Program-made: the position numbers and the translations under genes
Notes under the pieces: model-generated
Told to the model about the DNA's origin: nothing
The model's database searches: none
The model's input: only the letters and a program-made list of their open reading frames with translations
NCBI GenBank assembly: GCA_021790795.1
Contig: JAJYFU010000011.1
Span: forward strand, 1-49,123
Length of the DNA stretch: 49,123 nucleotides
Origin: Pseudomonadota bacterium
Lineage (GTDB): Bacteria; Pseudomonadota; Gammaproteobacteria; Steroidobacterales; Steroidobacteraceae
Reading direction: 5' to 3'
Shown: positions 1-49,123 of the stretch, one piece after another
Position numbering within the stretch: the first letter of the stretch is position 1
Layout: the number at the start of each line of letters is the position of its first letter

Positions 1-228
1 CAGGATGTCCTCGAAATCAGACACTCGCCACTTGCGCAAGCCGGCGAGCTCCGGACGGTGGGAGGCCAAGGGAGAACCCATCAGAGGCTGCTCGAGGATC
101 TGGGTGAAGCTCTCCTGCGCCCGCGTGAGGAAGCGATCCGCGACCGTCTCGCCGCCGTTGTCGGCGAGAAAGACGTAGTGCTCGATCAGATCCCGTCGAG
201 CGGCAGGCCGTTGAAAGACCCCTGCCAC
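1..228 (-). CDS. parE: ParE/RelE-family toxin (partial, cut by the window edge)
   Basis: This is a putative type II toxin of the ParE/RelE superfamily, in which ParE members poison DNA gyrase. The reading frame starts with GTG at 228, sharing one base with the stop of the upstream antitoxin, and stays open to the left edge (76 codons seen). The translation has the family layout: an N-terminal segment with paired Arg before Asp-Leu (RRDLIEHY), a helix containing ADRFL, and the later PLASHRPELAGLRKWRV stretch, which resembles the PxxG/LRxxxV region of ParE. The C-terminal strand is missing. The one-base overlap with ParD implies translational coupling. Its substrate cannot be told from sequence. 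Confidence 0.82.
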   Translation of the reverse strand, partial: MAGVFQRPAARRDLIEHYVFLADNGGETVADRFLTRAQESFTQILEQPLMGSPLASHRPELAGLRKWRVSDFEDIL

Positions 229-479
229 TAAACACGCTTCTTGCCTGCCGCGACGCGCGAGAGCGCCTCTTTACGGATCGCGGTCCAGTCTTCCCGGGTC
301 AGCGGTGATTCCTCGCCCTCCAGCCCTTCCAGTAGCAGCGCCTCGAGGCGCTCTTCCGCTCTGCGTTTCTCGTCGCCCCGGATCAGGTCCCGGACGTACT
401 CGCTGGCGCTGCTGTAGCGGCCGGCGGCGATCTGTTGATCGACGAACCGCTTGAGCGGTGTCGGCAGGGAAATGTTCAT
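228..479 (-). CDS. parD: ParD-family antitoxin (CopG/ribbon-helix-helix)
   Basis: An 83-residue antitoxin expected to bind the ParE product and repress its own promoter. It begins MNISLPTPLKRFVDQQI followed by GRYSSASEYVRDLIR, the ribbon-helix-helix DNA-binding signature of ParD/CopG antitoxins. The acidic, Glu-rich C-terminal half would wrap the toxin. I chose the ATG at 479 because a GGAGAG sits just upstream; an in-frame ATG at 488 would add three residues. Toxin follows antitoxin with overlapping stop and start, the usual order. The repeat array at 518-544, just upstream, is a good candidate autoregulatory operator. Confidence 0.88.
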   Translation of the reverse strand: MNISLPTPLKRFVDQQIAAGRYSSASEYVRDLIRGDEKRRAEERLEALLLEGLEGEESPLTREDWTAIRKEALSRVAAGKKRV

Positions 480-517
480 GCTCTCCATCAGGGGACCCGT
501 GCACTCGGATGATGGGA

Positions 518-544
518 TGCCATTAAATGGCAATAAATGCCATT
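518..544. promoter_or_regulatory. Candidate ParD operator: three TGCCATT heptamers
   Basis: TGCCATT lies at 518-524, its exact reverse complement AATGGCA at 526-532, and TGCCATT again at 538-544. Each neighbouring pair is a perfect inverted repeat, with spacers of 1 and 5 bases. The array sits 39 bases upstream of the parD start, where ribbon-helix-helix antitoxins bind short repeated sites to autoregulate. Binding is inferred. Confidence 0.6.
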
Positions 545-1130
545 ATGCAAGTGGGCAGTTCACCGGCTGGAACCGGGCTATTGGGCTTCTGATCCCGTTC
601 CGGGGCAGCCTACCGGCGCGGATCGCCGTGTGCCGGCTCCTGTGGCGCCCAGCCATGTACCACTTTTGTATCACTCGCCTGAAATAGGGTGCAAGGCGAT
701 GCAGTGACTTGAGAGGGCCGAGCCACGTAAAATCGGTGTTGTATAGGCTACATTCGGTCTTAAGGGCGTTCATGTCATTCCAGGCTGAACGTCCATGGGG
801 TGCAAGGGGTCCCGAGTTAAAATATCGGCGCTCCGACCATCAAAACGAGCAATCCCGCAAATGCCTGTGGCCAACTGCGTGGCCAATTCCAAGAATTGAC
901 CGGCTCGGAGAGATCAACGCGGGAGTCCAACCCGCTTTTTCACAGCCAATTTTCCCGATCCCGCTCTCGCATTCCGAGTTGAACGGTCTGGAGGGATCAA
1001 CACGCCAAGCCGGATTGCCTTGGCGTTCAGTGGAAGTCATTTCGAGTCCGCGCATGCGCGCGAGTCCAGGGAGGGTTCATGTGGCGCAGACGTGGCGTTC
1101 CATGCGGCCTTGGCGCCTCTGAAGGTCGAA
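545..1130. other. Gene-poor stretch
   Basis: No coding region can be supported here. Open frames exist on both strands, but none has a recognisable protein signature or a credible ribosome binding site. Base composition is visibly lower in GC than the flanks around 640-900, which would fit decayed or transferred DNA between the toxin-antitoxin pair and the sulfur region. I saw no CRISPR repeats or transposon ends. Confidence 0.5.
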
Positions 1131-1241
1131 GTGCTTGATGGAGCGGAATACGCTCATTCTCTTCCCGAACGCGACGAAGCCGATTGGGAGTTGCTGTCAA
1201 AGCATTTGGAAGAGGTGGGCGCTCGGGCTGCTGAGTTCGCC
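1131..1241 (+). pseudogene. Remnant of a Cas3 HD-nuclease N-terminus
   Basis: About 37 codons read VLDGAEYAHSLPERDEADW, then ELLSKHLEEVGARAAEFA. This resembles the start of Cas3'' (HD nuclease) proteins, which run roughly YAHS-x5-W-x2-L-x2-HL-x2-V-x4-EFA. The next expected feature, the GLWHDLGK HD motif, is absent: after residue 37 the frame continues as Arg/Ser/Pro-rich shadow sequence antisense to the acetyltransferase gene. No other cas gene or CRISPR array is visible. I read it as a decayed fragment. A chance match cannot be excluded without a profile search. Confidence 0.45.
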
Positions 1242-1370
1242 ACCTCGCCACGGACCAGTGCGTCTCACCGATCTTCGCCGGCGCCCCAACGTACAGTGGG
1301 CCACCGGGGCGCAAACCCGGCGACCGGCTTGTCTGCAGGAGTCATGCGTCTCCCGCCGGCGTCCTGCCAC

Positions 1371-2066
1371 TCAAACCGGCGTCGCGCGGACCAATACGCG
1401 CACATTCATCTCGGCGCGAATCTCAAATCCGAGCGACTGGTACAGCGTGATTGCCGGCGTATTGGTCTTCCACGCCTGCAGGAACGCCCGCTCCCCGCGC
1501 TGGTGAATCGCGGCAGTGATCGCAGCGGTGAGGCGGCGGGCGAAGCCTCTGCCGCGAAAATCCGGATGCGTACAGACGGCGCTGACCTCGGTGTAGCCGG
1601 GAAATCGGAAGCGCTCCCCGGCCATGGCCGCAAGCCGCCCGTCGATACGGATGCCGAGAAAGCGGCCGAGAGCGTGGGTTCGCGACGCAAACGGCCCCGG
1701 CTCGGTGAGCCGGGCGAGCGCGAACATCTCCGGCGCATCGCGTTCGGTCAACGCAAGCAGCGGCTCGATCCCGTCGGGCACGTCGAGCGCCGCGGGAGCC
1801 GTCAACTGCACACCCTGCAGGCTCTTGTGCACCGTGAGTCCCGGCGGCACCACCGCCGGCATCGCCTGCGCGATACACACCTGCTCGCCGGGACCGACCA
1901 ACGCCGCAAGCGCCGCAAGCGCCTCGGGCGACTCATCCGACTGACCGGCGAATACGTTGTACTCGGCGCGGTAACGCCGGGCGAGCGCACCGCCGGCGGC
2001 GAACGGCGCATGGTGAGTCGTCAGACTCGCCCAGACCGGGCGATCAAGGGGATGGGTGGTGGCCAT
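1371..2066 (-). CDS. GNAT-family N-acetyltransferase
   Basis: A 231-residue protein of the GNAT superfamily, which moves an acyl group from acyl-CoA to an amine; the substrate is unknown. The C-terminal half carries the acetyl-CoA-binding motif A (VSAVCTHPDFRGRGFARRL, matching V-x-T-x-P-x-x-R-x-x-G-x-A/G) and motif B-like sequence NTPAITLYQSLGFE. The N-terminal ~100 residues form a degenerate second GNAT-like domain, as in FR47-type proteins. It lies 185 bases downstream of the CBS-domain gene on the same strand, so it may be the last gene of the apr transcript or separate. Nothing ties it to sulfur metabolism. Confidence 0.85.
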   Translation of the reverse strand: MATTHPLDRPVWASLTTHHAPFAAGGALARRYRAEYNVFAGQSDESPEALAALAALVGPGEQVCIAQAMPAVVPPGLTVHKSLQGVQLTAPAALDVPDGIEPLLALTERDAPEMFALARLTEPGPFASRTHALGRFLGIRIDGRLAAMAGERFRFPGYTEVSAVCTHPDFRGRGFARRLTAAITAAIHQRGERAFLQAWKTNTPAITLYQSLGFEIRAEMNVRVLVRATPV

Positions 2067-2251
2067 GACTGCCGTTCGTTGCTCAGCGCCGCGGAGTGCG
2101 CGGCAGTCCGGTGTGCTGCATGTGAAACGGCTGCGGGCGCGGTGCGAGGTCAGGGCGCCGCGGGCGGCGCCGAAGCTGGATGGCGGCTCATGGTCGCGGA
2201 GCCCTCAAGGGCGTGCCGCGGGGGGCACGCGGGTGGGGCGGTTCGGTGTCT

Positions 2252-2716
2252 CTACCCGCTGGGGTCGAGCGGAAGGCACCGAGCGGCAAGGGCGAAGTCG
2301 CGCAGAGTGTCGATTTCGATCCGGGATTCTTCCAGGCGGCTCGCCAGCGTGTCTCGAATCGAGAGGATGCCGAGCAGGCGCTGGTCCTCGACGATCGGCA
2401 GGTGGCGGAATCCCCGGGTGCGCATCAGTGCCTGCGCCGCCTGCATCGTCTCCTCCGGCGAGGAGGTCACCACGTCCGCAGTCATGAGGTCGCGAACGCG
2501 CATGCTCGGCAGGCGTCGCGCGTCGGTCGCCATGGCCCTGACCAGATCACGCTCGGAGACGATCCCGACCATGCGCGAGCCCGGGCCCGATTCGCAGACC
2601 GGCATGGCACCGATGCGGTGCTTGTGCAGGAGCTTCGCAACGGTGTCCAGCGTGTCATTCGGTCCGCAGGTCACCACCTGTTGACGCGAGCGCTTCAGAA
2701 ATTCGCTAATTCTCAT
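2252..2716 (-). CDS. CBS-domain pair protein
   Basis: A 154-residue protein made almost wholly of two CBS domains (about residues 8-65 and 75-135), a Bateman module. These bind adenine nucleotides (AMP, ATP, SAM) and act as energy-state sensors. Visible repeats are the two hallmark segments IGAMPVCESG...MVGIVSERDLVRAM and FRHLPIVEDQRLLGILSIRDTL, both ending in the S-x-RD nucleotide-binding pattern. There is no effector domain. It starts two bases after the metallophosphoesterase stop, so it is almost certainly cotranscribed with sat and apr, whose substrates are AMP and ATP. A sensing role in that operon is inference. Confidence 0.87.
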   Translation of the reverse strand: MRISEFLKRSRQQVVTCGPNDTLDTVAKLLHKHRIGAMPVCESGPGSRMVGIVSERDLVRAMATDARRLPSMRVRDLMTADVVTSSPEETMQAAQALMRTRGFRHLPIVEDQRLLGILSIRDTLASRLEESRIEIDTLRDFALAARCLPLDPSG

Positions 2717-2718
2717 CT

Positions 2719-3510
2719 CTATGCTCCTCTCGCGGCATCGTTATTCCCGGTCGCCGCTGCGACGATCCTTGCCTCCGTCCCGAACCCGTGAGCGGGGTCG
2801 AACCGGTGTAAATGATAGACCGGTTGGTCGCGCATCCGAGCCGGATAATCGCCCTTGCGCAGGCCGGTCGCCGTGCAGGGCGTCACCATCGCGGAAATCT
2901 CCCCGATGCGCCCAACGGTCGAGCGGTGGACATGACCGCAGAATACGGCCGTCACGCGTCCCGAGTGCCGCAGGGCCCGCTGGAGCCGTGCCATGCCCTC
3001 GGGCGTCACGAAATTGAGCGGATCGGGCCCCACGCCGACCACGAACGGCGGATGATGCATGAACGCCGCGATCGGCTTGGTGCGCTCGGCGTCGATCAGA
3101 TCGACCAGACGCTGGACCCGCTCGGGGCAGAAATCGCCCTTGTTGCTGTCCGAAGTCACGGTGTCCACCGCGATCAGCCTGACTGGGAAGTCATCCACGG
3201 CATACGTGAGGAATCCGGTTTCCGCGGCCCGGCAGGCCCATGGCGAGAACGCCCGGCGCAGGTTTTCCCGGTCGTCCCGGTTTCCGGGGGCGACGTACAC
3301 CGGCGCATGCGCCTGGCGCAGCAAGGCGGCCGCCAACTCGTAGTCCTCGCGCCGTCCGCCATGGGTGACGTCGCCGGTGTGAATGATCGCATCGGGGGCG
3401 GGATTGAGGGCGTTGATATCGGCAATCGTGCGCGCGAGATCGGCGGCTCTCTGTTCGGCGTCGGGTACGCTGCGGGCGATGTGGGTATCGGATATCTGCG
3501 CGATGATCAT
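2719..3510 (-). CDS. Metallophosphoesterase (CpdA-like) cotranscribed with sat
   Basis: A 263-residue calcineurin-like phosphoesterase resembling cyclic-nucleotide phosphodiesterases of the CpdA group. All five metal-site blocks are present in order: SDTH near residue 8, GD in HTGDVTHGG, GNRDD, the HHPP pair, and GHVH near residue 195. The ATG at 3510 overlaps the sat stop by four bases (ATGA), so translation should be coupled. The substrate is unknown: a cyclic nucleotide or another adenine nucleotide would suit the setting, beside enzymes consuming AMP, APS and PPi. Other members of this superfamily hydrolyse nucleotide sugars or phospholipids, so the function is open. Confidence 0.88.
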   Translation of the reverse strand: MIIAQISDTHIARSVPDAEQRAADLARTIADINALNPAPDAIIHTGDVTHGGRREDYELAAALLRQAHAPVYVAPGNRDDRENLRRAFSPWACRAAETGFLTYAVDDFPVRLIAVDTVTSDSNKGDFCPERVQRLVDLIDAERTKPIAAFMHHPPFVVGVGPDPLNFVTPEGMARLQRALRHSGRVTAVFCGHVHRSTVGRIGEISAMVTPCTATGLRKGDYPARMRDQPVYHLHRFDPAHGFGTEARIVAAATGNNDAARGA

Positions 3511-4703
3511 GTTCCGGAAGCAGTCTGCGCCGAGCGCGCGTCAGCGTAATACTCTCTGAGGATCGCCGCCACCTCGGGCCGGCTGAACTCGGGCGGGACG
3601 TCCATCCCGGTAGAGAGCATCTCGCGCAGGCGCGTGCCGGAAATCGCGATATGGTGCTGCGAATCGTGCGGGCAGGTCCGCGAAGTCGCCATACCCGCGC
3701 ATTTCCTGCAATAAAATGTGATATCGAGCTTCAGTGGGGCGGTTTCAAGGGCGCCGTCCCACAATTGATCGAAGATGCGCTGGGCATCGAAGGGGCCGTA
3801 GTAGTCGCCGACGCCGGCATGGTCGCGACCGACGATGAGGTGCGAGCACCCGAAGTTCTGGCGGATGAGGGCGTGGAGCAACGCCTCGCGCGGGCCCGCA
3901 TAGCGCATCTCGATGGGATAGCCCGCCTGAATAACGGTTCCCGCCTGGAAGTAATTGTCGACCATCGCCCGCACCGCGCGCGTGCGCACTTCGGCCGGGA
4001 TATCGCCGGGCTTCAGCTCCCCGAGTACCTGATGAATGAACACGCCATCCAGCACCTCGATGGCGATTTTGGCCAGGTATTCGTGACTGCGGTGCATCGG
4101 GTTGCGGGTCTGGAAAGCGGCTACGCGGGACCAGCCTTTCTCGAGGAACAGGGCACGGGATTCGGTGGGGCGGATGTACAGCTGCGGATAGCGAGCCGGG
4201 TATTCCCCTTCGCTCAGCGCCAGCACCCGCCCCGCAAGATTGACCCCGCCCTGCTGCAAAAGTTTCACCACGCCCGGGTGCCGGGTGTCTCGCGTGCGGT
4301 AGACATGGTCGGCCTCGATGTCCTTATCGATCGTGTATTTCTCCTCGACCTTCAGGATCGCCAGGACCTCGCCGCTGCGTCCATCGGTCAGCGCCACGTC
4401 CTCGCCGACGCGGATGCGATCCGCCAGCTCGGTAGGCACGGGCAGCGTGATCGGAATAGGCCAGAACACGCCGCTGGTCAGCCTCATGTCCGCGCAGGAT
4501 CCGCGCCAGTCGTCGTGCCCCATGAAGCCTTCCAGAGGCGTGTACGCCCCCATGGCCAGCATGAGCACGTCGGAGACCGAGCGGGAGTCGAGCGGGATTG
4601 CGCGCAAGCCGCCGGCGCGGCTGAGCGCCTCGGTCCGTTCCCGCGGCGGCAGCAGCAACGGCCGGACCGAAGCCGAGCCGTGCGGGGAGACGAGATGCGA
4701 CAT
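3507..4703 (-). CDS. sat: Sulfate adenylyltransferase (ATP sulfurylase, dissimilatory type)
   Basis: A 398-residue homo-oligomeric ATP sulfurylase. In sulfur oxidisers it runs in reverse, turning APS and pyrophosphate into ATP and sulfate, the substrate-level phosphorylation step. Catalytic motifs are clear: QTRNPMHRSHEYL (QxRNP and HxxH), then the GRDHAGVGDYYG stretch, and ISGTRLREM near the C-terminus. A CRKC pair plus later Cys/His in CRKCAGMATSRTCPHDSQHH form the zinc-binding loop usual in prokaryotic dissimilatory Sat. There is no APS-kinase domain. It starts 24 bases after the aprA stop, so Apr makes APS and Sat consumes it from one transcript. The identity is secure. Confidence 0.97.
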   Translation of the reverse strand: MSHLVSPHGSASVRPLLLPPRERTEALSRAGGLRAIPLDSRSVSDVLMLAMGAYTPLEGFMGHDDWRGSCADMRLTSGVFWPIPITLPVPTELADRIRVGEDVALTDGRSGEVLAILKVEEKYTIDKDIEADHVYRTRDTRHPGVVKLLQQGGVNLAGRVLALSEGEYPARYPQLYIRPTESRALFLEKGWSRVAAFQTRNPMHRSHEYLAKIAIEVLDGVFIHQVLGELKPGDIPAEVRTRAVRAMVDNYFQAGTVIQAGYPIEMRYAGPREALLHALIRQNFGCSHLIVGRDHAGVGDYYGPFDAQRIFDQLWDGALETAPLKLDITFYCRKCAGMATSRTCPHDSQHHIAISGTRLREMLSTGMDVPPEFSRPEVAAILREYYADARSAQTASGT

Positions 4704-4727
4704 GACCGTTGGCGTGCGCGGCGCGGA

Positions 4728-6560
4728 TCAGTCGATGATGTGATACACGGGGGCTTTCTCCATCTCCCACTGGCCGGAGTGCCGGTCATAGCGCGACAGG
4801 GTGAAGCAATGCCAGTCCTTGTCATCGAGTCGCGGATGATCGGCGCGGTAGTAGTAGCCGGGCCAGCGCGTCTCCTGGCGGAACAGAGTGTGCTGCGTCA
4901 CGCATTCCGAGGCGAGGACCCGGTGATGCAGCTCCCATGCGCGCTGCAGCTGGTGCAGGTCTTCCGCTCCGAGCTGGGCCAGATCCTCCTTCAGCATGGC
5001 CAGCAGCTCGAGCCCGCGGGTCAACAGGGGTTGATTGGTCGTGTAGTGAGCGCTGATGCCTCCGACGTACTCGTCCATGATCTTCTCCAGGCGCTGCAGC
5101 CCGTGCATCGGCAACAGATAGCTCGGCGAGACCGTTCCGGCCACGATCTCGTTGCGGCCGACCCGATAGTTCTCCAGGGGCGCGTAGATGATTTTCTCGA
5201 GCTCGACGTATTCCGCTTCGCTGACCGCGGGCGAGTCCCGGCCCAGGTCGGTGATATAGCGCACCGCCGCCTTGGCGGCGATCCGGCCCTCGGTGAAGGA
5301 GCCGGAAGAGAACTTGTGGGCCGTGCCGCCGATGGTGTCGCCGGCGCCGAACAGTCCCTCGACGGTCATCATCCGGTTGTAGCCCCATTGGTAGTCCGCA
5401 GGCGCGTAATCTTCCGGCCCGCTCGCCCAGGCGCCCGAGCAGGTCGCATGCGATCCCATGACGTACGGCTCCGACGTGGTGAGCTCCGGGTTGATCTCCT
5501 TGGGGTCGATGTTCTGGGACGCCCACACGACGGCCTGGCCGATGGTCATGCCGAGGAAGTTTTCCCAGCCGACGGTCTCCTTGTGCGGATCCTTGAATGC
5601 CTCGGTGGTCACCATGCGGATGGGACCGCGGCCGGCCTTGACCTCCTCGAGCAGTGCATGATTGCGCAGGCAGGTCGGCACCGGATGGTGATTGACGTAG
5701 TCGCCGACCATCTGCTCGATCGAGTCGCGCCAGAACGCCTCGTAGTCCTGCCCATAGGCGTTTTGTGTATACGTCTTCAGATGCAGGAAGTAGGCGCCCA
5801 CCGGGCCATAGCCGTCCTTGAAGCGCGTCAGGACGATGCGGTTCTCCATCTGTGTCATCTTCGCGCCGGCCAGGATCGGCAGGGCGTAGGCGGAAGCACT
5901 GCTCCAGGGCGCGTACCAAGTCCGGCCCATGCCTTCGCCGGCGGCCCGTGGTTTGAAGATGTGCGATGCGCCGCCGGCGGCGACGATGACCGCCTTCGCG
6001 TGGAAGACGTAGAAATCACCCGTACGCACGTTGAAGCCGACCGCGCCCGCGACCCGTTTGGGACGCTTGCTGTCCATGAGCAGGTGCGTCACCATGATAC
6101 GGTTGTAGACGTCGCTGGCGGCCTTGCGCGCGGCCTCGGCTACGATCGGCTTGTAGCTCTCGCCGTGGATCATGATCTGCCATTTGCCTTCGCGCTGGTA
6201 CCGGCCGGTCTTGGGGTCCTTCATGATCGGCAGACCCCACTCCTCGAACTTGTGCACCGTGGCGTCGACGTGGCGCGCGATGTCGTAGCCGAGATCCTCC
6301 CTGACCAGCCCCATCAGGTCGTTGCGCGCGTAGCGCACGTGATCCTCGGGCTGGTTCTCGTTCCAGTGCATGCCCATGTAGCAGTTGATCGCGTACAGGC
6401 CCTGGGCCACCGCGCCGCTGCGCTCGATGTTGGCTTTCTCGACGCAGACGATCTTCAGGTCCCGACCCCAGTATCGGGATTCGTAAGTGGCGCCGCACCC
6501 GGCCATGCCGCCGCCAATGACGAGGATGTCCGCGTCGACGTGAACTGTTCTGCGGCTCAT
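4728..6560 (-). CDS. aprA: Adenylylsulfate reductase alpha subunit
   Basis: A 610-residue flavoprotein catalytic subunit of APS reductase, which works here as sulfite + AMP to APS plus two electrons in the cytoplasm. The N-terminus has the FAD dinucleotide motif GGGMAGCGATYESRYWG with the Gly-Cys-Gly turn characteristic of AprA in place of GxGxxG. The fumarate-reductase-like body follows, with YGPVGAYFLHLKTYTQNAYG and HATCSGAWASGPEDYAP as family signatures. Length matches the family. Its ATG overlaps the aprB stop by four bases. No frameshift or missing block was seen. Confidence 0.97.
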   Translation of the reverse strand: MSRRTVHVDADILVIGGGMAGCGATYESRYWGRDLKIVCVEKANIERSGAVAQGLYAINCYMGMHWNENQPEDHVRYARNDLMGLVREDLGYDIARHVDATVHKFEEWGLPIMKDPKTGRYQREGKWQIMIHGESYKPIVAEAARKAASDVYNRIMVTHLLMDSKRPKRVAGAVGFNVRTGDFYVFHAKAVIVAAGGASHIFKPRAAGEGMGRTWYAPWSSASAYALPILAGAKMTQMENRIVLTRFKDGYGPVGAYFLHLKTYTQNAYGQDYEAFWRDSIEQMVGDYVNHHPVPTCLRNHALLEEVKAGRGPIRMVTTEAFKDPHKETVGWENFLGMTIGQAVVWASQNIDPKEINPELTTSEPYVMGSHATCSGAWASGPEDYAPADYQWGYNRMMTVEGLFGAGDTIGGTAHKFSSGSFTEGRIAAKAAVRYITDLGRDSPAVSEAEYVELEKIIYAPLENYRVGRNEIVAGTVSPSYLLPMHGLQRLEKIMDEYVGGISAHYTTNQPLLTRGLELLAMLKEDLAQLGAEDLHQLQRAWELHHRVLASECVTQHTLFRQETRWPGYYYRADHPRLDDKDWHCFTLSRYDRHSGQWEMEKAPVYHIID

Positions 6561-7021
6561 GACACCAACCCTTTCTTGAAACGACTGCGCGCGAGCGTGG
6601 GCAATACTTCGACCTTGAGCGCCTCGGGCTCATGGGCCAGATCCTGAGAGTTCAGCGCCGCCGCGGCCGGCGGCATGTAATCGGACGGTCCCTTGATCGA
6701 TCCCCAGGGCGTGGTCCTGATGGGGGAGACGAAGTTCTTCTCCCGGCCGTCCCGAAACTTGATGCGCCATGACACTGTGCCCTTCTGGTCCTCGCGCAGC
6801 ACGCGCACACTGTGGCCCAGGGGGGCGAAATCGGCGTAACCGCGGCAGTCGATGGCCTGCTGCGGGCAGGCCTTCACGCACGAGTAGCATTCCCAGCACA
6901 TGTTGGGCTCGACGTTGTATGCGCGCCGGTACGTGGGATCGATGTGCATGATGTCGGACGGGCAGATGTCTACGCAGTATCCGCAGCCGTCGCAGTTCGT
7001 CATGTAGACAAACGTGGGCAT
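6557..7021 (-). CDS. aprB: Adenylylsulfate reductase beta subunit (2x [4Fe-4S])
   Basis: A 154-residue ferredoxin-like electron-transfer subunit that passes electrons from the AprA flavin toward the membrane. Two cluster motifs are seen in the first ~55 residues: CDGCGYCVDICP, then CWECYSCVKACP with the longer spacing that gives AprB clusters their unusual potentials. The remaining ~90 residues are the C-terminal tail that wraps around AprA. GAGGAG lies about eight bases upstream of the ATG at 7021. It lies 12 bases downstream of aprM and overlaps aprA. Confidence 0.97.
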   Translation of the reverse strand: MPTFVYMTNCDGCGYCVDICPSDIMHIDPTYRRAYNVEPNMCWECYSCVKACPQQAIDCRGYADFAPLGHSVRVLREDQKGTVSWRIKFRDGREKNFVSPIRTTPWGSIKGPSDYMPPAAAALNSQDLAHEPEALKVEVLPTLARSRFKKGLVS

Positions 7022-7033
7022 GAGGGATGCTCC

Positions 7034-7822
7034 TCAGTAGTTGCGTGGCGGGCGGATGGCGCTGCCGAGGTTCGCGGGTCTGTCCGCCGGAGCGGGCAGG
7101 TTGCGGCGATAGCCGTTCGCGTGCTCAATGCGCCGTTGAAACGCCGCGGCCGGCTTGTAGAACATGTGGGCGAACTTCGACCACGGAACGGTGCCGAACA
7201 GGATGGTGGTGCCAAGCAGGTACAGGCCGAAGAAGACGCTGGCCGAGGTTGAGTCACCCGCTGTCTGCAGGAGTGCCCAGATCAGGCCGAAGGTTGCGCT
7301 CGAGAGCAGGGCGAGTATGAACAGATCCGCCCTGACCAGGCGCAGCGGCGAGTGGCCTTCGGCGGCGACGTCGACGCGCAGCAGGAGCCAGAACCAGTAG
7401 CCGCCCAGGCAAATCAACGCGGCGCCGAGGTACCAGAGTTCCGGTACGATCGGCGGGGCCGCGGCGCCGGCGGCCGGGTAGGCGAAGACCATCATGACGG
7501 TGGTGACGACGTAGAGCAGGAAGCCGTACATGGTCAGCAGATGGGTGATCCTGCGCCAGGGACTGGAGAATTCACCTGCGGCCAAGCCCGTGACCAAGAC
7601 CGTCTGCATCGCAAGCGCCGCGACTTCCCCGCCGCCGACCCGGCGTGTCGCGGCCGACTGCACGGTCCGGCGGTACTTGAAGAAGTATCGGGCGCTTCGC
7701 TTGTGGGCTAGATCGATCAGCGTGCCACAGGCGACCAACGCGAACATCGCTGCCACATAGGCCTGCATCGCGACGGGTGGTATGGAGGTGGGAAGCTCGG
7801 CAAACGGATTGAGCGTGAACAC
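7034..7822 (-). CDS. aprM: AprM-type membrane anchor for APS reductase
   Basis: An integral membrane protein of about 262 residues with five to six hydrophobic segments. It matches AprM, which replaces QmoABC in some sulfur oxidisers as the membrane partner passing AprBA electrons to the quinone pool. Support comes from position (first gene before aprB) and hydropathy. A conserved-looking segment FGTVPWSKFAHMFYKPAAAF resembles the haem/quinone-side loops of NarI/HdrE-like subunits. I chose the GTG at 7822 because GGAG precedes it; upstream in-frame codons run into the AT-rich promoter and give a protein that does not look natural. Exact electron acceptor not shown by sequence. Confidence 0.85.
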   Translation of the reverse strand: MFTLNPFAELPTSIPPVAMQAYVAAMFALVACGTLIDLAHKRSARYFFKYRRTVQSAATRRVGGGEVAALAMQTVLVTGLAAGEFSSPWRRITHLLTMYGFLLYVVTTVMMVFAYPAAGAAAPPIVPELWYLGAALICLGGYWFWLLLRVDVAAEGHSPLRLVRADLFILALLSSATFGLIWALLQTAGDSTSASVFFGLYLLGTTILFGTVPWSKFAHMFYKPAAAFQRRIEHANGYRRNLPAPADRPANLGSAIRPPRNY

Positions 7823-7952
7823 TGGCGGTCTCCGGCATTCCTCGGTTGTCGGTATCTTGTGGGTTGGAGTCCGCCCCGGGACCCCCAAGCCCAAAGCGAC
7901 ACTGACTCTAGTCCCCGACGAGTCTGTGCGCAATAATCGATTCAATCAATTA

Positions 7953-7982
7953 AATTGCTTATTATCATATGCTAAAGTAATT
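7953..7982. promoter_or_regulatory. Candidate LysR operator between aprM and its divergent regulator
   Basis: The aprM/lysR intergenic region is strikingly AT-rich for this genome. It holds an inverted repeat AATTGCTT (7953-7960) and AAGTAATT (7975-7982), 14 bases apart, ending five bases before the lysR ATG. LysR regulators commonly bind dyads between themselves and a divergent target. The same AATTGCTTATT string recurs at about 14389-14399. Assignment to this regulator is inference. Confidence 0.45.
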
Positions 7983-7986
7983 GATC

Positions 7987-8889
7987 ATGACGCTCGACCA
8001 ACTGCGGGTCTTCGTGGAAGTGGCGGAACGGGGGCACGTCACTCGTGCCGCCGAGGCGCTGCACATCAGCCAGTCAGCCGCCTCGGCGGCGATCGCCGCC
8101 CTGGAGGAACATTATCAAATCAAGCTCTTCGACCGGGTGGGCCGCGGAATCCAGCTGAGCGAGGCGGGCCGGATATTCGTGCGCGAGGCGCGCGCCGTGC
8201 TGGAGCGCGCGTCCATGGCGCAGTCGGTGCTGCAGGATCTGGCCGGCAGCCCGGCCGGCCCGATCGCGTTGGCGGCCAGCCAGACGATTGCAACGTACTG
8301 GTTGCCTCACCGGCTCGCCACGTTCCATCTCGCCAATCCCTGCATGCGGCTCAATGTGGCGATCCGCAACACGCATGAGGTCGAGAGCGCCGTCGCGGAC
8401 GGCGAGGTGAGCATCGGGTTGGTCGAGGGGCCGACGCAACATCCGGTCGTCAGCCGCATCCGGATCGATCACGATCAGATGGTGCTGGTCGTGGCCGCCG
8501 GCCGCGCCGCGCCGGCGGAAAATCCCGGTGGGAAGGTCGATCTGCGCGCCCTGAATTGGGTCATCCGCGAGCCCGGTTCGGGCACGCGGCGGGCATTGGA
8601 GGATCTGGTGGCGCGCGAAGGCCTGTCGCTCGAGGATCTCAACATCTTTCTCGAGCTGCCCGGCAACGAAGCGGTGCGCGCGGCGGTGGAAGCCGGCGCG
8701 GGAGCGACCATCATCTCCCGTCACGTGGTCGCTTCCGCCATTGCGGCCGGCAGGCTCAAGGAAATTCCGATCGATCTGCCGCAACGCGAGTACGCGCTGC
8801 TGCGCCACCGCGACCGCCATGCAACGCTGGGGCAGAGGGCGCTGGTGGCGCATTTGACCGGTGCGGCCGATGCCATTTTCGAGACCTGA
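7987..8889 (+). CDS. LysR-family transcriptional regulator (CbbR/CysB-like), divergent from apr
   Basis: A 300-residue LysR-type regulator. Residues 1-60 form the winged helix-turn-helix (TLDQLRVFVEVAERGHVTRAAEALHISQSAAS...). A type-2 periplasmic-binding-protein-like effector domain follows from about residue 90 (SQTIATYWLPHRLATF, GLVEGPTQHPVV, EPGSGTRRALEDLV, GNEAVRAAVEAGAG). That resembles CbbR and sulfur-related LysR proteins. ATG at 7987 was chosen over a TTG six bases earlier because it begins the conserved MTLDQL. It faces away from aprM-aprBA-sat, so these genes are its likeliest targets; the effector is unknown. Confidence 0.92.
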   Translation: MTLDQLRVFVEVAERGHVTRAAEALHISQSAASAAIAALEEHYQIKLFDRVGRGIQLSEAGRIFVREARAVLERASMAQSVLQDLAGSPAGPIALAASQTIATYWLPHRLATFHLANPCMRLNVAIRNTHEVESAVADGEVSIGLVEGPTQHPVVSRIRIDHDQMVLVVAAGRAAPAENPGGKVDLRALNWVIREPGSGTRRALEDLVAREGLSLEDLNIFLELPGNEAVRAAVEAGAGATIISRHVVASAIAAGRLKEIPIDLPQREYALLRHRDRHATLGQRALVAHLTGAADAIFET

Positions 8890-8988
8890 CCGGGGGATGC
8901 GGCAGCGGTGAGCCGAAGGCCAGCCTCGCGGGCGAGCCCGCCGGGGCCGGCCCGACCGGCGTGCCGAAGCCGGCGCAGCGGCCGCTGG

Positions 8989-9549
8989 TCAGGTGTTGCG
9001 GTCCTGCAGATGCTTGCCGAACAGCCCGAAGAATTGCACCGCCTGCTGGTTGTTGCGCTCCCCAAGCAGGTGCCACCAGCCGCCGACTCCGCCTTTCGGC
9101 GGCGGCATCTGCTGGTACTCGTTGCTTGCGGCGAGCAGCGCCTCGCCGAAGCGTACCAGGACGGTCTGCACCTCCGGGCGCAGCAAGAACGTCAGGATAC
9201 GCCCGAGCGCATCGTTGCGTGTCAGCTGCTCGAGCAGCGACAGCGCGTCGCTCAGCACACCGGATACCCGCGCGACCATCTCGTCGTTGAGGGCGTCCTC
9301 GGCCGCACCGAGCAGGCGCGCCAGGTGCGCGAGGCGCTCCAGGTCGCCGTTGTCGGCGAGCTGGGTGAGGACGGTCAGGACATCTGTGAGGCGGCTGCGG
9401 TTGGCCCGGTCGACCAGGTCGAGCGCCTCGCCCAAAGTGCCGGCCAGGCGCGCGACCATGTCGTCGGTTAGTGCGTCGCGCGCGCCCGCCGCGAGACTCC
9501 CGAATTCTTCCGCCTGGATCGCCGCTTCGACGGTCTGTGTGTCGGTCAT
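8989..9549 (-). CDS. DUF1641-family protein linked to the SQR-like flavoprotein
   Basis: A 186-residue soluble, mostly helical protein of the DUF1641 family. It is rich in Leu/Ala heptad-like stretches: two similar segments, DDMVARLAGTLGEALDLVD and NDEMVARVSGVLSDALSLLE, suggest an internal duplication. Family members occur beside SQR-like flavoproteins, TusA and DsrE in bacteria and archaea, as here, and may help attach the flavoprotein to the membrane or other partners; the biochemical role is unproven. I chose the ATG at 9549 because GAGGAG lies just upstream. It starts 11 bases after the flavoprotein stop. Confidence 0.82.
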   Translation of the reverse strand: MTDTQTVEAAIQAEEFGSLAAGARDALTDDMVARLAGTLGEALDLVDRANRSRLTDVLTVLTQLADNGDLERLAHLARLLGAAEDALNDEMVARVSGVLSDALSLLEQLTRNDALGRILTFLLRPEVQTVLVRFGEALLAASNEYQQMPPPKGGVGGWWHLLGERNNQQAVQFFGLFGKHLQDRNT

Positions 9550-9560
9550 GACGCGCCTCC

Positions 9561-10694
9561 TCAGAGCAGCCCGCGGGCGGACGCCCAATAGAGCTTGTTG
9601 TACGCCGTCTTGAACCAATGCACGGCCTTAGTGGGAGGCTTCGGGTTCGGCGGATTCTGATAGTTGAACATCGCGTAGGTGGCCCGATCCTTGCCTGCCT
9701 CGATGAAGCAGAAGACCTTGCCGTCGTAGTCGCGCACGGGAGCGCCGATCTTGACCATCGCGGCGAGGTTCTCCGCCAGCGCGTCGGCCTCGAAGTGTGC
9801 CGTCGAGCCGGCCTTGCTGATCGGCAGGTTGGTGGTGTCGCCGAGCACGAAGACGTTGTCGCGGCCCTCCATGTTGAGGCGGTGGCGATGGGTCGGAATC
9901 CAGCCGCTCTTGCCCAGGCCGTTCTTCTCGATCACCTCCATGCCCTTGTGCGCCGGAATCGCGATCAGCAGATCATAGGGCGCATCGGTGCCTTCCTCGC
10001 TGTGGACCACCTTGCCGCGCACGTCGATCTCCTTCATGTTGAACAGCGTCTCGTAGCTGATTCCCAGCCGGTCGAACTCCGGCGTCGCCCATTTGGCGAC
10101 GTTCTCCAGGCTGTGCGTGCGCCCGATCGGATACGTGTAGTGAATCTGCGTCTTATCGAGGATGCCGCGGTCCTTGAAGTAGTCATGGAGCATGAAGGTG
10201 ATCTCGAGGGGCGCCATCGGACATTTGTGCGGAACGCCCACGGCGATCACCACGCGTCCGCCCTCGAACTCCCGCAGGCGCTTGTACATGCGCAGGGCGG
10301 ACTCTTCGGTGTAGAAGAATTCGGCAGCTTCCTCCAGTCCGGGAACGCCCTGCGGAAAGATGCGCGAGCCGGTGGCGATCACCAGCGCGTCGTACGGGTA
10401 GGTCTTGCCGCTCTTGGCGCGTACTTGGTGCCGATCGAGGGCGAATTCCTCGACGGGATCGACGTGGAAGTCGATCTGCGGCTCGAGCAGGCTGCGCTGA
10501 TCGCGATACAGCTCATCGGGCATCATGCGCCCGAGCGCGACGTAGAGCAGTCCGGGCTGATACATGTGCCGTTCCGATGCCGACAGCATCGTGATCCGCG
10601 CCTTGCCGTCCTGCAGTTCCGCGTGCAGCCGGCGCGCCAAGTTGTTCGCGAGGATGGTGCCGCCCATCCCGCCGCCGATGATCAATATCTTCAT
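9561..10694 (-). CDS. Sulfide:quinone oxidoreductase-like FAD protein
   Basis: A 377-residue flavoprotein of the SQR / flavocytochrome-c-sulfide-dehydrogenase family that would oxidise sulfide to sulfane sulfur and reduce quinone. FAD motifs are GGGMGGTILANNLA at the N-terminus, YPYDALVIATGSR near residue 100, and NVFVLGDTTNLPISKAGSTAHFEA near 280-303. Only two Cys exist: Cys158 in HKCPMAPLE and Cys329 in VFCFIEAG, fitting the second and third catalytic Cys of classical SQR. The first one is missing, as in several divergent SQR types. Neighbours TusA, DsrE and DUF1641 suggest direct hand-off of sulfur to carriers. Quinone use is not proven by sequence. Confidence 0.85.
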   Translation of the reverse strand: MKILIIGGGMGGTILANNLARRLHAELQDGKARITMLSASERHMYQPGLLYVALGRMMPDELYRDQRSLLEPQIDFHVDPVEEFALDRHQVRAKSGKTYPYDALVIATGSRIFPQGVPGLEEAAEFFYTEESALRMYKRLREFEGGRVVIAVGVPHKCPMAPLEITFMLHDYFKDRGILDKTQIHYTYPIGRTHSLENVAKWATPEFDRLGISYETLFNMKEIDVRGKVVHSEEGTDAPYDLLIAIPAHKGMEVIEKNGLGKSGWIPTHRHRLNMEGRDNVFVLGDTTNLPISKAGSTAHFEADALAENLAAMVKIGAPVRDYDGKVFCFIEAGKDRATYAMFNYQNPPNPKPPTKAVHWFKTAYNKLYWASARGLL

Positions 10695-10749
10695 TGCCGT
10701 CTCCCGATACGTCTTGCGTCGTTGAGGGTTCCCGCGCGCGCGGGGCCGA

Positions 10750-10986
10750 CTACTTCAACTTGCGCACCCGGATGTGCCAGACACCGTCCTTTTCCTCGCT
10801 GCCGAGCATTTCGTGACCCACCTTGCGCACCCACACCGGCACGTCCTGCGCCGAGCCCTTGTCCGAGGAGAGTAGCTCGACGACCGCGCCGATCTCGGTG
10901 TCCCGCAGCTCGGCGATCAGCTCCATCAGCGGACCGGGACAGAAGCTGCCGGTCGCGTCCACGATCGTGACTTTTTCCTCACCCAT
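10750..10986 (-). CDS. tusA: TusA-family sulfur carrier
   Basis: A 78-residue SirA/TusA-fold protein that carries persulfide on the Cys of its CPxP motif: Cys16 in GSFCPGPLMELI. The second half (VELLSSDKGSAQDVPVWV...) matches the strand-helix portion of the fold. A GGAGG nine bases upstream favours the ATG at 10986; another in-frame ATG at 10992 adds two residues. It lies between dsrE and the SQR-like gene, consistent with taking sulfur from the flavoprotein and passing it to DsrE. It diverges from the second TusA at 13569-13796 (CPGP against CPLP), so the two probably serve different partners. Confidence 0.9.
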   Translation of the reverse strand: MGEEKVTIVDATGSFCPGPLMELIAELRDTEIGAVVELLSSDKGSAQDVPVWVRKVGHEMLGSEEKDGVWHIRVRKLK

Positions 10987-11007
10987 GACCATCGTCCTCC
11001 CGGGACC

Positions 11008-11397
11008 TCAAAACACCACGATCTGACCGTCGGCCGCCTCGCTCAGAAACGCGGTCAGGCCCATGGGACCGTCGATATAGGCCTCCAGGCGGTCCGGCTC
11101 GACGCCGAGCACGTCCAGGGCCATGGAGCAGGCATACAGGCGCGCTCCGCCGAGCTCCTTGGCCTGCTCGAACAGCTGTCGGAAGGGGGGCACGTTCTTC
11201 TGCGCCATGAGCCGCCCGATCTCGCCCTCGGCGGGTGGTGTGCGCGTGTCGCCCCGGATGAAGTATCCAAGCGCGTTCATCGAGAGAAACACCGTCACCC
11301 CGGTGCCGGTGGCCGCCGCGGTTGCCGCGACCATGGCCGCCATCTGGATCCTCTCCTGTGTTCCGGAGACGCACAGGACGCCGAGCTGGGTTGCCAT
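11008..11397 (-). CDS. DsrE-family sulfurtransferase-like protein
   Basis: A 129-residue single-domain protein of the DsrE/DsrF-like fold. These proteins accept persulfide sulfur and pass it to TusA-type carriers. The candidate active Cys is Cys90 in ARLYACSMALDVLG, the position of the conserved Cys of DsrE2-like proteins; Cys9 is another possibility. Hydrophobic stretches MAAMVAATAAATGTGVTVFLSM hint at peripheral membrane contact. ATG at 11397 was preferred (GAGGAG six bases upstream) over the ATG just before it. It starts the dsrE-tusA-sqr-DUF1641 group, after a 261-base gap from the OsmC gene. Confidence 0.85.
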   Translation of the reverse strand: MATQLGVLCVSGTQERIQMAAMVAATAAATGTGVTVFLSMNALGYFIRGDTRTPPAEGEIGRLMAQKNVPPFRQLFEQAKELGGARLYACSMALDVLGVEPDRLEAYIDGPMGLTAFLSEAADGQIVVF

Positions 11398-11658
11398 CAT
11401 CTACTCCTCGCTGCCAAAGGGATCGGCACGTGCGGTGCCGGCGGGCGCGGCGAGCCTGGCGACCGGGCTCGCGGGCGTTTCTGGACGCATAAACTGTAAC
11501 CAGGCCGGCAGGAATCCTCGCGCGGGGAGGGGGCAGCCGGAGTGCTTGTTACCGTGCGCTGGATGCTGGCGGCCGGCGCAGGCGGCCGTCCTGGCGCAGG
11601 GGAGCCGGGATTGGGAAGGAGGCGTCGCCCCCCCGCACGCGCGGTCGCTAGGACGCCG

Positions 11659-12129
11659 TCAAACCGCTCCCTGCGCCGTGGAGTTCTCGGTGGTGCTCTC
11701 ATGGAGTACGCGCATCTCCAGCGCGTTATTGCTGTTCAGGGAATTGAGGATCAGGCAACTTCGCTCGGTTCGTCTGAGCAGACGCCGTGCCTTCGCGCGG
11801 TCCGCTCCGGGCGCAAGCGTCAGCGTCGCATGTACATTGAAGGCCGTGAACCGTACCTGACGGTCATTCCGGCTGAGCGTCCCTTCGGCCCGGCACTCGA
11901 GCCGGACCCAGCCGAACAGGGCGGCCGCACTGACCGCGCGGAAGGTCAGAATGAAGCAGTCCGCGACCGCCGCAGCGAGCAGCGCTTCGGGTGACCAGAG
12001 TGTGCCGGGTCCGCCGAACTGCGCCGCCGGCGCGCTCAGAAGCTGCGGCAGCCCGGTGGCGCCGACAGTCACCCCACCGGTCCGCGCGGCGGCTGCTGTG
12101 GCGGCATAGATGTGCGGAAAGGGCTCCAT
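11659..12129 (-). CDS. OsmC/Ohr-family protein
   Basis: A 156-residue OsmC-fold protein. Members are Cys-based hydroperoxide reductases, and Ohr-type members are known to use dihydrolipoamide as reductant. The two catalytic Cys are in place: Cys58 in AVADCFI on the central helix and Cys125 in RSCLI. The usual Arg-providing N-terminal strand is less clear. It follows the FadL-like gene by 18 bases and is probably cotranscribed with it. In this setting it may act on organic hydroperoxides or on polysulfides, which is inference. Confidence 0.8.
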   Translation of the reverse strand: MEPFPHIYAATAAAARTGGVTVGATGLPQLLSAPAAQFGGPGTLWSPEALLAAAVADCFILTFRAVSAAALFGWVRLECRAEGTLSRNDRQVRFTAFNVHATLTLAPGADRAKARRLLRRTERSCLILNSLNSNNALEMRVLHESTTENSTAQGAV

Positions 12130-12147
12130 GCATCGGCAGAGATACGG

Positions 12148-13509
12148 TCACGGGTTCCAAGCGTAGCCCAAATCAAGTATGAATTGATGCATTTGCAAGG
12201 CGATTCTCTGCGTCGGGTCGAAGGTGTTCGGTCCGACGAGGGTGTGATTGGGAACATAGGTGAACGCCATGCTGAATTGCCCGTTCGCCGTGTGCCGGGT
12301 GAATCCGGCGGCGATGTGGGTCTCGACCACGCCCGGGGCGAGGATATTGAAGGTTGCCTGCGAGGCGGGGATCGGCTGCGCGGCTTGGCTCACGCCGAAG
12401 CGCACGGTCCAGGTCGGATCGAGCCTCCACTGCGCGCCCAGCTTGTAGATCGTCATGTTGCCCCAGCCGAATCCCGGTCCGTCGCTGCCGCCGAGACAGT
12501 TGCTGAGGCGGGTACCGCCGGCGCCCGCGGTCGGGCATTGGAAGATGTTCTGGATCGGATTGGCGATCGAGGCGATCGATCCGTACCAGATTCGCTGCGT
12601 GTCGAAGCTCAAGGCCAGCGCATGGCTCGGCTTGTAGGTTATACCCACCGTCGCCGAGGCGGGAATGTCGAATGACCCGTGACCGGCGAACAGATCCCTG
12701 TAGTGAGTGAACCGGGTCATGTACATCTTCGAAGTGTAGGCCGCCGCGAACGCCCAACGGGGCAGGGGCCGCCACTCGATGCCCACCGAGGCGCCGCCCC
12801 CGTAGGACATCTGGGCGCCGGTATTGGTCAAGGCGTTCGGCAGGACGGTGCCGCCACTTGCGGCAAAGGTCTGGGTGTAGCCGGCAAACGCGCCCAGACC
12901 TTCGGCGGTGAAGCGCTGGGCGGCGATGAGCAGGGAGACCCCGATGGCGAAATGCCGGTTCGCCGTGACGTGCGCGAACGCGAGGTTGAGAAACCCCTGC
13001 ATGAGATCGACGCCGGTGTTGCCCATGCCGAATGTGCCGGGCAGGGTCATGATGGGGGCGCCGGGTCCGGCGGCAAAAGTCGCCGTGCCCCCGGTCCAAT
13101 GAGTGTCCATCCCGCCGCGGCCGTAGAAGGCCACCGCGACGCTGTTCTGGCTGTCGATCTGCCGGCGCAGCGCGATGTAGGGAATCGGAAAGAGCGTGTT
13201 GCCGCTGGTGAGGTTGTTCGGACCAATCGTAAACGCCCCGCCGTTGCCGTTCGCCAGGCTGGAAGACGTACTGTAGCTGCGATCGGGGTTGAACAGCTCC
13301 AGGCCGACCTCCAGATCATCGGGAACGAACGCCAATCCGGCCGGATTGGTGGCGATGATCATCGTTTCGCTCGGGTCGGCGCTGCCGGCGCCGGCCATGC
13401 CCATGTTCTTCACCCCCACGCCGTCGGTGAAATATCCGTTGGTTGCATGCGCGGCGCCGGCGAGAACCAGAAACGTGAATGCTCCACTCACCCAAACATG
13501 GTGCTTCAT
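12148..13509 (-). CDS. FadL/TodX-family outer-membrane transport protein
   Basis: A 453-residue beta-barrel of the FadL (OMPP1/TodX) family, which lets hydrophobic molecules cross the outer membrane. A signal peptide of about 22 residues ends in AGAAHA. The mature N-terminus TNGYFTDGVGVKNMGMAGAG matches the plug/hatch start of FadL relatives, and the NPAGLAFVPDDLEVGLELF segment is also typical. The C-terminus LDLGYAWNP approximates a barrel end. It lies between tusA/dsrE2 and osmC on one strand. That location suggests uptake of a hydrophobic sulfur substrate such as S8 or organic polysulfanes; this is inference. Confidence 0.88.
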   Translation of the reverse strand: MKHHVWVSGAFTFLVLAGAAHATNGYFTDGVGVKNMGMAGAGSADPSETMIIATNPAGLAFVPDDLEVGLELFNPDRSYSTSSSLANGNGGAFTIGPNNLTSGNTLFPIPYIALRRQIDSQNSVAVAFYGRGGMDTHWTGGTATFAAGPGAPIMTLPGTFGMGNTGVDLMQGFLNLAFAHVTANRHFAIGVSLLIAAQRFTAEGLGAFAGYTQTFAASGGTVLPNALTNTGAQMSYGGGASVGIEWRPLPRWAFAAAYTSKMYMTRFTHYRDLFAGHGSFDIPASATVGITYKPSHALALSFDTQRIWYGSIASIANPIQNIFQCPTAGAGGTRLSNCLGGSDGPGFGWGNMTIYKLGAQWRLDPTWTVRFGVSQAAQPIPASQATFNILAPGVVETHIAAGFTRHTANGQFSMAFTYVPNHTLVGPNTFDPTQRIALQMHQFILDLGYAWNP

Positions 13510-13568
13510 GATGTCCCCCGGTTGTGCAGGCCCCTGTGCGGGTGCTCTGGCGCTATTTCATTGTCGAC

Positions 13569-13796
13569 TCAATTCTTGCGGCGCAGTACAAACCGATAGA
13601 TCTTGCCGTCGCTGCTCGATTCGACGAGCTCTGTGCCGGTGGTGTTGCAGAAGGCCTGGAAGTCCTTGACCGAGCCCGGATCGGTTGCGAGCACCTCGAG
13701 GGTGCCGCCGGGTTGCATGCCTTGCAGGGCTTTCTTGGCCCGCAGGATGGGCAGAGGACAGTTGAGGCCCTTGGCATCGAGAGTCTGATTGGCCAT
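13569..13796 (-). CDS. tusA: TusA-family sulfur carrier (second copy)
   Basis: A 75-residue TusA with the canonical N-terminus TLDAKGLNCPLPILRAKKAL; Cys13 of CPLP is the persulfide carrier. The rest (VLATDPGSVKDFQAFCNTTG) matches the family, including the DPG-S-x-x-D segment. ATG at 13796 was chosen; a TTG 12 bases earlier is less likely. It starts 27 bases downstream of dsrE2. The tusA-dsrE2 pair recurs in sulfur oxidisers, where the proteins exchange sulfur before sHdr or Dsr. Confidence 0.94.
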   Translation of the reverse strand: MANQTLDAKGLNCPLPILRAKKALQGMQPGGTLEVLATDPGSVKDFQAFCNTTGTELVESSSDGKIYRFVLRRKN

Positions 13797-13823
13797 GGTG
13801 CGTCCCAAAGAGATTTCCGGACT

Positions 13824-14336
13824 TCAGATGAACAAGTTGATATCCGATTGTGTCGCGACCTCGATGTAGGTCGCGGCGCCGCCGAGCTCGGGTCCCTCGA
13901 TCATGTCCACGAGCGTGTATTCGAACAGGTCCATGGTCATCTGGCAGGCGATCATGCGTACACCGGCCTCGATGGCGATCGAGCGCAGATCGGTGATGGA
14001 GGCGACCCCCTTCTTCTTCATCAGATTCCTCATCATGCGACCGGCGGCGGCGTCGACCCCCGGAATCATGCTGGCGATGTTGGGCATGCCCATGTGCTTG
14101 CCGGCGAACGGCATCTTCATGGCGGGATTGCCCAGCGGCGTCAAGTTGAGATCGAGATCCTTCAACAGCAGAGGCAGACCGTAGAAGGTGAAGAACATCG
14201 TGACGTTGACGTCCATCGCGGCGGCGGTGGTCGCCAGGATGAAGGGTGGGTATGCCCAATCGAGCGTGCCCTTGGTCACGATGATTGACATGCGTTTGGC
14301 GGTGGAACGCGGGATGCTGTCGGCTGTCGCGGCCAT
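13824..14336 (-). CDS. dsrE2: DsrE2-family membrane-associated sulfurtransferase
   Basis: A 170-residue DsrE/DsrF/DsrH-like protein of the DsrE2 type. The candidate persulfide Cys is Cys131 in RMIACQMTMDLF, and it is the only Cys. Hydrophobic segments around residues 31-58 (PPFILATTAAAMDVNVTMFF...) give the likely membrane association typical of DsrE2, and a Met/Lys-rich loop (GKHMGMPNIASMIPG) is also characteristic. It starts a minus-strand group with tusA, fadL and osmC, divergent from the deacetylase/lipoate operon, and shares an AT-rich promoter region with it. The AAGCAATTACT motif at 14392 lies 56 bases upstream. Confidence 0.93.
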   Translation of the reverse strand: MAATADSIPRSTAKRMSIIVTKGTLDWAYPPFILATTAAAMDVNVTMFFTFYGLPLLLKDLDLNLTPLGNPAMKMPFAGKHMGMPNIASMIPGVDAAAGRMMRNLMKKKGVASITDLRSIAIEAGVRMIACQMTMDLFEYTLVDMIEGPELGGAATYIEVATQSDINLFI

Positions 14337-14391
14337 GGGAACTCGCCCCCCCGGAACTGATGACTCTCAAGCTATCAGAGGGTGATAAAAT

Positions 14392-14402
14392 AAGCAATTA
14401 CT
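14392..14402. promoter_or_regulatory. Candidate operator in the dsrE2/lipoate divergent promoter
   Basis: AAGCAATTACT matches 11 positions of the palindrome AAGYAATTRCTT. Read on the other strand, it continues as AATTGCTTATTTTATCA, sharing AATTGCTTATT exactly with the aprM/lysR intergenic region (7953-7963). Copies of TGATAA flank it. The surrounding 60 bases are AT-rich within otherwise GC-rich DNA, as expected of a divergent promoter. The regulator is inferred, not shown. Confidence 0.4.
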
Positions 14403-14480
14403 GATAAGGTGAGAAGCAAAGGCCGTGCGGGGATGGTTGGCGCACCGCGCCACGGCCGCACTGAGGGTTGGGTTCGGCAC

Positions 14481-15602
14481 ATGCGATCGAGCCGTTCGGC
14501 GGTGCTCATCGGCGGAATATCCGCTGACACGGCGGGTTTCGGCTCGGGACATCCTCTGGCAATTCCACGCGTGGCGACGGTGCTCGCGCTGTGTCGCGCG
14601 CTCGGGTGGATTGCGGCCGGTGAGCTGCGTGACTGTCCGCGTGCTTCCGCGCGGCAGCTCCGGGAGTTCCACAGCCCCGAGTACATCGCGGCGCTGCGCG
14701 CCGCGGAGATTGCGGGGATCGCCACGATCGAAGAGCGCGAGCGTTTCGGTATCGGAACGCGTGAGAATCCGCTGTTTCCCGGGTTGTTTGCCAGGGCCGC
14801 GGCGACGGTTGGAGGCGCAATGCTGGCGGCGGAGCTCGCGCTCGAGGGACATGTCGTGTTTCACCCGGCCGGTGGCACGCACCACGGCCGGCCGGCGCGC
14901 GCGAGCGGCTTCTGTTATTTCAACGATCCGGTGTTCGCGCTGCGCCGGCTGGCCGCGCGCGGCTTGTCCCGCATCCTGTACATTGACCTCGATGCCCATC
15001 ATTGCGACGGAGTTCAGAATGCGCTGCAAGACGATGCCCGCATGCACACCGTTTCGATTCACGAGGCCGGGCGCTGGCCGTACACCGGCGGCGCCGAGGA
15101 CCGCGGCGGCGGACGCTCGGTCAACTTCCCGGTGCCCAAAGGATTCCATGACGGGGAATTGCGCTTCGTGATGGAAGCCGCTGTGCTGCCGTACGCGCGG
15201 CGCCTGCGGCCGGAGGCGGTGGTGATCACCTGCGGTACCGATGCGCTCAGCGGTGATCCGCTGTGCGGTCTCGCCCTGAGCAACGGCGCGCTGTGGACGG
15301 CCGTGCAGGAGCTGGTCGAAGCGGCGCCGGCCGCGGTCGTGCTCGGCGGTGGCGGCTACAATCCGTGGACGGTGGCGCGCTGCTGGACGGGCTTGTGGGG
15401 AAAGTTGAGCGGCCGGCGGCTGCCGCGGCGGTTGCCGGCTGCTGCCGAGCGCATTCTGGCCGGGCTGTCGTGCGATCTGATCGACGATGAGGCGATCGAC
15501 CCGTCATGGCAGCGGACTCTCGCGGATCCGCCGCGCGACGCTCCGGTCCGCCAGGCGGTGATGGATCTGGTGCACCGGGCCGGCGTGGAGCGCGCCGCAT
15601 GA
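14481..15602 (+). CDS. Zn-dependent histone-deacetylase-like enzyme in the lipoate operon
   Basis: A 373-residue member of the arginase/deacetylase fold (class I/II HDAC, AcuC/HDLP type) that hydrolyses acyl-amides on lysine or polyamines. All catalytic elements are present: the His134-His135 pair in GGTHHG, zinc ligands Asp171 and His173 in DLDAHH, Asp254 in CGTDALSGDPL, and the transition-state Tyr293 in GGGGYNP. It therefore looks active. Its stop overlaps the lipS1 start by four bases (ATGA), so it is translationally coupled to lipoate assembly. That link suggests removal of an acyl group from a lysine, perhaps on LbpA or the ligase, but the substrate is unknown. The ATG at 14481 starts the conserved region; a weak GTG lies further upstream. 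Confidence 0.88.
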   Translation: MRSSRSAVLIGGISADTAGFGSGHPLAIPRVATVLALCRALGWIAAGELRDCPRASARQLREFHSPEYIAALRAAEIAGIATIEERERFGIGTRENPLFPGLFARAAATVGGAMLAAELALEGHVVFHPAGGTHHGRPARASGFCYFNDPVFALRRLAARGLSRILYIDLDAHHCDGVQNALQDDARMHTVSIHEAGRWPYTGGAEDRGGGRSVNFPVPKGFHDGELRFVMEAAVLPYARRLRPEAVVITCGTDALSGDPLCGLALSNGALWTAVQELVEAAPAAVVLGGGGYNPWTVARCWTGLWGKLSGRRLPRRLPAAAERILAGLSCDLIDDEAIDPSWQRTLADPPRDAPVRQAVMDLVHRAGVERAA

Positions 15603-16663
15603 GCTGGCTGGAGAAACTGATGGCGATCGAGGAGCTCGACGAGGCGCCCCTGGACGCCGAGCTCGTCGCGCAGCTCGAGCGGGCGGGCGCGGGGGTGGTC
15701 TCCCGGCCGGTGCGCTTTGCAACACCCACGTTCAAGGACTACGCCAGTACCGAGCTGCGCGGTTGCTCGAAGAACAGCTTCCCGGCTTTTTCGATCACCG
15801 GCGGTGCGTGCGGCCTGAACTGCGAGCACTGCCGGGCCAAGATCCTCGAGCCGATGCTGCCGGCCACGACACCGCAGATGCTCGAGCGCACGGTGCGCGA
15901 GCTGATAGCGCGTCAGGGCCTGCAGGGGTTCCTGCTTTCCGGCGGCTCCAACCGGCGCAACGAGATTTCGTATGCACGGTTCTACCCGGTGATCGAGCGG
16001 TTGAAGCGCGATCATCCGGATCTGCGCATCGCGATCCATACGGCGCTCACGGACCGCGCGGGCGCCCGCGCCATGGAGGCCGCCGGCATCGATACGGCGA
16101 TGATGGATGTGATCGGCGCGGAGGCGACCATCCGCGAGGTGTACCACCTGGAGCGGACCGTGGCGGATTTCGAGGCGACGCTCGAGGCGTTGTGCGCCAC
16201 GTCCATGGAGGTAACGCCGCATATCGTCATCGGTTTGCATTTCGGCGCGGTGCTGGGCGAGCCGGCGGCGCTGGACATCGTCGGCAGACACCCCGTGAAG
16301 GCGCTGGTGCTGGTGGTCGTCATGCCGTTCTACGCCACGCCGGGAACGTTCGCGGTGCCCGATACCGGCGCGGTCGGCCGGCTGTTTGTCGAGGCGCGCG
16401 CGCGCCTTCCGCACCGCAGCGTTCTGCTCGGATGCGCCCGGCCGCCGGGCATGCACAAGCGCGTCACCGACACCTATGCCGTGTTGGCTGGACTCGACGG
16501 CATCGCGTTTCCGGCCGACGGCGTGGCGGCGGTCGCCACGGCGATCGGCCGGCCCTTCGAGCAGCAGCACGCCTGCTGCTCGATCAAGCTCGGAGGAGCC
16601 GCGGTGACCGGCGCCCGCGCCCATTGCGGTGCGGGCGCGGAGCCGGCGGGAGTTTCCGCATGA
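15599..16663 (+). CDS. lipS1: LipS1: radical SAM sulfur-insertion enzyme of alternative lipoate assembly
   Basis: A 354-residue radical SAM protein. The AdoMet cluster is Cys71, Cys75 and Cys78 in GACGLNCEHC (CX3CX2C), followed by GGSNRR and other barrel elements. Downstream Cys in LLGCARPPG and HACCSIKL may bind an auxiliary cluster. In the sLpl pathway LipS1 and LipS2 together insert the two sulfurs into octanoyl-carrier to give lipoate; they replace LipA. It is identified by order (deacetylase, LipS1, LipS2, sLpl) and by linkage to sHdr/LbpA. ATG at 15599 overlaps the previous stop, and the start of lipS2 overlaps its own stop. Confidence 0.92.
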   Translation: MSWLEKLMAIEELDEAPLDAELVAQLERAGAGVVSRPVRFATPTFKDYASTELRGCSKNSFPAFSITGGACGLNCEHCRAKILEPMLPATTPQMLERTVRELIARQGLQGFLLSGGSNRRNEISYARFYPVIERLKRDHPDLRIAIHTALTDRAGARAMEAAGIDTAMMDVIGAEATIREVYHLERTVADFEATLEALCATSMEVTPHIVIGLHFGAVLGEPAALDIVGRHPVKALVLVVVMPFYATPGTFAVPDTGAVGRLFVEARARLPHRSVLLGCARPPGMHKRVTDTYAVLAGLDGIAFPADGVAAVATAIGRPFEQQHACCSIKLGGAAVTGARAHCGAGAEPAGVSA

Positions 16664-17919
16664 GTTGCCGCACCCTGCCGCAGCGCCCAACGGGCGGCGC
16701 GTCGGGCGGAGATTTCAACGCGTTCGAGACCATGGAGCCGCGCGCGCCGGTGCAAACACCGCCGCAGCGGCGCAATGGCGCGCCGGTCAAGGCGGCTGAT
16801 CTGCGGCCGAGCGGCGTCTATCTGCCCAACGACAATGTGCTGACGCCGCACATGCGCTCGCCGGAATACGTGCAGATCTCCACCGCCGCGGCGATGACCC
16901 TCGGACTCATGCCTGGACGCATGCATCGCTGCGAGTGCACTCGGTGTCTGAACCTGCTGTTGACCTATCCGGAGGGTTGTCGCGCCAACTGCGCGTACTG
17001 CGGATTGGCGCGTCATCGTGAAGCCGAACGGGATTATGCGGACCGCAACTTCATCCGGGTCGACTGGCCGGCGGTGCCCGTCGAGCAGATGGTGGAGATC
17101 GTGGCCCGAGACGGCGCGGCGAGTCCGTTCCACCGCATGTGCATCTCGATGATCACACACCCGCGTTCCGATGCGGATACGGTGAGCGTGCTGAGGGCGT
17201 GGACGCGGCGCATCGATCCGGGGGTCATACCGGTGTCGATATTGTCCAACCCGACCACGATGAGCCGCGCCGACGTGGTGCGGCTGCGGGAGCTCGGCGC
17301 CGACATATTCACGGTCGCGCTCGACGCGGCGACTCCGGCGATCTTCGAGCGTACCCGCGGCAAAGGCGTGCAATCTCCGCACAAATGGAGCAAGTACTGG
17401 GAAATCCTGCATGCGGCGCGCGAGGTGTTCGGACCGCAGAAGTTCGGTGCGCACATCATCATCGGCATGGGCGAGACGGAGCGCGAGGCGCTCGAGCTGG
17501 TGCAGCAGTTGGTGGACCTCGGCGGCCACAGCCACATGTTCTGCTTCTTCCCGGAGCAGGGCTCGCTGATGGATCACCTGCCGCCGACGCCCCGGGATCA
17601 GTGGCGGCGGGTGCAACTCGCCCGCTATCTGATCGATTACGCATCGGTCCGTCTCGAGCAGATGCGCTTCGATGCGCTCGGCCGGGTCGTGGACTTCGGT
17701 CTGCCCCGCGAGGAGCTCGAGCGCGTCATCGATGCCGGCGTGGCTTTCCGGACCTCGGGTTGCCCCGGCAAATTTCGCGACGACGTTTCCGCGTGCGACC
17801 GGCCCTACGGGGACTCGCCGCCACACGATATCGCGAGCTATCCGTTCGCGCCCAATCGTGCCGACCTGCGCCGGATCCGCCGCCAGCTGCGTATTCCGGT
17901 GGTGCGGGACCAGCGATGA
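16660..17919 (+). CDS. lipS2: LipS2: second radical SAM enzyme of alternative lipoate assembly
   Basis: A 419-residue radical SAM protein partnered with LipS1. The AdoMet cluster motif is Cys107, Cys111, Cys114 in GCRANCAYCG. A separate CECTRC (Cys91, 93, 96) just before it may hold the auxiliary cluster that is sacrificed for sulfur in lipoyl synthases. A later RTSGCPGKFRDDVSACDRP near the C-terminus is probably also ligand-bearing. The first ~45 residues are low-complexity and poorly conserved, so an internal start is possible. ATG at 16660 overlaps lipS1, and TGA overlaps sLpl by the same ATGA arrangement. Confidence 0.92.
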   Translation: MSCRTLPQRPTGGASGGDFNAFETMEPRAPVQTPPQRRNGAPVKAADLRPSGVYLPNDNVLTPHMRSPEYVQISTAAAMTLGLMPGRMHRCECTRCLNLLLTYPEGCRANCAYCGLARHREAERDYADRNFIRVDWPAVPVEQMVEIVARDGAASPFHRMCISMITHPRSDADTVSVLRAWTRRIDPGVIPVSILSNPTTMSRADVVRLRELGADIFTVALDAATPAIFERTRGKGVQSPHKWSKYWEILHAAREVFGPQKFGAHIIIGMGETEREALELVQQLVDLGGHSHMFCFFPEQGSLMDHLPPTPRDQWRRVQLARYLIDYASVRLEQMRFDALGRVVDFGLPREELERVIDAGVAFRTSGCPGKFRDDVSACDRPYGDSPPHDIASYPFAPNRADLRRIRRQLRIPVVRDQR

Positions 17920-19004
17920 GCCGCGTCTTTCGGGTGCTCGATGCCGGCCTGCGAGCCGGCAGGCTCAACATTGCGCTCGACCAGGCCATGCTCGAGCTGC
18001 ATCAGACGGGACGGCTGGCCGATTCTGTGCGCTTCATCCACTTTCAGCCGAGCGCGCTCCTCGGACGCCACCAGTCGCTGAGCGCGGAGATCGATGTCGA
18101 CTACTGCCGGCAGCGCGGCATCGAAGTCGGCCGGCGCATCACCGGCGGCGGGGCGATCTATCTCGATCCGGGCCAGCTCGGCTGGGCGCTGGTGTTCGGC
18201 CGGGGCGCGCTCGGTGGCCCCTCGCTCGACGAGATGGCCCGGGCAGTCTGCGAGGCCGCTGCCGCGGGGCTCAGCCGATTCGGCATCGAAGTCCGCTTCC
18301 GGCCGCGCAACGATTTGGAGGTCGAGGGGCGCAAGCTCGGCGGAACCGGCGGGTTCTTCGACGGCGATACGCTGCTGTACCAGGGAACAGTGCTCGTCGA
18401 GCTCGATACCACCAGCCTGCTGGGCGCGCTGCGCGTGCCACGGGCCAAGATCGTTCGGCACGGCCTCGACTCGGCGGCACAGCGGGTGGTGAGTCTGCGC
18501 GAGCTGCTGGGCGCGCGGACGCCCACCATCGGGCAGGTTCAGCAGGCCCTGCTCGACGGCTTTTGCGAGCGGCTGGGCATCGAGTTCCAGCCGGCCGAGG
18601 CCGACTCGCATGCCGCCGTGCTGCAGCTGGGGCGTGAGTTGCACGCACGATGGATCGGCACGGAGGAGTTCGTCGCCGAGATCGACGGGCCGCCGCGCGG
18701 CGCGGCGGTCTCGGTGGGAACCTGCGCCGGCGCGGGCGGGACGATCACGGCGTATTTGCGCCGTGAGGGGCCCGAGGGCCGCCGTATCGGCCAGGTACTG
18801 ATCAGCGGGGACTTCTTCGTGGCGCCGCCGCGGCTCGTGTTGGACCTGGAGAGCCGCCTGCGGGGCATCGAGATCGAGTCCGTCGGCGAGACGATCGAGC
18901 GGTTCTTCCTGGAGCATCCCGCCAGCACCTTGTCGGTCGGCGCGGCGGACTTCAAACGCGCGATCGAGACGGCGTTGTCGGCAACGGCGCACGCGCCGGC
19001 CTGA
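17916..19004 (+). CDS. Lipoate:protein ligase sLpl(AB) of the sHdr lipoate pathway
   Basis: A 362-residue protein with an LplA-type ligase domain (about 1-245) and an LplB-like accessory domain fused at the C-terminus, the sLpl(AB) architecture. Ligase signatures are RRITGGGAIYLDPGQLGW (RRxxGGG, residues 73-79) and RNDLEVEGRKLGGTGG with the invariant Lys140. The enzyme adenylates octanoate or lipoate and attaches it to a carrier lysine; the expected partner is LbpA at 26699. It overlaps lipS2 by four bases. Canonical lplA/lipB enzymes for SucB are not in this window. Confidence 0.92.
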   Translation: MSRVFRVLDAGLRAGRLNIALDQAMLELHQTGRLADSVRFIHFQPSALLGRHQSLSAEIDVDYCRQRGIEVGRRITGGGAIYLDPGQLGWALVFGRGALGGPSLDEMARAVCEAAAAGLSRFGIEVRFRPRNDLEVEGRKLGGTGGFFDGDTLLYQGTVLVELDTTSLLGALRVPRAKIVRHGLDSAAQRVVSLRELLGARTPTIGQVQQALLDGFCERLGIEFQPAEADSHAAVLQLGRELHARWIGTEEFVAEIDGPPRGAAVSVGTCAGAGGTITAYLRREGPEGRRIGQVLISGDFFVAPPRLVLDLESRLRGIEIESVGETIERFFLEHPASTLSVGAADFKRAIETALSATAHAPA

Positions 19005-19010
19005 CTGCTC

Positions 19011-19730
19011 ATGCGCGCTCTGCCCACCAAGCTGGCCGTGGTCCAGCACACCGCGGCGGAGTATCTCGGGTTGATCGAGGACCACCTGGAAATCCGCGGG
19101 ATCGGCTTTCGCTATTTCCGTCCGTTCACCGCCGGCGGCCGACTGCCGAGATTGGAGGAGACTTCCGCCGGACTGGTGCTGCTCGGCGGCGGCCCGTGGG
19201 GTATCGTGCCTGGCGTGGCCCGCCTGCCGTGGCTGGAGGCGGAGATCGAGCTCGCCGCCGCGGCGCTCGCGGCGTCGCGGCCGGTGATCGGATTCGGACT
19301 CGGCGCACAGATCCTGGCGTTGGCCGGCGGGGGCAGCCCGGCAGCGGGAAAGCTCATGCTCGATGTCGGTACCGCCACGCGCACGGTGGAGGGCGCCCTG
19401 GGAGGACTGTTGCCGCCGATCTATCCGTTGGTGCGCTACGGCCGGGACAGCGCGTCGCTCCCGGCCGGTGCCCGCGTGCTGGCCCGTGACGGGCAGGGCG
19501 GATGGGCACTTTTCCAGCTTGGCGAGCGCGCATTTGGATTCGCGGGTCATCCGGGCATCAAGTCGGCGATCGTGGAGGATCTGATCATGGAGTTTGCGGA
19601 AGCGCCGGACGAGACGGCCGCGGGCTTGGCCGCGTTACGCGCCGCCCAGGCGCAGATCGAGATTGCGCTTGCGGCTATCATGTCCGGCCTGGTGCGGATG
19701 CTGGATCTGATGTTGCCGCCGTCTCGCTAG
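19011..19730 (+). CDS. Class I glutamine-amidotransferase homologue lacking its catalytic Cys
   Basis: A 239-residue protein of the class I GATase fold, beginning six bases after sLpl. Fold landmarks include LGGGPWGIVPGVARLPWLEAEIE and the nucleophile-elbow region PVIGFGLGAQILAL. In active enzymes the elbow reads G-x-C-x-G-x-Q; here the Cys position is Gly96. The His-Pro-Glu of the triad appears as His180-Pro-Gly, so only His remains. It therefore should not hydrolyse glutamine by the usual route. The C-terminal helical extension (residues 200-239) is not part of a plain GATase domain. Amidotransferase-like genes are reported in such clusters; the role here is open (binding or scaffolding is inference). 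Confidence 0.82.
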   Translation: MRALPTKLAVVQHTAAEYLGLIEDHLEIRGIGFRYFRPFTAGGRLPRLEETSAGLVLLGGGPWGIVPGVARLPWLEAEIELAAAALAASRPVIGFGLGAQILALAGGGSPAAGKLMLDVGTATRTVEGALGGLLPPIYPLVRYGRDSASLPAGARVLARDGQGGWALFQLGERAFGFAGHPGIKSAIVEDLIMEFAEAPDETAAGLAALRAAQAQIEIALAAIMSGLVRMLDLMLPPSR

Positions 19731-20031
19731 TCTGTCGGATTTACGTTGCTTCGTCGGGGAGCGGCCCACGACGACATCACCCCGGGACGTGTTGTACGGT
19801 GACCCGCCCGCTGCGTAGTGACCGCCATGCACACGAATGGCGCTGGCGCGAGTGGTGTCAGCCGACCCCGCCGCATGGGGCGGGTGTGCCGCGCTGAAGC
19901 TCCGACGAGTCCGGCGCGCTCGCGGACCTTGACGCACGTCAATAAATAAGATATCACTAATATCAGATTGGGGGGTCGAGACGGTGTCTGTCTCGGCCGA
20001 AATGCGCGGCGCGGTCAATTGCGGACAACAC
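19731..20031. other. Intergenic region upstream of the sHdr operon
   Basis: No gene can be supported between the amidotransferase homologue and dsrE3C. The right end (about 19925-19975) is AT-rich and looks like the sHdr promoter, with an FNR-like dyad at 19929-19942 and a TAATAT hexamer at 19958-19963. Weak upstream in-frame starts for dsrE3C lie inside this region but lack ribosome binding sites. Confidence 0.55.
19929..19942. promoter_or_regulatory. Candidate CRP/FNR-family binding site upstream of sHdr
   Basis: TTGACGCACGTCAA is a perfect dyad TTGAC-N4-GTCAA, the shape bound by FNR/FixK/DNR-type regulators (TTGAY-N4-RTCAA). A possible -10 (TAATAT, 19958-19963) lies so that a start near 19970-19977 would put the dyad at about -35 to -41, as at activated promoters. 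The regulator is not in this window. Confidence 0.45.
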
Positions 20032-20409
20032 ATGGCATCGAAGCTGATCATCGTGATGGCCAACACCGATCCGCGCAACGGCGAGGAGATCGGCGCACCG
20101 ATCTTCCAGGCCACGGTCGCGGCGGCCATGGACTTCGAGGTCGAGGTCGTGTGCACGGCCACTGCCGGGAGACTGCTGAAGAAGGGCGTGGCCGAACGGC
20201 TGTTCGTCAAGGCCGGCTCGCCGAAGTCCGTGCTCGATTTCATCAAGGACGCGCACGAGGCGGGCGTGAAGTTTCTGTGCTGTTCCCCCAATCTAGACCT
20301 GTTTGACATGACTCAGGAGGACCTGATTCCCGAGTGCGGTGGCATCGTCGGCGGTGCCTACCTGATCGAGCGCGTCATGGACGACGAATACCGCGTGCTC
20401 ACCTACTGA
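20032..20409 (+). CDS. dsrE3C: DsrE3C sulfurtransferase of the sHdr system
   Basis: A 125-residue DsrE-fold protein (SKLIIVMANTDPRNGEE, then GAPIFQATVAAAMDFEVEV) of the DsrE3 type that accompanies shdr clusters. Adjacent Cys83 and Cys84 in GVKFLCCSPNLDLF mark the active site; Cys84 is the position reported as essential in the Hyphomicrobium protein. It exchanges sulfur with TusA, feeding sHdr. I chose the ATG at 20032, which starts the conserved MASKLI; earlier in-frame starts lack support. It is the first gene of the operon, 15 bases before hdrC1. Confidence 0.93.
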   Translation: MASKLIIVMANTDPRNGEEIGAPIFQATVAAAMDFEVEVVCTATAGRLLKKGVAERLFVKAGSPKSVLDFIKDAHEAGVKFLCCSPNLDLFDMTQEDLIPECGGIVGGAYLIERVMDDEYRVLTY

Positions 20410-20424
20410 CGGCGGATTGCGGGC

Positions 20425-21171
20425 ATGACCCAAGAGCATGCGACGCGAGTGCAGGAGCACATCGGCGATCCGGTGTCCGCGCGCGCACCGCTCGAGCGGA
20501 CCAAGCTCGAGGAGATCTTCCAGGACATCCAGTCCGATCTCAGATTCGATCACCAGCTGAATGGCTGTCTCAACTGCGGCATCTGCACCGCGACCTGCCC
20601 CTCGGCCCACTACTACGACTACAGCCCGCGCGAGATCGTGCAGCTGCTGTGGACCGAGAACCTGGAAGGCATCTACGACGCCATGCAGGAGAAGATCTGG
20701 GCGTGCGCCCAGTGCTACACGTGCGCCGCGCGCTGCCCGTTCGGCAACTCCCCCGGTGGTCTGGTGATGCTGATGCGCGAAGTCGCGATCAAGCACGGCA
20801 TGGAATCGGCCAAGAACGTGCTGCGGCCGTTCAGTCGCGTGATGCTCAAGCTCATCTCGACCGGAAACCAGCTTTCTCCGGACATGATCAGCCGGGACGC
20901 CTTCCCGGACTGGGGACCTAACGTCTCGAAGGTGGACGCGCCGCTCGACACGCTGCGCAAAGCGATCCCGGTGCCCACCCTGCATACCACCAAGACGGCC
21001 TGGGAGGTCAATCTCAAGACGTCGGTGGAGCTGTACACGATCTGGGAGGAGACCGGGGTGACCAACAGTCTGAAGACGATCGATCCGAATCTGTTCGATG
21101 TGATTCAGGACATCATGGACGACAAGCGCGACGAGTACTCGGACTGGCAGGAAGCGCAGGGCGAGGACTGA
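20425..21171 (+). CDS. hdrC1: sHdrC1: iron-sulfur subunit of sulfur-oxidising Hdr-like complex
   Basis: A 248-residue HdrC-type electron-transfer subunit with two [4Fe-4S] motifs: CLNCGICTATCP (Cys48, 51, 54, 58) and CAQCYTCAARCP (Cys94, 97, 100, 104). Methanogen HdrC has the same pair but is shorter; the ~110-residue C-terminal extension after residue 140 is typical of sHdrC1. It should link sHdrA and sHdrB1 in the cytoplasmic complex that oxidises carrier-bound sulfur to sulfite. The gene order from 20425 to 26257 (C1-B1-A-hyp-C2-B2) is diagnostic. Confidence 0.95.
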   Translation: MTQEHATRVQEHIGDPVSARAPLERTKLEEIFQDIQSDLRFDHQLNGCLNCGICTATCPSAHYYDYSPREIVQLLWTENLEGIYDAMQEKIWACAQCYTCAARCPFGNSPGGLVMLMREVAIKHGMESAKNVLRPFSRVMLKLISTGNQLSPDMISRDAFPDWGPNVSKVDAPLDTLRKAIPVPTLHTTKTAWEVNLKTSVELYTIWEETGVTNSLKTIDPNLFDVIQDIMDDKRDEYSDWQEAQGED

Positions 21172-21234
21172 GGAACCGGCCTCGGGCCCCGAGGCGCTGC
21201 CGTCCGCCGATTCACGACCACAGAGGTGCCAGCC

Positions 21235-22605
21235 ATGACGTCAGATGAGAAACCAACGGGCGGCCGTTTCACCGGCCACGGCCCGGAATGGCGCAGTTCC
21301 GGCCTCGCCGCCCAGGATGCGCAGGCCGCCACCGCTTGGGTCGAGCAGATCATCGACCGGCGCTCGATGCTGACCGGCAAGGATCGGGTCGCCGATGTCC
21401 GCGACGCCATGTGGGAGCTCGAGAAGGACGGGCAGATCGTGGTTCACCGGGTGACCGAGGCGCACAAGCCGATCGTGGTCCGGACACTGTACGGCTGGGA
21501 GAAGAAGATCCCGACGGTGCGGCTGTGGCATCACAAGTCGTGCGGGCAATGCGGCAACATTCCCGGGTATCCGGCCTCGCTGCTGTGGTTGATGAACCGG
21601 CTCGGCACGGAATATCTCGACGAGACGGATCAGACTTCGTGCACCGCCTGGAACTATCACGGCTCGGGAATCGGCAACATCGAGAGCCTTGCCGCGGTGT
21701 TTCTGCGCAATTTCCATCAGGCGTACGTCGCCGCGAAGGCGCAGGGACTGCCGGATGGCTACTACTATCCGCTGGTGCACTGCGGCACCTCGTTCGGCAA
21801 TTACAAGGAAGTGCGCGGCTACCTGCTGCAGTCGGCGAAACTGCGCGAGCGGGTCCGGCAGATTCTCGGCAAGCTCGGCCGGCTGGTCGACGGCAAGCTG
21901 CTGATTCCCGAGGAAATCGTGCACTACTCCGAGTGGCTGCACGTCATGCGCGACGACATCCGGAATCTGCAGACGATCGATTGCAGCGGGATCCGCGCCA
22001 CCATTCATCCGGCCTGCCACGTGTACAAGATGGTGCCGGAGGACGTCGTGTATGACGACAAAGTGCTGGAGGGAAACCGGGTTGCCGTCTCGACCGGACT
22101 GATGCAGACCCTCGGCGCCCAGGTGATCGACTACAAGACGTGGTACGACTGCTGCGGCTTCGGTTTCCGCCACATCATCTCCGAGCGGGAGTTCACCCGC
22201 TCCTTCGCGATCGACCGCAAGATCCGGGTGGCGGTCGAGGAGGCCCACGCCGACGTGATGATCGGCCACGACACCGGCTGCATCACCACGCTCGACAAGA
22301 ACCAGTGGATCAGCAAGGCCGACGGCCGCCCGGTGAGCCTGCCGGTGCTGGCGGACTGCCAGTTCGCGGCGCTGGTCTGCGGCGCGCATCCGTACAAGAT
22401 CGTGCAGTCGCATTGGCACGCCTCGCCGACCGAGACGCTCATGGAGAAGCTCGGTATCGATTGGCAGGCGCGCAAGGCGGAGTTCGAAGAGTATTTGAAG
22501 GAGGTCGCCGCCGGGCGCATCGAGACGCTGTACGACCCGAAGCGCAAGATCACCTCCGGTCCGGGCTTCAAGCCCGATGGGCAAACGGCGGGTCGGGCCG
22601 GATGA
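21235..22605 (+). CDS. hdrB1: sHdrB1: non-canonical CCG-type subunit
   Basis: A 456-residue HdrB-type subunit proposed to hold the sulfur-converting active site. Classical HdrB has two CX(31-39)CCX(35-36)CXXC motifs; here both deviate. The first region has Cys103, Cys106, Cys136 and Cys183 but no CC pair. The second has Cys261, Cys306-Cys307 and Cys349, followed by Ile-Thr-Thr, so the last Cys is missing. This pattern is expected of sHdrB1 and suggests an altered cluster with open iron sites. ATG at 21235 was chosen over an upstream GTG because of GAGG spacing. The stop overlaps hdrA by four bases. Confidence 0.94.
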   Translation: MTSDEKPTGGRFTGHGPEWRSSGLAAQDAQAATAWVEQIIDRRSMLTGKDRVADVRDAMWELEKDGQIVVHRVTEAHKPIVVRTLYGWEKKIPTVRLWHHKSCGQCGNIPGYPASLLWLMNRLGTEYLDETDQTSCTAWNYHGSGIGNIESLAAVFLRNFHQAYVAAKAQGLPDGYYYPLVHCGTSFGNYKEVRGYLLQSAKLRERVRQILGKLGRLVDGKLLIPEEIVHYSEWLHVMRDDIRNLQTIDCSGIRATIHPACHVYKMVPEDVVYDDKVLEGNRVAVSTGLMQTLGAQVIDYKTWYDCCGFGFRHIISEREFTRSFAIDRKIRVAVEEAHADVMIGHDTGCITTLDKNQWISKADGRPVSLPVLADCQFAALVCGAHPYKIVQSHWHASPTETLMEKLGIDWQARKAEFEEYLKEVAAGRIETLYDPKRKITSGPGFKPDGQTAGRAG

Positions 22606-23648
22606 GCCGACCGGTGCTGATCGTCGGCGGGGGGCCGGCGGGACTGGCGGCGGCGAGCGCGCTGACGGCCGTCGGCCAACAGGTGGTGCTGGTCGAGAAG
22701 GCCGGGCGCCTCGGCGGGGCGCCGATCCTGTCCGGCTACGCCAAACTGGTGCCCTCGGGTGAGTGGGCCAAGGACGCAATCGGCGGCATGGTCGGCCGGG
22801 TACAGACGCAGCCTTTGGCGCAGGTGCGACTGAGCACCACCGTGGCGGCCTTGAAGGGCGGCCCGGGTGATTTCACCGCAGAGCTCTCCGACGGCGCCGC
22901 GGTGCGGGCCGCCGCCGTCATCCTGTGCACCGGCTTCACCCATTTCGACTCGCTCAACAAGCCCGAGTGGGGCTTCGGCACCTATCCGGACGTCGTGACG
23001 ACGGTGCAGGTGGAACAGATGATTTCCGCGGGCACGGGCGTGCGTTGCCCGTCGGATGGGCGCGCGCCGAAGCGCGTGGCGATCCTGCTGTGCGTCGGGT
23101 CGCGCGATCGACAGATCGGCCGTCCCTGGTGCTCGAAGATCTGCTGCACCGTCTCGGCGAACATCGCCATGGAGATTCGTGAGCAGTTGCCGGACTGCCA
23201 CGTCTATATCTATTACATGGACATCCGGACCTTTGGCCTGTACGAGACGAAGTACTACTGGCGCAGCCAGGAGGAATTCAAGATCAAGTACATCAAGGCG
23301 CGCATCGCGGAGGTCACCTCGGACGGAGAGAAGCTCATCGTGAAGGGCGAAGACACCCTGGTGAAGCGGCCGATCACGATTCCCTTCGATTTGGTCGTGC
23401 ATGCGATCGGCATGGACCCGAACGTGGACAACAAGTCGATCGCGACGGTCTTCGGCGTGGCGCTCGAGCCCAACGGGTACCTGGAACGCGGAAATTCCTA
23501 TGGCAATACGGCGGAGACGTCGCGCCCCGGAGTGTTCGTGGCCGGCGCCGCGGCGGGACCGGAGACCATTGACGATTCGATTGCACAGGCGTACGCGGCG
23601 GCGGCACGGGCGCTCTCGCTGGTGCGCCCGGCCGAGGCGAGCGCCTGA
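22602..23648 (+). CDS. hdrA: sHdrA: FAD subunit of sulfur-oxidising Hdr-like complex
   Basis: A 348-residue flavoprotein, far shorter than methanogen HdrA. The Rossmann motif is VLIVGGGPAGLAAASAL at the N-terminus; the FAD/HdrA signature CVGSRDRQIGRPWCSKICC in mid-protein carries four Cys that can hold a [4Fe-4S] cluster. The MDIRTFGLYETKYYWRSQEE segment and C-terminal GVFVAGAAAGPETIDDSIAQA are typical of HdrA. It lacks the ferredoxin insertions used for flavin bifurcation in archaeal HdrA, as other sHdrA proteins do. It overlaps hdrB1 by ATGA. Confidence 0.95.
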   Translation: MSRPVLIVGGGPAGLAAASALTAVGQQVVLVEKAGRLGGAPILSGYAKLVPSGEWAKDAIGGMVGRVQTQPLAQVRLSTTVAALKGGPGDFTAELSDGAAVRAAAVILCTGFTHFDSLNKPEWGFGTYPDVVTTVQVEQMISAGTGVRCPSDGRAPKRVAILLCVGSRDRQIGRPWCSKICCTVSANIAMEIREQLPDCHVYIYYMDIRTFGLYETKYYWRSQEEFKIKYIKARIAEVTSDGEKLIVKGEDTLVKRPITIPFDLVVHAIGMDPNVDNKSIATVFGVALEPNGYLERGNSYGNTAETSRPGVFVAGAAAGPETIDDSIAQAYAAAARALSLVRPAEASA

Positions 23649-23657
23649 AGGCGAAGC

Positions 23658-24521
23658 GTGGCGCGTTCCCCGATACGACTTTCCGCGGCGCCGCCGCCGA
23701 TCCGGCTGGAGCTGAGCGGCCCGCGGCTCGCCGACGGCCTGGCTCGGCTGGCCGTGAGCTGCGAGGCGAGCGGTGGAGTCGAGCAGTATGTCCGGGCCCT
23801 CGAACTGAAGAGCGACTTGTTCCGCAGCGTCCTCGGCGAGGATGGCGCGGCTGCCGCCGGACTCGAGCCGGAAACGCTGCGGATTCTGCTGCCGTTCATG
23901 CCGACCGTGCGCAGACGGATCGCGCCCTGGATGGAACGTCCGGCCTTCGACGGACTGAAGGCGGATATCGGCCGGCTGCTGGACGCTCTGCGGGACAACA
24001 GCCGTGTCGATGAGGGGCTCGCGGCGTTCGGGGATGGGTTCTGCGCGGCCGAGCGCCCTCGGTGGGTGCGGGATCTGGGCGCGGAACTGCTCCACCAGCT
24101 GGCGCCGGAGCGTTTCCCGATGATGACCCGATGGGTCTGGGACCGCGCGGCGAATACCGGAGTGTTGCGCGAGATCTGGTTCGGCGGCGAAGACGGCGCG
24201 CATATCGACGTGCCGGACAGCTGCGCGGCGTTTCTGACGCTGCGCGAGGAACTCAGCGGCTTTCTCGCCAGCAAAGGCGTGTTCCGCGACGTCATCCGCT
24301 ACGTCGATCTTCTGTGCGCACAGATCTACGCCCAATACATCTGTGCCCAGGGTGGCAGCTACTTGCGCGTGGATTTCAGCGCCGAGGAAGATCCCTCGCA
24401 ATATACCCGGCGGCTGCTCGGCCTCGATGCCGTCGGGAGCGGCATCCACCTGTCGCATTGCGACGGCGCGCTCGGCGATAACGCCGCACGGCGAAGCGAA
24501 CCGGCTCGAACGCCGGATTGA
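23658..24521 (+). CDS. Unknown protein encoded between hdrA and hdrC2 (sHdr 'hyp')
   Basis: A 287-residue soluble protein in the conserved hyp slot of hdrC1B1A-hyp-hdrC2B2 clusters. I do not recognise a domain. It is mainly helical and lacks a Cys-cluster motif, signal peptide or membrane segment. It is rich in Arg/Leu, with notable stretches VRDLGAELLHQLAPERFPMMTRWVW and ICAQGGSYLRVDFSAEEDPSQYTRRLLGLDAVGSG. The latter segment, with conserved aromatic and acidic residues, is the best candidate for an interaction or active surface. It begins with GTG at 23658 after a GAAGG, nine bases from hdrA, and ends six bases before hdrC2. Its position implies a role in the complex. Confidence 0.85.
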   Translation: MARSPIRLSAAPPPIRLELSGPRLADGLARLAVSCEASGGVEQYVRALELKSDLFRSVLGEDGAAAAGLEPETLRILLPFMPTVRRRIAPWMERPAFDGLKADIGRLLDALRDNSRVDEGLAAFGDGFCAAERPRWVRDLGAELLHQLAPERFPMMTRWVWDRAANTGVLREIWFGGEDGAHIDVPDSCAAFLTLREELSGFLASKGVFRDVIRYVDLLCAQIYAQYICAQGGSYLRVDFSAEEDPSQYTRRLLGLDAVGSGIHLSHCDGALGDNAARRSEPARTPD

Positions 24522-24527
24522 GCCCAC

Positions 24528-25307
24528 ATGCCCATTCATGAACAATCGCTCATCCGCCCGGAAGATCTGCGCACGCACGATCAGCTGGTGGTCGACGGTG
24601 TCGACGTATCCGGCCATTGGAGCACTTTTATCCAGTCGCGCGTGGTGTCCGACTACAACGAGGAGCTGCAGGAGCAGATCGCCTCGCTTCCCGGCGGCGA
24701 GTACATTCACCGCTGCTGGCAGTGCGGCTCGTGCACGAACGCCTGCACCGTCAATGCGGTCAATCCGGACTTCAACCCGCGCTTCTGGATCTATCTGGTG
24801 CGCATGGGGCTCGAGTCGGAGCTGCTGCGGGACAAGGAGATCATCTGGCAGTGCGTGTCGTGCAACAAATGCACCTATGCCTGTCCCCGCGATGTGTTTC
24901 CGGAGGGCGTGATGAAGGCGCTCAGCCACTGGCTCGAGCTCAAGGGCCACACGCGCAAGTCCCCCTCGACGGTATTCGACGAGGAGTTCACCGAACAGAT
25001 CATCCGGCGCGGCCGGATCGAGGAGGGGCGCCTCATGAGGCGGTTCTTCGCCCGCACCGGACAGAGGCTCAGGCAGGATTGGCTCGTGGAGATGGCGAGG
25101 CGCCTGCTGCGGCATCTGCCTGTGGGCCTGTTGACACGGATGGGTCTGTCGAGTCTGCGCGCGCCGCGAGCGCGGGGCTGGGCTGGCGCGCGCGACGCCC
25201 TGAGCGAATACGTGCACGAGCAGAACGCCGGGCACCGTCGCGCGCTGGGCTTGGCCGATTTGATCGAGACCGCGCGTCAGGATGCTTCCGGCGCATCGGG
25301 CGGTTAG
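24528..25307 (+). CDS. hdrC2: sHdrC2: second HdrC-type iron-sulfur subunit
   Basis: A 259-residue electron-transfer subunit with two [4Fe-4S] sites: Cys63, 66, 69, 73 in CWQCGSCTNACT and Cys109, 112, 115, 119 in CVSCNKCTYACP. In the first site the usual Pro after the fourth Cys is Thr. Both are preceded by a ~60-residue N-terminal extension (IRPEDLRTHDQLVVDGVDV...). The C-terminal ~100 residues are Arg-rich and possibly membrane-associating (LLRHLPVGLLTRMGLSSL). It pairs with HdrB2 next door and presumably links the complex to its electron acceptor. Confidence 0.95.
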   Translation: MPIHEQSLIRPEDLRTHDQLVVDGVDVSGHWSTFIQSRVVSDYNEELQEQIASLPGGEYIHRCWQCGSCTNACTVNAVNPDFNPRFWIYLVRMGLESELLRDKEIIWQCVSCNKCTYACPRDVFPEGVMKALSHWLELKGHTRKSPSTVFDEEFTEQIIRRGRIEEGRLMRRFFARTGQRLRQDWLVEMARRLLRHLPVGLLTRMGLSSLRAPRARGWAGARDALSEYVHEQNAGHRRALGLADLIETARQDASGASGG

Positions 25308-25318
25308 GAGGCGCAGCC

Positions 25319-26257
25319 ATGTCCGAGAACAAAGCCGATAAATACCGCCGCGTCGCCTATTATCCCGGTTGCGCGCTCGAGGGCACGGGACATGCCTACA
25401 ACCGCTCGACCCGGCAACTGGGCAAGGCGCTGGGCCTGGATCTGGTCGAGGTTCCCGACTGGAACTGCTGCGGTGCGATGGAGGCGAAGAACGTCGACCC
25501 GAAGGTTCAGACCTACCTTTCGGCACGGGTCCTGTCGCTGACCGCCAACCGGCTGGGCATGGACGTGGTCATGGCGCCGTGCAACGGCTGCTACCACAAC
25601 CTCAAGAAGGCCGAGCATGACCTTGCGAACGATCCCGGCAGCGCCGAAGTGGTCGAGCGCCTGGCGCGCAAAGCGGGCGATCCGGCCTATCGGCCGGGAG
25701 ACGTCGAGACCGTGCACGCACTGGAGTGGCTCAAGGCCGCGATAGGCGAAGACGAGTTGAGACGCAGAATGCGCGGCGGACTGAAGGGTCTGAAGGTCGC
25801 CAATTACTACGGCTGCATGTATACGCGGCCGAGGCATATCTTTCCGGAGAAGGACTCGGGGCCGGGAAGCGAATCAACCGCCAAGCCTCACTTCATGGAC
25901 GATCTGCTCGCGGCCGCCGGCGCCGAGAATGTCGAGTTTCCGCTGAAAACCGCCTGTTGCGGCGGCGCGCATACCCTCTCGGACAGCGACATGTCGACGC
26001 GGCTGGTGCTGAACATCCTGCAAGCCGCCGAGGCCGCCGGAGCCGAGGTGATCGCCACGGAGTGCCCGACCTGCCATTCGGGGCTCGAGCTGCACCAGGT
26101 GCGGGCGGAGAAGAAACTCGGCGTGCGGACCGGCGTCAAGATCATCTATTTCACGCAGCTCCTGGGGCTCGCGCTCGGTCTGTCGCCGCGCAAGGTGGGT
26201 CTGCAGGAGAACGTATCGGACGCGCGCGAGGTGCTGGCCGCCCGGGGTGTGACATGA
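25319..26257 (+). CDS. hdrB2: sHdrB2: canonical CCG-domain subunit
   Basis: A 312-residue HdrB protein with two full CCG motifs: Cys18-X31-Cys50Cys51-X36-Cys88-X2-Cys91, and Cys166-X46-Cys213Cys214-X34-Cys249-X2-Cys252. These bind the paired non-cubane [4Fe-4S] clusters of HdrB. In contrast to HdrB1, nothing is missing, so HdrB2 is the subunit expected to perform disulfide chemistry, plausibly with the lipoyl group of LbpA. AGGAGG lies seven bases upstream of the ATG. It overlaps the next gene by four bases. Confidence 0.95.
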   Translation: MSENKADKYRRVAYYPGCALEGTGHAYNRSTRQLGKALGLDLVEVPDWNCCGAMEAKNVDPKVQTYLSARVLSLTANRLGMDVVMAPCNGCYHNLKKAEHDLANDPGSAEVVERLARKAGDPAYRPGDVETVHALEWLKAAIGEDELRRRMRGGLKGLKVANYYGCMYTRPRHIFPEKDSGPGSESTAKPHFMDDLLAAAGAENVEFPLKTACCGGAHTLSDSDMSTRLVLNILQAAEAAGAEVIATECPTCHSGLELHQVRAEKKLGVRTGVKIIYFTQLLGLALGLSPRKVGLQENVSDAREVLAARGVT

Positions 26258-26670
26258 GGAGTCTGGCACAGATCGAGCGGTGCCTGGCGCAATTGCTGGA
26301 GAAGGGACCGCAGGCCGGCGATGCCGGCACGGTGCTCGACTTGGCGGAGGAGGTGCTCGAGCACTGGATATCCGCCCGGGGCGGGCGGCCCACGGGCGGG
26401 CGCCGCGAGGGATTCCGGCTGCTCGCGCTGCATCATCAGGGCGCGCGCGGCGAGCCGAGCTTCAATGCCTGCCGCGAGAGCTGCCGCGAGCTGGTCTATC
26501 ATTACAATCTGCTAACATTGGAGCCGGGCGATGCCCGCGGCGGTGCCCGGGCGCTGATGATGGCGCGGCTGGCGAACCATCTGTACCTGTTCGTCGCCGG
26601 TAAATTACAAATGGAGCGCCTCGGGGAGTTCTGCTGCGCATCGCGTCCGCTGCGCACTGCGGCGGAGTGA
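26254..26670 (+). CDS. Small unknown protein between hdrB2 and lbpA
   Basis: A 138-residue protein whose ATG overlaps the hdrB2 stop. I do not recognise a family. It is predicted helical and cytoplasmic, with no signal peptide. Five Cys stand out: Cys10, Cys73, Cys77 (CRESC) and the CC pair near the C-terminus in GEFCCAS. The pattern could be redox-active or metal-binding but fits no named motif. It lies 28 bases before lbpA. Tight coupling implies a role in the HdrB2/LbpA step, which is inference. Confidence 0.82.
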   Translation: MRSLAQIERCLAQLLEKGPQAGDAGTVLDLAEEVLEHWISARGGRPTGGRREGFRLLALHHQGARGEPSFNACRESCRELVYHYNLLTLEPGDARGGARALMMARLANHLYLFVAGKLQMERLGEFCCASRPLRTAAE

Positions 26671-26698
26671 GTGCGAGGTTGAAAAGAGGGGATTCGAT

Positions 26699-27142
26699 AT
26701 GGCCAAGGTGCGCGGGTGCAATCTGCCGGACAACTTGCTGTACGACGTGCCGAACCACATCTGGTACCAGGAACTCGACGACGGCAGCGTCAAGGTGGGC
26801 ATGACCGCCGTTGCGACGGCGATGGCCGGGCGGCTGGTGGCCTATACGCCCAAGGCCGTCGGCAAGGAGGTCAAGGCCGGCAAGTCCTGCGCGACCGTGG
26901 AGTCGGGCAAGTGGGTGGGGCCGGCGAAGCTGGCTTGCGCCGGCACCGTGGCCACGGTCAACGAGGCGATGGTGGCCACCCCTGCGATTGCCAACGAGGA
27001 TCCTTATGAGAAGGGCTGGCTGCTGGTGATCAAGCCGCTCGATTGGGGCACGGTCAGGCCGACGCTGGTGGCGGGAGTCGACGTCGCGGGTCCCTACGAG
27101 GCGAAGATGACCGCCGATGGCTTTGCGGGGTGCGGCGGATGA
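26699..27142 (+). CDS. lbpA: LbpA: lipoate-binding sulfur carrier protein (GcvH-like)
   Basis: A 147-residue protein of the GcvH/lipoyl-domain fold that serves the sHdr complex as a sulfur carrier through its lipoyl arm. The modified lysine is Lys71 in ATVESGKWVGPAK, the position of the GcvH lipoyl-lysine. The N-terminal CNLPDNLLYDVPNHIWYQEL and the DPYEKGWLLVIKP segment match LbpA rather than glycine-cleavage H protein. AGAGGGG precedes the ATG. It is flanked by hdrB2 and by the regulator, with the lipoate genes on both sides of the operon. Confidence 0.95.
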   Translation: MAKVRGCNLPDNLLYDVPNHIWYQELDDGSVKVGMTAVATAMAGRLVAYTPKAVGKEVKAGKSCATVESGKWVGPAKLACAGTVATVNEAMVATPAIANEDPYEKGWLLVIKPLDWGTVRPTLVAGVDVAGPYEAKMTADGFAGCGG

Positions 27143-27501
27143 CGGGGCGAGCCAGATCCGCGCCGGTCGCCGCGAAGCTCGCGGGTACGTTGCGCCCCCG
27201 GGAGTTGACCGAGTTGCAGGCCAACGCGGAACGGGCCAGCGATGTGCTCAAGGTCATCGCCAACGGGGTGCGGCTGCTGCTGGTGTGTCAGCTGGCCGAG
27301 GGCGCGAAGTCGGTGAACCAGCTGCAGTCGAGCGTCGGCGTCAGCCAGTCGGCGGTGTCGCAGCATCTTTCGCTGCTGCGCGACCATCACGTCGTCGAGG
27401 CGCATCGCCGCGGCCAGTCGGTCTACTACGTTCTGGCGAGCAAGGAGGTGGCCGCGCTGATGAAGACACTGCACGAACAGTTCTGCCCCAAGCGCCGCTG
27501 A
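27139..27501 (+). CDS. ArsR/SmtB-family repressor, sHdrR-like
   Basis: A 120-residue winged-helix regulator with the ArsR recognition helix SVGVSQSAVSQHLSLLRDHH and wing AHRRGQSVYYVLAS. It has exactly two Cys, Cys50 (LLLVCQLAEG) and Cys116 (HEQFCPKRR). As I recall, these are the two positions that sense sulfur by disulfide or polysulfide bridging in the Hyphomicrobium repressor sHdrR. It probably represses this operon until reduced sulfur is present. The ATG at 27139 overlaps the lbpA stop by four bases. The metal-binding pattern of classical ArsR (CxCxxC) is absent. Confidence 0.92.
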   Translation: MTGRARSAPVAAKLAGTLRPRELTELQANAERASDVLKVIANGVRLLLVCQLAEGAKSVNQLQSSVGVSQSAVSQHLSLLRDHHVVEAHRRGQSVYYVLASKEVAALMKTLHEQFCPKRR

Positions 27502-27519
27502 GCGGGCGCGAGACCCTCA

Positions 27520-28668
27520 ATGTTTCCCGCCGGGGCGTCCCCGAGGGTGGATCGAGCCGCGGACGCACAGCCTGAGGAGCGGCCGGATCTGCTGGTCGTG
27601 GGACTCGGTCCGGCGGGCGCCAGCGCCGCCGCCGCCGCGGCGTCCGCGGGTTGTCGAGTGCTCGCGGTGGACCGGCGCCGGCGCATCGGTGAGCCGGTCC
27701 AATGCGCCGAGTTCGTGTCGAGCGCATTCAGCATGGAGGAGTTTTCCTGGGAGGGGATCGCGACGCAGCGGATCGTGCGCATGGTCACGGCGGTGCAGGA
27801 GGAGCGGCCGCGGGTGAGCGAGGACTTTCGGGGCCGCATGATCTGCCGCAGCGCGTTCGATCAGGCGCTGGCGCGCCGGGCTGCGGCCGCAGGGGCGCAT
27901 ATCCGACTCGGCGTGGCGGTCTGCGAGGTCCGCGCCGATGGGGGTGTGCGCCTCTCGAGCGGCGCGCTCATCCGCCCGCGCGCGTTGGTCGGTGCCGACG
28001 GACCCCGGTCGCGGGTGGGTGCGGCGATCGGCCAATCGAATCGTCAGCTCGTGGCGGCCCGGCAGTTTACCGTGGGCCTGCGCCAACCCTACGAGGCCAC
28101 GGACATCTTTCTCAGTCCCGCCTATCCAGGCGGGTATGCGTGGCTGTTCCCCAAGGGAAGCGCTGCGAATCTCGGGGTCGGCGTCGATTTTCACCGCCGT
28201 GATCGCCTCAAGCCGCTGTTGTGGGATCTGCACGCCCGTCTGGCCGCGAATGCGAGAGTGCAGGCGGCGCCTCCGTCGTCGACGACGGGGGGGTTGATCC
28301 CGGTTGGCGGTCGCCTGCGCGCCATCGGAGCGCTCGGCGCCGTCGCCGCGGTGTTGGCCGGCGATGCAGCCGGTCTGACCCATCCCGTGACGGGCGCCGG
28401 CATCGAGGCCGCGGTGTATTCCGGAGTCTTGGCCGGGCGAGCGGTCGCGAGCTGGCTCGCCGGGCACTGCAACGCACTGCGGGAGTACGAGAACGACCTG
28501 TCGGATCTGTACGATCCTGCATACGCGCGCGCGTTGCGGCGTCGGCGCGAGCTGCTCCGCGGGGGAGGCCCCGCCGCTGAAGCGTTGTGGCGTGGTTGGA
28601 TCGCGTCGCCGGAATACTGGGCGGATGCCGCTGGCCCGTCTCCAGACGCTGCGGCCCCGCCCGCGTAA
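27520..28668 (+). CDS. lipT: LipT: geranylgeranyl-reductase-like flavoprotein of lipoate assembly
   Basis: A 382-residue FAD-dependent oxidoreductase of the geranylgeranyl-reductase family, LipT in the sLpl lipoate pathway. FAD-binding DLLVVGLGPAGASAAAAAA lies near residue 24, the second flavin motif LVGADGPRSRVG near 160, and the third LAGDAAGLTHPVTGAGI near 285. It is thought to supply electrons to the radical SAM pair LipS1/LipS2; that role is inferred from family and linkage. It ends the operon, 18 bases after the regulator. Confidence 0.9.
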   Translation: MFPAGASPRVDRAADAQPEERPDLLVVGLGPAGASAAAAAASAGCRVLAVDRRRRIGEPVQCAEFVSSAFSMEEFSWEGIATQRIVRMVTAVQEERPRVSEDFRGRMICRSAFDQALARRAAAAGAHIRLGVAVCEVRADGGVRLSSGALIRPRALVGADGPRSRVGAAIGQSNRQLVAARQFTVGLRQPYEATDIFLSPAYPGGYAWLFPKGSAANLGVGVDFHRRDRLKPLLWDLHARLAANARVQAAPPSSTTGGLIPVGGRLRAIGALGAVAAVLAGDAAGLTHPVTGAGIEAAVYSGVLAGRAVASWLAGHCNALREYENDLSDLYDPAYARALRRRRELLRGGGPAAEALWRGWIASPEYWADAAGPSPDAAAPPA

Positions 28669-28931
28669 TTCCTGATGGCGCAGGGCCGCGGCGGCTCGCT
28701 CGCTCCGTGCGCGCGGCCTGAGGAGCGGCCGGACCTGCCGGGCGCGGCGCCGGGGCGGCAAGATTCGGCCGCCGCTGCGGCACGCTGTTGCCGCGACCGC
28801 GGGCGAGTGCTGATTTGCGGACATGAGGTTCAAGTCACTCGGCTTCGGGCCGCTAGCACACCGGTGGGGCGATCGAACCCCAGAAGGTTCGATGGCTCGG
28901 AAGCGGATCAACGCGGAGGCGAGTGACGCAG
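28669..28931. other. Intergenic stretch after lipT with a partial lipT echo
   Basis: No convincing gene. From about 28712 the sequence repeats the start of lipT: a 16-base GCCTGAGGAGCGGCCGGA-type match to 27569-27588, then weaker similarity including a run of Ala codons and CGAGTGCT. It may be an eroded partial duplication. A hairpin follows at 28872-28893. Confidence 0.45.
28872..28893. repeat. Perfect 8-bp inverted repeat (hairpin or operator)
   Basis: ATCGAACC (28872-28879) and GGTTCGAT (28886-28893) flank the loop CCAGAA. No T-run follows on either strand, so it is not a classical terminator. It lies 38 bases before the small ORF at 28932 and could be an operator or the 3' end of the sHdr message. 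Confidence 0.45.
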
Positions 28932-29147
28932 ATGCTCGGAACAGTCAGAAAAGTCGAGATCACCCTCGAGGATACGGGGATCGTGGAATCGCGCCTGGCA
29001 ACGCGCAAGCGCGTTCCCAAGGTCCCGAAAGAGGTTCGCCGCGCCGGCGCCGACGCCATCTCCTTGTACAGCGACTTCCGCACGCGCCAGCGCAGCGTTC
29101 CCGGCGCCGAGTTCGCCGTCGAGCACATCGAGCTGGGAACCTCTTGA
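28932..29147 (+). CDS. Small hypothetical protein
   Basis: A 71-residue reading frame with no recognised family. It is basic in the middle (TRKRVPKVPKEVRRAGADA) with strand-like ends (TVRKVEITLEDTGIVES and FAVEHIELGTS). GGAGG precedes it, but at 12 bases from this ATG and 3 bases from an upstream GTG at 28923, so the start is uncertain. Composition and the good translated pattern suggest a real gene. It is isolated from the sHdr operon by 260 bases. No function can be assigned. Confidence 0.45.
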   Translation: MLGTVRKVEITLEDTGIVESRLATRKRVPKVPKEVRRAGADAISLYSDFRTRQRSVPGAEFAVEHIELGTS

Positions 29148-29203
29148 GCGCTCACGCCGGTTGAGCGCGGCAGAGCGCGGAGGATTGCCTCGCCGATCCG
29201 CGC

Positions 29204-29950
29204 TCAGGTCGTCCGCGCGCCCGGACTTGTCCGGCTCGCTGCCACCAGCAGGACGATGACCAGACTGATGAGGATCAGGTTGTAGACGACATGGACTCTG
29301 GTGGAGTCGAGCACGCTCTGGTAGCGAGAGCGGCTCTCGCGCCAGCGGCTCAGATACACTTGGCTGAACCCGAAGCCCCCGACACCGAGCCCGATGGCCG
29401 CGCCGAGCGGAATGCCCATGATGAGATGGGCGAGACCGAACAGCAGCGAGCGCCAGAGGCGGCTGCCCAGGTGCCGCCGCTCGTCTCCGCGCCTGAACAT
29501 GCGTTCCTCGCGCAACGCGAAACCGCACAGGCACAGCAGCAGCGCAACGACGATCAGCGCCGGCAGCACGACGCGCGACAGGAGCGAGGCCGCTCCGGTG
29601 GCTTGGCCGAGGATCACGCTGCCGTTTCCTCCGAGGGAGTCCCACCATCCCCACCGGAGGAAGGTGTGCGGAATCAGCAGCGCGATGACCGCGCTCAGCG
29701 CCGCCGCCAGGACCAGTAGCGCCTGCAGGAAGTGTCGCGGCCGGATGCCCCGAAGCAATACGAGCTGCCGGGGATTGCGCAGCGATTGGCCCACCAACGA
29801 CCACACGTAGACTAGAACGACGCACTGCACGGCGTACGTTGCGACTTCGCGCCCCAGCGCGGCGTCGAGGGATCCGAAAAGAACAAACGCCCCGGCCGTG
29901 ATCGCCAGAATTCGCAATATGAAATTGAGCGAAGAGATTCTGCTACGCAT
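29204..29950 (-). CDS. CPBP-family intramembrane metalloprotease-like protein
   Basis: A ~248-residue membrane protein with six or more hydrophobic segments. It carries the CPBP/Abi motif set: motif 1 EERMFR in FALREERMFRRG (EExxxR), motif 2 FGLAHLIMG (FxxxH), and motif 3 VHVVYNLI (HxxxN). These residues form the glutamate-type intramembrane protease site. Bacterial members include bacteriocin-immunity and regulatory proteases; the substrate here is unknown. ATG at 29950 was chosen over a TTG 18 bases upstream. It is a lone gene facing the sHdr operon. Confidence 0.78.
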   Translation of the reverse strand: MRSRISSLNFILRILAITAGAFVLFGSLDAALGREVATYAVQCVVLVYVWSLVGQSLRNPRQLVLLRGIRPRHFLQALLVLAAALSAVIALLIPHTFLRWGWWDSLGGNGSVILGQATGAASLLSRVVLPALIVVALLLCLCGFALREERMFRRGDERRHLGSRLWRSLLFGLAHLIMGIPLGAAIGLGVGGFGFSQVYLSRWRESRSRYQSVLDSTRVHVVYNLILISLVIVLLVAASRTSPGARTT

Positions 29951-30126
29951 AGGGCGAGGGCGCGACAATCAGCCGGGGCGGGCTCACTCAGGCCTCAAGC
30001 GCCGGATTTCGTTGCGTTTTCAGGCGGTGCCGTCTCCTGGGACGCCGGGTCGCACGGCGCTTCTCGCCGCAGTCTGGGCAAGAGGGTAAACTGTCTTTCT
30101 TTTTACAACAAGTTGAGGGGCGGTAG

Positions 30127-31248
30127 ATGCCGAATGATCAGGCGACAGTGACTTCCACTGGCCGGGTGGGAACGGGGGATCTCAGGCGCTCGGCCGCGAA
30201 TCCGGATTATTGGTATCCGCTCGCATGGTCCGATGAGGTGCGTCCGGGCCGGATCATCGGACGCCATTTCGCCGGCGAGCCGATCGCGTTGTATCGCGGC
30301 GCGAGCGGCAAGGTCTTCGCGCTCGAGGACCGCTGCGCGCACCGCCAGGTTCCTCTGCACCTGGGCGTCGTGCGCGGCGATCAGCTGAAGTGTCACTATC
30401 ACGGGTGGGCATACGACTGCACCGGGAAATGTGTGGACGTGCCGTACCTCGGCAAGGAGCGCAGGCCCAACGGCGTGCACAGCTACCCGGTCCGCGAGAT
30501 GGACGGCTTGATTCTGGTGTTCCCCGGCAATCCGGCGCTGGCGCAGGAGCGGTGGCCCGCGGCGCTCGGCGCGGCGGGCCATAAAGGATACAAGACCCGT
30601 CGGCTCAATCGAGAGGTGAACTGCCACTACACGTTCATGCACGAGAACCTGTTCGACATGAATCATCAGTTCCTGCACCGCAAGCAGATGGGCTCGATCC
30701 GCGCCAGCTGCCTGGGTCGGCAGCACGGGGAGGACTGGGCGCAAGTCGAATACAGCTTCAGCCGCACCGAGGGTACGCCGAGCGTGGGCGAACAGGTGAT
30801 CGTCAACATGATGCGCAAGCGCAGCGAAGAGCGAGAGGACTTTCGCGACCACATGCGCATCCGTACCGACTACCCCTGCCAGAGCCTGAAGGTCTGGGTC
30901 GGGCGCGATATCCATGAGACGCAGGACCCGGTTTTGGACGTGTGGCTGTGCTACACGCCGATCGATGCCGAGCACCGCACGAACCGCACCTTCGGCTTTC
31001 TGTCCGTGAAGAAGCCGCCGGTGCCGGGCCTGATCCATTTGGTCTGGCCGTTCGTCACGTGGTTTACCGAGCGGATCTTTCTGGAGGACAAGGAAATCGT
31101 GGAATACGAGCAGCGCGCGCACGATGCGCAGGGCGCCGACTGGAACAACGAGGTGTTTCCGCCGCTGCGGGATCTGCGGGAAGTTCTTGCCCGGTGCGGC
31201 GTGCCGCTTGTAGGGGGGCGTGCATGGCGGCGAGCCGAGCTGTCGTGA
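30127..31248 (+). CDS. Rieske non-haem iron oxygenase, alpha subunit type
   Basis: A 373-residue oxygenase. Residues 28-135 hold the Rieske [2Fe-2S] domain with Cys70-x-His72 (DRCAHRQVPL) and Cys89-x2-His92 (KCHYHGWAY). The catalytic domain follows with mononuclear-iron ligands in ENLFDMNHQFLH (Asn174, Asp177, His180, His184). The enzyme would hydroxylate or demethylate an organic substrate using electrons from an unlinked reductase; no reductase is nearby. The likely promoter is the AT-rich segment 30085-30110, and GAGGGG precedes the ATG. Substrate not predictable. Confidence 0.9.
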   Translation: MPNDQATVTSTGRVGTGDLRRSAANPDYWYPLAWSDEVRPGRIIGRHFAGEPIALYRGASGKVFALEDRCAHRQVPLHLGVVRGDQLKCHYHGWAYDCTGKCVDVPYLGKERRPNGVHSYPVREMDGLILVFPGNPALAQERWPAALGAAGHKGYKTRRLNREVNCHYTFMHENLFDMNHQFLHRKQMGSIRASCLGRQHGEDWAQVEYSFSRTEGTPSVGEQVIVNMMRKRSEEREDFRDHMRIRTDYPCQSLKVWVGRDIHETQDPVLDVWLCYTPIDAEHRTNRTFGFLSVKKPPVPGLIHLVWPFVTWFTERIFLEDKEIVEYEQRAHDAQGADWNNEVFPPLRDLREVLARCGVPLVGGRAWRRAELS

Positions 31249-31470
31249 GCCGCATCCTGGCCGGCTGTGGGGCCCGCCGGTACGGCCCACCGTCTGCGGC
31301 GTGCATTCCGCGACCGCCGTGGAACCCCGTCTCCGGTGTCCGACAACGGCAGTATTCTAGAGCTTGACGGTAAGACACCGATGTCTGGAAGGCCCGACGT
31401 CCGAACGATGGCGAAGCCCTGGCGACGGTGATAGGGTCGGCGCTCCGATCTTTACGACGAGGAGCGTCAC

Positions 31471-31884
31471 ATGCATGCATTCCTAAAGCGGACTGCGGCC
31501 GTCATGCTGCTGGTGGCCGGCATCGGACTTGCGAGTGCGCACACCTCGCAGGTCGTGCTTACCGGTGCCCAGGAGGCTCCGCCCGTTACCACCGTGGGCA
31601 GCGGTCACGCGTTCATCACGGTCACCCCGCAGCGGCACGTCAGCGGCAAAGTGATCGTCCGCGGCATCAAGCCGTTCATGGTACACATACACGAGGGCGC
31701 GCCGGGCAAGAACGGGCCGATCCTCATCTGGCTAAAGCACGGACGGGACAACACCTGGTTCGTGCCGGCCGGCGCAAAGCTCACGCCGGCGCAGTACCGC
31801 GCCTACCTGGACGGGGACTTGTATCTCAACGTGCACACGCACAAGCATCCGGCCGGCGCGATTCGAGGACAGATCAAACCATAG
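31471..31884 (+). CDS. Exported CHRD-domain protein
   Basis: A 137-residue protein with a signal peptide of about 23 residues (MHAFLKRTAAVMLLVAG, cleaved near LASA-HT). The remainder is a single CHRD domain: VVLTGAQEAPPVTTVGSGHA, then VHIHEGAPGKNGPILIWL and LNVHTHKHPAGAIRGQIKP, all signature elements. Such domains occur in chordin and in bacterial secreted proteins of unknown role; His-rich motifs could bind metal. GAGGAG lies ahead of the ATG. It is separate from its neighbours. Confidence 0.88.
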   Translation: MHAFLKRTAAVMLLVAGIGLASAHTSQVVLTGAQEAPPVTTVGSGHAFITVTPQRHVSGKVIVRGIKPFMVHIHEGAPGKNGPILIWLKHGRDNTWFVPAGAKLTPAQYRAYLDGDLYLNVHTHKHPAGAIRGQIKP

Positions 31885-31936
31885 CGACCCTCGGTCCGGA
31901 GCGAATCGGCGGCGCGGCGGCTGGCGCCGGTGAGGC

Positions 31937-31957
31937 GCCGGCCCGATCGCCGGTTTT
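31937..31957 (+). terminator. Possible rho-independent terminator after the CHRD gene
   Basis: CCGGC (31938-31942) pairs with GCCGG (31949-31953) across a six-base loop, followed by TTTT (31954-31957), 53 bases after the CHRD stop. The stem is short and the T-run is only four, so this is tentative. Confidence 0.35.
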
Positions 31958-32129
31958 GGGGAAGAAGCCGAAGAGTTACGGCGGCTCGGAGGAGGTCGCG
32001 GCGAAGGACCACCCCGGCATGGAGGCAGACGCATATTCGCAGGCGACGTGGGCCGCGGCCATGGGCCAGCGCGGCTCGAGCATCGTGGGACCGCGGCAGA
32101 ACGGGGTCCCACGCGGCCCCGTCGATCCT

Positions 32130-32786
32130 TCACAGATGGCGCAGGATGTCGTAGCCCACTTCGAGCGTGTCCCACACGACACCCACCACCAGGTGAAATC
32201 CGGTGGAGGTGATGTCGATGACGCCCCGCAGCGCGAAGTGGCCCGCCTCGGCGAGCAGTCCGTGGGGGTGCTGGCGCGCATAGTCGACGGCAACGTGTTC
32301 GTCGGTCTGTGCCGCCTCGCGCTGCGCAGCGCTCAGTTCGCCCGGCGGTATCGCCTCGACGCGCACCGGCGCCGTTCCGTCCAGGAAGTAGCCCAGCTGG
32401 CGTGCGACGGCCGGAGTCGCGTCGATGATGCGGCCACCGTAGAAGGGACCGCGGTCATCGACCATCGCCACGGCCTCGCGGCCATTATGCAGATTGCGGA
32501 TTTTGACCCAGGTGCCGAAGGGCAGGACCTTGTTGGCGATCCGCATGGCATTGGGATCGAAGGGCACACCGCTCGCGGTCGGCCGGCCGGCATCGCCGGT
32601 GCCGTACCAGGAGGCCGTGCCCGTGGCCGTGTAGCCGACGGCGCTGGCGAGCACGCGGTAACAGCCATGATCGGCGACACAGTAGCCGTTGACGGGTCGT
32701 TGTGGCGGGACGGATGCGCAGCCGGATAGTGCGCAGATCGATGCGGCGAATGTAATCCAGCCGATTGGGGCGAACGAGCGCTTCAC
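32130..32786 (-). CDS. rlpA: RlpA-family lipoprotein (septal lytic-transglycosylase type)
   Basis: A 218-residue envelope lipoprotein: signal peptide ending in the lipobox LSGC (Cys23). The double-psi beta-barrel follows: ASWYGTGDAGRPTASGVPFDP, then NAMRIANKVLPFGTWVKIRNL and VDDRGPFYGGRIIDATPAVA. RlpA members cleave denuded glycan strands at the septum; the barrel here retains the Asp in VDDRGP. The usual SPOR domain is absent; a shorter unique C-terminus replaces it (VVGVVWDTLEVGYDILRHL). The ATG overlaps the stop of the wHTH gene. Confidence 0.85.
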   Translation of the reverse strand: MKRSFAPIGWITFAASICALSGCASVPPQRPVNGYCVADHGCYRVLASAVGYTATGTASWYGTGDAGRPTASGVPFDPNAMRIANKVLPFGTWVKIRNLHNGREAVAMVDDRGPFYGGRIIDATPAVARQLGYFLDGTAPVRVEAIPPGELSAAQREAAQTDEHVAVDYARQHPHGLLAEAGHFALRGVIDITSTGFHLVVGVVWDTLEVGYDILRHL

Positions 32787-33079
32787 TTGATCCAGGGTCG
32801 CATGATGCGCCGCACCGGCGCCGTGGCGGTCGCCTGCGTTTTCGCATCGAGCAATCCGCGGCGCTTCAGGTGGCGAATCGCGCTTTGAACGCTCGATTTC
32901 GACAGTCCGGTGCGGGTGGCGATCGTCTGCAGACTGATCGTGACCTGCTGGTGTCGGCCGTGCCGGCTCTGGTGCAGGAGAAATAGATATACGAGGAACG
33001 CCGACGGCTTGTGATCGTGCCCCACTAGATCGGGCATCAGCACGTCCATGACGTAGGAGTCGAGCGCCAGCTTCTCCAT
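32783..33079 (-). CDS. Small winged-helix DNA-binding protein
   Basis: A 98-residue protein with a helix-turn-helix: VTISLQTIATRTGLSKSSVQSAIRHLKRRGLL. It resembles MarR/GntR-like or plasmid-replication winged helices and may use the wing ATAPVRR to contact DNA. It overlaps rlpA by four bases, so it may be the first gene of a two-gene operon. The AT-rich stretch 33080-33105 has a TATAGT -10-like hexamer on the minus strand. Ligand and targets unknown. Confidence 0.78.
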   Translation of the reverse strand: MEKLALDSYVMDVLMPDLVGHDHKPSAFLVYLFLLHQSRHGRHQQVTISLQTIATRTGLSKSSVQSAIRHLKRRGLLDAKTQATATAPVRRIMRPWIK

Positions 33080-33247
33080 GGTAAAGAATACTATAGCACT
33101 CGATGATACAGAGGGTTCCGCCGTTCAGGATGCCCCGTCCTGCCGTACGGGCGCCGCCCGCGGCTCATCCGCGAGTACGGCGGTAGGGATGCGCGGACGT
33201 CTGTCGTGCGCAACCCGTCGGAGGGGATCGCGCTGTGCGCGGGGACG

Positions 33248-33274
33248 GAGGGCGGAGCCTATCGCTCCGCCCTC
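33248..33274 (-). terminator. Strong 11-bp hairpin downstream of the beta-propeller gene
   Basis: GAGGGCGGAGC (33248-33258) and GCTCCGCCCTC (33264-33274) form a perfect 11-base-pair stem with loop CTATC. It lies 11 bases past the stop of the gene at 33285 on the minus strand. No U-run follows, so it may stabilise the 3' end of the message or act with Rho rather than as an intrinsic terminator. Confidence 0.55.
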
Positions 33275-33284
33275 GGCTCCAGGG

Positions 33285-36200
33285 CTATGACCCGGCCGCC
33301 GGCGGCAGCGCCGGTTCGCCGTGCAGCGTCACGGGGCTGCCCGTCGGGAGTGTGGCGATCCCGGCGGCGTAGGCCGCTCGGTTCCATGCCTTGACGGCGG
33401 TCAGCAAGGTTCCGTCGTAACGCGTGAGCAGTCCCTCGATCTGGCGCCGGTCGGCGCGGATCAACGCCAGCCACTGGGCGCGGGGTTTCTCCCCCCAAAG
33501 GCCCGCGCACATCTCGTAGAGTGTCTCGACCCGGCGGTGCAGGCGCGAGAAGTGACGGAGGAAGTCCTCCGAGGCGTCGTGCTGCGTGTGCGGATTCCAC
33601 AGCAGGCTTTGATACGTGCTCAGCGTCTTCAGCAGTTTCTTGCCTCGGGCGATCAGCGCAGCATGTTGCTGTCCCCATTCGGCATCGCTGCGCCCGCGAG
33701 CAAGCACCGCGGCCAGCTTCGCGCGCATTGCCGCGACGTGATTGAGCAGGCTGTTGACCGCGGACAGCTCGGCGCGCGTCGCCAAGGCTGCCCGGGTGTC
33801 GGCGCGCTCGGTGGCGAGGCTGACCGTGTAGCGGGGATCGGGCCGTACCTTCAGCGTCACCTTCTGGGCGTACGCCGCGGCGTGCAGTGTCGCGATGTAG
33901 CGGCCGGGCAGGGCGGGCGCACCGGAGCCGCCGCCCGAGCCGTGGGCATGGGGTGGCTTGCCGAGCGGGGGATTCAGCCGCGTGGGGGCCCGGTAGTCCA
34001 GATTCCACACGACCGTATCGATGCCGGCCTTGCCGGGGCCGTACAGGGTCTTGATCAGCGTTCCGGCGGAATCGCGGATCGTGATGCGCACCGGGCCGCG
34101 GTGCGCCGCCTTTTGCGCGGCGGTCGGTTTGAGCGTCTTCGCGAGGTTATAGCTGATTACCGTTCCGGTGGGTGCGTTCGGCGCGCGATAGGCGCTCGGG
34201 CCCACGCCGTTGGTATGCACGCGGTACAGCAGCACGCCCGGTGAAGCGGTGAACGCGTGGAACGGCGCGCGCGCCACGGCGGCGCTGTACTGCTCGATGG
34301 GCCGCAGATTGTCGAGCACCCAGATGCCGCGACCGTGCGTGGCCAGCAACAGGCCGCGGTGGTGCGGCGCGAAGGCAATATCCATCACGGACACGCCGCA
34401 CGGCAAGTTGGCGTGCAGCGGCTGCCAGTGTCCGCCGTCATCGAATGAGACGTACAGGCCGGCGGATATCGTGCCGGCGAACAGCAGGCCGGGGCGGTTG
34501 GGATCTTCCCGCACGACTTCCACGCTGCTGTCGGGCAGTCCGCGGGTGATGCGTGTCCAATGCTTGCCGTAATCCGTGGTGCGATAGACATACGGGGCAT
34601 CGTTGCCGATTTCATGGCCGTCGAACGCCGCATAGGCGGTGCCGGCGGCGAACGGCGAGGGCTCGACGTGGTACACGCGGGCCCACTGCGGCGCGCCCGG
34701 CGGGGTCACCTTCGCCCAATGCGCGCCATCGTCGCGGCTGACCCATACCCAGCCGTCATCCGTGCCGACCCAGATCACATTGGGGTTGGCGGGTGCGAGC
34801 GCCAGAGACTGGATGGTGTCATAAGTCTCGGCACCGCTCATGTCGAGATCGATCGGCCCGCCGCTCGGCTGTTGCTTGGCTTTGACGTCGCGCGTCAGGT
34901 CGGGACTGATCACCGTCCAGTGCTTGCCGCCATCGGTGCTGTGGAAGACCACGTCGGCGGCGGTGTAGACGTCTTGTGGATCGGTCGGCGAGACGGCCAT
35001 CGGGGTCGTCCAGTCGAAACGGTACTTCTGCGCGTAGGGTGGCTTGCCCGAGAGCAGCAGGCCGGCCAGCTCATCGCGCACGTACGGATTGATCCCCCGC
35101 CTCCGCTCCGTGGCCCGGTTGTACACCGTGGCATAGCCGTCATCCGTGGTCGAGTAGATGATCGACGCATCGCTCGGAGCCGGAACCGCGTACTGTCCGT
35201 CGCCGCCGGAGAATTCGAACCAGTCCTGCGCGCCGGTCACCCCGCCGCGCCGGTAGTCGCTGCTCGCGCCGCACCAGGCATCGTTGTCCTGCAGTCCGCC
35301 GCACACCAGGTAGGGCCAGGGACGATCGCTCGGGCTCGTGGCCACCTGGTAGAACTGCTCGATCGGCAGGTTGTCCAGATAGCGCCAGTGCTTGCCGCCG
35401 TCGAGCGAGAGATAGACTCCACCGTCGTTGCCCTGGATGATGCGGTTGGGGTTGCGCGGATCGATCCAGATGGCGTGATGGTCGACGTGCACGCCCCGGT
35501 CGGCGTAGAACATGTGCTTGCCGCCGTCCTTGCTCTCCATCAGCTTCATCGACAGCAGGAACAGCCGCCGCGGGTTGTTGGGCATCACGGCAAGCTGCGT
35601 GAAGTAGAACGGCCGCACGTCGCCATTGTCGTTGTCGCTGACCAGGCTCCAGCGGCTGCCGAGGTCGTGCGAGACCCACAGCACGCCGCCCTTGGCCTGC
35701 AATACCGCGTACACGGTGCGCGGTTGGCTCGGTGCGAAGGCGACCGCGCTGCGACCCATGTCGCCCTTGGGAAGACCTCGGGTCAGCTTATGCCAGTGCA
35801 GGCCGCCGTCGGTGGAGCGGTACAGGCCGCCGCTCTTGCCGCCGCTGGTCAGCAGCCATGCACGGCGTTGCAGCGGCCACATGCCGGCGATCAGCACCTT
35901 GGGGTTGCCGGGCTCGAAGGCGAGGGTGCTGCAGCCGGTGTGATCGTTCAGGTACAGCACCCGGCGCCAATGGGCGCCATCGTCGGTGCTCATGAAGACC
36001 CCGCGCTCGGGGCCGCGCTTCCACAGATCGCCCTCGGCGCAGGCGAATACGATGTTGGTATTGCTGGGGTCGACCGCGATCGCGGCGATCTGTCCGGCGT
36101 GATGCAATCCCTTGTCGACCCAGGTCGAGCCGCCATCGGGGCTGAAATACACTCCGTCGCCGTTGAGCACGTCGTTGCGCGGATTGGGCTCTCCGGTGCC

Positions 36201-36527
36201 GACCCACAGCCAGTTCGGGTTGCCGCCGGCGAGCGCCAGCGAGCCGATGGACTGCGTCGGCTCATGGGTGAAGATCGCCTTCCAGGTCATGCCGCCGTCC
36301 CGGGTCTTCCACACGCCGCCCCCGGCGGCGCCGACGTAGTAGAGCGCCGGGTTACCCGCCACGCCGAGCACGGCGGTCACCCTGCCGCCAGCCACGGCCG
36401 GACCCAGATCGCGGAACTTCAGGTGATGAAACGGCCCGGGATGCTTTGGCATGCCTGCCGGGGCCGCCGGGGCGATCATGCTGCCGGCCAGGACTGCGGC
36501 GCTCGCCAGGGCGAGAATGGGGCGCAT
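33285..36527 (-). CDS. Exported BNR/Asp-box beta-propeller (sortilin-like/glycosyl-hydrolase-like) protein
   Basis: A 1080-residue secreted protein with a signal peptide (MRPILALASAAVLAGSMI, cleaved near APAAPA). At least eight Asp-box motifs of the form S/T-x-D-x-G-x-x-W recur along residues ~50-720, e.g. STDDGAHW, STDGGLHW, SLDGGKHW, STDGGKHW, SRDDGAHW. These mark blades of a sortilin/VPS10-type ten-bladed or paired propeller. The C-terminal ~300 residues (Ig-like plus a helical domain) are typical of proteins annotated as glycosyl hydrolase in bacteria, although no catalytic residues can be named. The ATG at 36527 was chosen because GGAG precedes it. The substrate is unknown. Confidence 0.88.
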   Translation of the reverse strand: MRPILALASAAVLAGSMIAPAAPAGMPKHPGPFHHLKFRDLGPAVAGGRVTAVLGVAGNPALYYVGAAGGGVWKTRDGGMTWKAIFTHEPTQSIGSLALAGGNPNWLWVGTGEPNPRNDVLNGDGVYFSPDGGSTWVDKGLHHAGQIAAIAVDPSNTNIVFACAEGDLWKRGPERGVFMSTDDGAHWRRVLYLNDHTGCSTLAFEPGNPKVLIAGMWPLQRRAWLLTSGGKSGGLYRSTDGGLHWHKLTRGLPKGDMGRSAVAFAPSQPRTVYAVLQAKGGVLWVSHDLGSRWSLVSDNDNGDVRPFYFTQLAVMPNNPRRLFLLSMKLMESKDGGKHMFYADRGVHVDHHAIWIDPRNPNRIIQGNDGGVYLSLDGGKHWRYLDNLPIEQFYQVATSPSDRPWPYLVCGGLQDNDAWCGASSDYRRGGVTGAQDWFEFSGGDGQYAVPAPSDASIIYSTTDDGYATVYNRATERRRGINPYVRDELAGLLLSGKPPYAQKYRFDWTTPMAVSPTDPQDVYTAADVVFHSTDGGKHWTVISPDLTRDVKAKQQPSGGPIDLDMSGAETYDTIQSLALAPANPNVIWVGTDDGWVWVSRDDGAHWAKVTPPGAPQWARVYHVEPSPFAAGTAYAAFDGHEIGNDAPYVYRTTDYGKHWTRITRGLPDSSVEVVREDPNRPGLLFAGTISAGLYVSFDDGGHWQPLHANLPCGVSVMDIAFAPHHRGLLLATHGRGIWVLDNLRPIEQYSAAVARAPFHAFTASPGVLLYRVHTNGVGPSAYRAPNAPTGTVISYNLAKTLKPTAAQKAAHRGPVRITIRDSAGTLIKTLYGPGKAGIDTVVWNLDYRAPTRLNPPLGKPPHAHGSGGGSGAPALPGRYIATLHAAAYAQKVTLKVRPDPRYTVSLATERADTRAALATRAELSAVNSLLNHVAAMRAKLAAVLARGRSDAEWGQQHAALIARGKKLLKTLSTYQSLLWNPHTQHDASEDFLRHFSRLHRRVETLYEMCAGLWGEKPRAQWLALIRADRRQIEGLLTRYDGTLLTAVKAWNRAAYAAGIATLPTGSPVTLHGEPALPPAAGS

Positions 36528-36904
36528 TGCGGGTCTCCACTCGAACCATACGAAGATGGCATGCAAGGTACCGCTTTGCCGCCGCAATCGGTCGCTGATT
36601 TCTCTCGGCTTGTCGCCAATTAACGGCCGTTCGGAGCCCGGAGGCGCCAGGCACGCGTCGGGACCGGCCGTCGGCGCCCGAGGTGGCGGCGCGAGCGGCA
36701 TCCGCGGTGAACCGGGTCGCATCTCGAAGGTTCCTCAGCCGCGATTCGCTGAGCTTTGCGCATCATGGCGCGCCTTCGGGGCGCGTTCGCTTCATCTTCC
36801 GGATCATGCGGTTGGTTACAGCCGCATGCGAGTGGGCGGCGCAAGCTTTGTACATAACCATGACGATTCGGCCATGATCATGCGGCTGAGCCCGGGAGCG
36901 TTGC
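36528..36904. other. Intergenic region upstream of the propeller gene
   Basis: No coding sequence can be supported. It holds the promoter side of the minus-strand propeller gene and the degenerate region leading into the broken GGDEF gene. Several short GC-rich inverted repeats are present, but none stands out. Confidence 0.45.
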
Positions 36905-37344
36905 CCGATTCGATGTACGCGGCGGAGCTGCGGAAGAGCCCGCTGCCGGCTCGCGTTCGACGAGACACCGGGGCGCCTGTGGCGCCAGGCGGCAAGCACC
37001 GCGCTACCCCTGGCGATCGTGCTGATCGATGGCGACTACTTCAAGACCTGCAACGACCGCTACGGACATCAGGCCGGTGATGCCGCATTGCGTCGTGCGG
37101 CACAGACCATAGAGCGCTGTGCGCGCCGACCGCCTGGCGCAATTCCTTTGGTGCGCTGCAGCTGGCCGATGAGGCGTTCTATCGGGCCATATCCACGGGA
37201 CGCAGCCGAATCGAGATCATGGATGACGTCGAGCATCGTCTGTTGGTGACGGGTGAGTTCTCCAAAGACGTCGTCGCGGAGCTGAGGCGTAATGCGCAGG
37301 GCGGTCGAGGCGCAGATCGCATCGGCCAGCGGCCGTCGATGTAG
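36905..37344 (+). pseudogene. Broken GGDEF (diguanylate cyclase) gene
   Basis: From 36953 one frame reads AFDETPGRLWRQAAST, then VLIDGDYFKTCNDRYGHQAGDAALRRAAQTIE, the N-terminal half of a GGDEF domain with its metal-binding Asp and FK-x3-ND-x2-GH. Around 37133 this frame is lost. The C-terminal end of the domain (ALQLADEAFYRAISTGRSRIEIMDD) resumes in a different frame from about 37141 to the stop at 37344. The central GGEEF active-site block is absent, so a deletion and frameshift removed it. Upstream codons (ELRKSPLP) are probably the decayed start of the domain. It should make no c-di-GMP. Confidence 0.75.
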
Positions 37345-37501
37345 GCGTTGCGCTCGAGCGCTGCCGAGCGCTCCGACGGGGGCTTTATGCGCTCCAGATT
37401 GAGACCCTGGGCGGCGGCTGAGCCGGGTCGGGCGGGCGGCCACGGCGCGGAATTCAGCCGAGCGTCCCGTTCGGAGCGTCGGTAAACTGCCGGGCTGCGG
37501 C

Positions 37502-37578
37502 GCCCCGGTAGCTCAGTTGGATAGAGCGCACCCCTCCTAAGGGTGAGGTCACAGGTTCAACTCCTGTCCGGGGCGCCA
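37502..37578 (+). tRNA. tRNA-Arg (anticodon CCT)
   Basis: A complete 77-base cloverleaf. Acceptor strands GCCCCGG and CCGGGGC pair perfectly, followed by discriminator G and an encoded CCA. The D-arm GCTCAGTTGGATAGAGC and the T-arm ACAGGTTCAACTCCTGT are canonical. The anticodon loop CTCCTAA between CACCC and GGGTG gives anticodon CCT, which reads AGG. Its 3' end overlaps, antisense, the last codons of the minus-strand gene ending at 37557. Confidence 0.97.
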
Positions 37579-37889
37579 TCGACCAGCGCGCCGGGGCGCG
37601 CGGTGGAATCGGCCTGCGCGCCGTCGGTTGTGTCGCGGGTGTCTGGCCACGCCGAGAACGTGGCCCACACGATGCAGATCACCCAGTCGGGAAAGAAGAG
37701 CACTGCATTGATGTGCAAGCCCATCAGCAGCGGCACCAGGATGATGAGAGAGACGGTCAGCATCACCGCGCCGCCGACGAGGCTGGCGTAGAGCAGGCCA
37801 AGGGGGCCGAGGAAGAACGCCAGGGTGACGGCGGTGGGGAGAGATTTGGCGGGCCTCTCCCGAATGGGGTTGTCGGCGGTCTGACGCAT
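37557..37889 (-). CDS. Small integral membrane protein of unknown function
   Basis: A 110-residue protein with two or three hydrophobic segments (TLAFFLGPLGLLYASLVGG, then LTVSLIILVPLLMGL, and FFPDWVICIVWATFSAW). It has no known domain that I recognise; small TM2-like or DUF-type membrane proteins look similar. Its hydrophilic C-terminus is encoded antisense to the 3' end of tRNA-Arg, so the last eight codons are also constrained by the tRNA. ATG at 37889. Confidence 0.72.
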   Translation of the reverse strand: MRQTADNPIRERPAKSLPTAVTLAFFLGPLGLLYASLVGGAVMLTVSLIILVPLLMGLHINAVLFFPDWVICIVWATFSAWPDTRDTTDGAQADSTARPGALVDGAPDRS

Positions 37890-38102
37890 GGGGGGTTTCG
37901 CGCGCGTGGACAGCTGGCCGCACTATACTCTATTAGCTCGTGAAATCCCGAGACCGTGACTCGGGGGGCGTGGCGCGCATGCGTCCCGCGCGGCGGCTGC
38001 GTGCTGCGGGATGCGATGGCGATCACACTTCGGGCCGTCATGGTCGGTGCCCGCGGGTGCCCACCCTACAATCGCACGAGCATTGGCCGAAAATGTCTCA
38101 CC

Positions 38103-38585
38103 GTGTCCAAACCGCTCTCACGCCGCGCTGGCGGCTCGCAACCGGACCCCGATCGCCGCAGCGGGCCCGATCGCCGCAGCAACGTCGTGCGGGCTCTGTG
38201 GCTCGGCAGCGTGCGGCCGCGTCGTCACGGCCCGCGGCGCGAGGGGGAGAACCGCATTGGCGCGGTAGATTGGCATCATCCCTGGTGGCTCGCCGTGGCC
38301 GTGCTGATCATGGCGCTGTCGTGTGCCGATGCGGCCCTCACCCTGTTGTTGATCAATCGCGGTGCTCGCGAGGTCAATCCGTTGCTGATTTCCCTCGTGC
38401 ACGGCTCGCCCGCGACCTTCGTCCTGGTGAAGGTCGCGCTCACCGGCGGCGGTATCGTTTGCCTGACGCTGCTGTCGCGCCTGCGGGTCTTCGGCTGGTT
38501 GCCGGTGAAGCTCATCCTTTATGGGGTGCTGCTCGCATACATCGGACTCATTCTCTACGAGCTTGCGCTGCTCGGGATGCTTTGA
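38103..38585 (+). CDS. Small membrane protein, DUF5658-like
   Basis: A ~160-residue protein with an Arg/Asp-rich N-terminus (PDPDRRSGPDRRS) typical of DUF5658-type proteins, followed by three hydrophobic helices: WWLAVAVLIMALSCADAALTLLL, then TFVLVKVALTGGGIVCLTLL and KLILYGVLLAYIGLILYELALL. The Asp in the first helix with REVNPLL after it is characteristic. I chose the GTG at 38103; earlier in-frame starts would add low-complexity residues without a ribosome site. Function unknown. Confidence 0.7.
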   Translation: MSKPLSRRAGGSQPDPDRRSGPDRRSNVVRALWLGSVRPRRHGPRREGENRIGAVDWHHPWWLAVAVLIMALSCADAALTLLLINRGAREVNPLLISLVHGSPATFVLVKVALTGGGIVCLTLLSRLRVFGWLPVKLILYGVLLAYIGLILYELALLGML

Positions 38586-38710
38586 GACGGGCGGCGTGAT
38601 GCGGCGCAGAATCCTGAATCGGCGTTCAGCTTCGCTGTCTCGCGCGCGAATCGGGTTCCTCGCGTATATCCTTTCCGTTACACTACCCTCTCGCGGTTGC
38701 CCCTCCTAGC

Positions 38711-41602
38711 ATGCTTGAACCTACACCCCTCTTCGGCGGCAACGCCGATTTTCTCGATACGCTCTACGAGCAGTACCTGCGCGACCCGGCGAGCTGCGAT
38801 GCCCGCTGGCGTCAATACTTCGACGCCCTGCCGGGCGCGCCCGGTGGCGAGCAGTCCCGGGCCACGATCGAGGAGCGCCTGGCCGCGCGGGCGCGGCAGG
38901 GGCGGCCGCTCGCGCCGTCCGGCGCCGCGCGCAGCGCCGATGCGCGCCAGGCGGCCGTCTCGCGTCTGATCCAGGTCTGGATGAACCGCGGCCATCTGGT
39001 GGCGAACATCGACCCACTGGGCCTGCTGCAGCGGCCCCGGCCGCACGTGCTGGAGCTGGAGTACTTCAAGCTCTCGCCGGCGGACCTCGATGCCGAGTTC
39101 TACACCGGCAGTCGTACCGAGGCGGTGCGCAAGCGCATGCCGCTGCGCGAGATTCTGCGCGAGCTCGAGATCATCTACGGCGGTTCCGTGGGCGCGGAGT
39201 TCGCGCACATCTCCGAATCGACCGAGCGGCTGTGGCTGCAGGATCGCTTTCAGGCTGGCCGGCTGCAGCATCGCTTCACGTCCGAGGAAAAGCACAACAT
39301 TCTCTGGCGGCTGACGGCCGCCGAGGGGCACGAGCGCTATCTGCACACCAAGTACGTCGGTCAGAAGCGCTTCTCGCTCGAGGGCGGCGAGACGCTGATC
39401 CCGATGCTCGATGATCTGATCCAGCGCTGCGGCAGCGCGGCGGTGGAGGAGGTCGTGATCGGCATGGCGCATCGCGGCCGGCTCAACGTGCTGGTGAATC
39501 TGCTCGGCAAGCCGCCGTCAATGCTGTTCTCCGAATTCGAAGGCAACTACGACCTGAGCCATGTGAAGGGCTCGGGTGACGTGAAGTACCACAAGGGCTT
39601 CTCGGCGGATCTGCGCACGCCTGCGGGAAACGTGCACACCGTGCTCGCCTTCAACCCTTCGCACCTCGAGGTCGTCAATCCAGTGGTCGAGGGGTCGGTG
39701 CGCGCACGCCAGGAGCGCCGCAACGACACCCGCGGCGAGCACGTGCTGCCCGTCTTGATCCATGGTGACGCGGCGTTCGCCGGACAGGGCGTCGTGATGG
39801 AAACGCTGCAGCTCTCGCAGGCGCGCGGCTTCCGGACCGGCGGGACGCTGCACATCGTGATCAACAACCAGGTGGGTTTCACCACCTCCGATCCGCGCGA
39901 TGCGCGCTCGACGGACTACTGCAGCGACATCGCCAAGATGCTCGAGGCGCCGATCTTCCACGTCAATGGCGATGATCCGGAAGCGGCGGTGTTCGTGACG
40001 CGCCTCGCGCTCGAGTACCGCATGCGCTATCACAAGGACGTCGTGATCGACCTGGTGTGCTACCGGCGACTGGGGCACAACGAGGCCGACGAGCCCGCCG
40101 CCACCCAGCCGCAGATGTATCAGAGGATTCGCGAGCACCCCACCACGCGCAAGCTGTACGCGGACCGGCTGGCCGCCGAGGGTGTCATCGCGCAGTCCGA
40201 ACCCGATACCCTCGTCGCTCAGTACCGTGACGGGCTCGATCAGGGCAAGCCCCTGGCGCGCGCCGCGCTCGGCATGATCGGCAACCAGTTCACGGTCGAC
40301 TGGACGCGCTATGCGCATTCGGACTGGACCGAGCGCGTGGGAACCGGGGTCGACGTCAAGCGGCTGAAGTCCCTCGGTGAGCAGCTGACGCAGCTTCCCG
40401 AAGGCTTCACCTTGCATCCGCGCGTGGCGCAGGTCATCGCCAACCGCCGGCAGATGCACGCGGACAAGATGCCTCTCGACTGGGGCTGCGCGGAGCTGCT
40501 GGCCTACGCCTCGCTGGTCGAGGACGGCTACTCACTGCGGCTGTGCGGCCAGGACAGCGGTCGCGGCACATTCTTCCATCGTCACGCCGTGCTGCACGAT
40601 CAGGACAGCATGCAGCAGTTCATACCCCTGCAGCATCTGGCCGAGCGCCAGCCGAGCGTGCAAATCATCGATTCGGTGCTTTCCGAAGAGGCCGTGCTCG
40701 GCTTCGAGTACGGCTACTCCACCACCGAGCCGGCATGCCTGACCATCTGGGAAGCGCAGTTTGGCGATTTCGCCAACGGCGCGCAGGTCATCATCGATCA
40801 GTTCATCAGCTCGGGCGAGGCGAAGTGGGAGCGCTACTGCGGCCTGGTGCTGTTTCTGCCGCACGGCTACGAGGGGCAGGGCCCGGAGCACTCCTCGGCG
40901 CGCCTCGAGCGGTTTCTGCAGCTGTGCGCCGAATCGAACATGCAGGTGTGCGTGCCGTCGACTCCGGCGCAGATGTTCCACATGCTGCGCCGGCAGATGT
41001 TACAGAATTTCCGCAAGCCGCTGATCGTGATGACCCCGAAGAGCCTGCTGCGGCACGACCAGTCGGTCTCGGCGCTGGAGGATCTGGCCGGCGGCGCGTT
41101 CGCGCGCGTGATCGACGAGGTCGACGAGATCACCGCCGGCGAGGTGCGCCGCGCGGTCTTCTGCAGCGGCAAGGTGTACTTCGATCTGCTCAAGGCGCGG
41201 CGCAACTCGGGCATCCGCGACGTGGCGCTGGTGCGAATCGAGCAACTCTATCCGTTTCCGAGCGATGAGTACCACTCGGCGCTGGCGCGCTACCGGAATC
41301 TTCGCGAAGTGGTGTGGTGTCAGGAGGAGCCCCAGAACCAGGGCGCCTGGTATCAAATCCGCCACCGGCTCGTCGAGCCGCTCAAGCCGGGCGTGGAGCT
41401 GCTGTATGCCGGGCGCGCCCCGGCGGCCGCGCCCGCGACCGGCATCGGCCCGGCGCATGCGCGCGAGCAGCAGACGCTGGTGGACGCGGCGCTGCATTCA
41501 ACGACGACCGAGAACTCCGCCCGCAAGACAGCGCGCCTGACCTCGGACGGCCAGGCCCGTGGACGCAAGACGGCCGCGACGCCGATGAGAAAGAGCTCCT
41601 AA
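38711..41602 (+). CDS. sucA: 2-oxoglutarate dehydrogenase E1 component
   Basis: A 963-residue thiamine-diphosphate enzyme that decarboxylates 2-oxoglutarate and transfers the succinyl group to the lipoyl arm of SucB. The N-terminal FLDTLYEQYLRDPASCDARWRQYF is the E2-binding segment; the core contains VVIGMAHRGRLNVLVNL, then GDAAFAGQGVVMETL and the E1 signature HNEADEP. The C-terminal half has FEYGYSTTEPACLTIWEAQFGDFANGAQ. A C-terminal basic tail of ~40 residues beyond the usual end is odd but harmless. First of sucA-sucB-lpd; a TACACT -10-like hexamer lies about 30 bases upstream. Confidence 0.97.
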   Translation: MLEPTPLFGGNADFLDTLYEQYLRDPASCDARWRQYFDALPGAPGGEQSRATIEERLAARARQGRPLAPSGAARSADARQAAVSRLIQVWMNRGHLVANIDPLGLLQRPRPHVLELEYFKLSPADLDAEFYTGSRTEAVRKRMPLREILRELEIIYGGSVGAEFAHISESTERLWLQDRFQAGRLQHRFTSEEKHNILWRLTAAEGHERYLHTKYVGQKRFSLEGGETLIPMLDDLIQRCGSAAVEEVVIGMAHRGRLNVLVNLLGKPPSMLFSEFEGNYDLSHVKGSGDVKYHKGFSADLRTPAGNVHTVLAFNPSHLEVVNPVVEGSVRARQERRNDTRGEHVLPVLIHGDAAFAGQGVVMETLQLSQARGFRTGGTLHIVINNQVGFTTSDPRDARSTDYCSDIAKMLEAPIFHVNGDDPEAAVFVTRLALEYRMRYHKDVVIDLVCYRRLGHNEADEPAATQPQMYQRIREHPTTRKLYADRLAAEGVIAQSEPDTLVAQYRDGLDQGKPLARAALGMIGNQFTVDWTRYAHSDWTERVGTGVDVKRLKSLGEQLTQLPEGFTLHPRVAQVIANRRQMHADKMPLDWGCAELLAYASLVEDGYSLRLCGQDSGRGTFFHRHAVLHDQDSMQQFIPLQHLAERQPSVQIIDSVLSEEAVLGFEYGYSTTEPACLTIWEAQFGDFANGAQVIIDQFISSGEAKWERYCGLVLFLPHGYEGQGPEHSSARLERFLQLCAESNMQVCVPSTPAQMFHMLRRQMLQNFRKPLIVMTPKSLLRHDQSVSALEDLAGGAFARVIDEVDEITAGEVRRAVFCSGKVYFDLLKARRNSGIRDVALVRIEQLYPFPSDEYHSALARYRNLREVVWCQEEPQNQGAWYQIRHRLVEPLKPGVELLYAGRAPAAAPATGIGPAHAREQQTLVDAALHSTTTENSARKTARLTSDGQARGRKTAATPMRKSS

Positions 41603-41605
41603 CGA

Positions 41606-42820
41606 ATGACAATAGAAATCAAAGTCCCGCAGCTCCCGGAGTCCATCACGGACGCCACGCTCGTGGCGTGGCACAAGCAGCCCGGTGATGCCGTGCGGCG
41701 CGATGAGAATCTCGCCGATCTCGAGACGGACAAAGTGGTGCTCGAGGTGCCCGCGCCGGCCGACGGCGTGCTGCGCAAGGTGACCGTGGCGACCGGAACG
41801 GTGGTCACCGCCGGGCAGTTGCTCGCCCTGATCGAGGAGGGCGCGCAATCGCCCGCTGCGGCTCCGACCCCCGTGGGGGCCGAGTCCGTCAAGGCCAAGG
41901 CCGTCGAGAAGGAGCCGGCGGCGCCGGAGAAGGACAAGTTGAGTCCGTCGGTGCGCCGCCTGGTGCAGGAGAACCGTCTCGACCCGGGCACGATTCCCGC
42001 CAGCGGGCGCGACGGACGGTTGACCAAGTCGGATGTCGTCGGGTTTCTCGGCAAGCAGTCCTCCGCCCAGGAAGGGGCGGCGGGGGGCTCGGCCGCCAAG
42101 CCCGCGGTGCCCGCCGGGGCGCGCGCCGAGCATCGCGTCGCGATGACCCGGCTGCGCCAGCGCATCGCCCAGCGCATGGTCGAGGCGCAATCCACCCAGG
42201 CGCTGCTCACATCGTTCAATGAAGTCGATCTGACGGCCGTCAACCAGCTGCGCGCTCGCCACAAGGAGCGCTTCGAGAAGGAGCACGGCGTGAAGCTCGG
42301 CTTCATGTCGTTTTTCGTCAAGGCGTGCATCGAGGCGTTGAAACGGTTCCCCGTGGTCAACGCCTCCATCGACGGCACCGACATCGTCTATCACGAGTTC
42401 TACGACATCGGCGTGGCGGTCTCGACCGACCGGGGCCTGGTGGTGCCGATCGTGCGCGATGCGGACGCAAAGGGTTTTGCGGCCATCGAGAAGGAGATCG
42501 CCGAGTACGCCAAAAAGGCGCGGGCCGGCACGCTCGCCATCGAGGATCTCACGGGCGGCACCTTCACCATCACCAACGGCGGGGTGTTCGGGTCGCTGAT
42601 GTCCACGCCGATCGTCAATGCCCCACAAAGCGCGATTCTGGGCATGCACAAGATCCAGGAGCGTCCCATGGTGGTCGACGGGCAGATCCTCGTACGCCCG
42701 ATGATGTATATCGCGATCACCTACGATCACCGTCTGATCGACGGACGCGACGCCGTGCAGTTCCTGGTGACCGTCAAGGACAGCCTGGAGGATCCGGGCC
42801 GCATGCTGTTGGGGGTCTGA
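41606..42820 (+). CDS. sucB: Dihydrolipoyllysine-residue succinyltransferase (E2)
   Basis: A 404-residue E2 core. Residues 1-77 form the lipoyl domain with Lys43 in [10 protein letters not shown]; the peripheral-subunit-binding domain is near 112-150 ([20 protein letters not shown]); the catalytic domain runs from about 170 to the end with [13 protein letters not shown], the His and Asp of the acyltransferase site. It needs lipoate on Lys43, which is noteworthy in a genome with a separate LbpA-dedicated pathway. It starts three bases after the sucA stop. Confidence 0.97.
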
Positions 42821-42822
42821 TC

Positions 42823-44250
<1,428 letters not shown>

Positions 44251-44256
44251 AAGTTC

Positions 44257-46380
44257 TCAACGCGCCCGCCGTGCCGACGTGACGTTCGGCACGGTGCTCA
44301 GGCGTTGCAGCAACCGCTGAAGTTGCGCGTCGTCGGCGATCGTCACGCTGAGCAGGACCTCGGCCGTGCCGGAGTCGTGATCGGTGGTGGTGGTCATGGC
44401 CTGGATGCTCAGCCGCTCGAGGGCTAGCACATCGGTCAAGTCCCGCACCAGGCCGCGTCGGTCATAGGCGTGAACCTCGATCCGGACCGGCAGCGCGGCC
44501 GGCTCGTTCGTACTCCACTCGACCTGCAGAACCCGCTCCGGCCGCACCGCGCGCATGCGCTCGAAGCCCGCGCAGCCGCGACGATGGATGGTGACGCCGC
44601 GCCCGACCGTGATGTAGCCGACGATCGGCTGGGGTCGCAGCGGGGCGCAACAGCGCGCCAAGGTGATGGGCAGGTCGCCCACCCCCTCGATGTTCACCGG
44701 TGAGCCGCGCACCGCGCGGGTGCGAGCCCGCGCGGCCGGCGGCGCCGGCTCACCGCGGCCCCAGAGCCGTTCGGCGGCGTGGACCAGCTGCGGCACGGTG
44801 ATCTCACCCTGGCCGAGCAGCTGATGGAATTGGTCGTTGTCGGCGGCATGCAGCGCGGCGATGAACTCGGGAAGCCGTTCCGGCGTGACACCGAGGCGGG
44901 TCAGCTCCCGCTCGGCGATGATGCGGCCGGCGCCGCGATTATCGGCGGCATCGAGCTTGCGGAACCAGGCGCGCACCTTGGCGCGGTTGCGCGCCGAGAC
45001 GAGGTAGCCCAGCTCCGGGGCCAGCCAGTCGCGGCTCGGCCCATCCTGCTTGGCGGTGATGATCTCGACGACTTCGCCGTTGGACAGTACGTGTGTCAGC
45101 GGCACGATGCGGCCGTTGATTTTTGCGCCCCGGCAGCGGTGCCCGAGCGAGGTGTGCACGGTGTAGGCGTAGTCGAGCGGCGTGGCGCCATGGGGCAGAT
45201 CGATCACTTCGCCCTTGGGCGTCAGCACGTAGACTCGGTCGCGGAACAATTCGGTGCCGACTTGCTCGAGAAACTCTCCGTCGATCGCGGGGAGTCCGCC
45301 GCCTCCCGGCGTCAGCATCCGGCGCACCGCCTCGATCTTGCGCTGATACTGCACGTCCGCGGTTGTGCCCTCCTTGTACGTCCAATGCGCCGCCACACCG
45401 AGCTCGGCATGCTCGTGCATCTGGCGCGTGCGGATCTGGACTTCGACGCTCTTGCCCCGTGGACCGATTACCGCGGTATGGATGGAGCGATAGGCGTTGT
45501 CCTTTGGCGTGGCGATGTAGTCATCGAACTCGCCGGGGATGTAACGCCACAGGCTGTGCACGACGCCGAGCGCGGCGTAGCAGTCGGGGATCGACGCGAC
45601 GATGATCCGCACCGCGCGCACGTCGAACAACTGCTCGAACGCGAGGTGCTTGCGCTGCATCTTGCGGTAGATGCTGTACATGTGTTTCGGGCGGCCATAG
45701 ACCTCGGCGGCGACGTCGGCCTGGGCGAGCGCTGCCCGTAGCTCGGCGCAGAATGCCTCGATGTACTGCTCGCGATCGGTGCGCCGCTCGTTCAGGACCG
45801 CGGCAATGTGTCGATAGTGCTCGGGCTCGAGATAGCGGAAGGACAGATCCTCGAGCTCCCATTTGAGTTGCCATGTCCCGAGCCGGTTGGCGAGCGGCGC
45901 GAAGACCGCGCGGGCCTCGAGCGCGAGCCGCTCACGGACTTCGGCCTGCGCATCACGCGCGTGGCGCAGCGCCACCAGCTGCTCGGCGAGGCGCGCGAGG
46001 ATCAGCCGGGGATCGCTGACCACCGCAAGCAGCATCTTGCGCAAGGTTTCGGCTTGGCGGCTGTCGAGGCCCTGGGATGGTGACCAGTGTGACGGCAGCC
46101 CGATTTCCCCGAGCTTCTCGAGCGCCTCGGCCGTCGCGCACGCGTCTTGGTCGCTCAGGCGCCGGAGCATCTCGGGTGCGAGCGCGGTGCGGGCGCGGGC
46201 GACCTTGATCAGGACGGCGCGGGCGAGCGTGGCGTCCTCGGTGAGGGCTCCGACGATCTCGGCGGCCTCGGCGCCGGTGGCGAGCGCCGAGGGATCAATT
46301 ACGCCGCTCGCTTCGAGCCCACGCCGTGCGGCGTCGATCGACTCGAGCAGGGCGGTCGGGCAATGCTGCGTCGTCTCCAC
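44257..46380 (-). CDS. relA: (p)ppGpp synthetase RelA
   Basis: A ~707-residue stringent-response enzyme. The N-terminal hydrolase-like domain lacks the HD motif, so it is a RelA rather than a SpoT. The synthetase domain follows with YGRPKHMYSIYRKM, then GEFDDYIATPKDNAYRSIH, whose EFDD is the RelA-type EXDD. A TGS domain (VYVLTPKGEVIDLPHGATPLDYAYTVH), zinc-finger/ZFD region (ARCCAPLRPQPIVGYIT) and C-terminal ACT domain complete it. The frame extends to 46503, but upstream codons collide with the yebC-like promoter region; the GTG at 46380 starts sequence that resembles RelA. The start remains uncertain. Confidence 0.93.
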   Translation of the reverse strand: METTQHCPTALLESIDAARRGLEASGVIDPSALATGAEAAEIVGALTEDATLARAVLIKVARARTALAPEMLRRLSDQDACATAEALEKLGEIGLPSHWSPSQGLDSRQAETLRKMLLAVVSDPRLILARLAEQLVALRHARDAQAEVRERLALEARAVFAPLANRLGTWQLKWELEDLSFRYLEPEHYRHIAAVLNERRTDREQYIEAFCAELRAALAQADVAAEVYGRPKHMYSIYRKMQRKHLAFEQLFDVRAVRIIVASIPDCYAALGVVHSLWRYIPGEFDDYIATPKDNAYRSIHTAVIGPRGKSVEVQIRTRQMHEHAELGVAAHWTYKEGTTADVQYQRKIEAVRRMLTPGGGGLPAIDGEFLEQVGTELFRDRVYVLTPKGEVIDLPHGATPLDYAYTVHTSLGHRCRGAKINGRIVPLTHVLSNGEVVEIITAKQDGPSRDWLAPELGYLVSARNRAKVRAWFRKLDAADNRGAGRIIAERELTRLGVTPERLPEFIAALHAADNDQFHQLLGQGEITVPQLVHAAERLWGRGEPAPPAARARTRAVRGSPVNIEGVGDLPITLARCCAPLRPQPIVGYITVGRGVTIHRRGCAGFERMRAVRPERVLQVEWSTNEPAALPVRIEVHAYDRRGLVRDLTDVLALERLSIQAMTTTTDHDSGTAEVLLSVTIADDAQLQRLLQRLSTVPNVTSARRAR

Positions 46381-46501
46381 GAGAGGTCGGTGCCTGGGAA
46401 TCGGTCCCTGGCTATCATAGCGATGCGCCCCCCGGATGAACGAATTGGCGCGCCGCGCCGTGATGGTTGTGCGGCGAGGTTTGAGAGCTGTATATTTCCC
46501 C

Positions 46502-47023
46502 ATGCTCGTGAATCCATCCGATGCCCAAGTGCTGCAACTAGAGGGCTATGGCCCCGGGGGGGCCGCGGTTCTTCTCGAGTGCGTCACGGTCGATGCCGGC
46601 GGGCTGCGCGCGCGGGTGCGCGGCACGTTCCGTCACCACGGCGGGTACCTCGGCGCGGACGGCTCAGTGAGCTATCTGTTCGACCGCGTGGGCCGCCTGC
46701 ACTTTGGTCCCGGCCTCGACGGTGGCCGGCTGGCGCAAGCGGCGCTCGAGGCCGGCGCAGAGGAGGTGGTCGGCGAGGAGCGGCGCGGCTGGGACGTGCT
46801 CACCGATCCGCGTGAGCTCGAATCGGTCCGCGCGGCGCTGGAGCGCGCCGGTTTGAGGGCGCCGGAGGCGGACGTGATCGAACGTGCGCCGCTCACCGTA
46901 TCGCTCTCCGGCGGGGCGGCTCGGCAGATGAGGGAACTCCTCGCTGCGTTGGCGGAGATTGAGGGCGTGCGCAACGTGTATTCGAATGTCGAGATATCGG
47001 GCGCTTTCCTGGCGGACGTTTGA
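46502..47023 (+). CDS. YebC/PmpR-family protein lacking the N-terminal domain
   Basis: A ~173-residue protein matching domains 2 and 3 of YebC, a conserved regulator/translation factor of ~240 residues. Matching stretches are LEGYGPGGAAVLLECVT, then HHGGYLGADGSVSYLFDR, AALEAGAEEVV, and the end EIEGVRNVYSNVEIS. The whole N-terminal domain (normally MAGHSKWANIKHRK..., about 75 residues, basic and nucleic-acid-binding) is missing. The bases upstream encode only the divergent relA promoter side, so no frameshifted N-terminus is hidden there. It stands at the usual yebC-ruvC-ruvA-ruvB locus. It may be a decayed or specialised form. Confidence 0.85.
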   Translation: MLVNPSDAQVLQLEGYGPGGAAVLLECVTVDAGGLRARVRGTFRHHGGYLGADGSVSYLFDRVGRLHFGPGLDGGRLAQAALEAGAEEVVGEERRGWDVLTDPRELESVRAALERAGLRAPEADVIERAPLTVSLSGGAARQMRELLAALAEIEGVRNVYSNVEISGAFLADV

Positions 47024-47054
47024 CCCGGACCGCCCTGCGGCGGGCAGCGTCCCG

Positions 47055-47597
47055 GTGCCACCGGCACCGGAGCGGCTGCGCGTGCTGGGTCTTGATCCGG
47101 GATCGCGCACCACGGGATACGGCGTGATCGAGTACCGGACCGGGCAGTGGCGGCACGTGGCGCACGGCTGCATCGCCGTGCCGCCCGGGAGCGCGATCGC
47201 CGCGCGGCTGCGTTGGATTTTCGAGGGGCTGAGCGAGCTCATCGCGCTGCATCGGCCGGCCGAGGTCGCCGTCGAGCGGGTGTTCGTCAATCGCAATGTC
47301 GACAGTGCGCTGAAGCTCGGCCAGGCGCGCGGAGCGGCGTTATGTGCGGTGCCCCACGAGCTGGCCGTATTCGAGTATGCTCCGCGCGCGGTCAAGCTGG
47401 CTTTGGTCGGCTCGGGCGCGGCGGAGAAGCCGCAGGTGGCGCACATGGTGCGCACGGTGCTCGGGCTCGAGGGGCGGCTGGCGGCCGACGCCGCCGATGC
47501 GCTCGCGGTGGCGCTCTGCCATGCTCACTCGCGCCAGCTTGCGCGGCTTGCCGCCGCGTATGACGCGGGGTCCATCGGGAGCGGCTCGACCAGATGA
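47055..47597 (+). CDS. ruvC: Holliday-junction resolvase RuvC
   Basis: A 180-residue endonuclease that cuts four-way junctions. Acidic residues are in VLGLDPGSRTTGYGVIE, then AVERVFVNRNVDSALKLGQARGA, and AADAADALAVALCHAH. Start is uncertain: GTG at 47055 gives a normal family length, a later GTG at 47082 would begin at the first strand, and an upstream ATG would overlap the yebC-like gene. It ends overlapping ruvA by four bases. Confidence 0.95.
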   Translation: MPPAPERLRVLGLDPGSRTTGYGVIEYRTGQWRHVAHGCIAVPPGSAIAARLRWIFEGLSELIALHRPAEVAVERVFVNRNVDSALKLGQARGAALCAVPHELAVFEYAPRAVKLALVGSGAAEKPQVAHMVRTVLGLEGRLAADAADALAVALCHAHSRQLARLAAAYDAGSIGSGSTR

Positions 47598-48181
47598 TCG
47601 GCTCGATTCACGGACACATTCTCTCCAAGACACCGCCGCGCGTGACGGTCGAGGCCGGCGGCCTCGGCTACGAGCTCGAGGCGCCGATGTCGACGTACTT
47701 CCATCTGCCGGAGATCGGTGCGGAAGTGCGGTTGTTGACGCATCTGCATGTGCGCGAGGACGCCCACGTGTTGTATGGGTTCAGGACCGAGGACGAGCGG
47801 CGCCTGTTCCGCAGCCTGATCAAAGTCTCGGGCGTCGGACCGAAGATCGCCCTGGCACTGCTCTCGGGCGTCAGCGTCGAGGCGTTCGCGCGCAGCGTGC
47901 GGGAGCAGGATGTCGATGCGTTGACGCGGGTGCCGGGCATCGGGCGCCGAATCGCCGAGCGTCTGGTGGTCGAGATGCGCGATCGGGTGGCTTGCGGCGC
48001 CGGCGAGGAGGCGCGACCGAGCGGCCTCGGCGGCGCGCCGGAGCGAGAAGCATTCGATGCGCTCATTGCGCTCGGTTACAAGCCGGCGGAGGCGACGCGG
48101 CTGCTGAAGACGGCGGGCGGCGAGCAGCACTCGACCGAGGAGCTGATCCGGCGCGCGCTGCAGGGCGCGGCACGGGATTGA
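47594..48181 (+). CDS. ruvA: Holliday-junction DNA-binding protein RuvA
   Basis: A 195-residue protein that binds four-way junctions and loads RuvB. The N-terminal OB domain starts [31 protein letters not shown]; two helix-hairpin-helix motifs follow ([15 protein letters not shown] and [16 protein letters not shown]). A C-terminal domain for RuvB contact ends the chain ([17 protein letters not shown]). ATG overlaps the ruvC TGA. Confidence 0.97.
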
Positions 48182-48185
48182 GCGC

Positions 48186-49123
48186 ATGGAACTGGAGCGC
48201 ACCTTGAGCCCCGAGGCGAGCGGCGAGGACGAGGCGCTGGAGCGTGCCATCCGCCCCCGGCGCCTCGCCGAATATGTCGGGCAGCCCAAGGCGCGCGCGC
48301 AGCTGGAAATCTTCATCGGCGCGGCACGCCAGCGCGCCGAGGCACTCGACCATGTGTTGGTGTTTGGCCCGCCGGGGCTCGGCAAGACCACTCTCGCGCA
48401 CATCATCGCCGCGGAGCTCGGCGTCAACTTGCGACAGACCTCGGGACCGGTTCTCGAGCGCCCGGGCGACCTGGCGGCGCTGCTGACCAATCTGCAGCCG
48501 CGCGACGTGCTGTTCGTCGACGAGATCCACCGGCTCTCGCCGGTGGTCGAGGAGGTGCTGTATCCGGCCCTGGAAGACTTTCAGCTCGATATCATGATCG
48601 GCGAGGGACCGGCGGCCCGCTCGATCAAGCTGAATCTGCCGCCCTTCACGCTGGTCGGGGCGACCACGCGCGCGGGGCTGCTGACCTCGCCCCTGCGCGA
48701 CCGCTTCGGCATCGTGCAGCGGCTGGAGTTCTATGGAATCGAGGATCTGGAACACATCGTGCGGCGTTCGGCGGGCATTCTCGGCGTGCCCATCGATACC
48801 GCGGGGGCGAGCCGCATCGCCCAGCGCGCCCGGGGCACTCCCCGCATCGCGAACCGATTGCTGCGCCGAGTACGTGATTACGCTGAGGTTAAGGCGGACG
48901 GGCGTATCGTGGAGGCGGTGGCCGAGGCTGCGCTCGATTTGCTCGAGGTCGATCGGCAGGGATTCGATACCCTCGATCGCAAGCTCCTCATGACCATCAT
49001 CGACAAATTCGACGGCGGCCCGGCCGGTATCGACAGCATTGCGGCGGCTATCGGAGAGGAACGCGGCACTTTGGAGGACGTCATCGAGCCGTTCTTGATC
49101 CAGCAGGGCTTTCTGATCCGCAC
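48186..49123 (+). CDS. ruvB: Holliday-junction branch-migration ATPase RuvB (partial)
   Basis: The first 312 codons of RuvB (usually ~345), cut by the right edge. Walker [16 protein letters not shown], Walker [12 protein letters not shown], sensor 1 [20 protein letters not shown] and the arginine-finger region are all present, and the C-terminal winged-helix domain has begun ([36 protein letters not shown]). It follows ruvA by four bases and forms the motor of the junction-migration complex. Confidence 0.97.

Follow-up and report, generated by a model that had tools for sequence, protein, structure and literature searches.

The window, the whole stretch of 49,123 nucleotides analysed here, encodes an HDAC-fold zinc deacylase whose gene is coupled to lipS1 at the head of a run of lipoate assembly and sHdr genes, and this enzyme very probably works in the LipS1/LipS2/sLpl lipoate pathway that serves LbpA. 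Within the lipoate pathway a role as protein-lysine deacylase is favoured with some confidence, and octanoyl- or lipoyl-LbpA is put forward tentatively as its main substrate. The best explanation overall, an HDLP/AcuC-branch lysine deacylase that belongs to the sHdr lipoate-assembly pathway and acts on LbpA, is regarded as an evenly balanced proposition. The family assignment, the intact active site, the coupling to lipS1, the recurrent linkage to lip genes, the conserved Glu95 and the lack of a polyamine gatekeeper are all demonstrated at the level of sequence.

The Pfam profile PF00850 (Hist_deacetyl) matches the window protein with an E-value of 3.4e-67 (227 bits; cut-off 27.9), and given this strong match the open reading frame is not a chance one. 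The original prediction had described an HDAC-like protein that retains both His residues, all zinc ligands and the Tyr, with a stop codon overlapping the lipS1 start. Both points hold, with all six catalytic residues present in the window protein and the ATGA read at the junction (Table 1). Further ATGA overlaps join lipS1 to lipS2 (16660-16663) and lipS2 to sLpl (17916-17919). Counting from the HDAC gene, the order is lipS1, lipS2, sLpl, lipX-like, dsrE, shdrC1-B1-A, a hypothetical gene, shdrC2, shdrB2, a gene for a small protein, lbpA and the lipT-like gene. The dsrE2 gene upstream of the HDAC gene (13824-14336) runs in the opposite direction, and the HDAC gene is the first of the run. A FadL/TodX-type outer membrane protein, which may correspond to LipY, is encoded beside the lip operon (12148-13509, minus strand), and many of the best 80 loci described below likewise have such a protein upstream of the HDAC.

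Table 1. Positions of the HDAC-fold gene, its substrate- and zinc-binding residues and the genes that follow it in the window
Feature	Position	Strand	Basis
HDAC-fold Zn deacylase (HDLP/AcuC-type), 373 aa, opens lip-shdr run	14481..15602	+	PF00850
Glu95 codon, equivalent to HDAC8 Asp101 (substrate-backbone binder)	14763..14765	+	alignment
Thr133 (foot-pocket gate) and His134-His135	14877..14885	+	alignment
Asp171 and His173, Zn ligands	14991..14999	+	alignment
Asp254, Zn ligand	15240..15242	+	alignment
Leu261, gatekeeper place (HDAC10: Glu)	15261..15263	+	alignment; PMC5454378 (part of text)
Tyr293, catalytic, GGGGY motif	15357..15359	+	alignment
ATGA, HDAC stop and lipS1 start	15599..15602	+	sequence
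lipS1, radical SAM lipoyl synthase part 1	15599..16663	+	NCBIfam NF053742 (LipS1), 188 bits, below cut-off of 230
lipS2, radical SAM lipoyl synthase part 2	16660..17919	+	NCBIfam NF053743 (LipS2), 188 bits, below cut-off of 270; protein scanned minus its last 25 residues
sLpl(AB), lipoate/octanoate:protein ligase	17916..19004	+	PF21948 (LplA-B_cat), 145 bits
lipX-like glutamine amidotransferase	19011..19730	+	NCBIfam PRK07053, 74 bits, below cut-off of 250
DsrE-family sulfur carrier	19984..20409	+	Pfam
sHdr genes C1, B1, A, hypothetical, C2, B2	20425..26257	+	profile scans
Small protein between shdrB2 and lbpA; p136 homologue; start approximate	26254..26670	+	
LbpA, GcvH-like, presumed acyl-lysine carrier, site ESGKWVGP	26699..27142	+	GCV_H, 100 bits
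lipT-like FAD oxidoreductase (geranylgeranyl-reductase family)	27520..28668	+	TIGR02032, 172 bits, above cut-off

The residues His134, His135, Asp171, His173, Asp254 and Tyr293 are invariant in 149/149 aligned HDACs, a set of 150 distinct proteins (identical proteins removed) minus the short L111. Together with the Pfam score above cut-off, the His-His pair, the Asp-His-Asp ligands and the Tyr place the window protein in the HDAC superfamily. The first HDAC-fold structure to be solved was that of HDLP from Aquifex aeolicus. This protein (PDB 1c3p/1c3r) is also the top solved-structure match of the window protein (248 bits over residues 8-367), followed by HDAC8 (163 bits). The HPLxIPRV, GG-x-HH and GGGGYxP motifs and a Glu at the place of HDAC8 Asp101 are common to HDLP and the window protein, whereas HDLP has Met at the gate (Thr in the window protein) and GGGGYHP (GGGGYNP in the window protein), both of which are traits of the gamII lineage considered below. 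According to the available part of PMC13325672, Asp101 of HDAC8 binds the substrate backbone. Glu occupies this place in the window protein, in 74/74 linked proteins (those with any lip gene match in the locus), in 11/11 proteins of the unlinked class 'nolinkA' and in 21/21 gamII proteins, i.e. in 107 distinct proteins.

The fold is common to polyamine deacetylases, and an acetylpolyamine amidohydrolase that lies in the operon by chance had been named as an alternative in the original prediction. This reading is highly improbable, and Leu261 and Glu95 both disfavour it. The gatekeeper place is Leu261 in all 107 proteins (window, linked, unlinked and gamII), and the Glu that marks the HDAC10 type in the accessible text of PMC5454378 is absent. 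Furthermore, the window protein retains the acid that binds the substrate backbone, an acid absent from the cluster 4 and 5 enzymes named in the portion of PMC11532494 that was available, and a polyamine substrate would leave the co-occurrence with lip genes unexplained.

The foot-pocket motif of the window protein, AGGTHH/GGGGY, is of the open kind that the accessible part of PMC11532494 ties to longer acyl groups. Thr stands at the gate position in the window protein and in 73/74 linked proteins, and Met in 21/21 gamII proteins. The xGG-x-HH and GGGY motifs, with class I enzymes and HDLP as nearest relatives, agree with cluster 2 in the same partly available source, but the Leu of its xGGLHH motif is Thr in the window protein, which is accordingly filed as a variant of the HDLP/AcuC-type cluster 2, because Thr or Met replaces this Leu. 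Bacillus subtilis AcuC (cluster 2c) is, by its published description (PMC11532494, in part), likewise class I-like with xGGLHH and GGGY motifs, and has Leu rather than Thr at the gate and Asp at the backbone-binding place. AcuC is described there as a promiscuous acyl-lysine deacylase, the known target of which is acetyl-CoA synthetase; it takes acetyl, propionyl and crotonyl groups and, among the peptides tested, cleaved 'QPKKoct' best, where 'oct' is read as octanoyl. Class IV HDACs (HDAC11; VcHdaH) similarly have the open GG foot-pocket motif, with a Thr/Ser gate in clade A, and medium-chain acids have been found inside their pocket (PMC11532494 and PMC13325672, as far as available). Membership of clade A is rejected; Thr133 fits, but Glu95 lies where clade A has Gly, and the top matches of the window protein are instead HDLP and class I enzymes. 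In class IV clade B enzymes, deacylase activity fell to background once Thr was placed at the foot-pocket gate (PMC13325672, available text), a result that speaks against reading activity straight from motifs.

A scan of GTDB contigs with the window protein provided 339 relatives, the best 80 of which were kept. With this neighbourhood survey, which the original prediction had called for, the association was found in several proteobacterial groups as well as in the window's own genus. A lipS1 match begins no more than 300 nt downstream on the same strand in 58/80 of these loci (best 80 of 339 relatives), where the possible lipS1 starts give a 4-nt overlap in 16, a 14-nt overlap in 9, a 1-nt overlap in 3 and none of these in 30. 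Eleven further loci of the best 80 contain lip or hdr genes, including five with lipS1 farther downstream, three with lipS1 elsewhere and three with other lip/hdr genes only. When thirteen loci without a lipS1 match were traced into their genomes, LipS1 was found in 8/13 and HdrB1 in three of the remaining five (G001, G004 and G012), with neither LipS1 nor HdrB1 detected only in G002 (L006) and G007 (L053). Lip or sHdr genes were thus detected, in the locus or the genome, for 78/80 nearest homologues (best 80 of 339), a count that treats L029, with a lipS1 fragment at its contig end, as linked, although it is labelled unlinked in the residue classes. Recurrent linkage to lipS1 and co-occurrence with it connect the gene to the lipoate assembly gene set (LipS1/S2/sLpl/LipT/LipX), a connection that is not universal. 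A chance association in one strain is rejected by this recurrent linkage and by the co-occurrence across genome samples. Two of the loci (L041 and L056) are titled Bordetella parapertussis; both are contigs of MAGs, carry lip genes (L056 sHdr genes too) and group with Burkholderiales loci, and the names look wrong.

The gene is also found outside the operon. The relatives L005-L008, with 71-75% identity to the window protein, do not adjoin lip genes (the contig of L008 ends soon after the gene) and are placed within the linked clade in the tree. In G003, lipS1 comes immediately after a divergent dsrE2, without an intervening HDAC gene, and sHdr genes follow in the operon as far as the sequence read extends (L175); the HDAC of this genome is retained at another place (L007). 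In H. denitrificans it is shdrR that precedes lipS1 (PMC10451225, available portion). The HDAC gene could be a passenger, its linkage inherited with the sHdr island and devoid of functional meaning; if such islands move as blocks, the linkages and counts are not independent, and G002 and G007 have the gene with neither LipS1 nor HdrB1 detected. This is nevertheless very unlikely, considering that the gene was retained after leaving the operon in G003, that the gamII HDAC co-occurs with LipS1 from a different cluster, and that the catalytic residues are all kept.

Co-occurrence was assessed at cut-offs of E <= 1e-30 for LipS1 and E <= 1e-60 for the HDAC, the latter fixed before the results. In a sample of 370 genomes belonging to the window's class (judged to be Gammaproteobacteria), LipS1 occurs in 30, the HDAC in 22 and both in 21 (window included). 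LipS1 is thus present in 21/22 HDAC genomes versus 9/348 others, for which the Fisher value of 3e-26 is only descriptive, because the genomes are related and not independent. The 22nd HDAC genome (G231) gave no LipS1 match, and lipS2 and sLpl share its HDAC contig (L136). The two genes are adjacent in two of the 21 genomes (G000 and G043), on the same contig within ~32 kb in nine, and farther apart or on other contigs in ten. The HDAC is absent from 9/30 LipS1 genomes of the class sample, and a looser search of these nine gave weaker HDAC matches in 6/9 (E 1e-27 to 1e-37); the five of these six that were read have Asp at place 95 and Leu at 133 and represent another type.

Among the 397 genomes of the phylum sample, LipS1 occurs in 8, the HDAC in 30 and both in 7, and the HDAC lies directly upstream of lipS1 in all six co-occurring genomes besides the window. 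LipS1 is missing in 23/30 HDAC genomes of this sample, in which lip-less relatives are common. LipS1 was found in ten of the 337 genomes sampled from the class that includes G732 (judged to be Alphaproteobacteria); 8/10 have a strong HDAC match, and a Glu95-type HDAC is present in 7/10 and absent in 3/10. The strong match of G974 is of a Gly95 type and lies away from the lip genes, and G795 has a Glu95-type HDAC, with Leu at the gate, on a contig other than that of lipS1. In the window's genus (25 genomes including the window), all four genomes with LipS1 also have the HDAC, a test that overlaps the best 80 loci, as L201/L003, L200/L010 and L199/L005 are likely the same MAGs. The two genes of G031 are split over two contig ends, and G021 (70% complete, same genus) has the HDAC without LipS1 and looks identical to the assembly of G001, which has HdrB1. 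No LipS1 match was obtained on plasmids at E 1e-30; HDAC relatives occur on four plasmids at E 1e-40, and the two that were read have Thr or Ser at place 95. These two, from Roseobacter and Thalassococcus plasmids (L178 and L179), are annotated as AcuC, with photosynthesis genes and a GNAT acetyltransferase nearby. The LipS1 matches in G005, G006, G008, G010, G011, G013 and others are flagged with one in-frame TGA, probably where the alignment overruns the true stop.

Thirteen relatives taken from the 23 HDAC genomes that are without LipS1 show Glu95 in 1/13, with Ser, Gly or Thr in the remainder. Similarly, where a genome has two copies of the family (G935, G1077 and G1013), Glu95 is found in the lipS1-proximal copy and Gly in the second. 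This pattern is one of few evolutionary events and not of independent trials.

The gamII proteins form a lineage more distant from the window protein and derive from LipS1 genomes of the window's class, and their HDAC gene co-occurs with lipS1 without adjoining it. In the larger tree the window clade, the LipS1-less relatives and gamII are separate from one another. The smaller tree groups gamII with Aquifex HDLP (bootstrap 99 / SH-aLRT 88), HDLP being long-branched and odd in its letter make-up, and a 97/82 branch divides the window lineage, gamII and HDLP from HDAC8 and the paralogues. The LipS1-less relatives stay together in the larger tree and are split in the smaller, which has four added rows. 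The gamII cluster, as seen in L146:6870-14957 and other loci, encodes an LplA-B_cat protein, the small proteins p131 and p136, a CbbQ/NorQ-type AAA ATPase, a VWA protein, the HDAC and an aldo/keto reductase, along with one small protein on the other strand. Across 20 gamII loci (L146 included; several end near the gene), those encoded near the HDAC include the aldo/keto reductase (15 loci), the VWA protein (CbbO-like; 12 loci), p136 (12 loci), the CbbQ-like ATPase (11 loci) and an LplA-B_cat protein besides sLpl (10 loci). In a single comparison, p136 is 31% identical over 111 residues (E 6e-16) to the protein encoded between shdrB2 and lbpA in the window, and through this homology the gamII HDAC cluster is connected to sHdr a second time. 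An LbpA, aq_402, is known from A. aeolicus (PMC6067878), and LipS1/S2 are present in Aquificota (PMC10332631), both according to the text available. The link between HDLP and sHdr is drawn from such partly accessible literature on Aquificota.

The pathway that equips LbpA with lipoate has been described recently and takes free octanoate as its starting point. The lipoyl-lysine site reads ESGKWVGP in the LbpA of the window and in the 14/14 other matches that cover it (L080, L082, L015, L140-L142, L147, L148, L162 and L170-L174), as against ESVK or ESTK in the five of 13 matched GcvH chains that were displayed. Since ESGKWVGP is also found in the LbpAs of five genomes without a window-type HDAC (L170-L174), the motif is permissive and not diagnostic. 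The target lysine of AcuC sits in a Gly-Lys motif as well, RSGKIMR in the available text of PMC11532494, and the resemblance between the LbpA and AcuC sites is suggestive only. Escherichia coli with a helper plasmid carrying lipS1-slpl-lipT-lipS2 (with lipY too in one passage) makes holo-LbpA without the HDAC (PMC10332631, accessible part). This, together with the 9/30 LipS1 genomes that have no HDAC, makes the enzyme dispensable for lipoylation.

A reaction may be envisaged for the HDAC in which the acylated lysine of LbpA (ES-G-K-WV) would enter the enzyme tunnel, and a Zn-activated water would free octanoate, lipoate or a wrong acyl group. As a result, wrongly acylated or stalled octanoyl-LbpA would be proofread, lipoate recycled or LbpA silenced. 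The chemistry of the zinc, the His-His pair and the Tyr is established for the family, with LbpA the putative substrate, and we know of no activity reported for any member of the lip-linked clade. The idea that a lysine deacylase operates in a lipoate operon is retained as the best reading, on the basis of the linkage, Leu261, Glu95 and the cleavage of QPKKoct by AcuC, whereas its more specific form, with a given acyl group and target protein, found no support.

The enzyme might instead be a deacetylase that keeps the pathway active, removing acetyl or short acyl groups from LbpA, sLpl or sHdr subunits with no removal of lipoate. The nearest characterised bacterial relatives are of the AcuC type, AcuC activates AcsA by deacetylation (PMC11532494, available portion), and the two plasmid-borne relatives annotated as AcuC have a GNAT acetyltransferase nearby. 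This is considered rather less probable, as an acetyltransferase was found in 0/20 window proteins scanned with Pfam, and an acyl group that the lip operon itself attaches accounts better for the gene's place there. Another possibility, which appears unlikely, is a salvage amidase that acts on GcvH, E2 subunits or lipoamides and supplies octanoate or lipoate to sLpl, which needs the free acid. This would fit a ligase-based pathway, but no direct sign points to GcvH or E2 as the substrate. Sirtuins are NAD-dependent and differ in fold from the HDACs, and a SIR2 protein is also encoded in the window genome. That this family includes known bacterial lipoamidases, which strip lipoyl from lipoylated proteins (PMC5596343, text available in part), speaks further against a salvage role for the HDAC.

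The association of the HDAC gene with the lip genes suggests that a dedicated eraser or proofreader may act on the lipoylation of a sulfur-oxidation protein. If correct, the zinc deacylase would add an NAD-free removal or proofreading step to the LbpA lipoate pathway, assign a role to a group of HDAC relatives in bacteria and place HDLP in a physiological context. A broader version is possible, though doubtful, in which LbpA lipoylation is reversible and the family comprises Zn-dependent delipoylases or de-octanoylases dedicated to the sulfur-oxidation carrier, with Aquifex HDLP as a member that is not histone- or acetyl-specific. No proofreading or removal step for the LbpA lipoate pathway was found in the literature examined. 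Among the matches listed, none tied an HDAC-fold enzyme to the lipoate or sHdr pathway (subscription papers and supplements lying outside the scope) and none used the term 'delipoylase'. Three reviews among the matches listed do mention delipoylation, lipoamidase, HDAC and bacteria in one text. In the portions of text available, deacetylase and histone terms are absent from PMC12423496, PMC10451225 and PMC6067878, histone and amidohydrolase from PMC10332631, acetylpolyamine from PMC12423496 and PMC6067878, and amidohydrolase and lipoamidase from PMC6067878.

Further sulfur genes are encoded on the minus strand of the window, in a block divergent from the lip operon. These include tusA (13569-13808) and a gene for a protein resembling type III sulfide:quinone reductase (9561-10694; 308 bits, below the cut-off of 525). 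Genes for an ATP sulfurylase and an AprA-like flavoprotein lie side by side (3507-6560, minus strand), an arrangement that suggests sulfite oxidation through APS.
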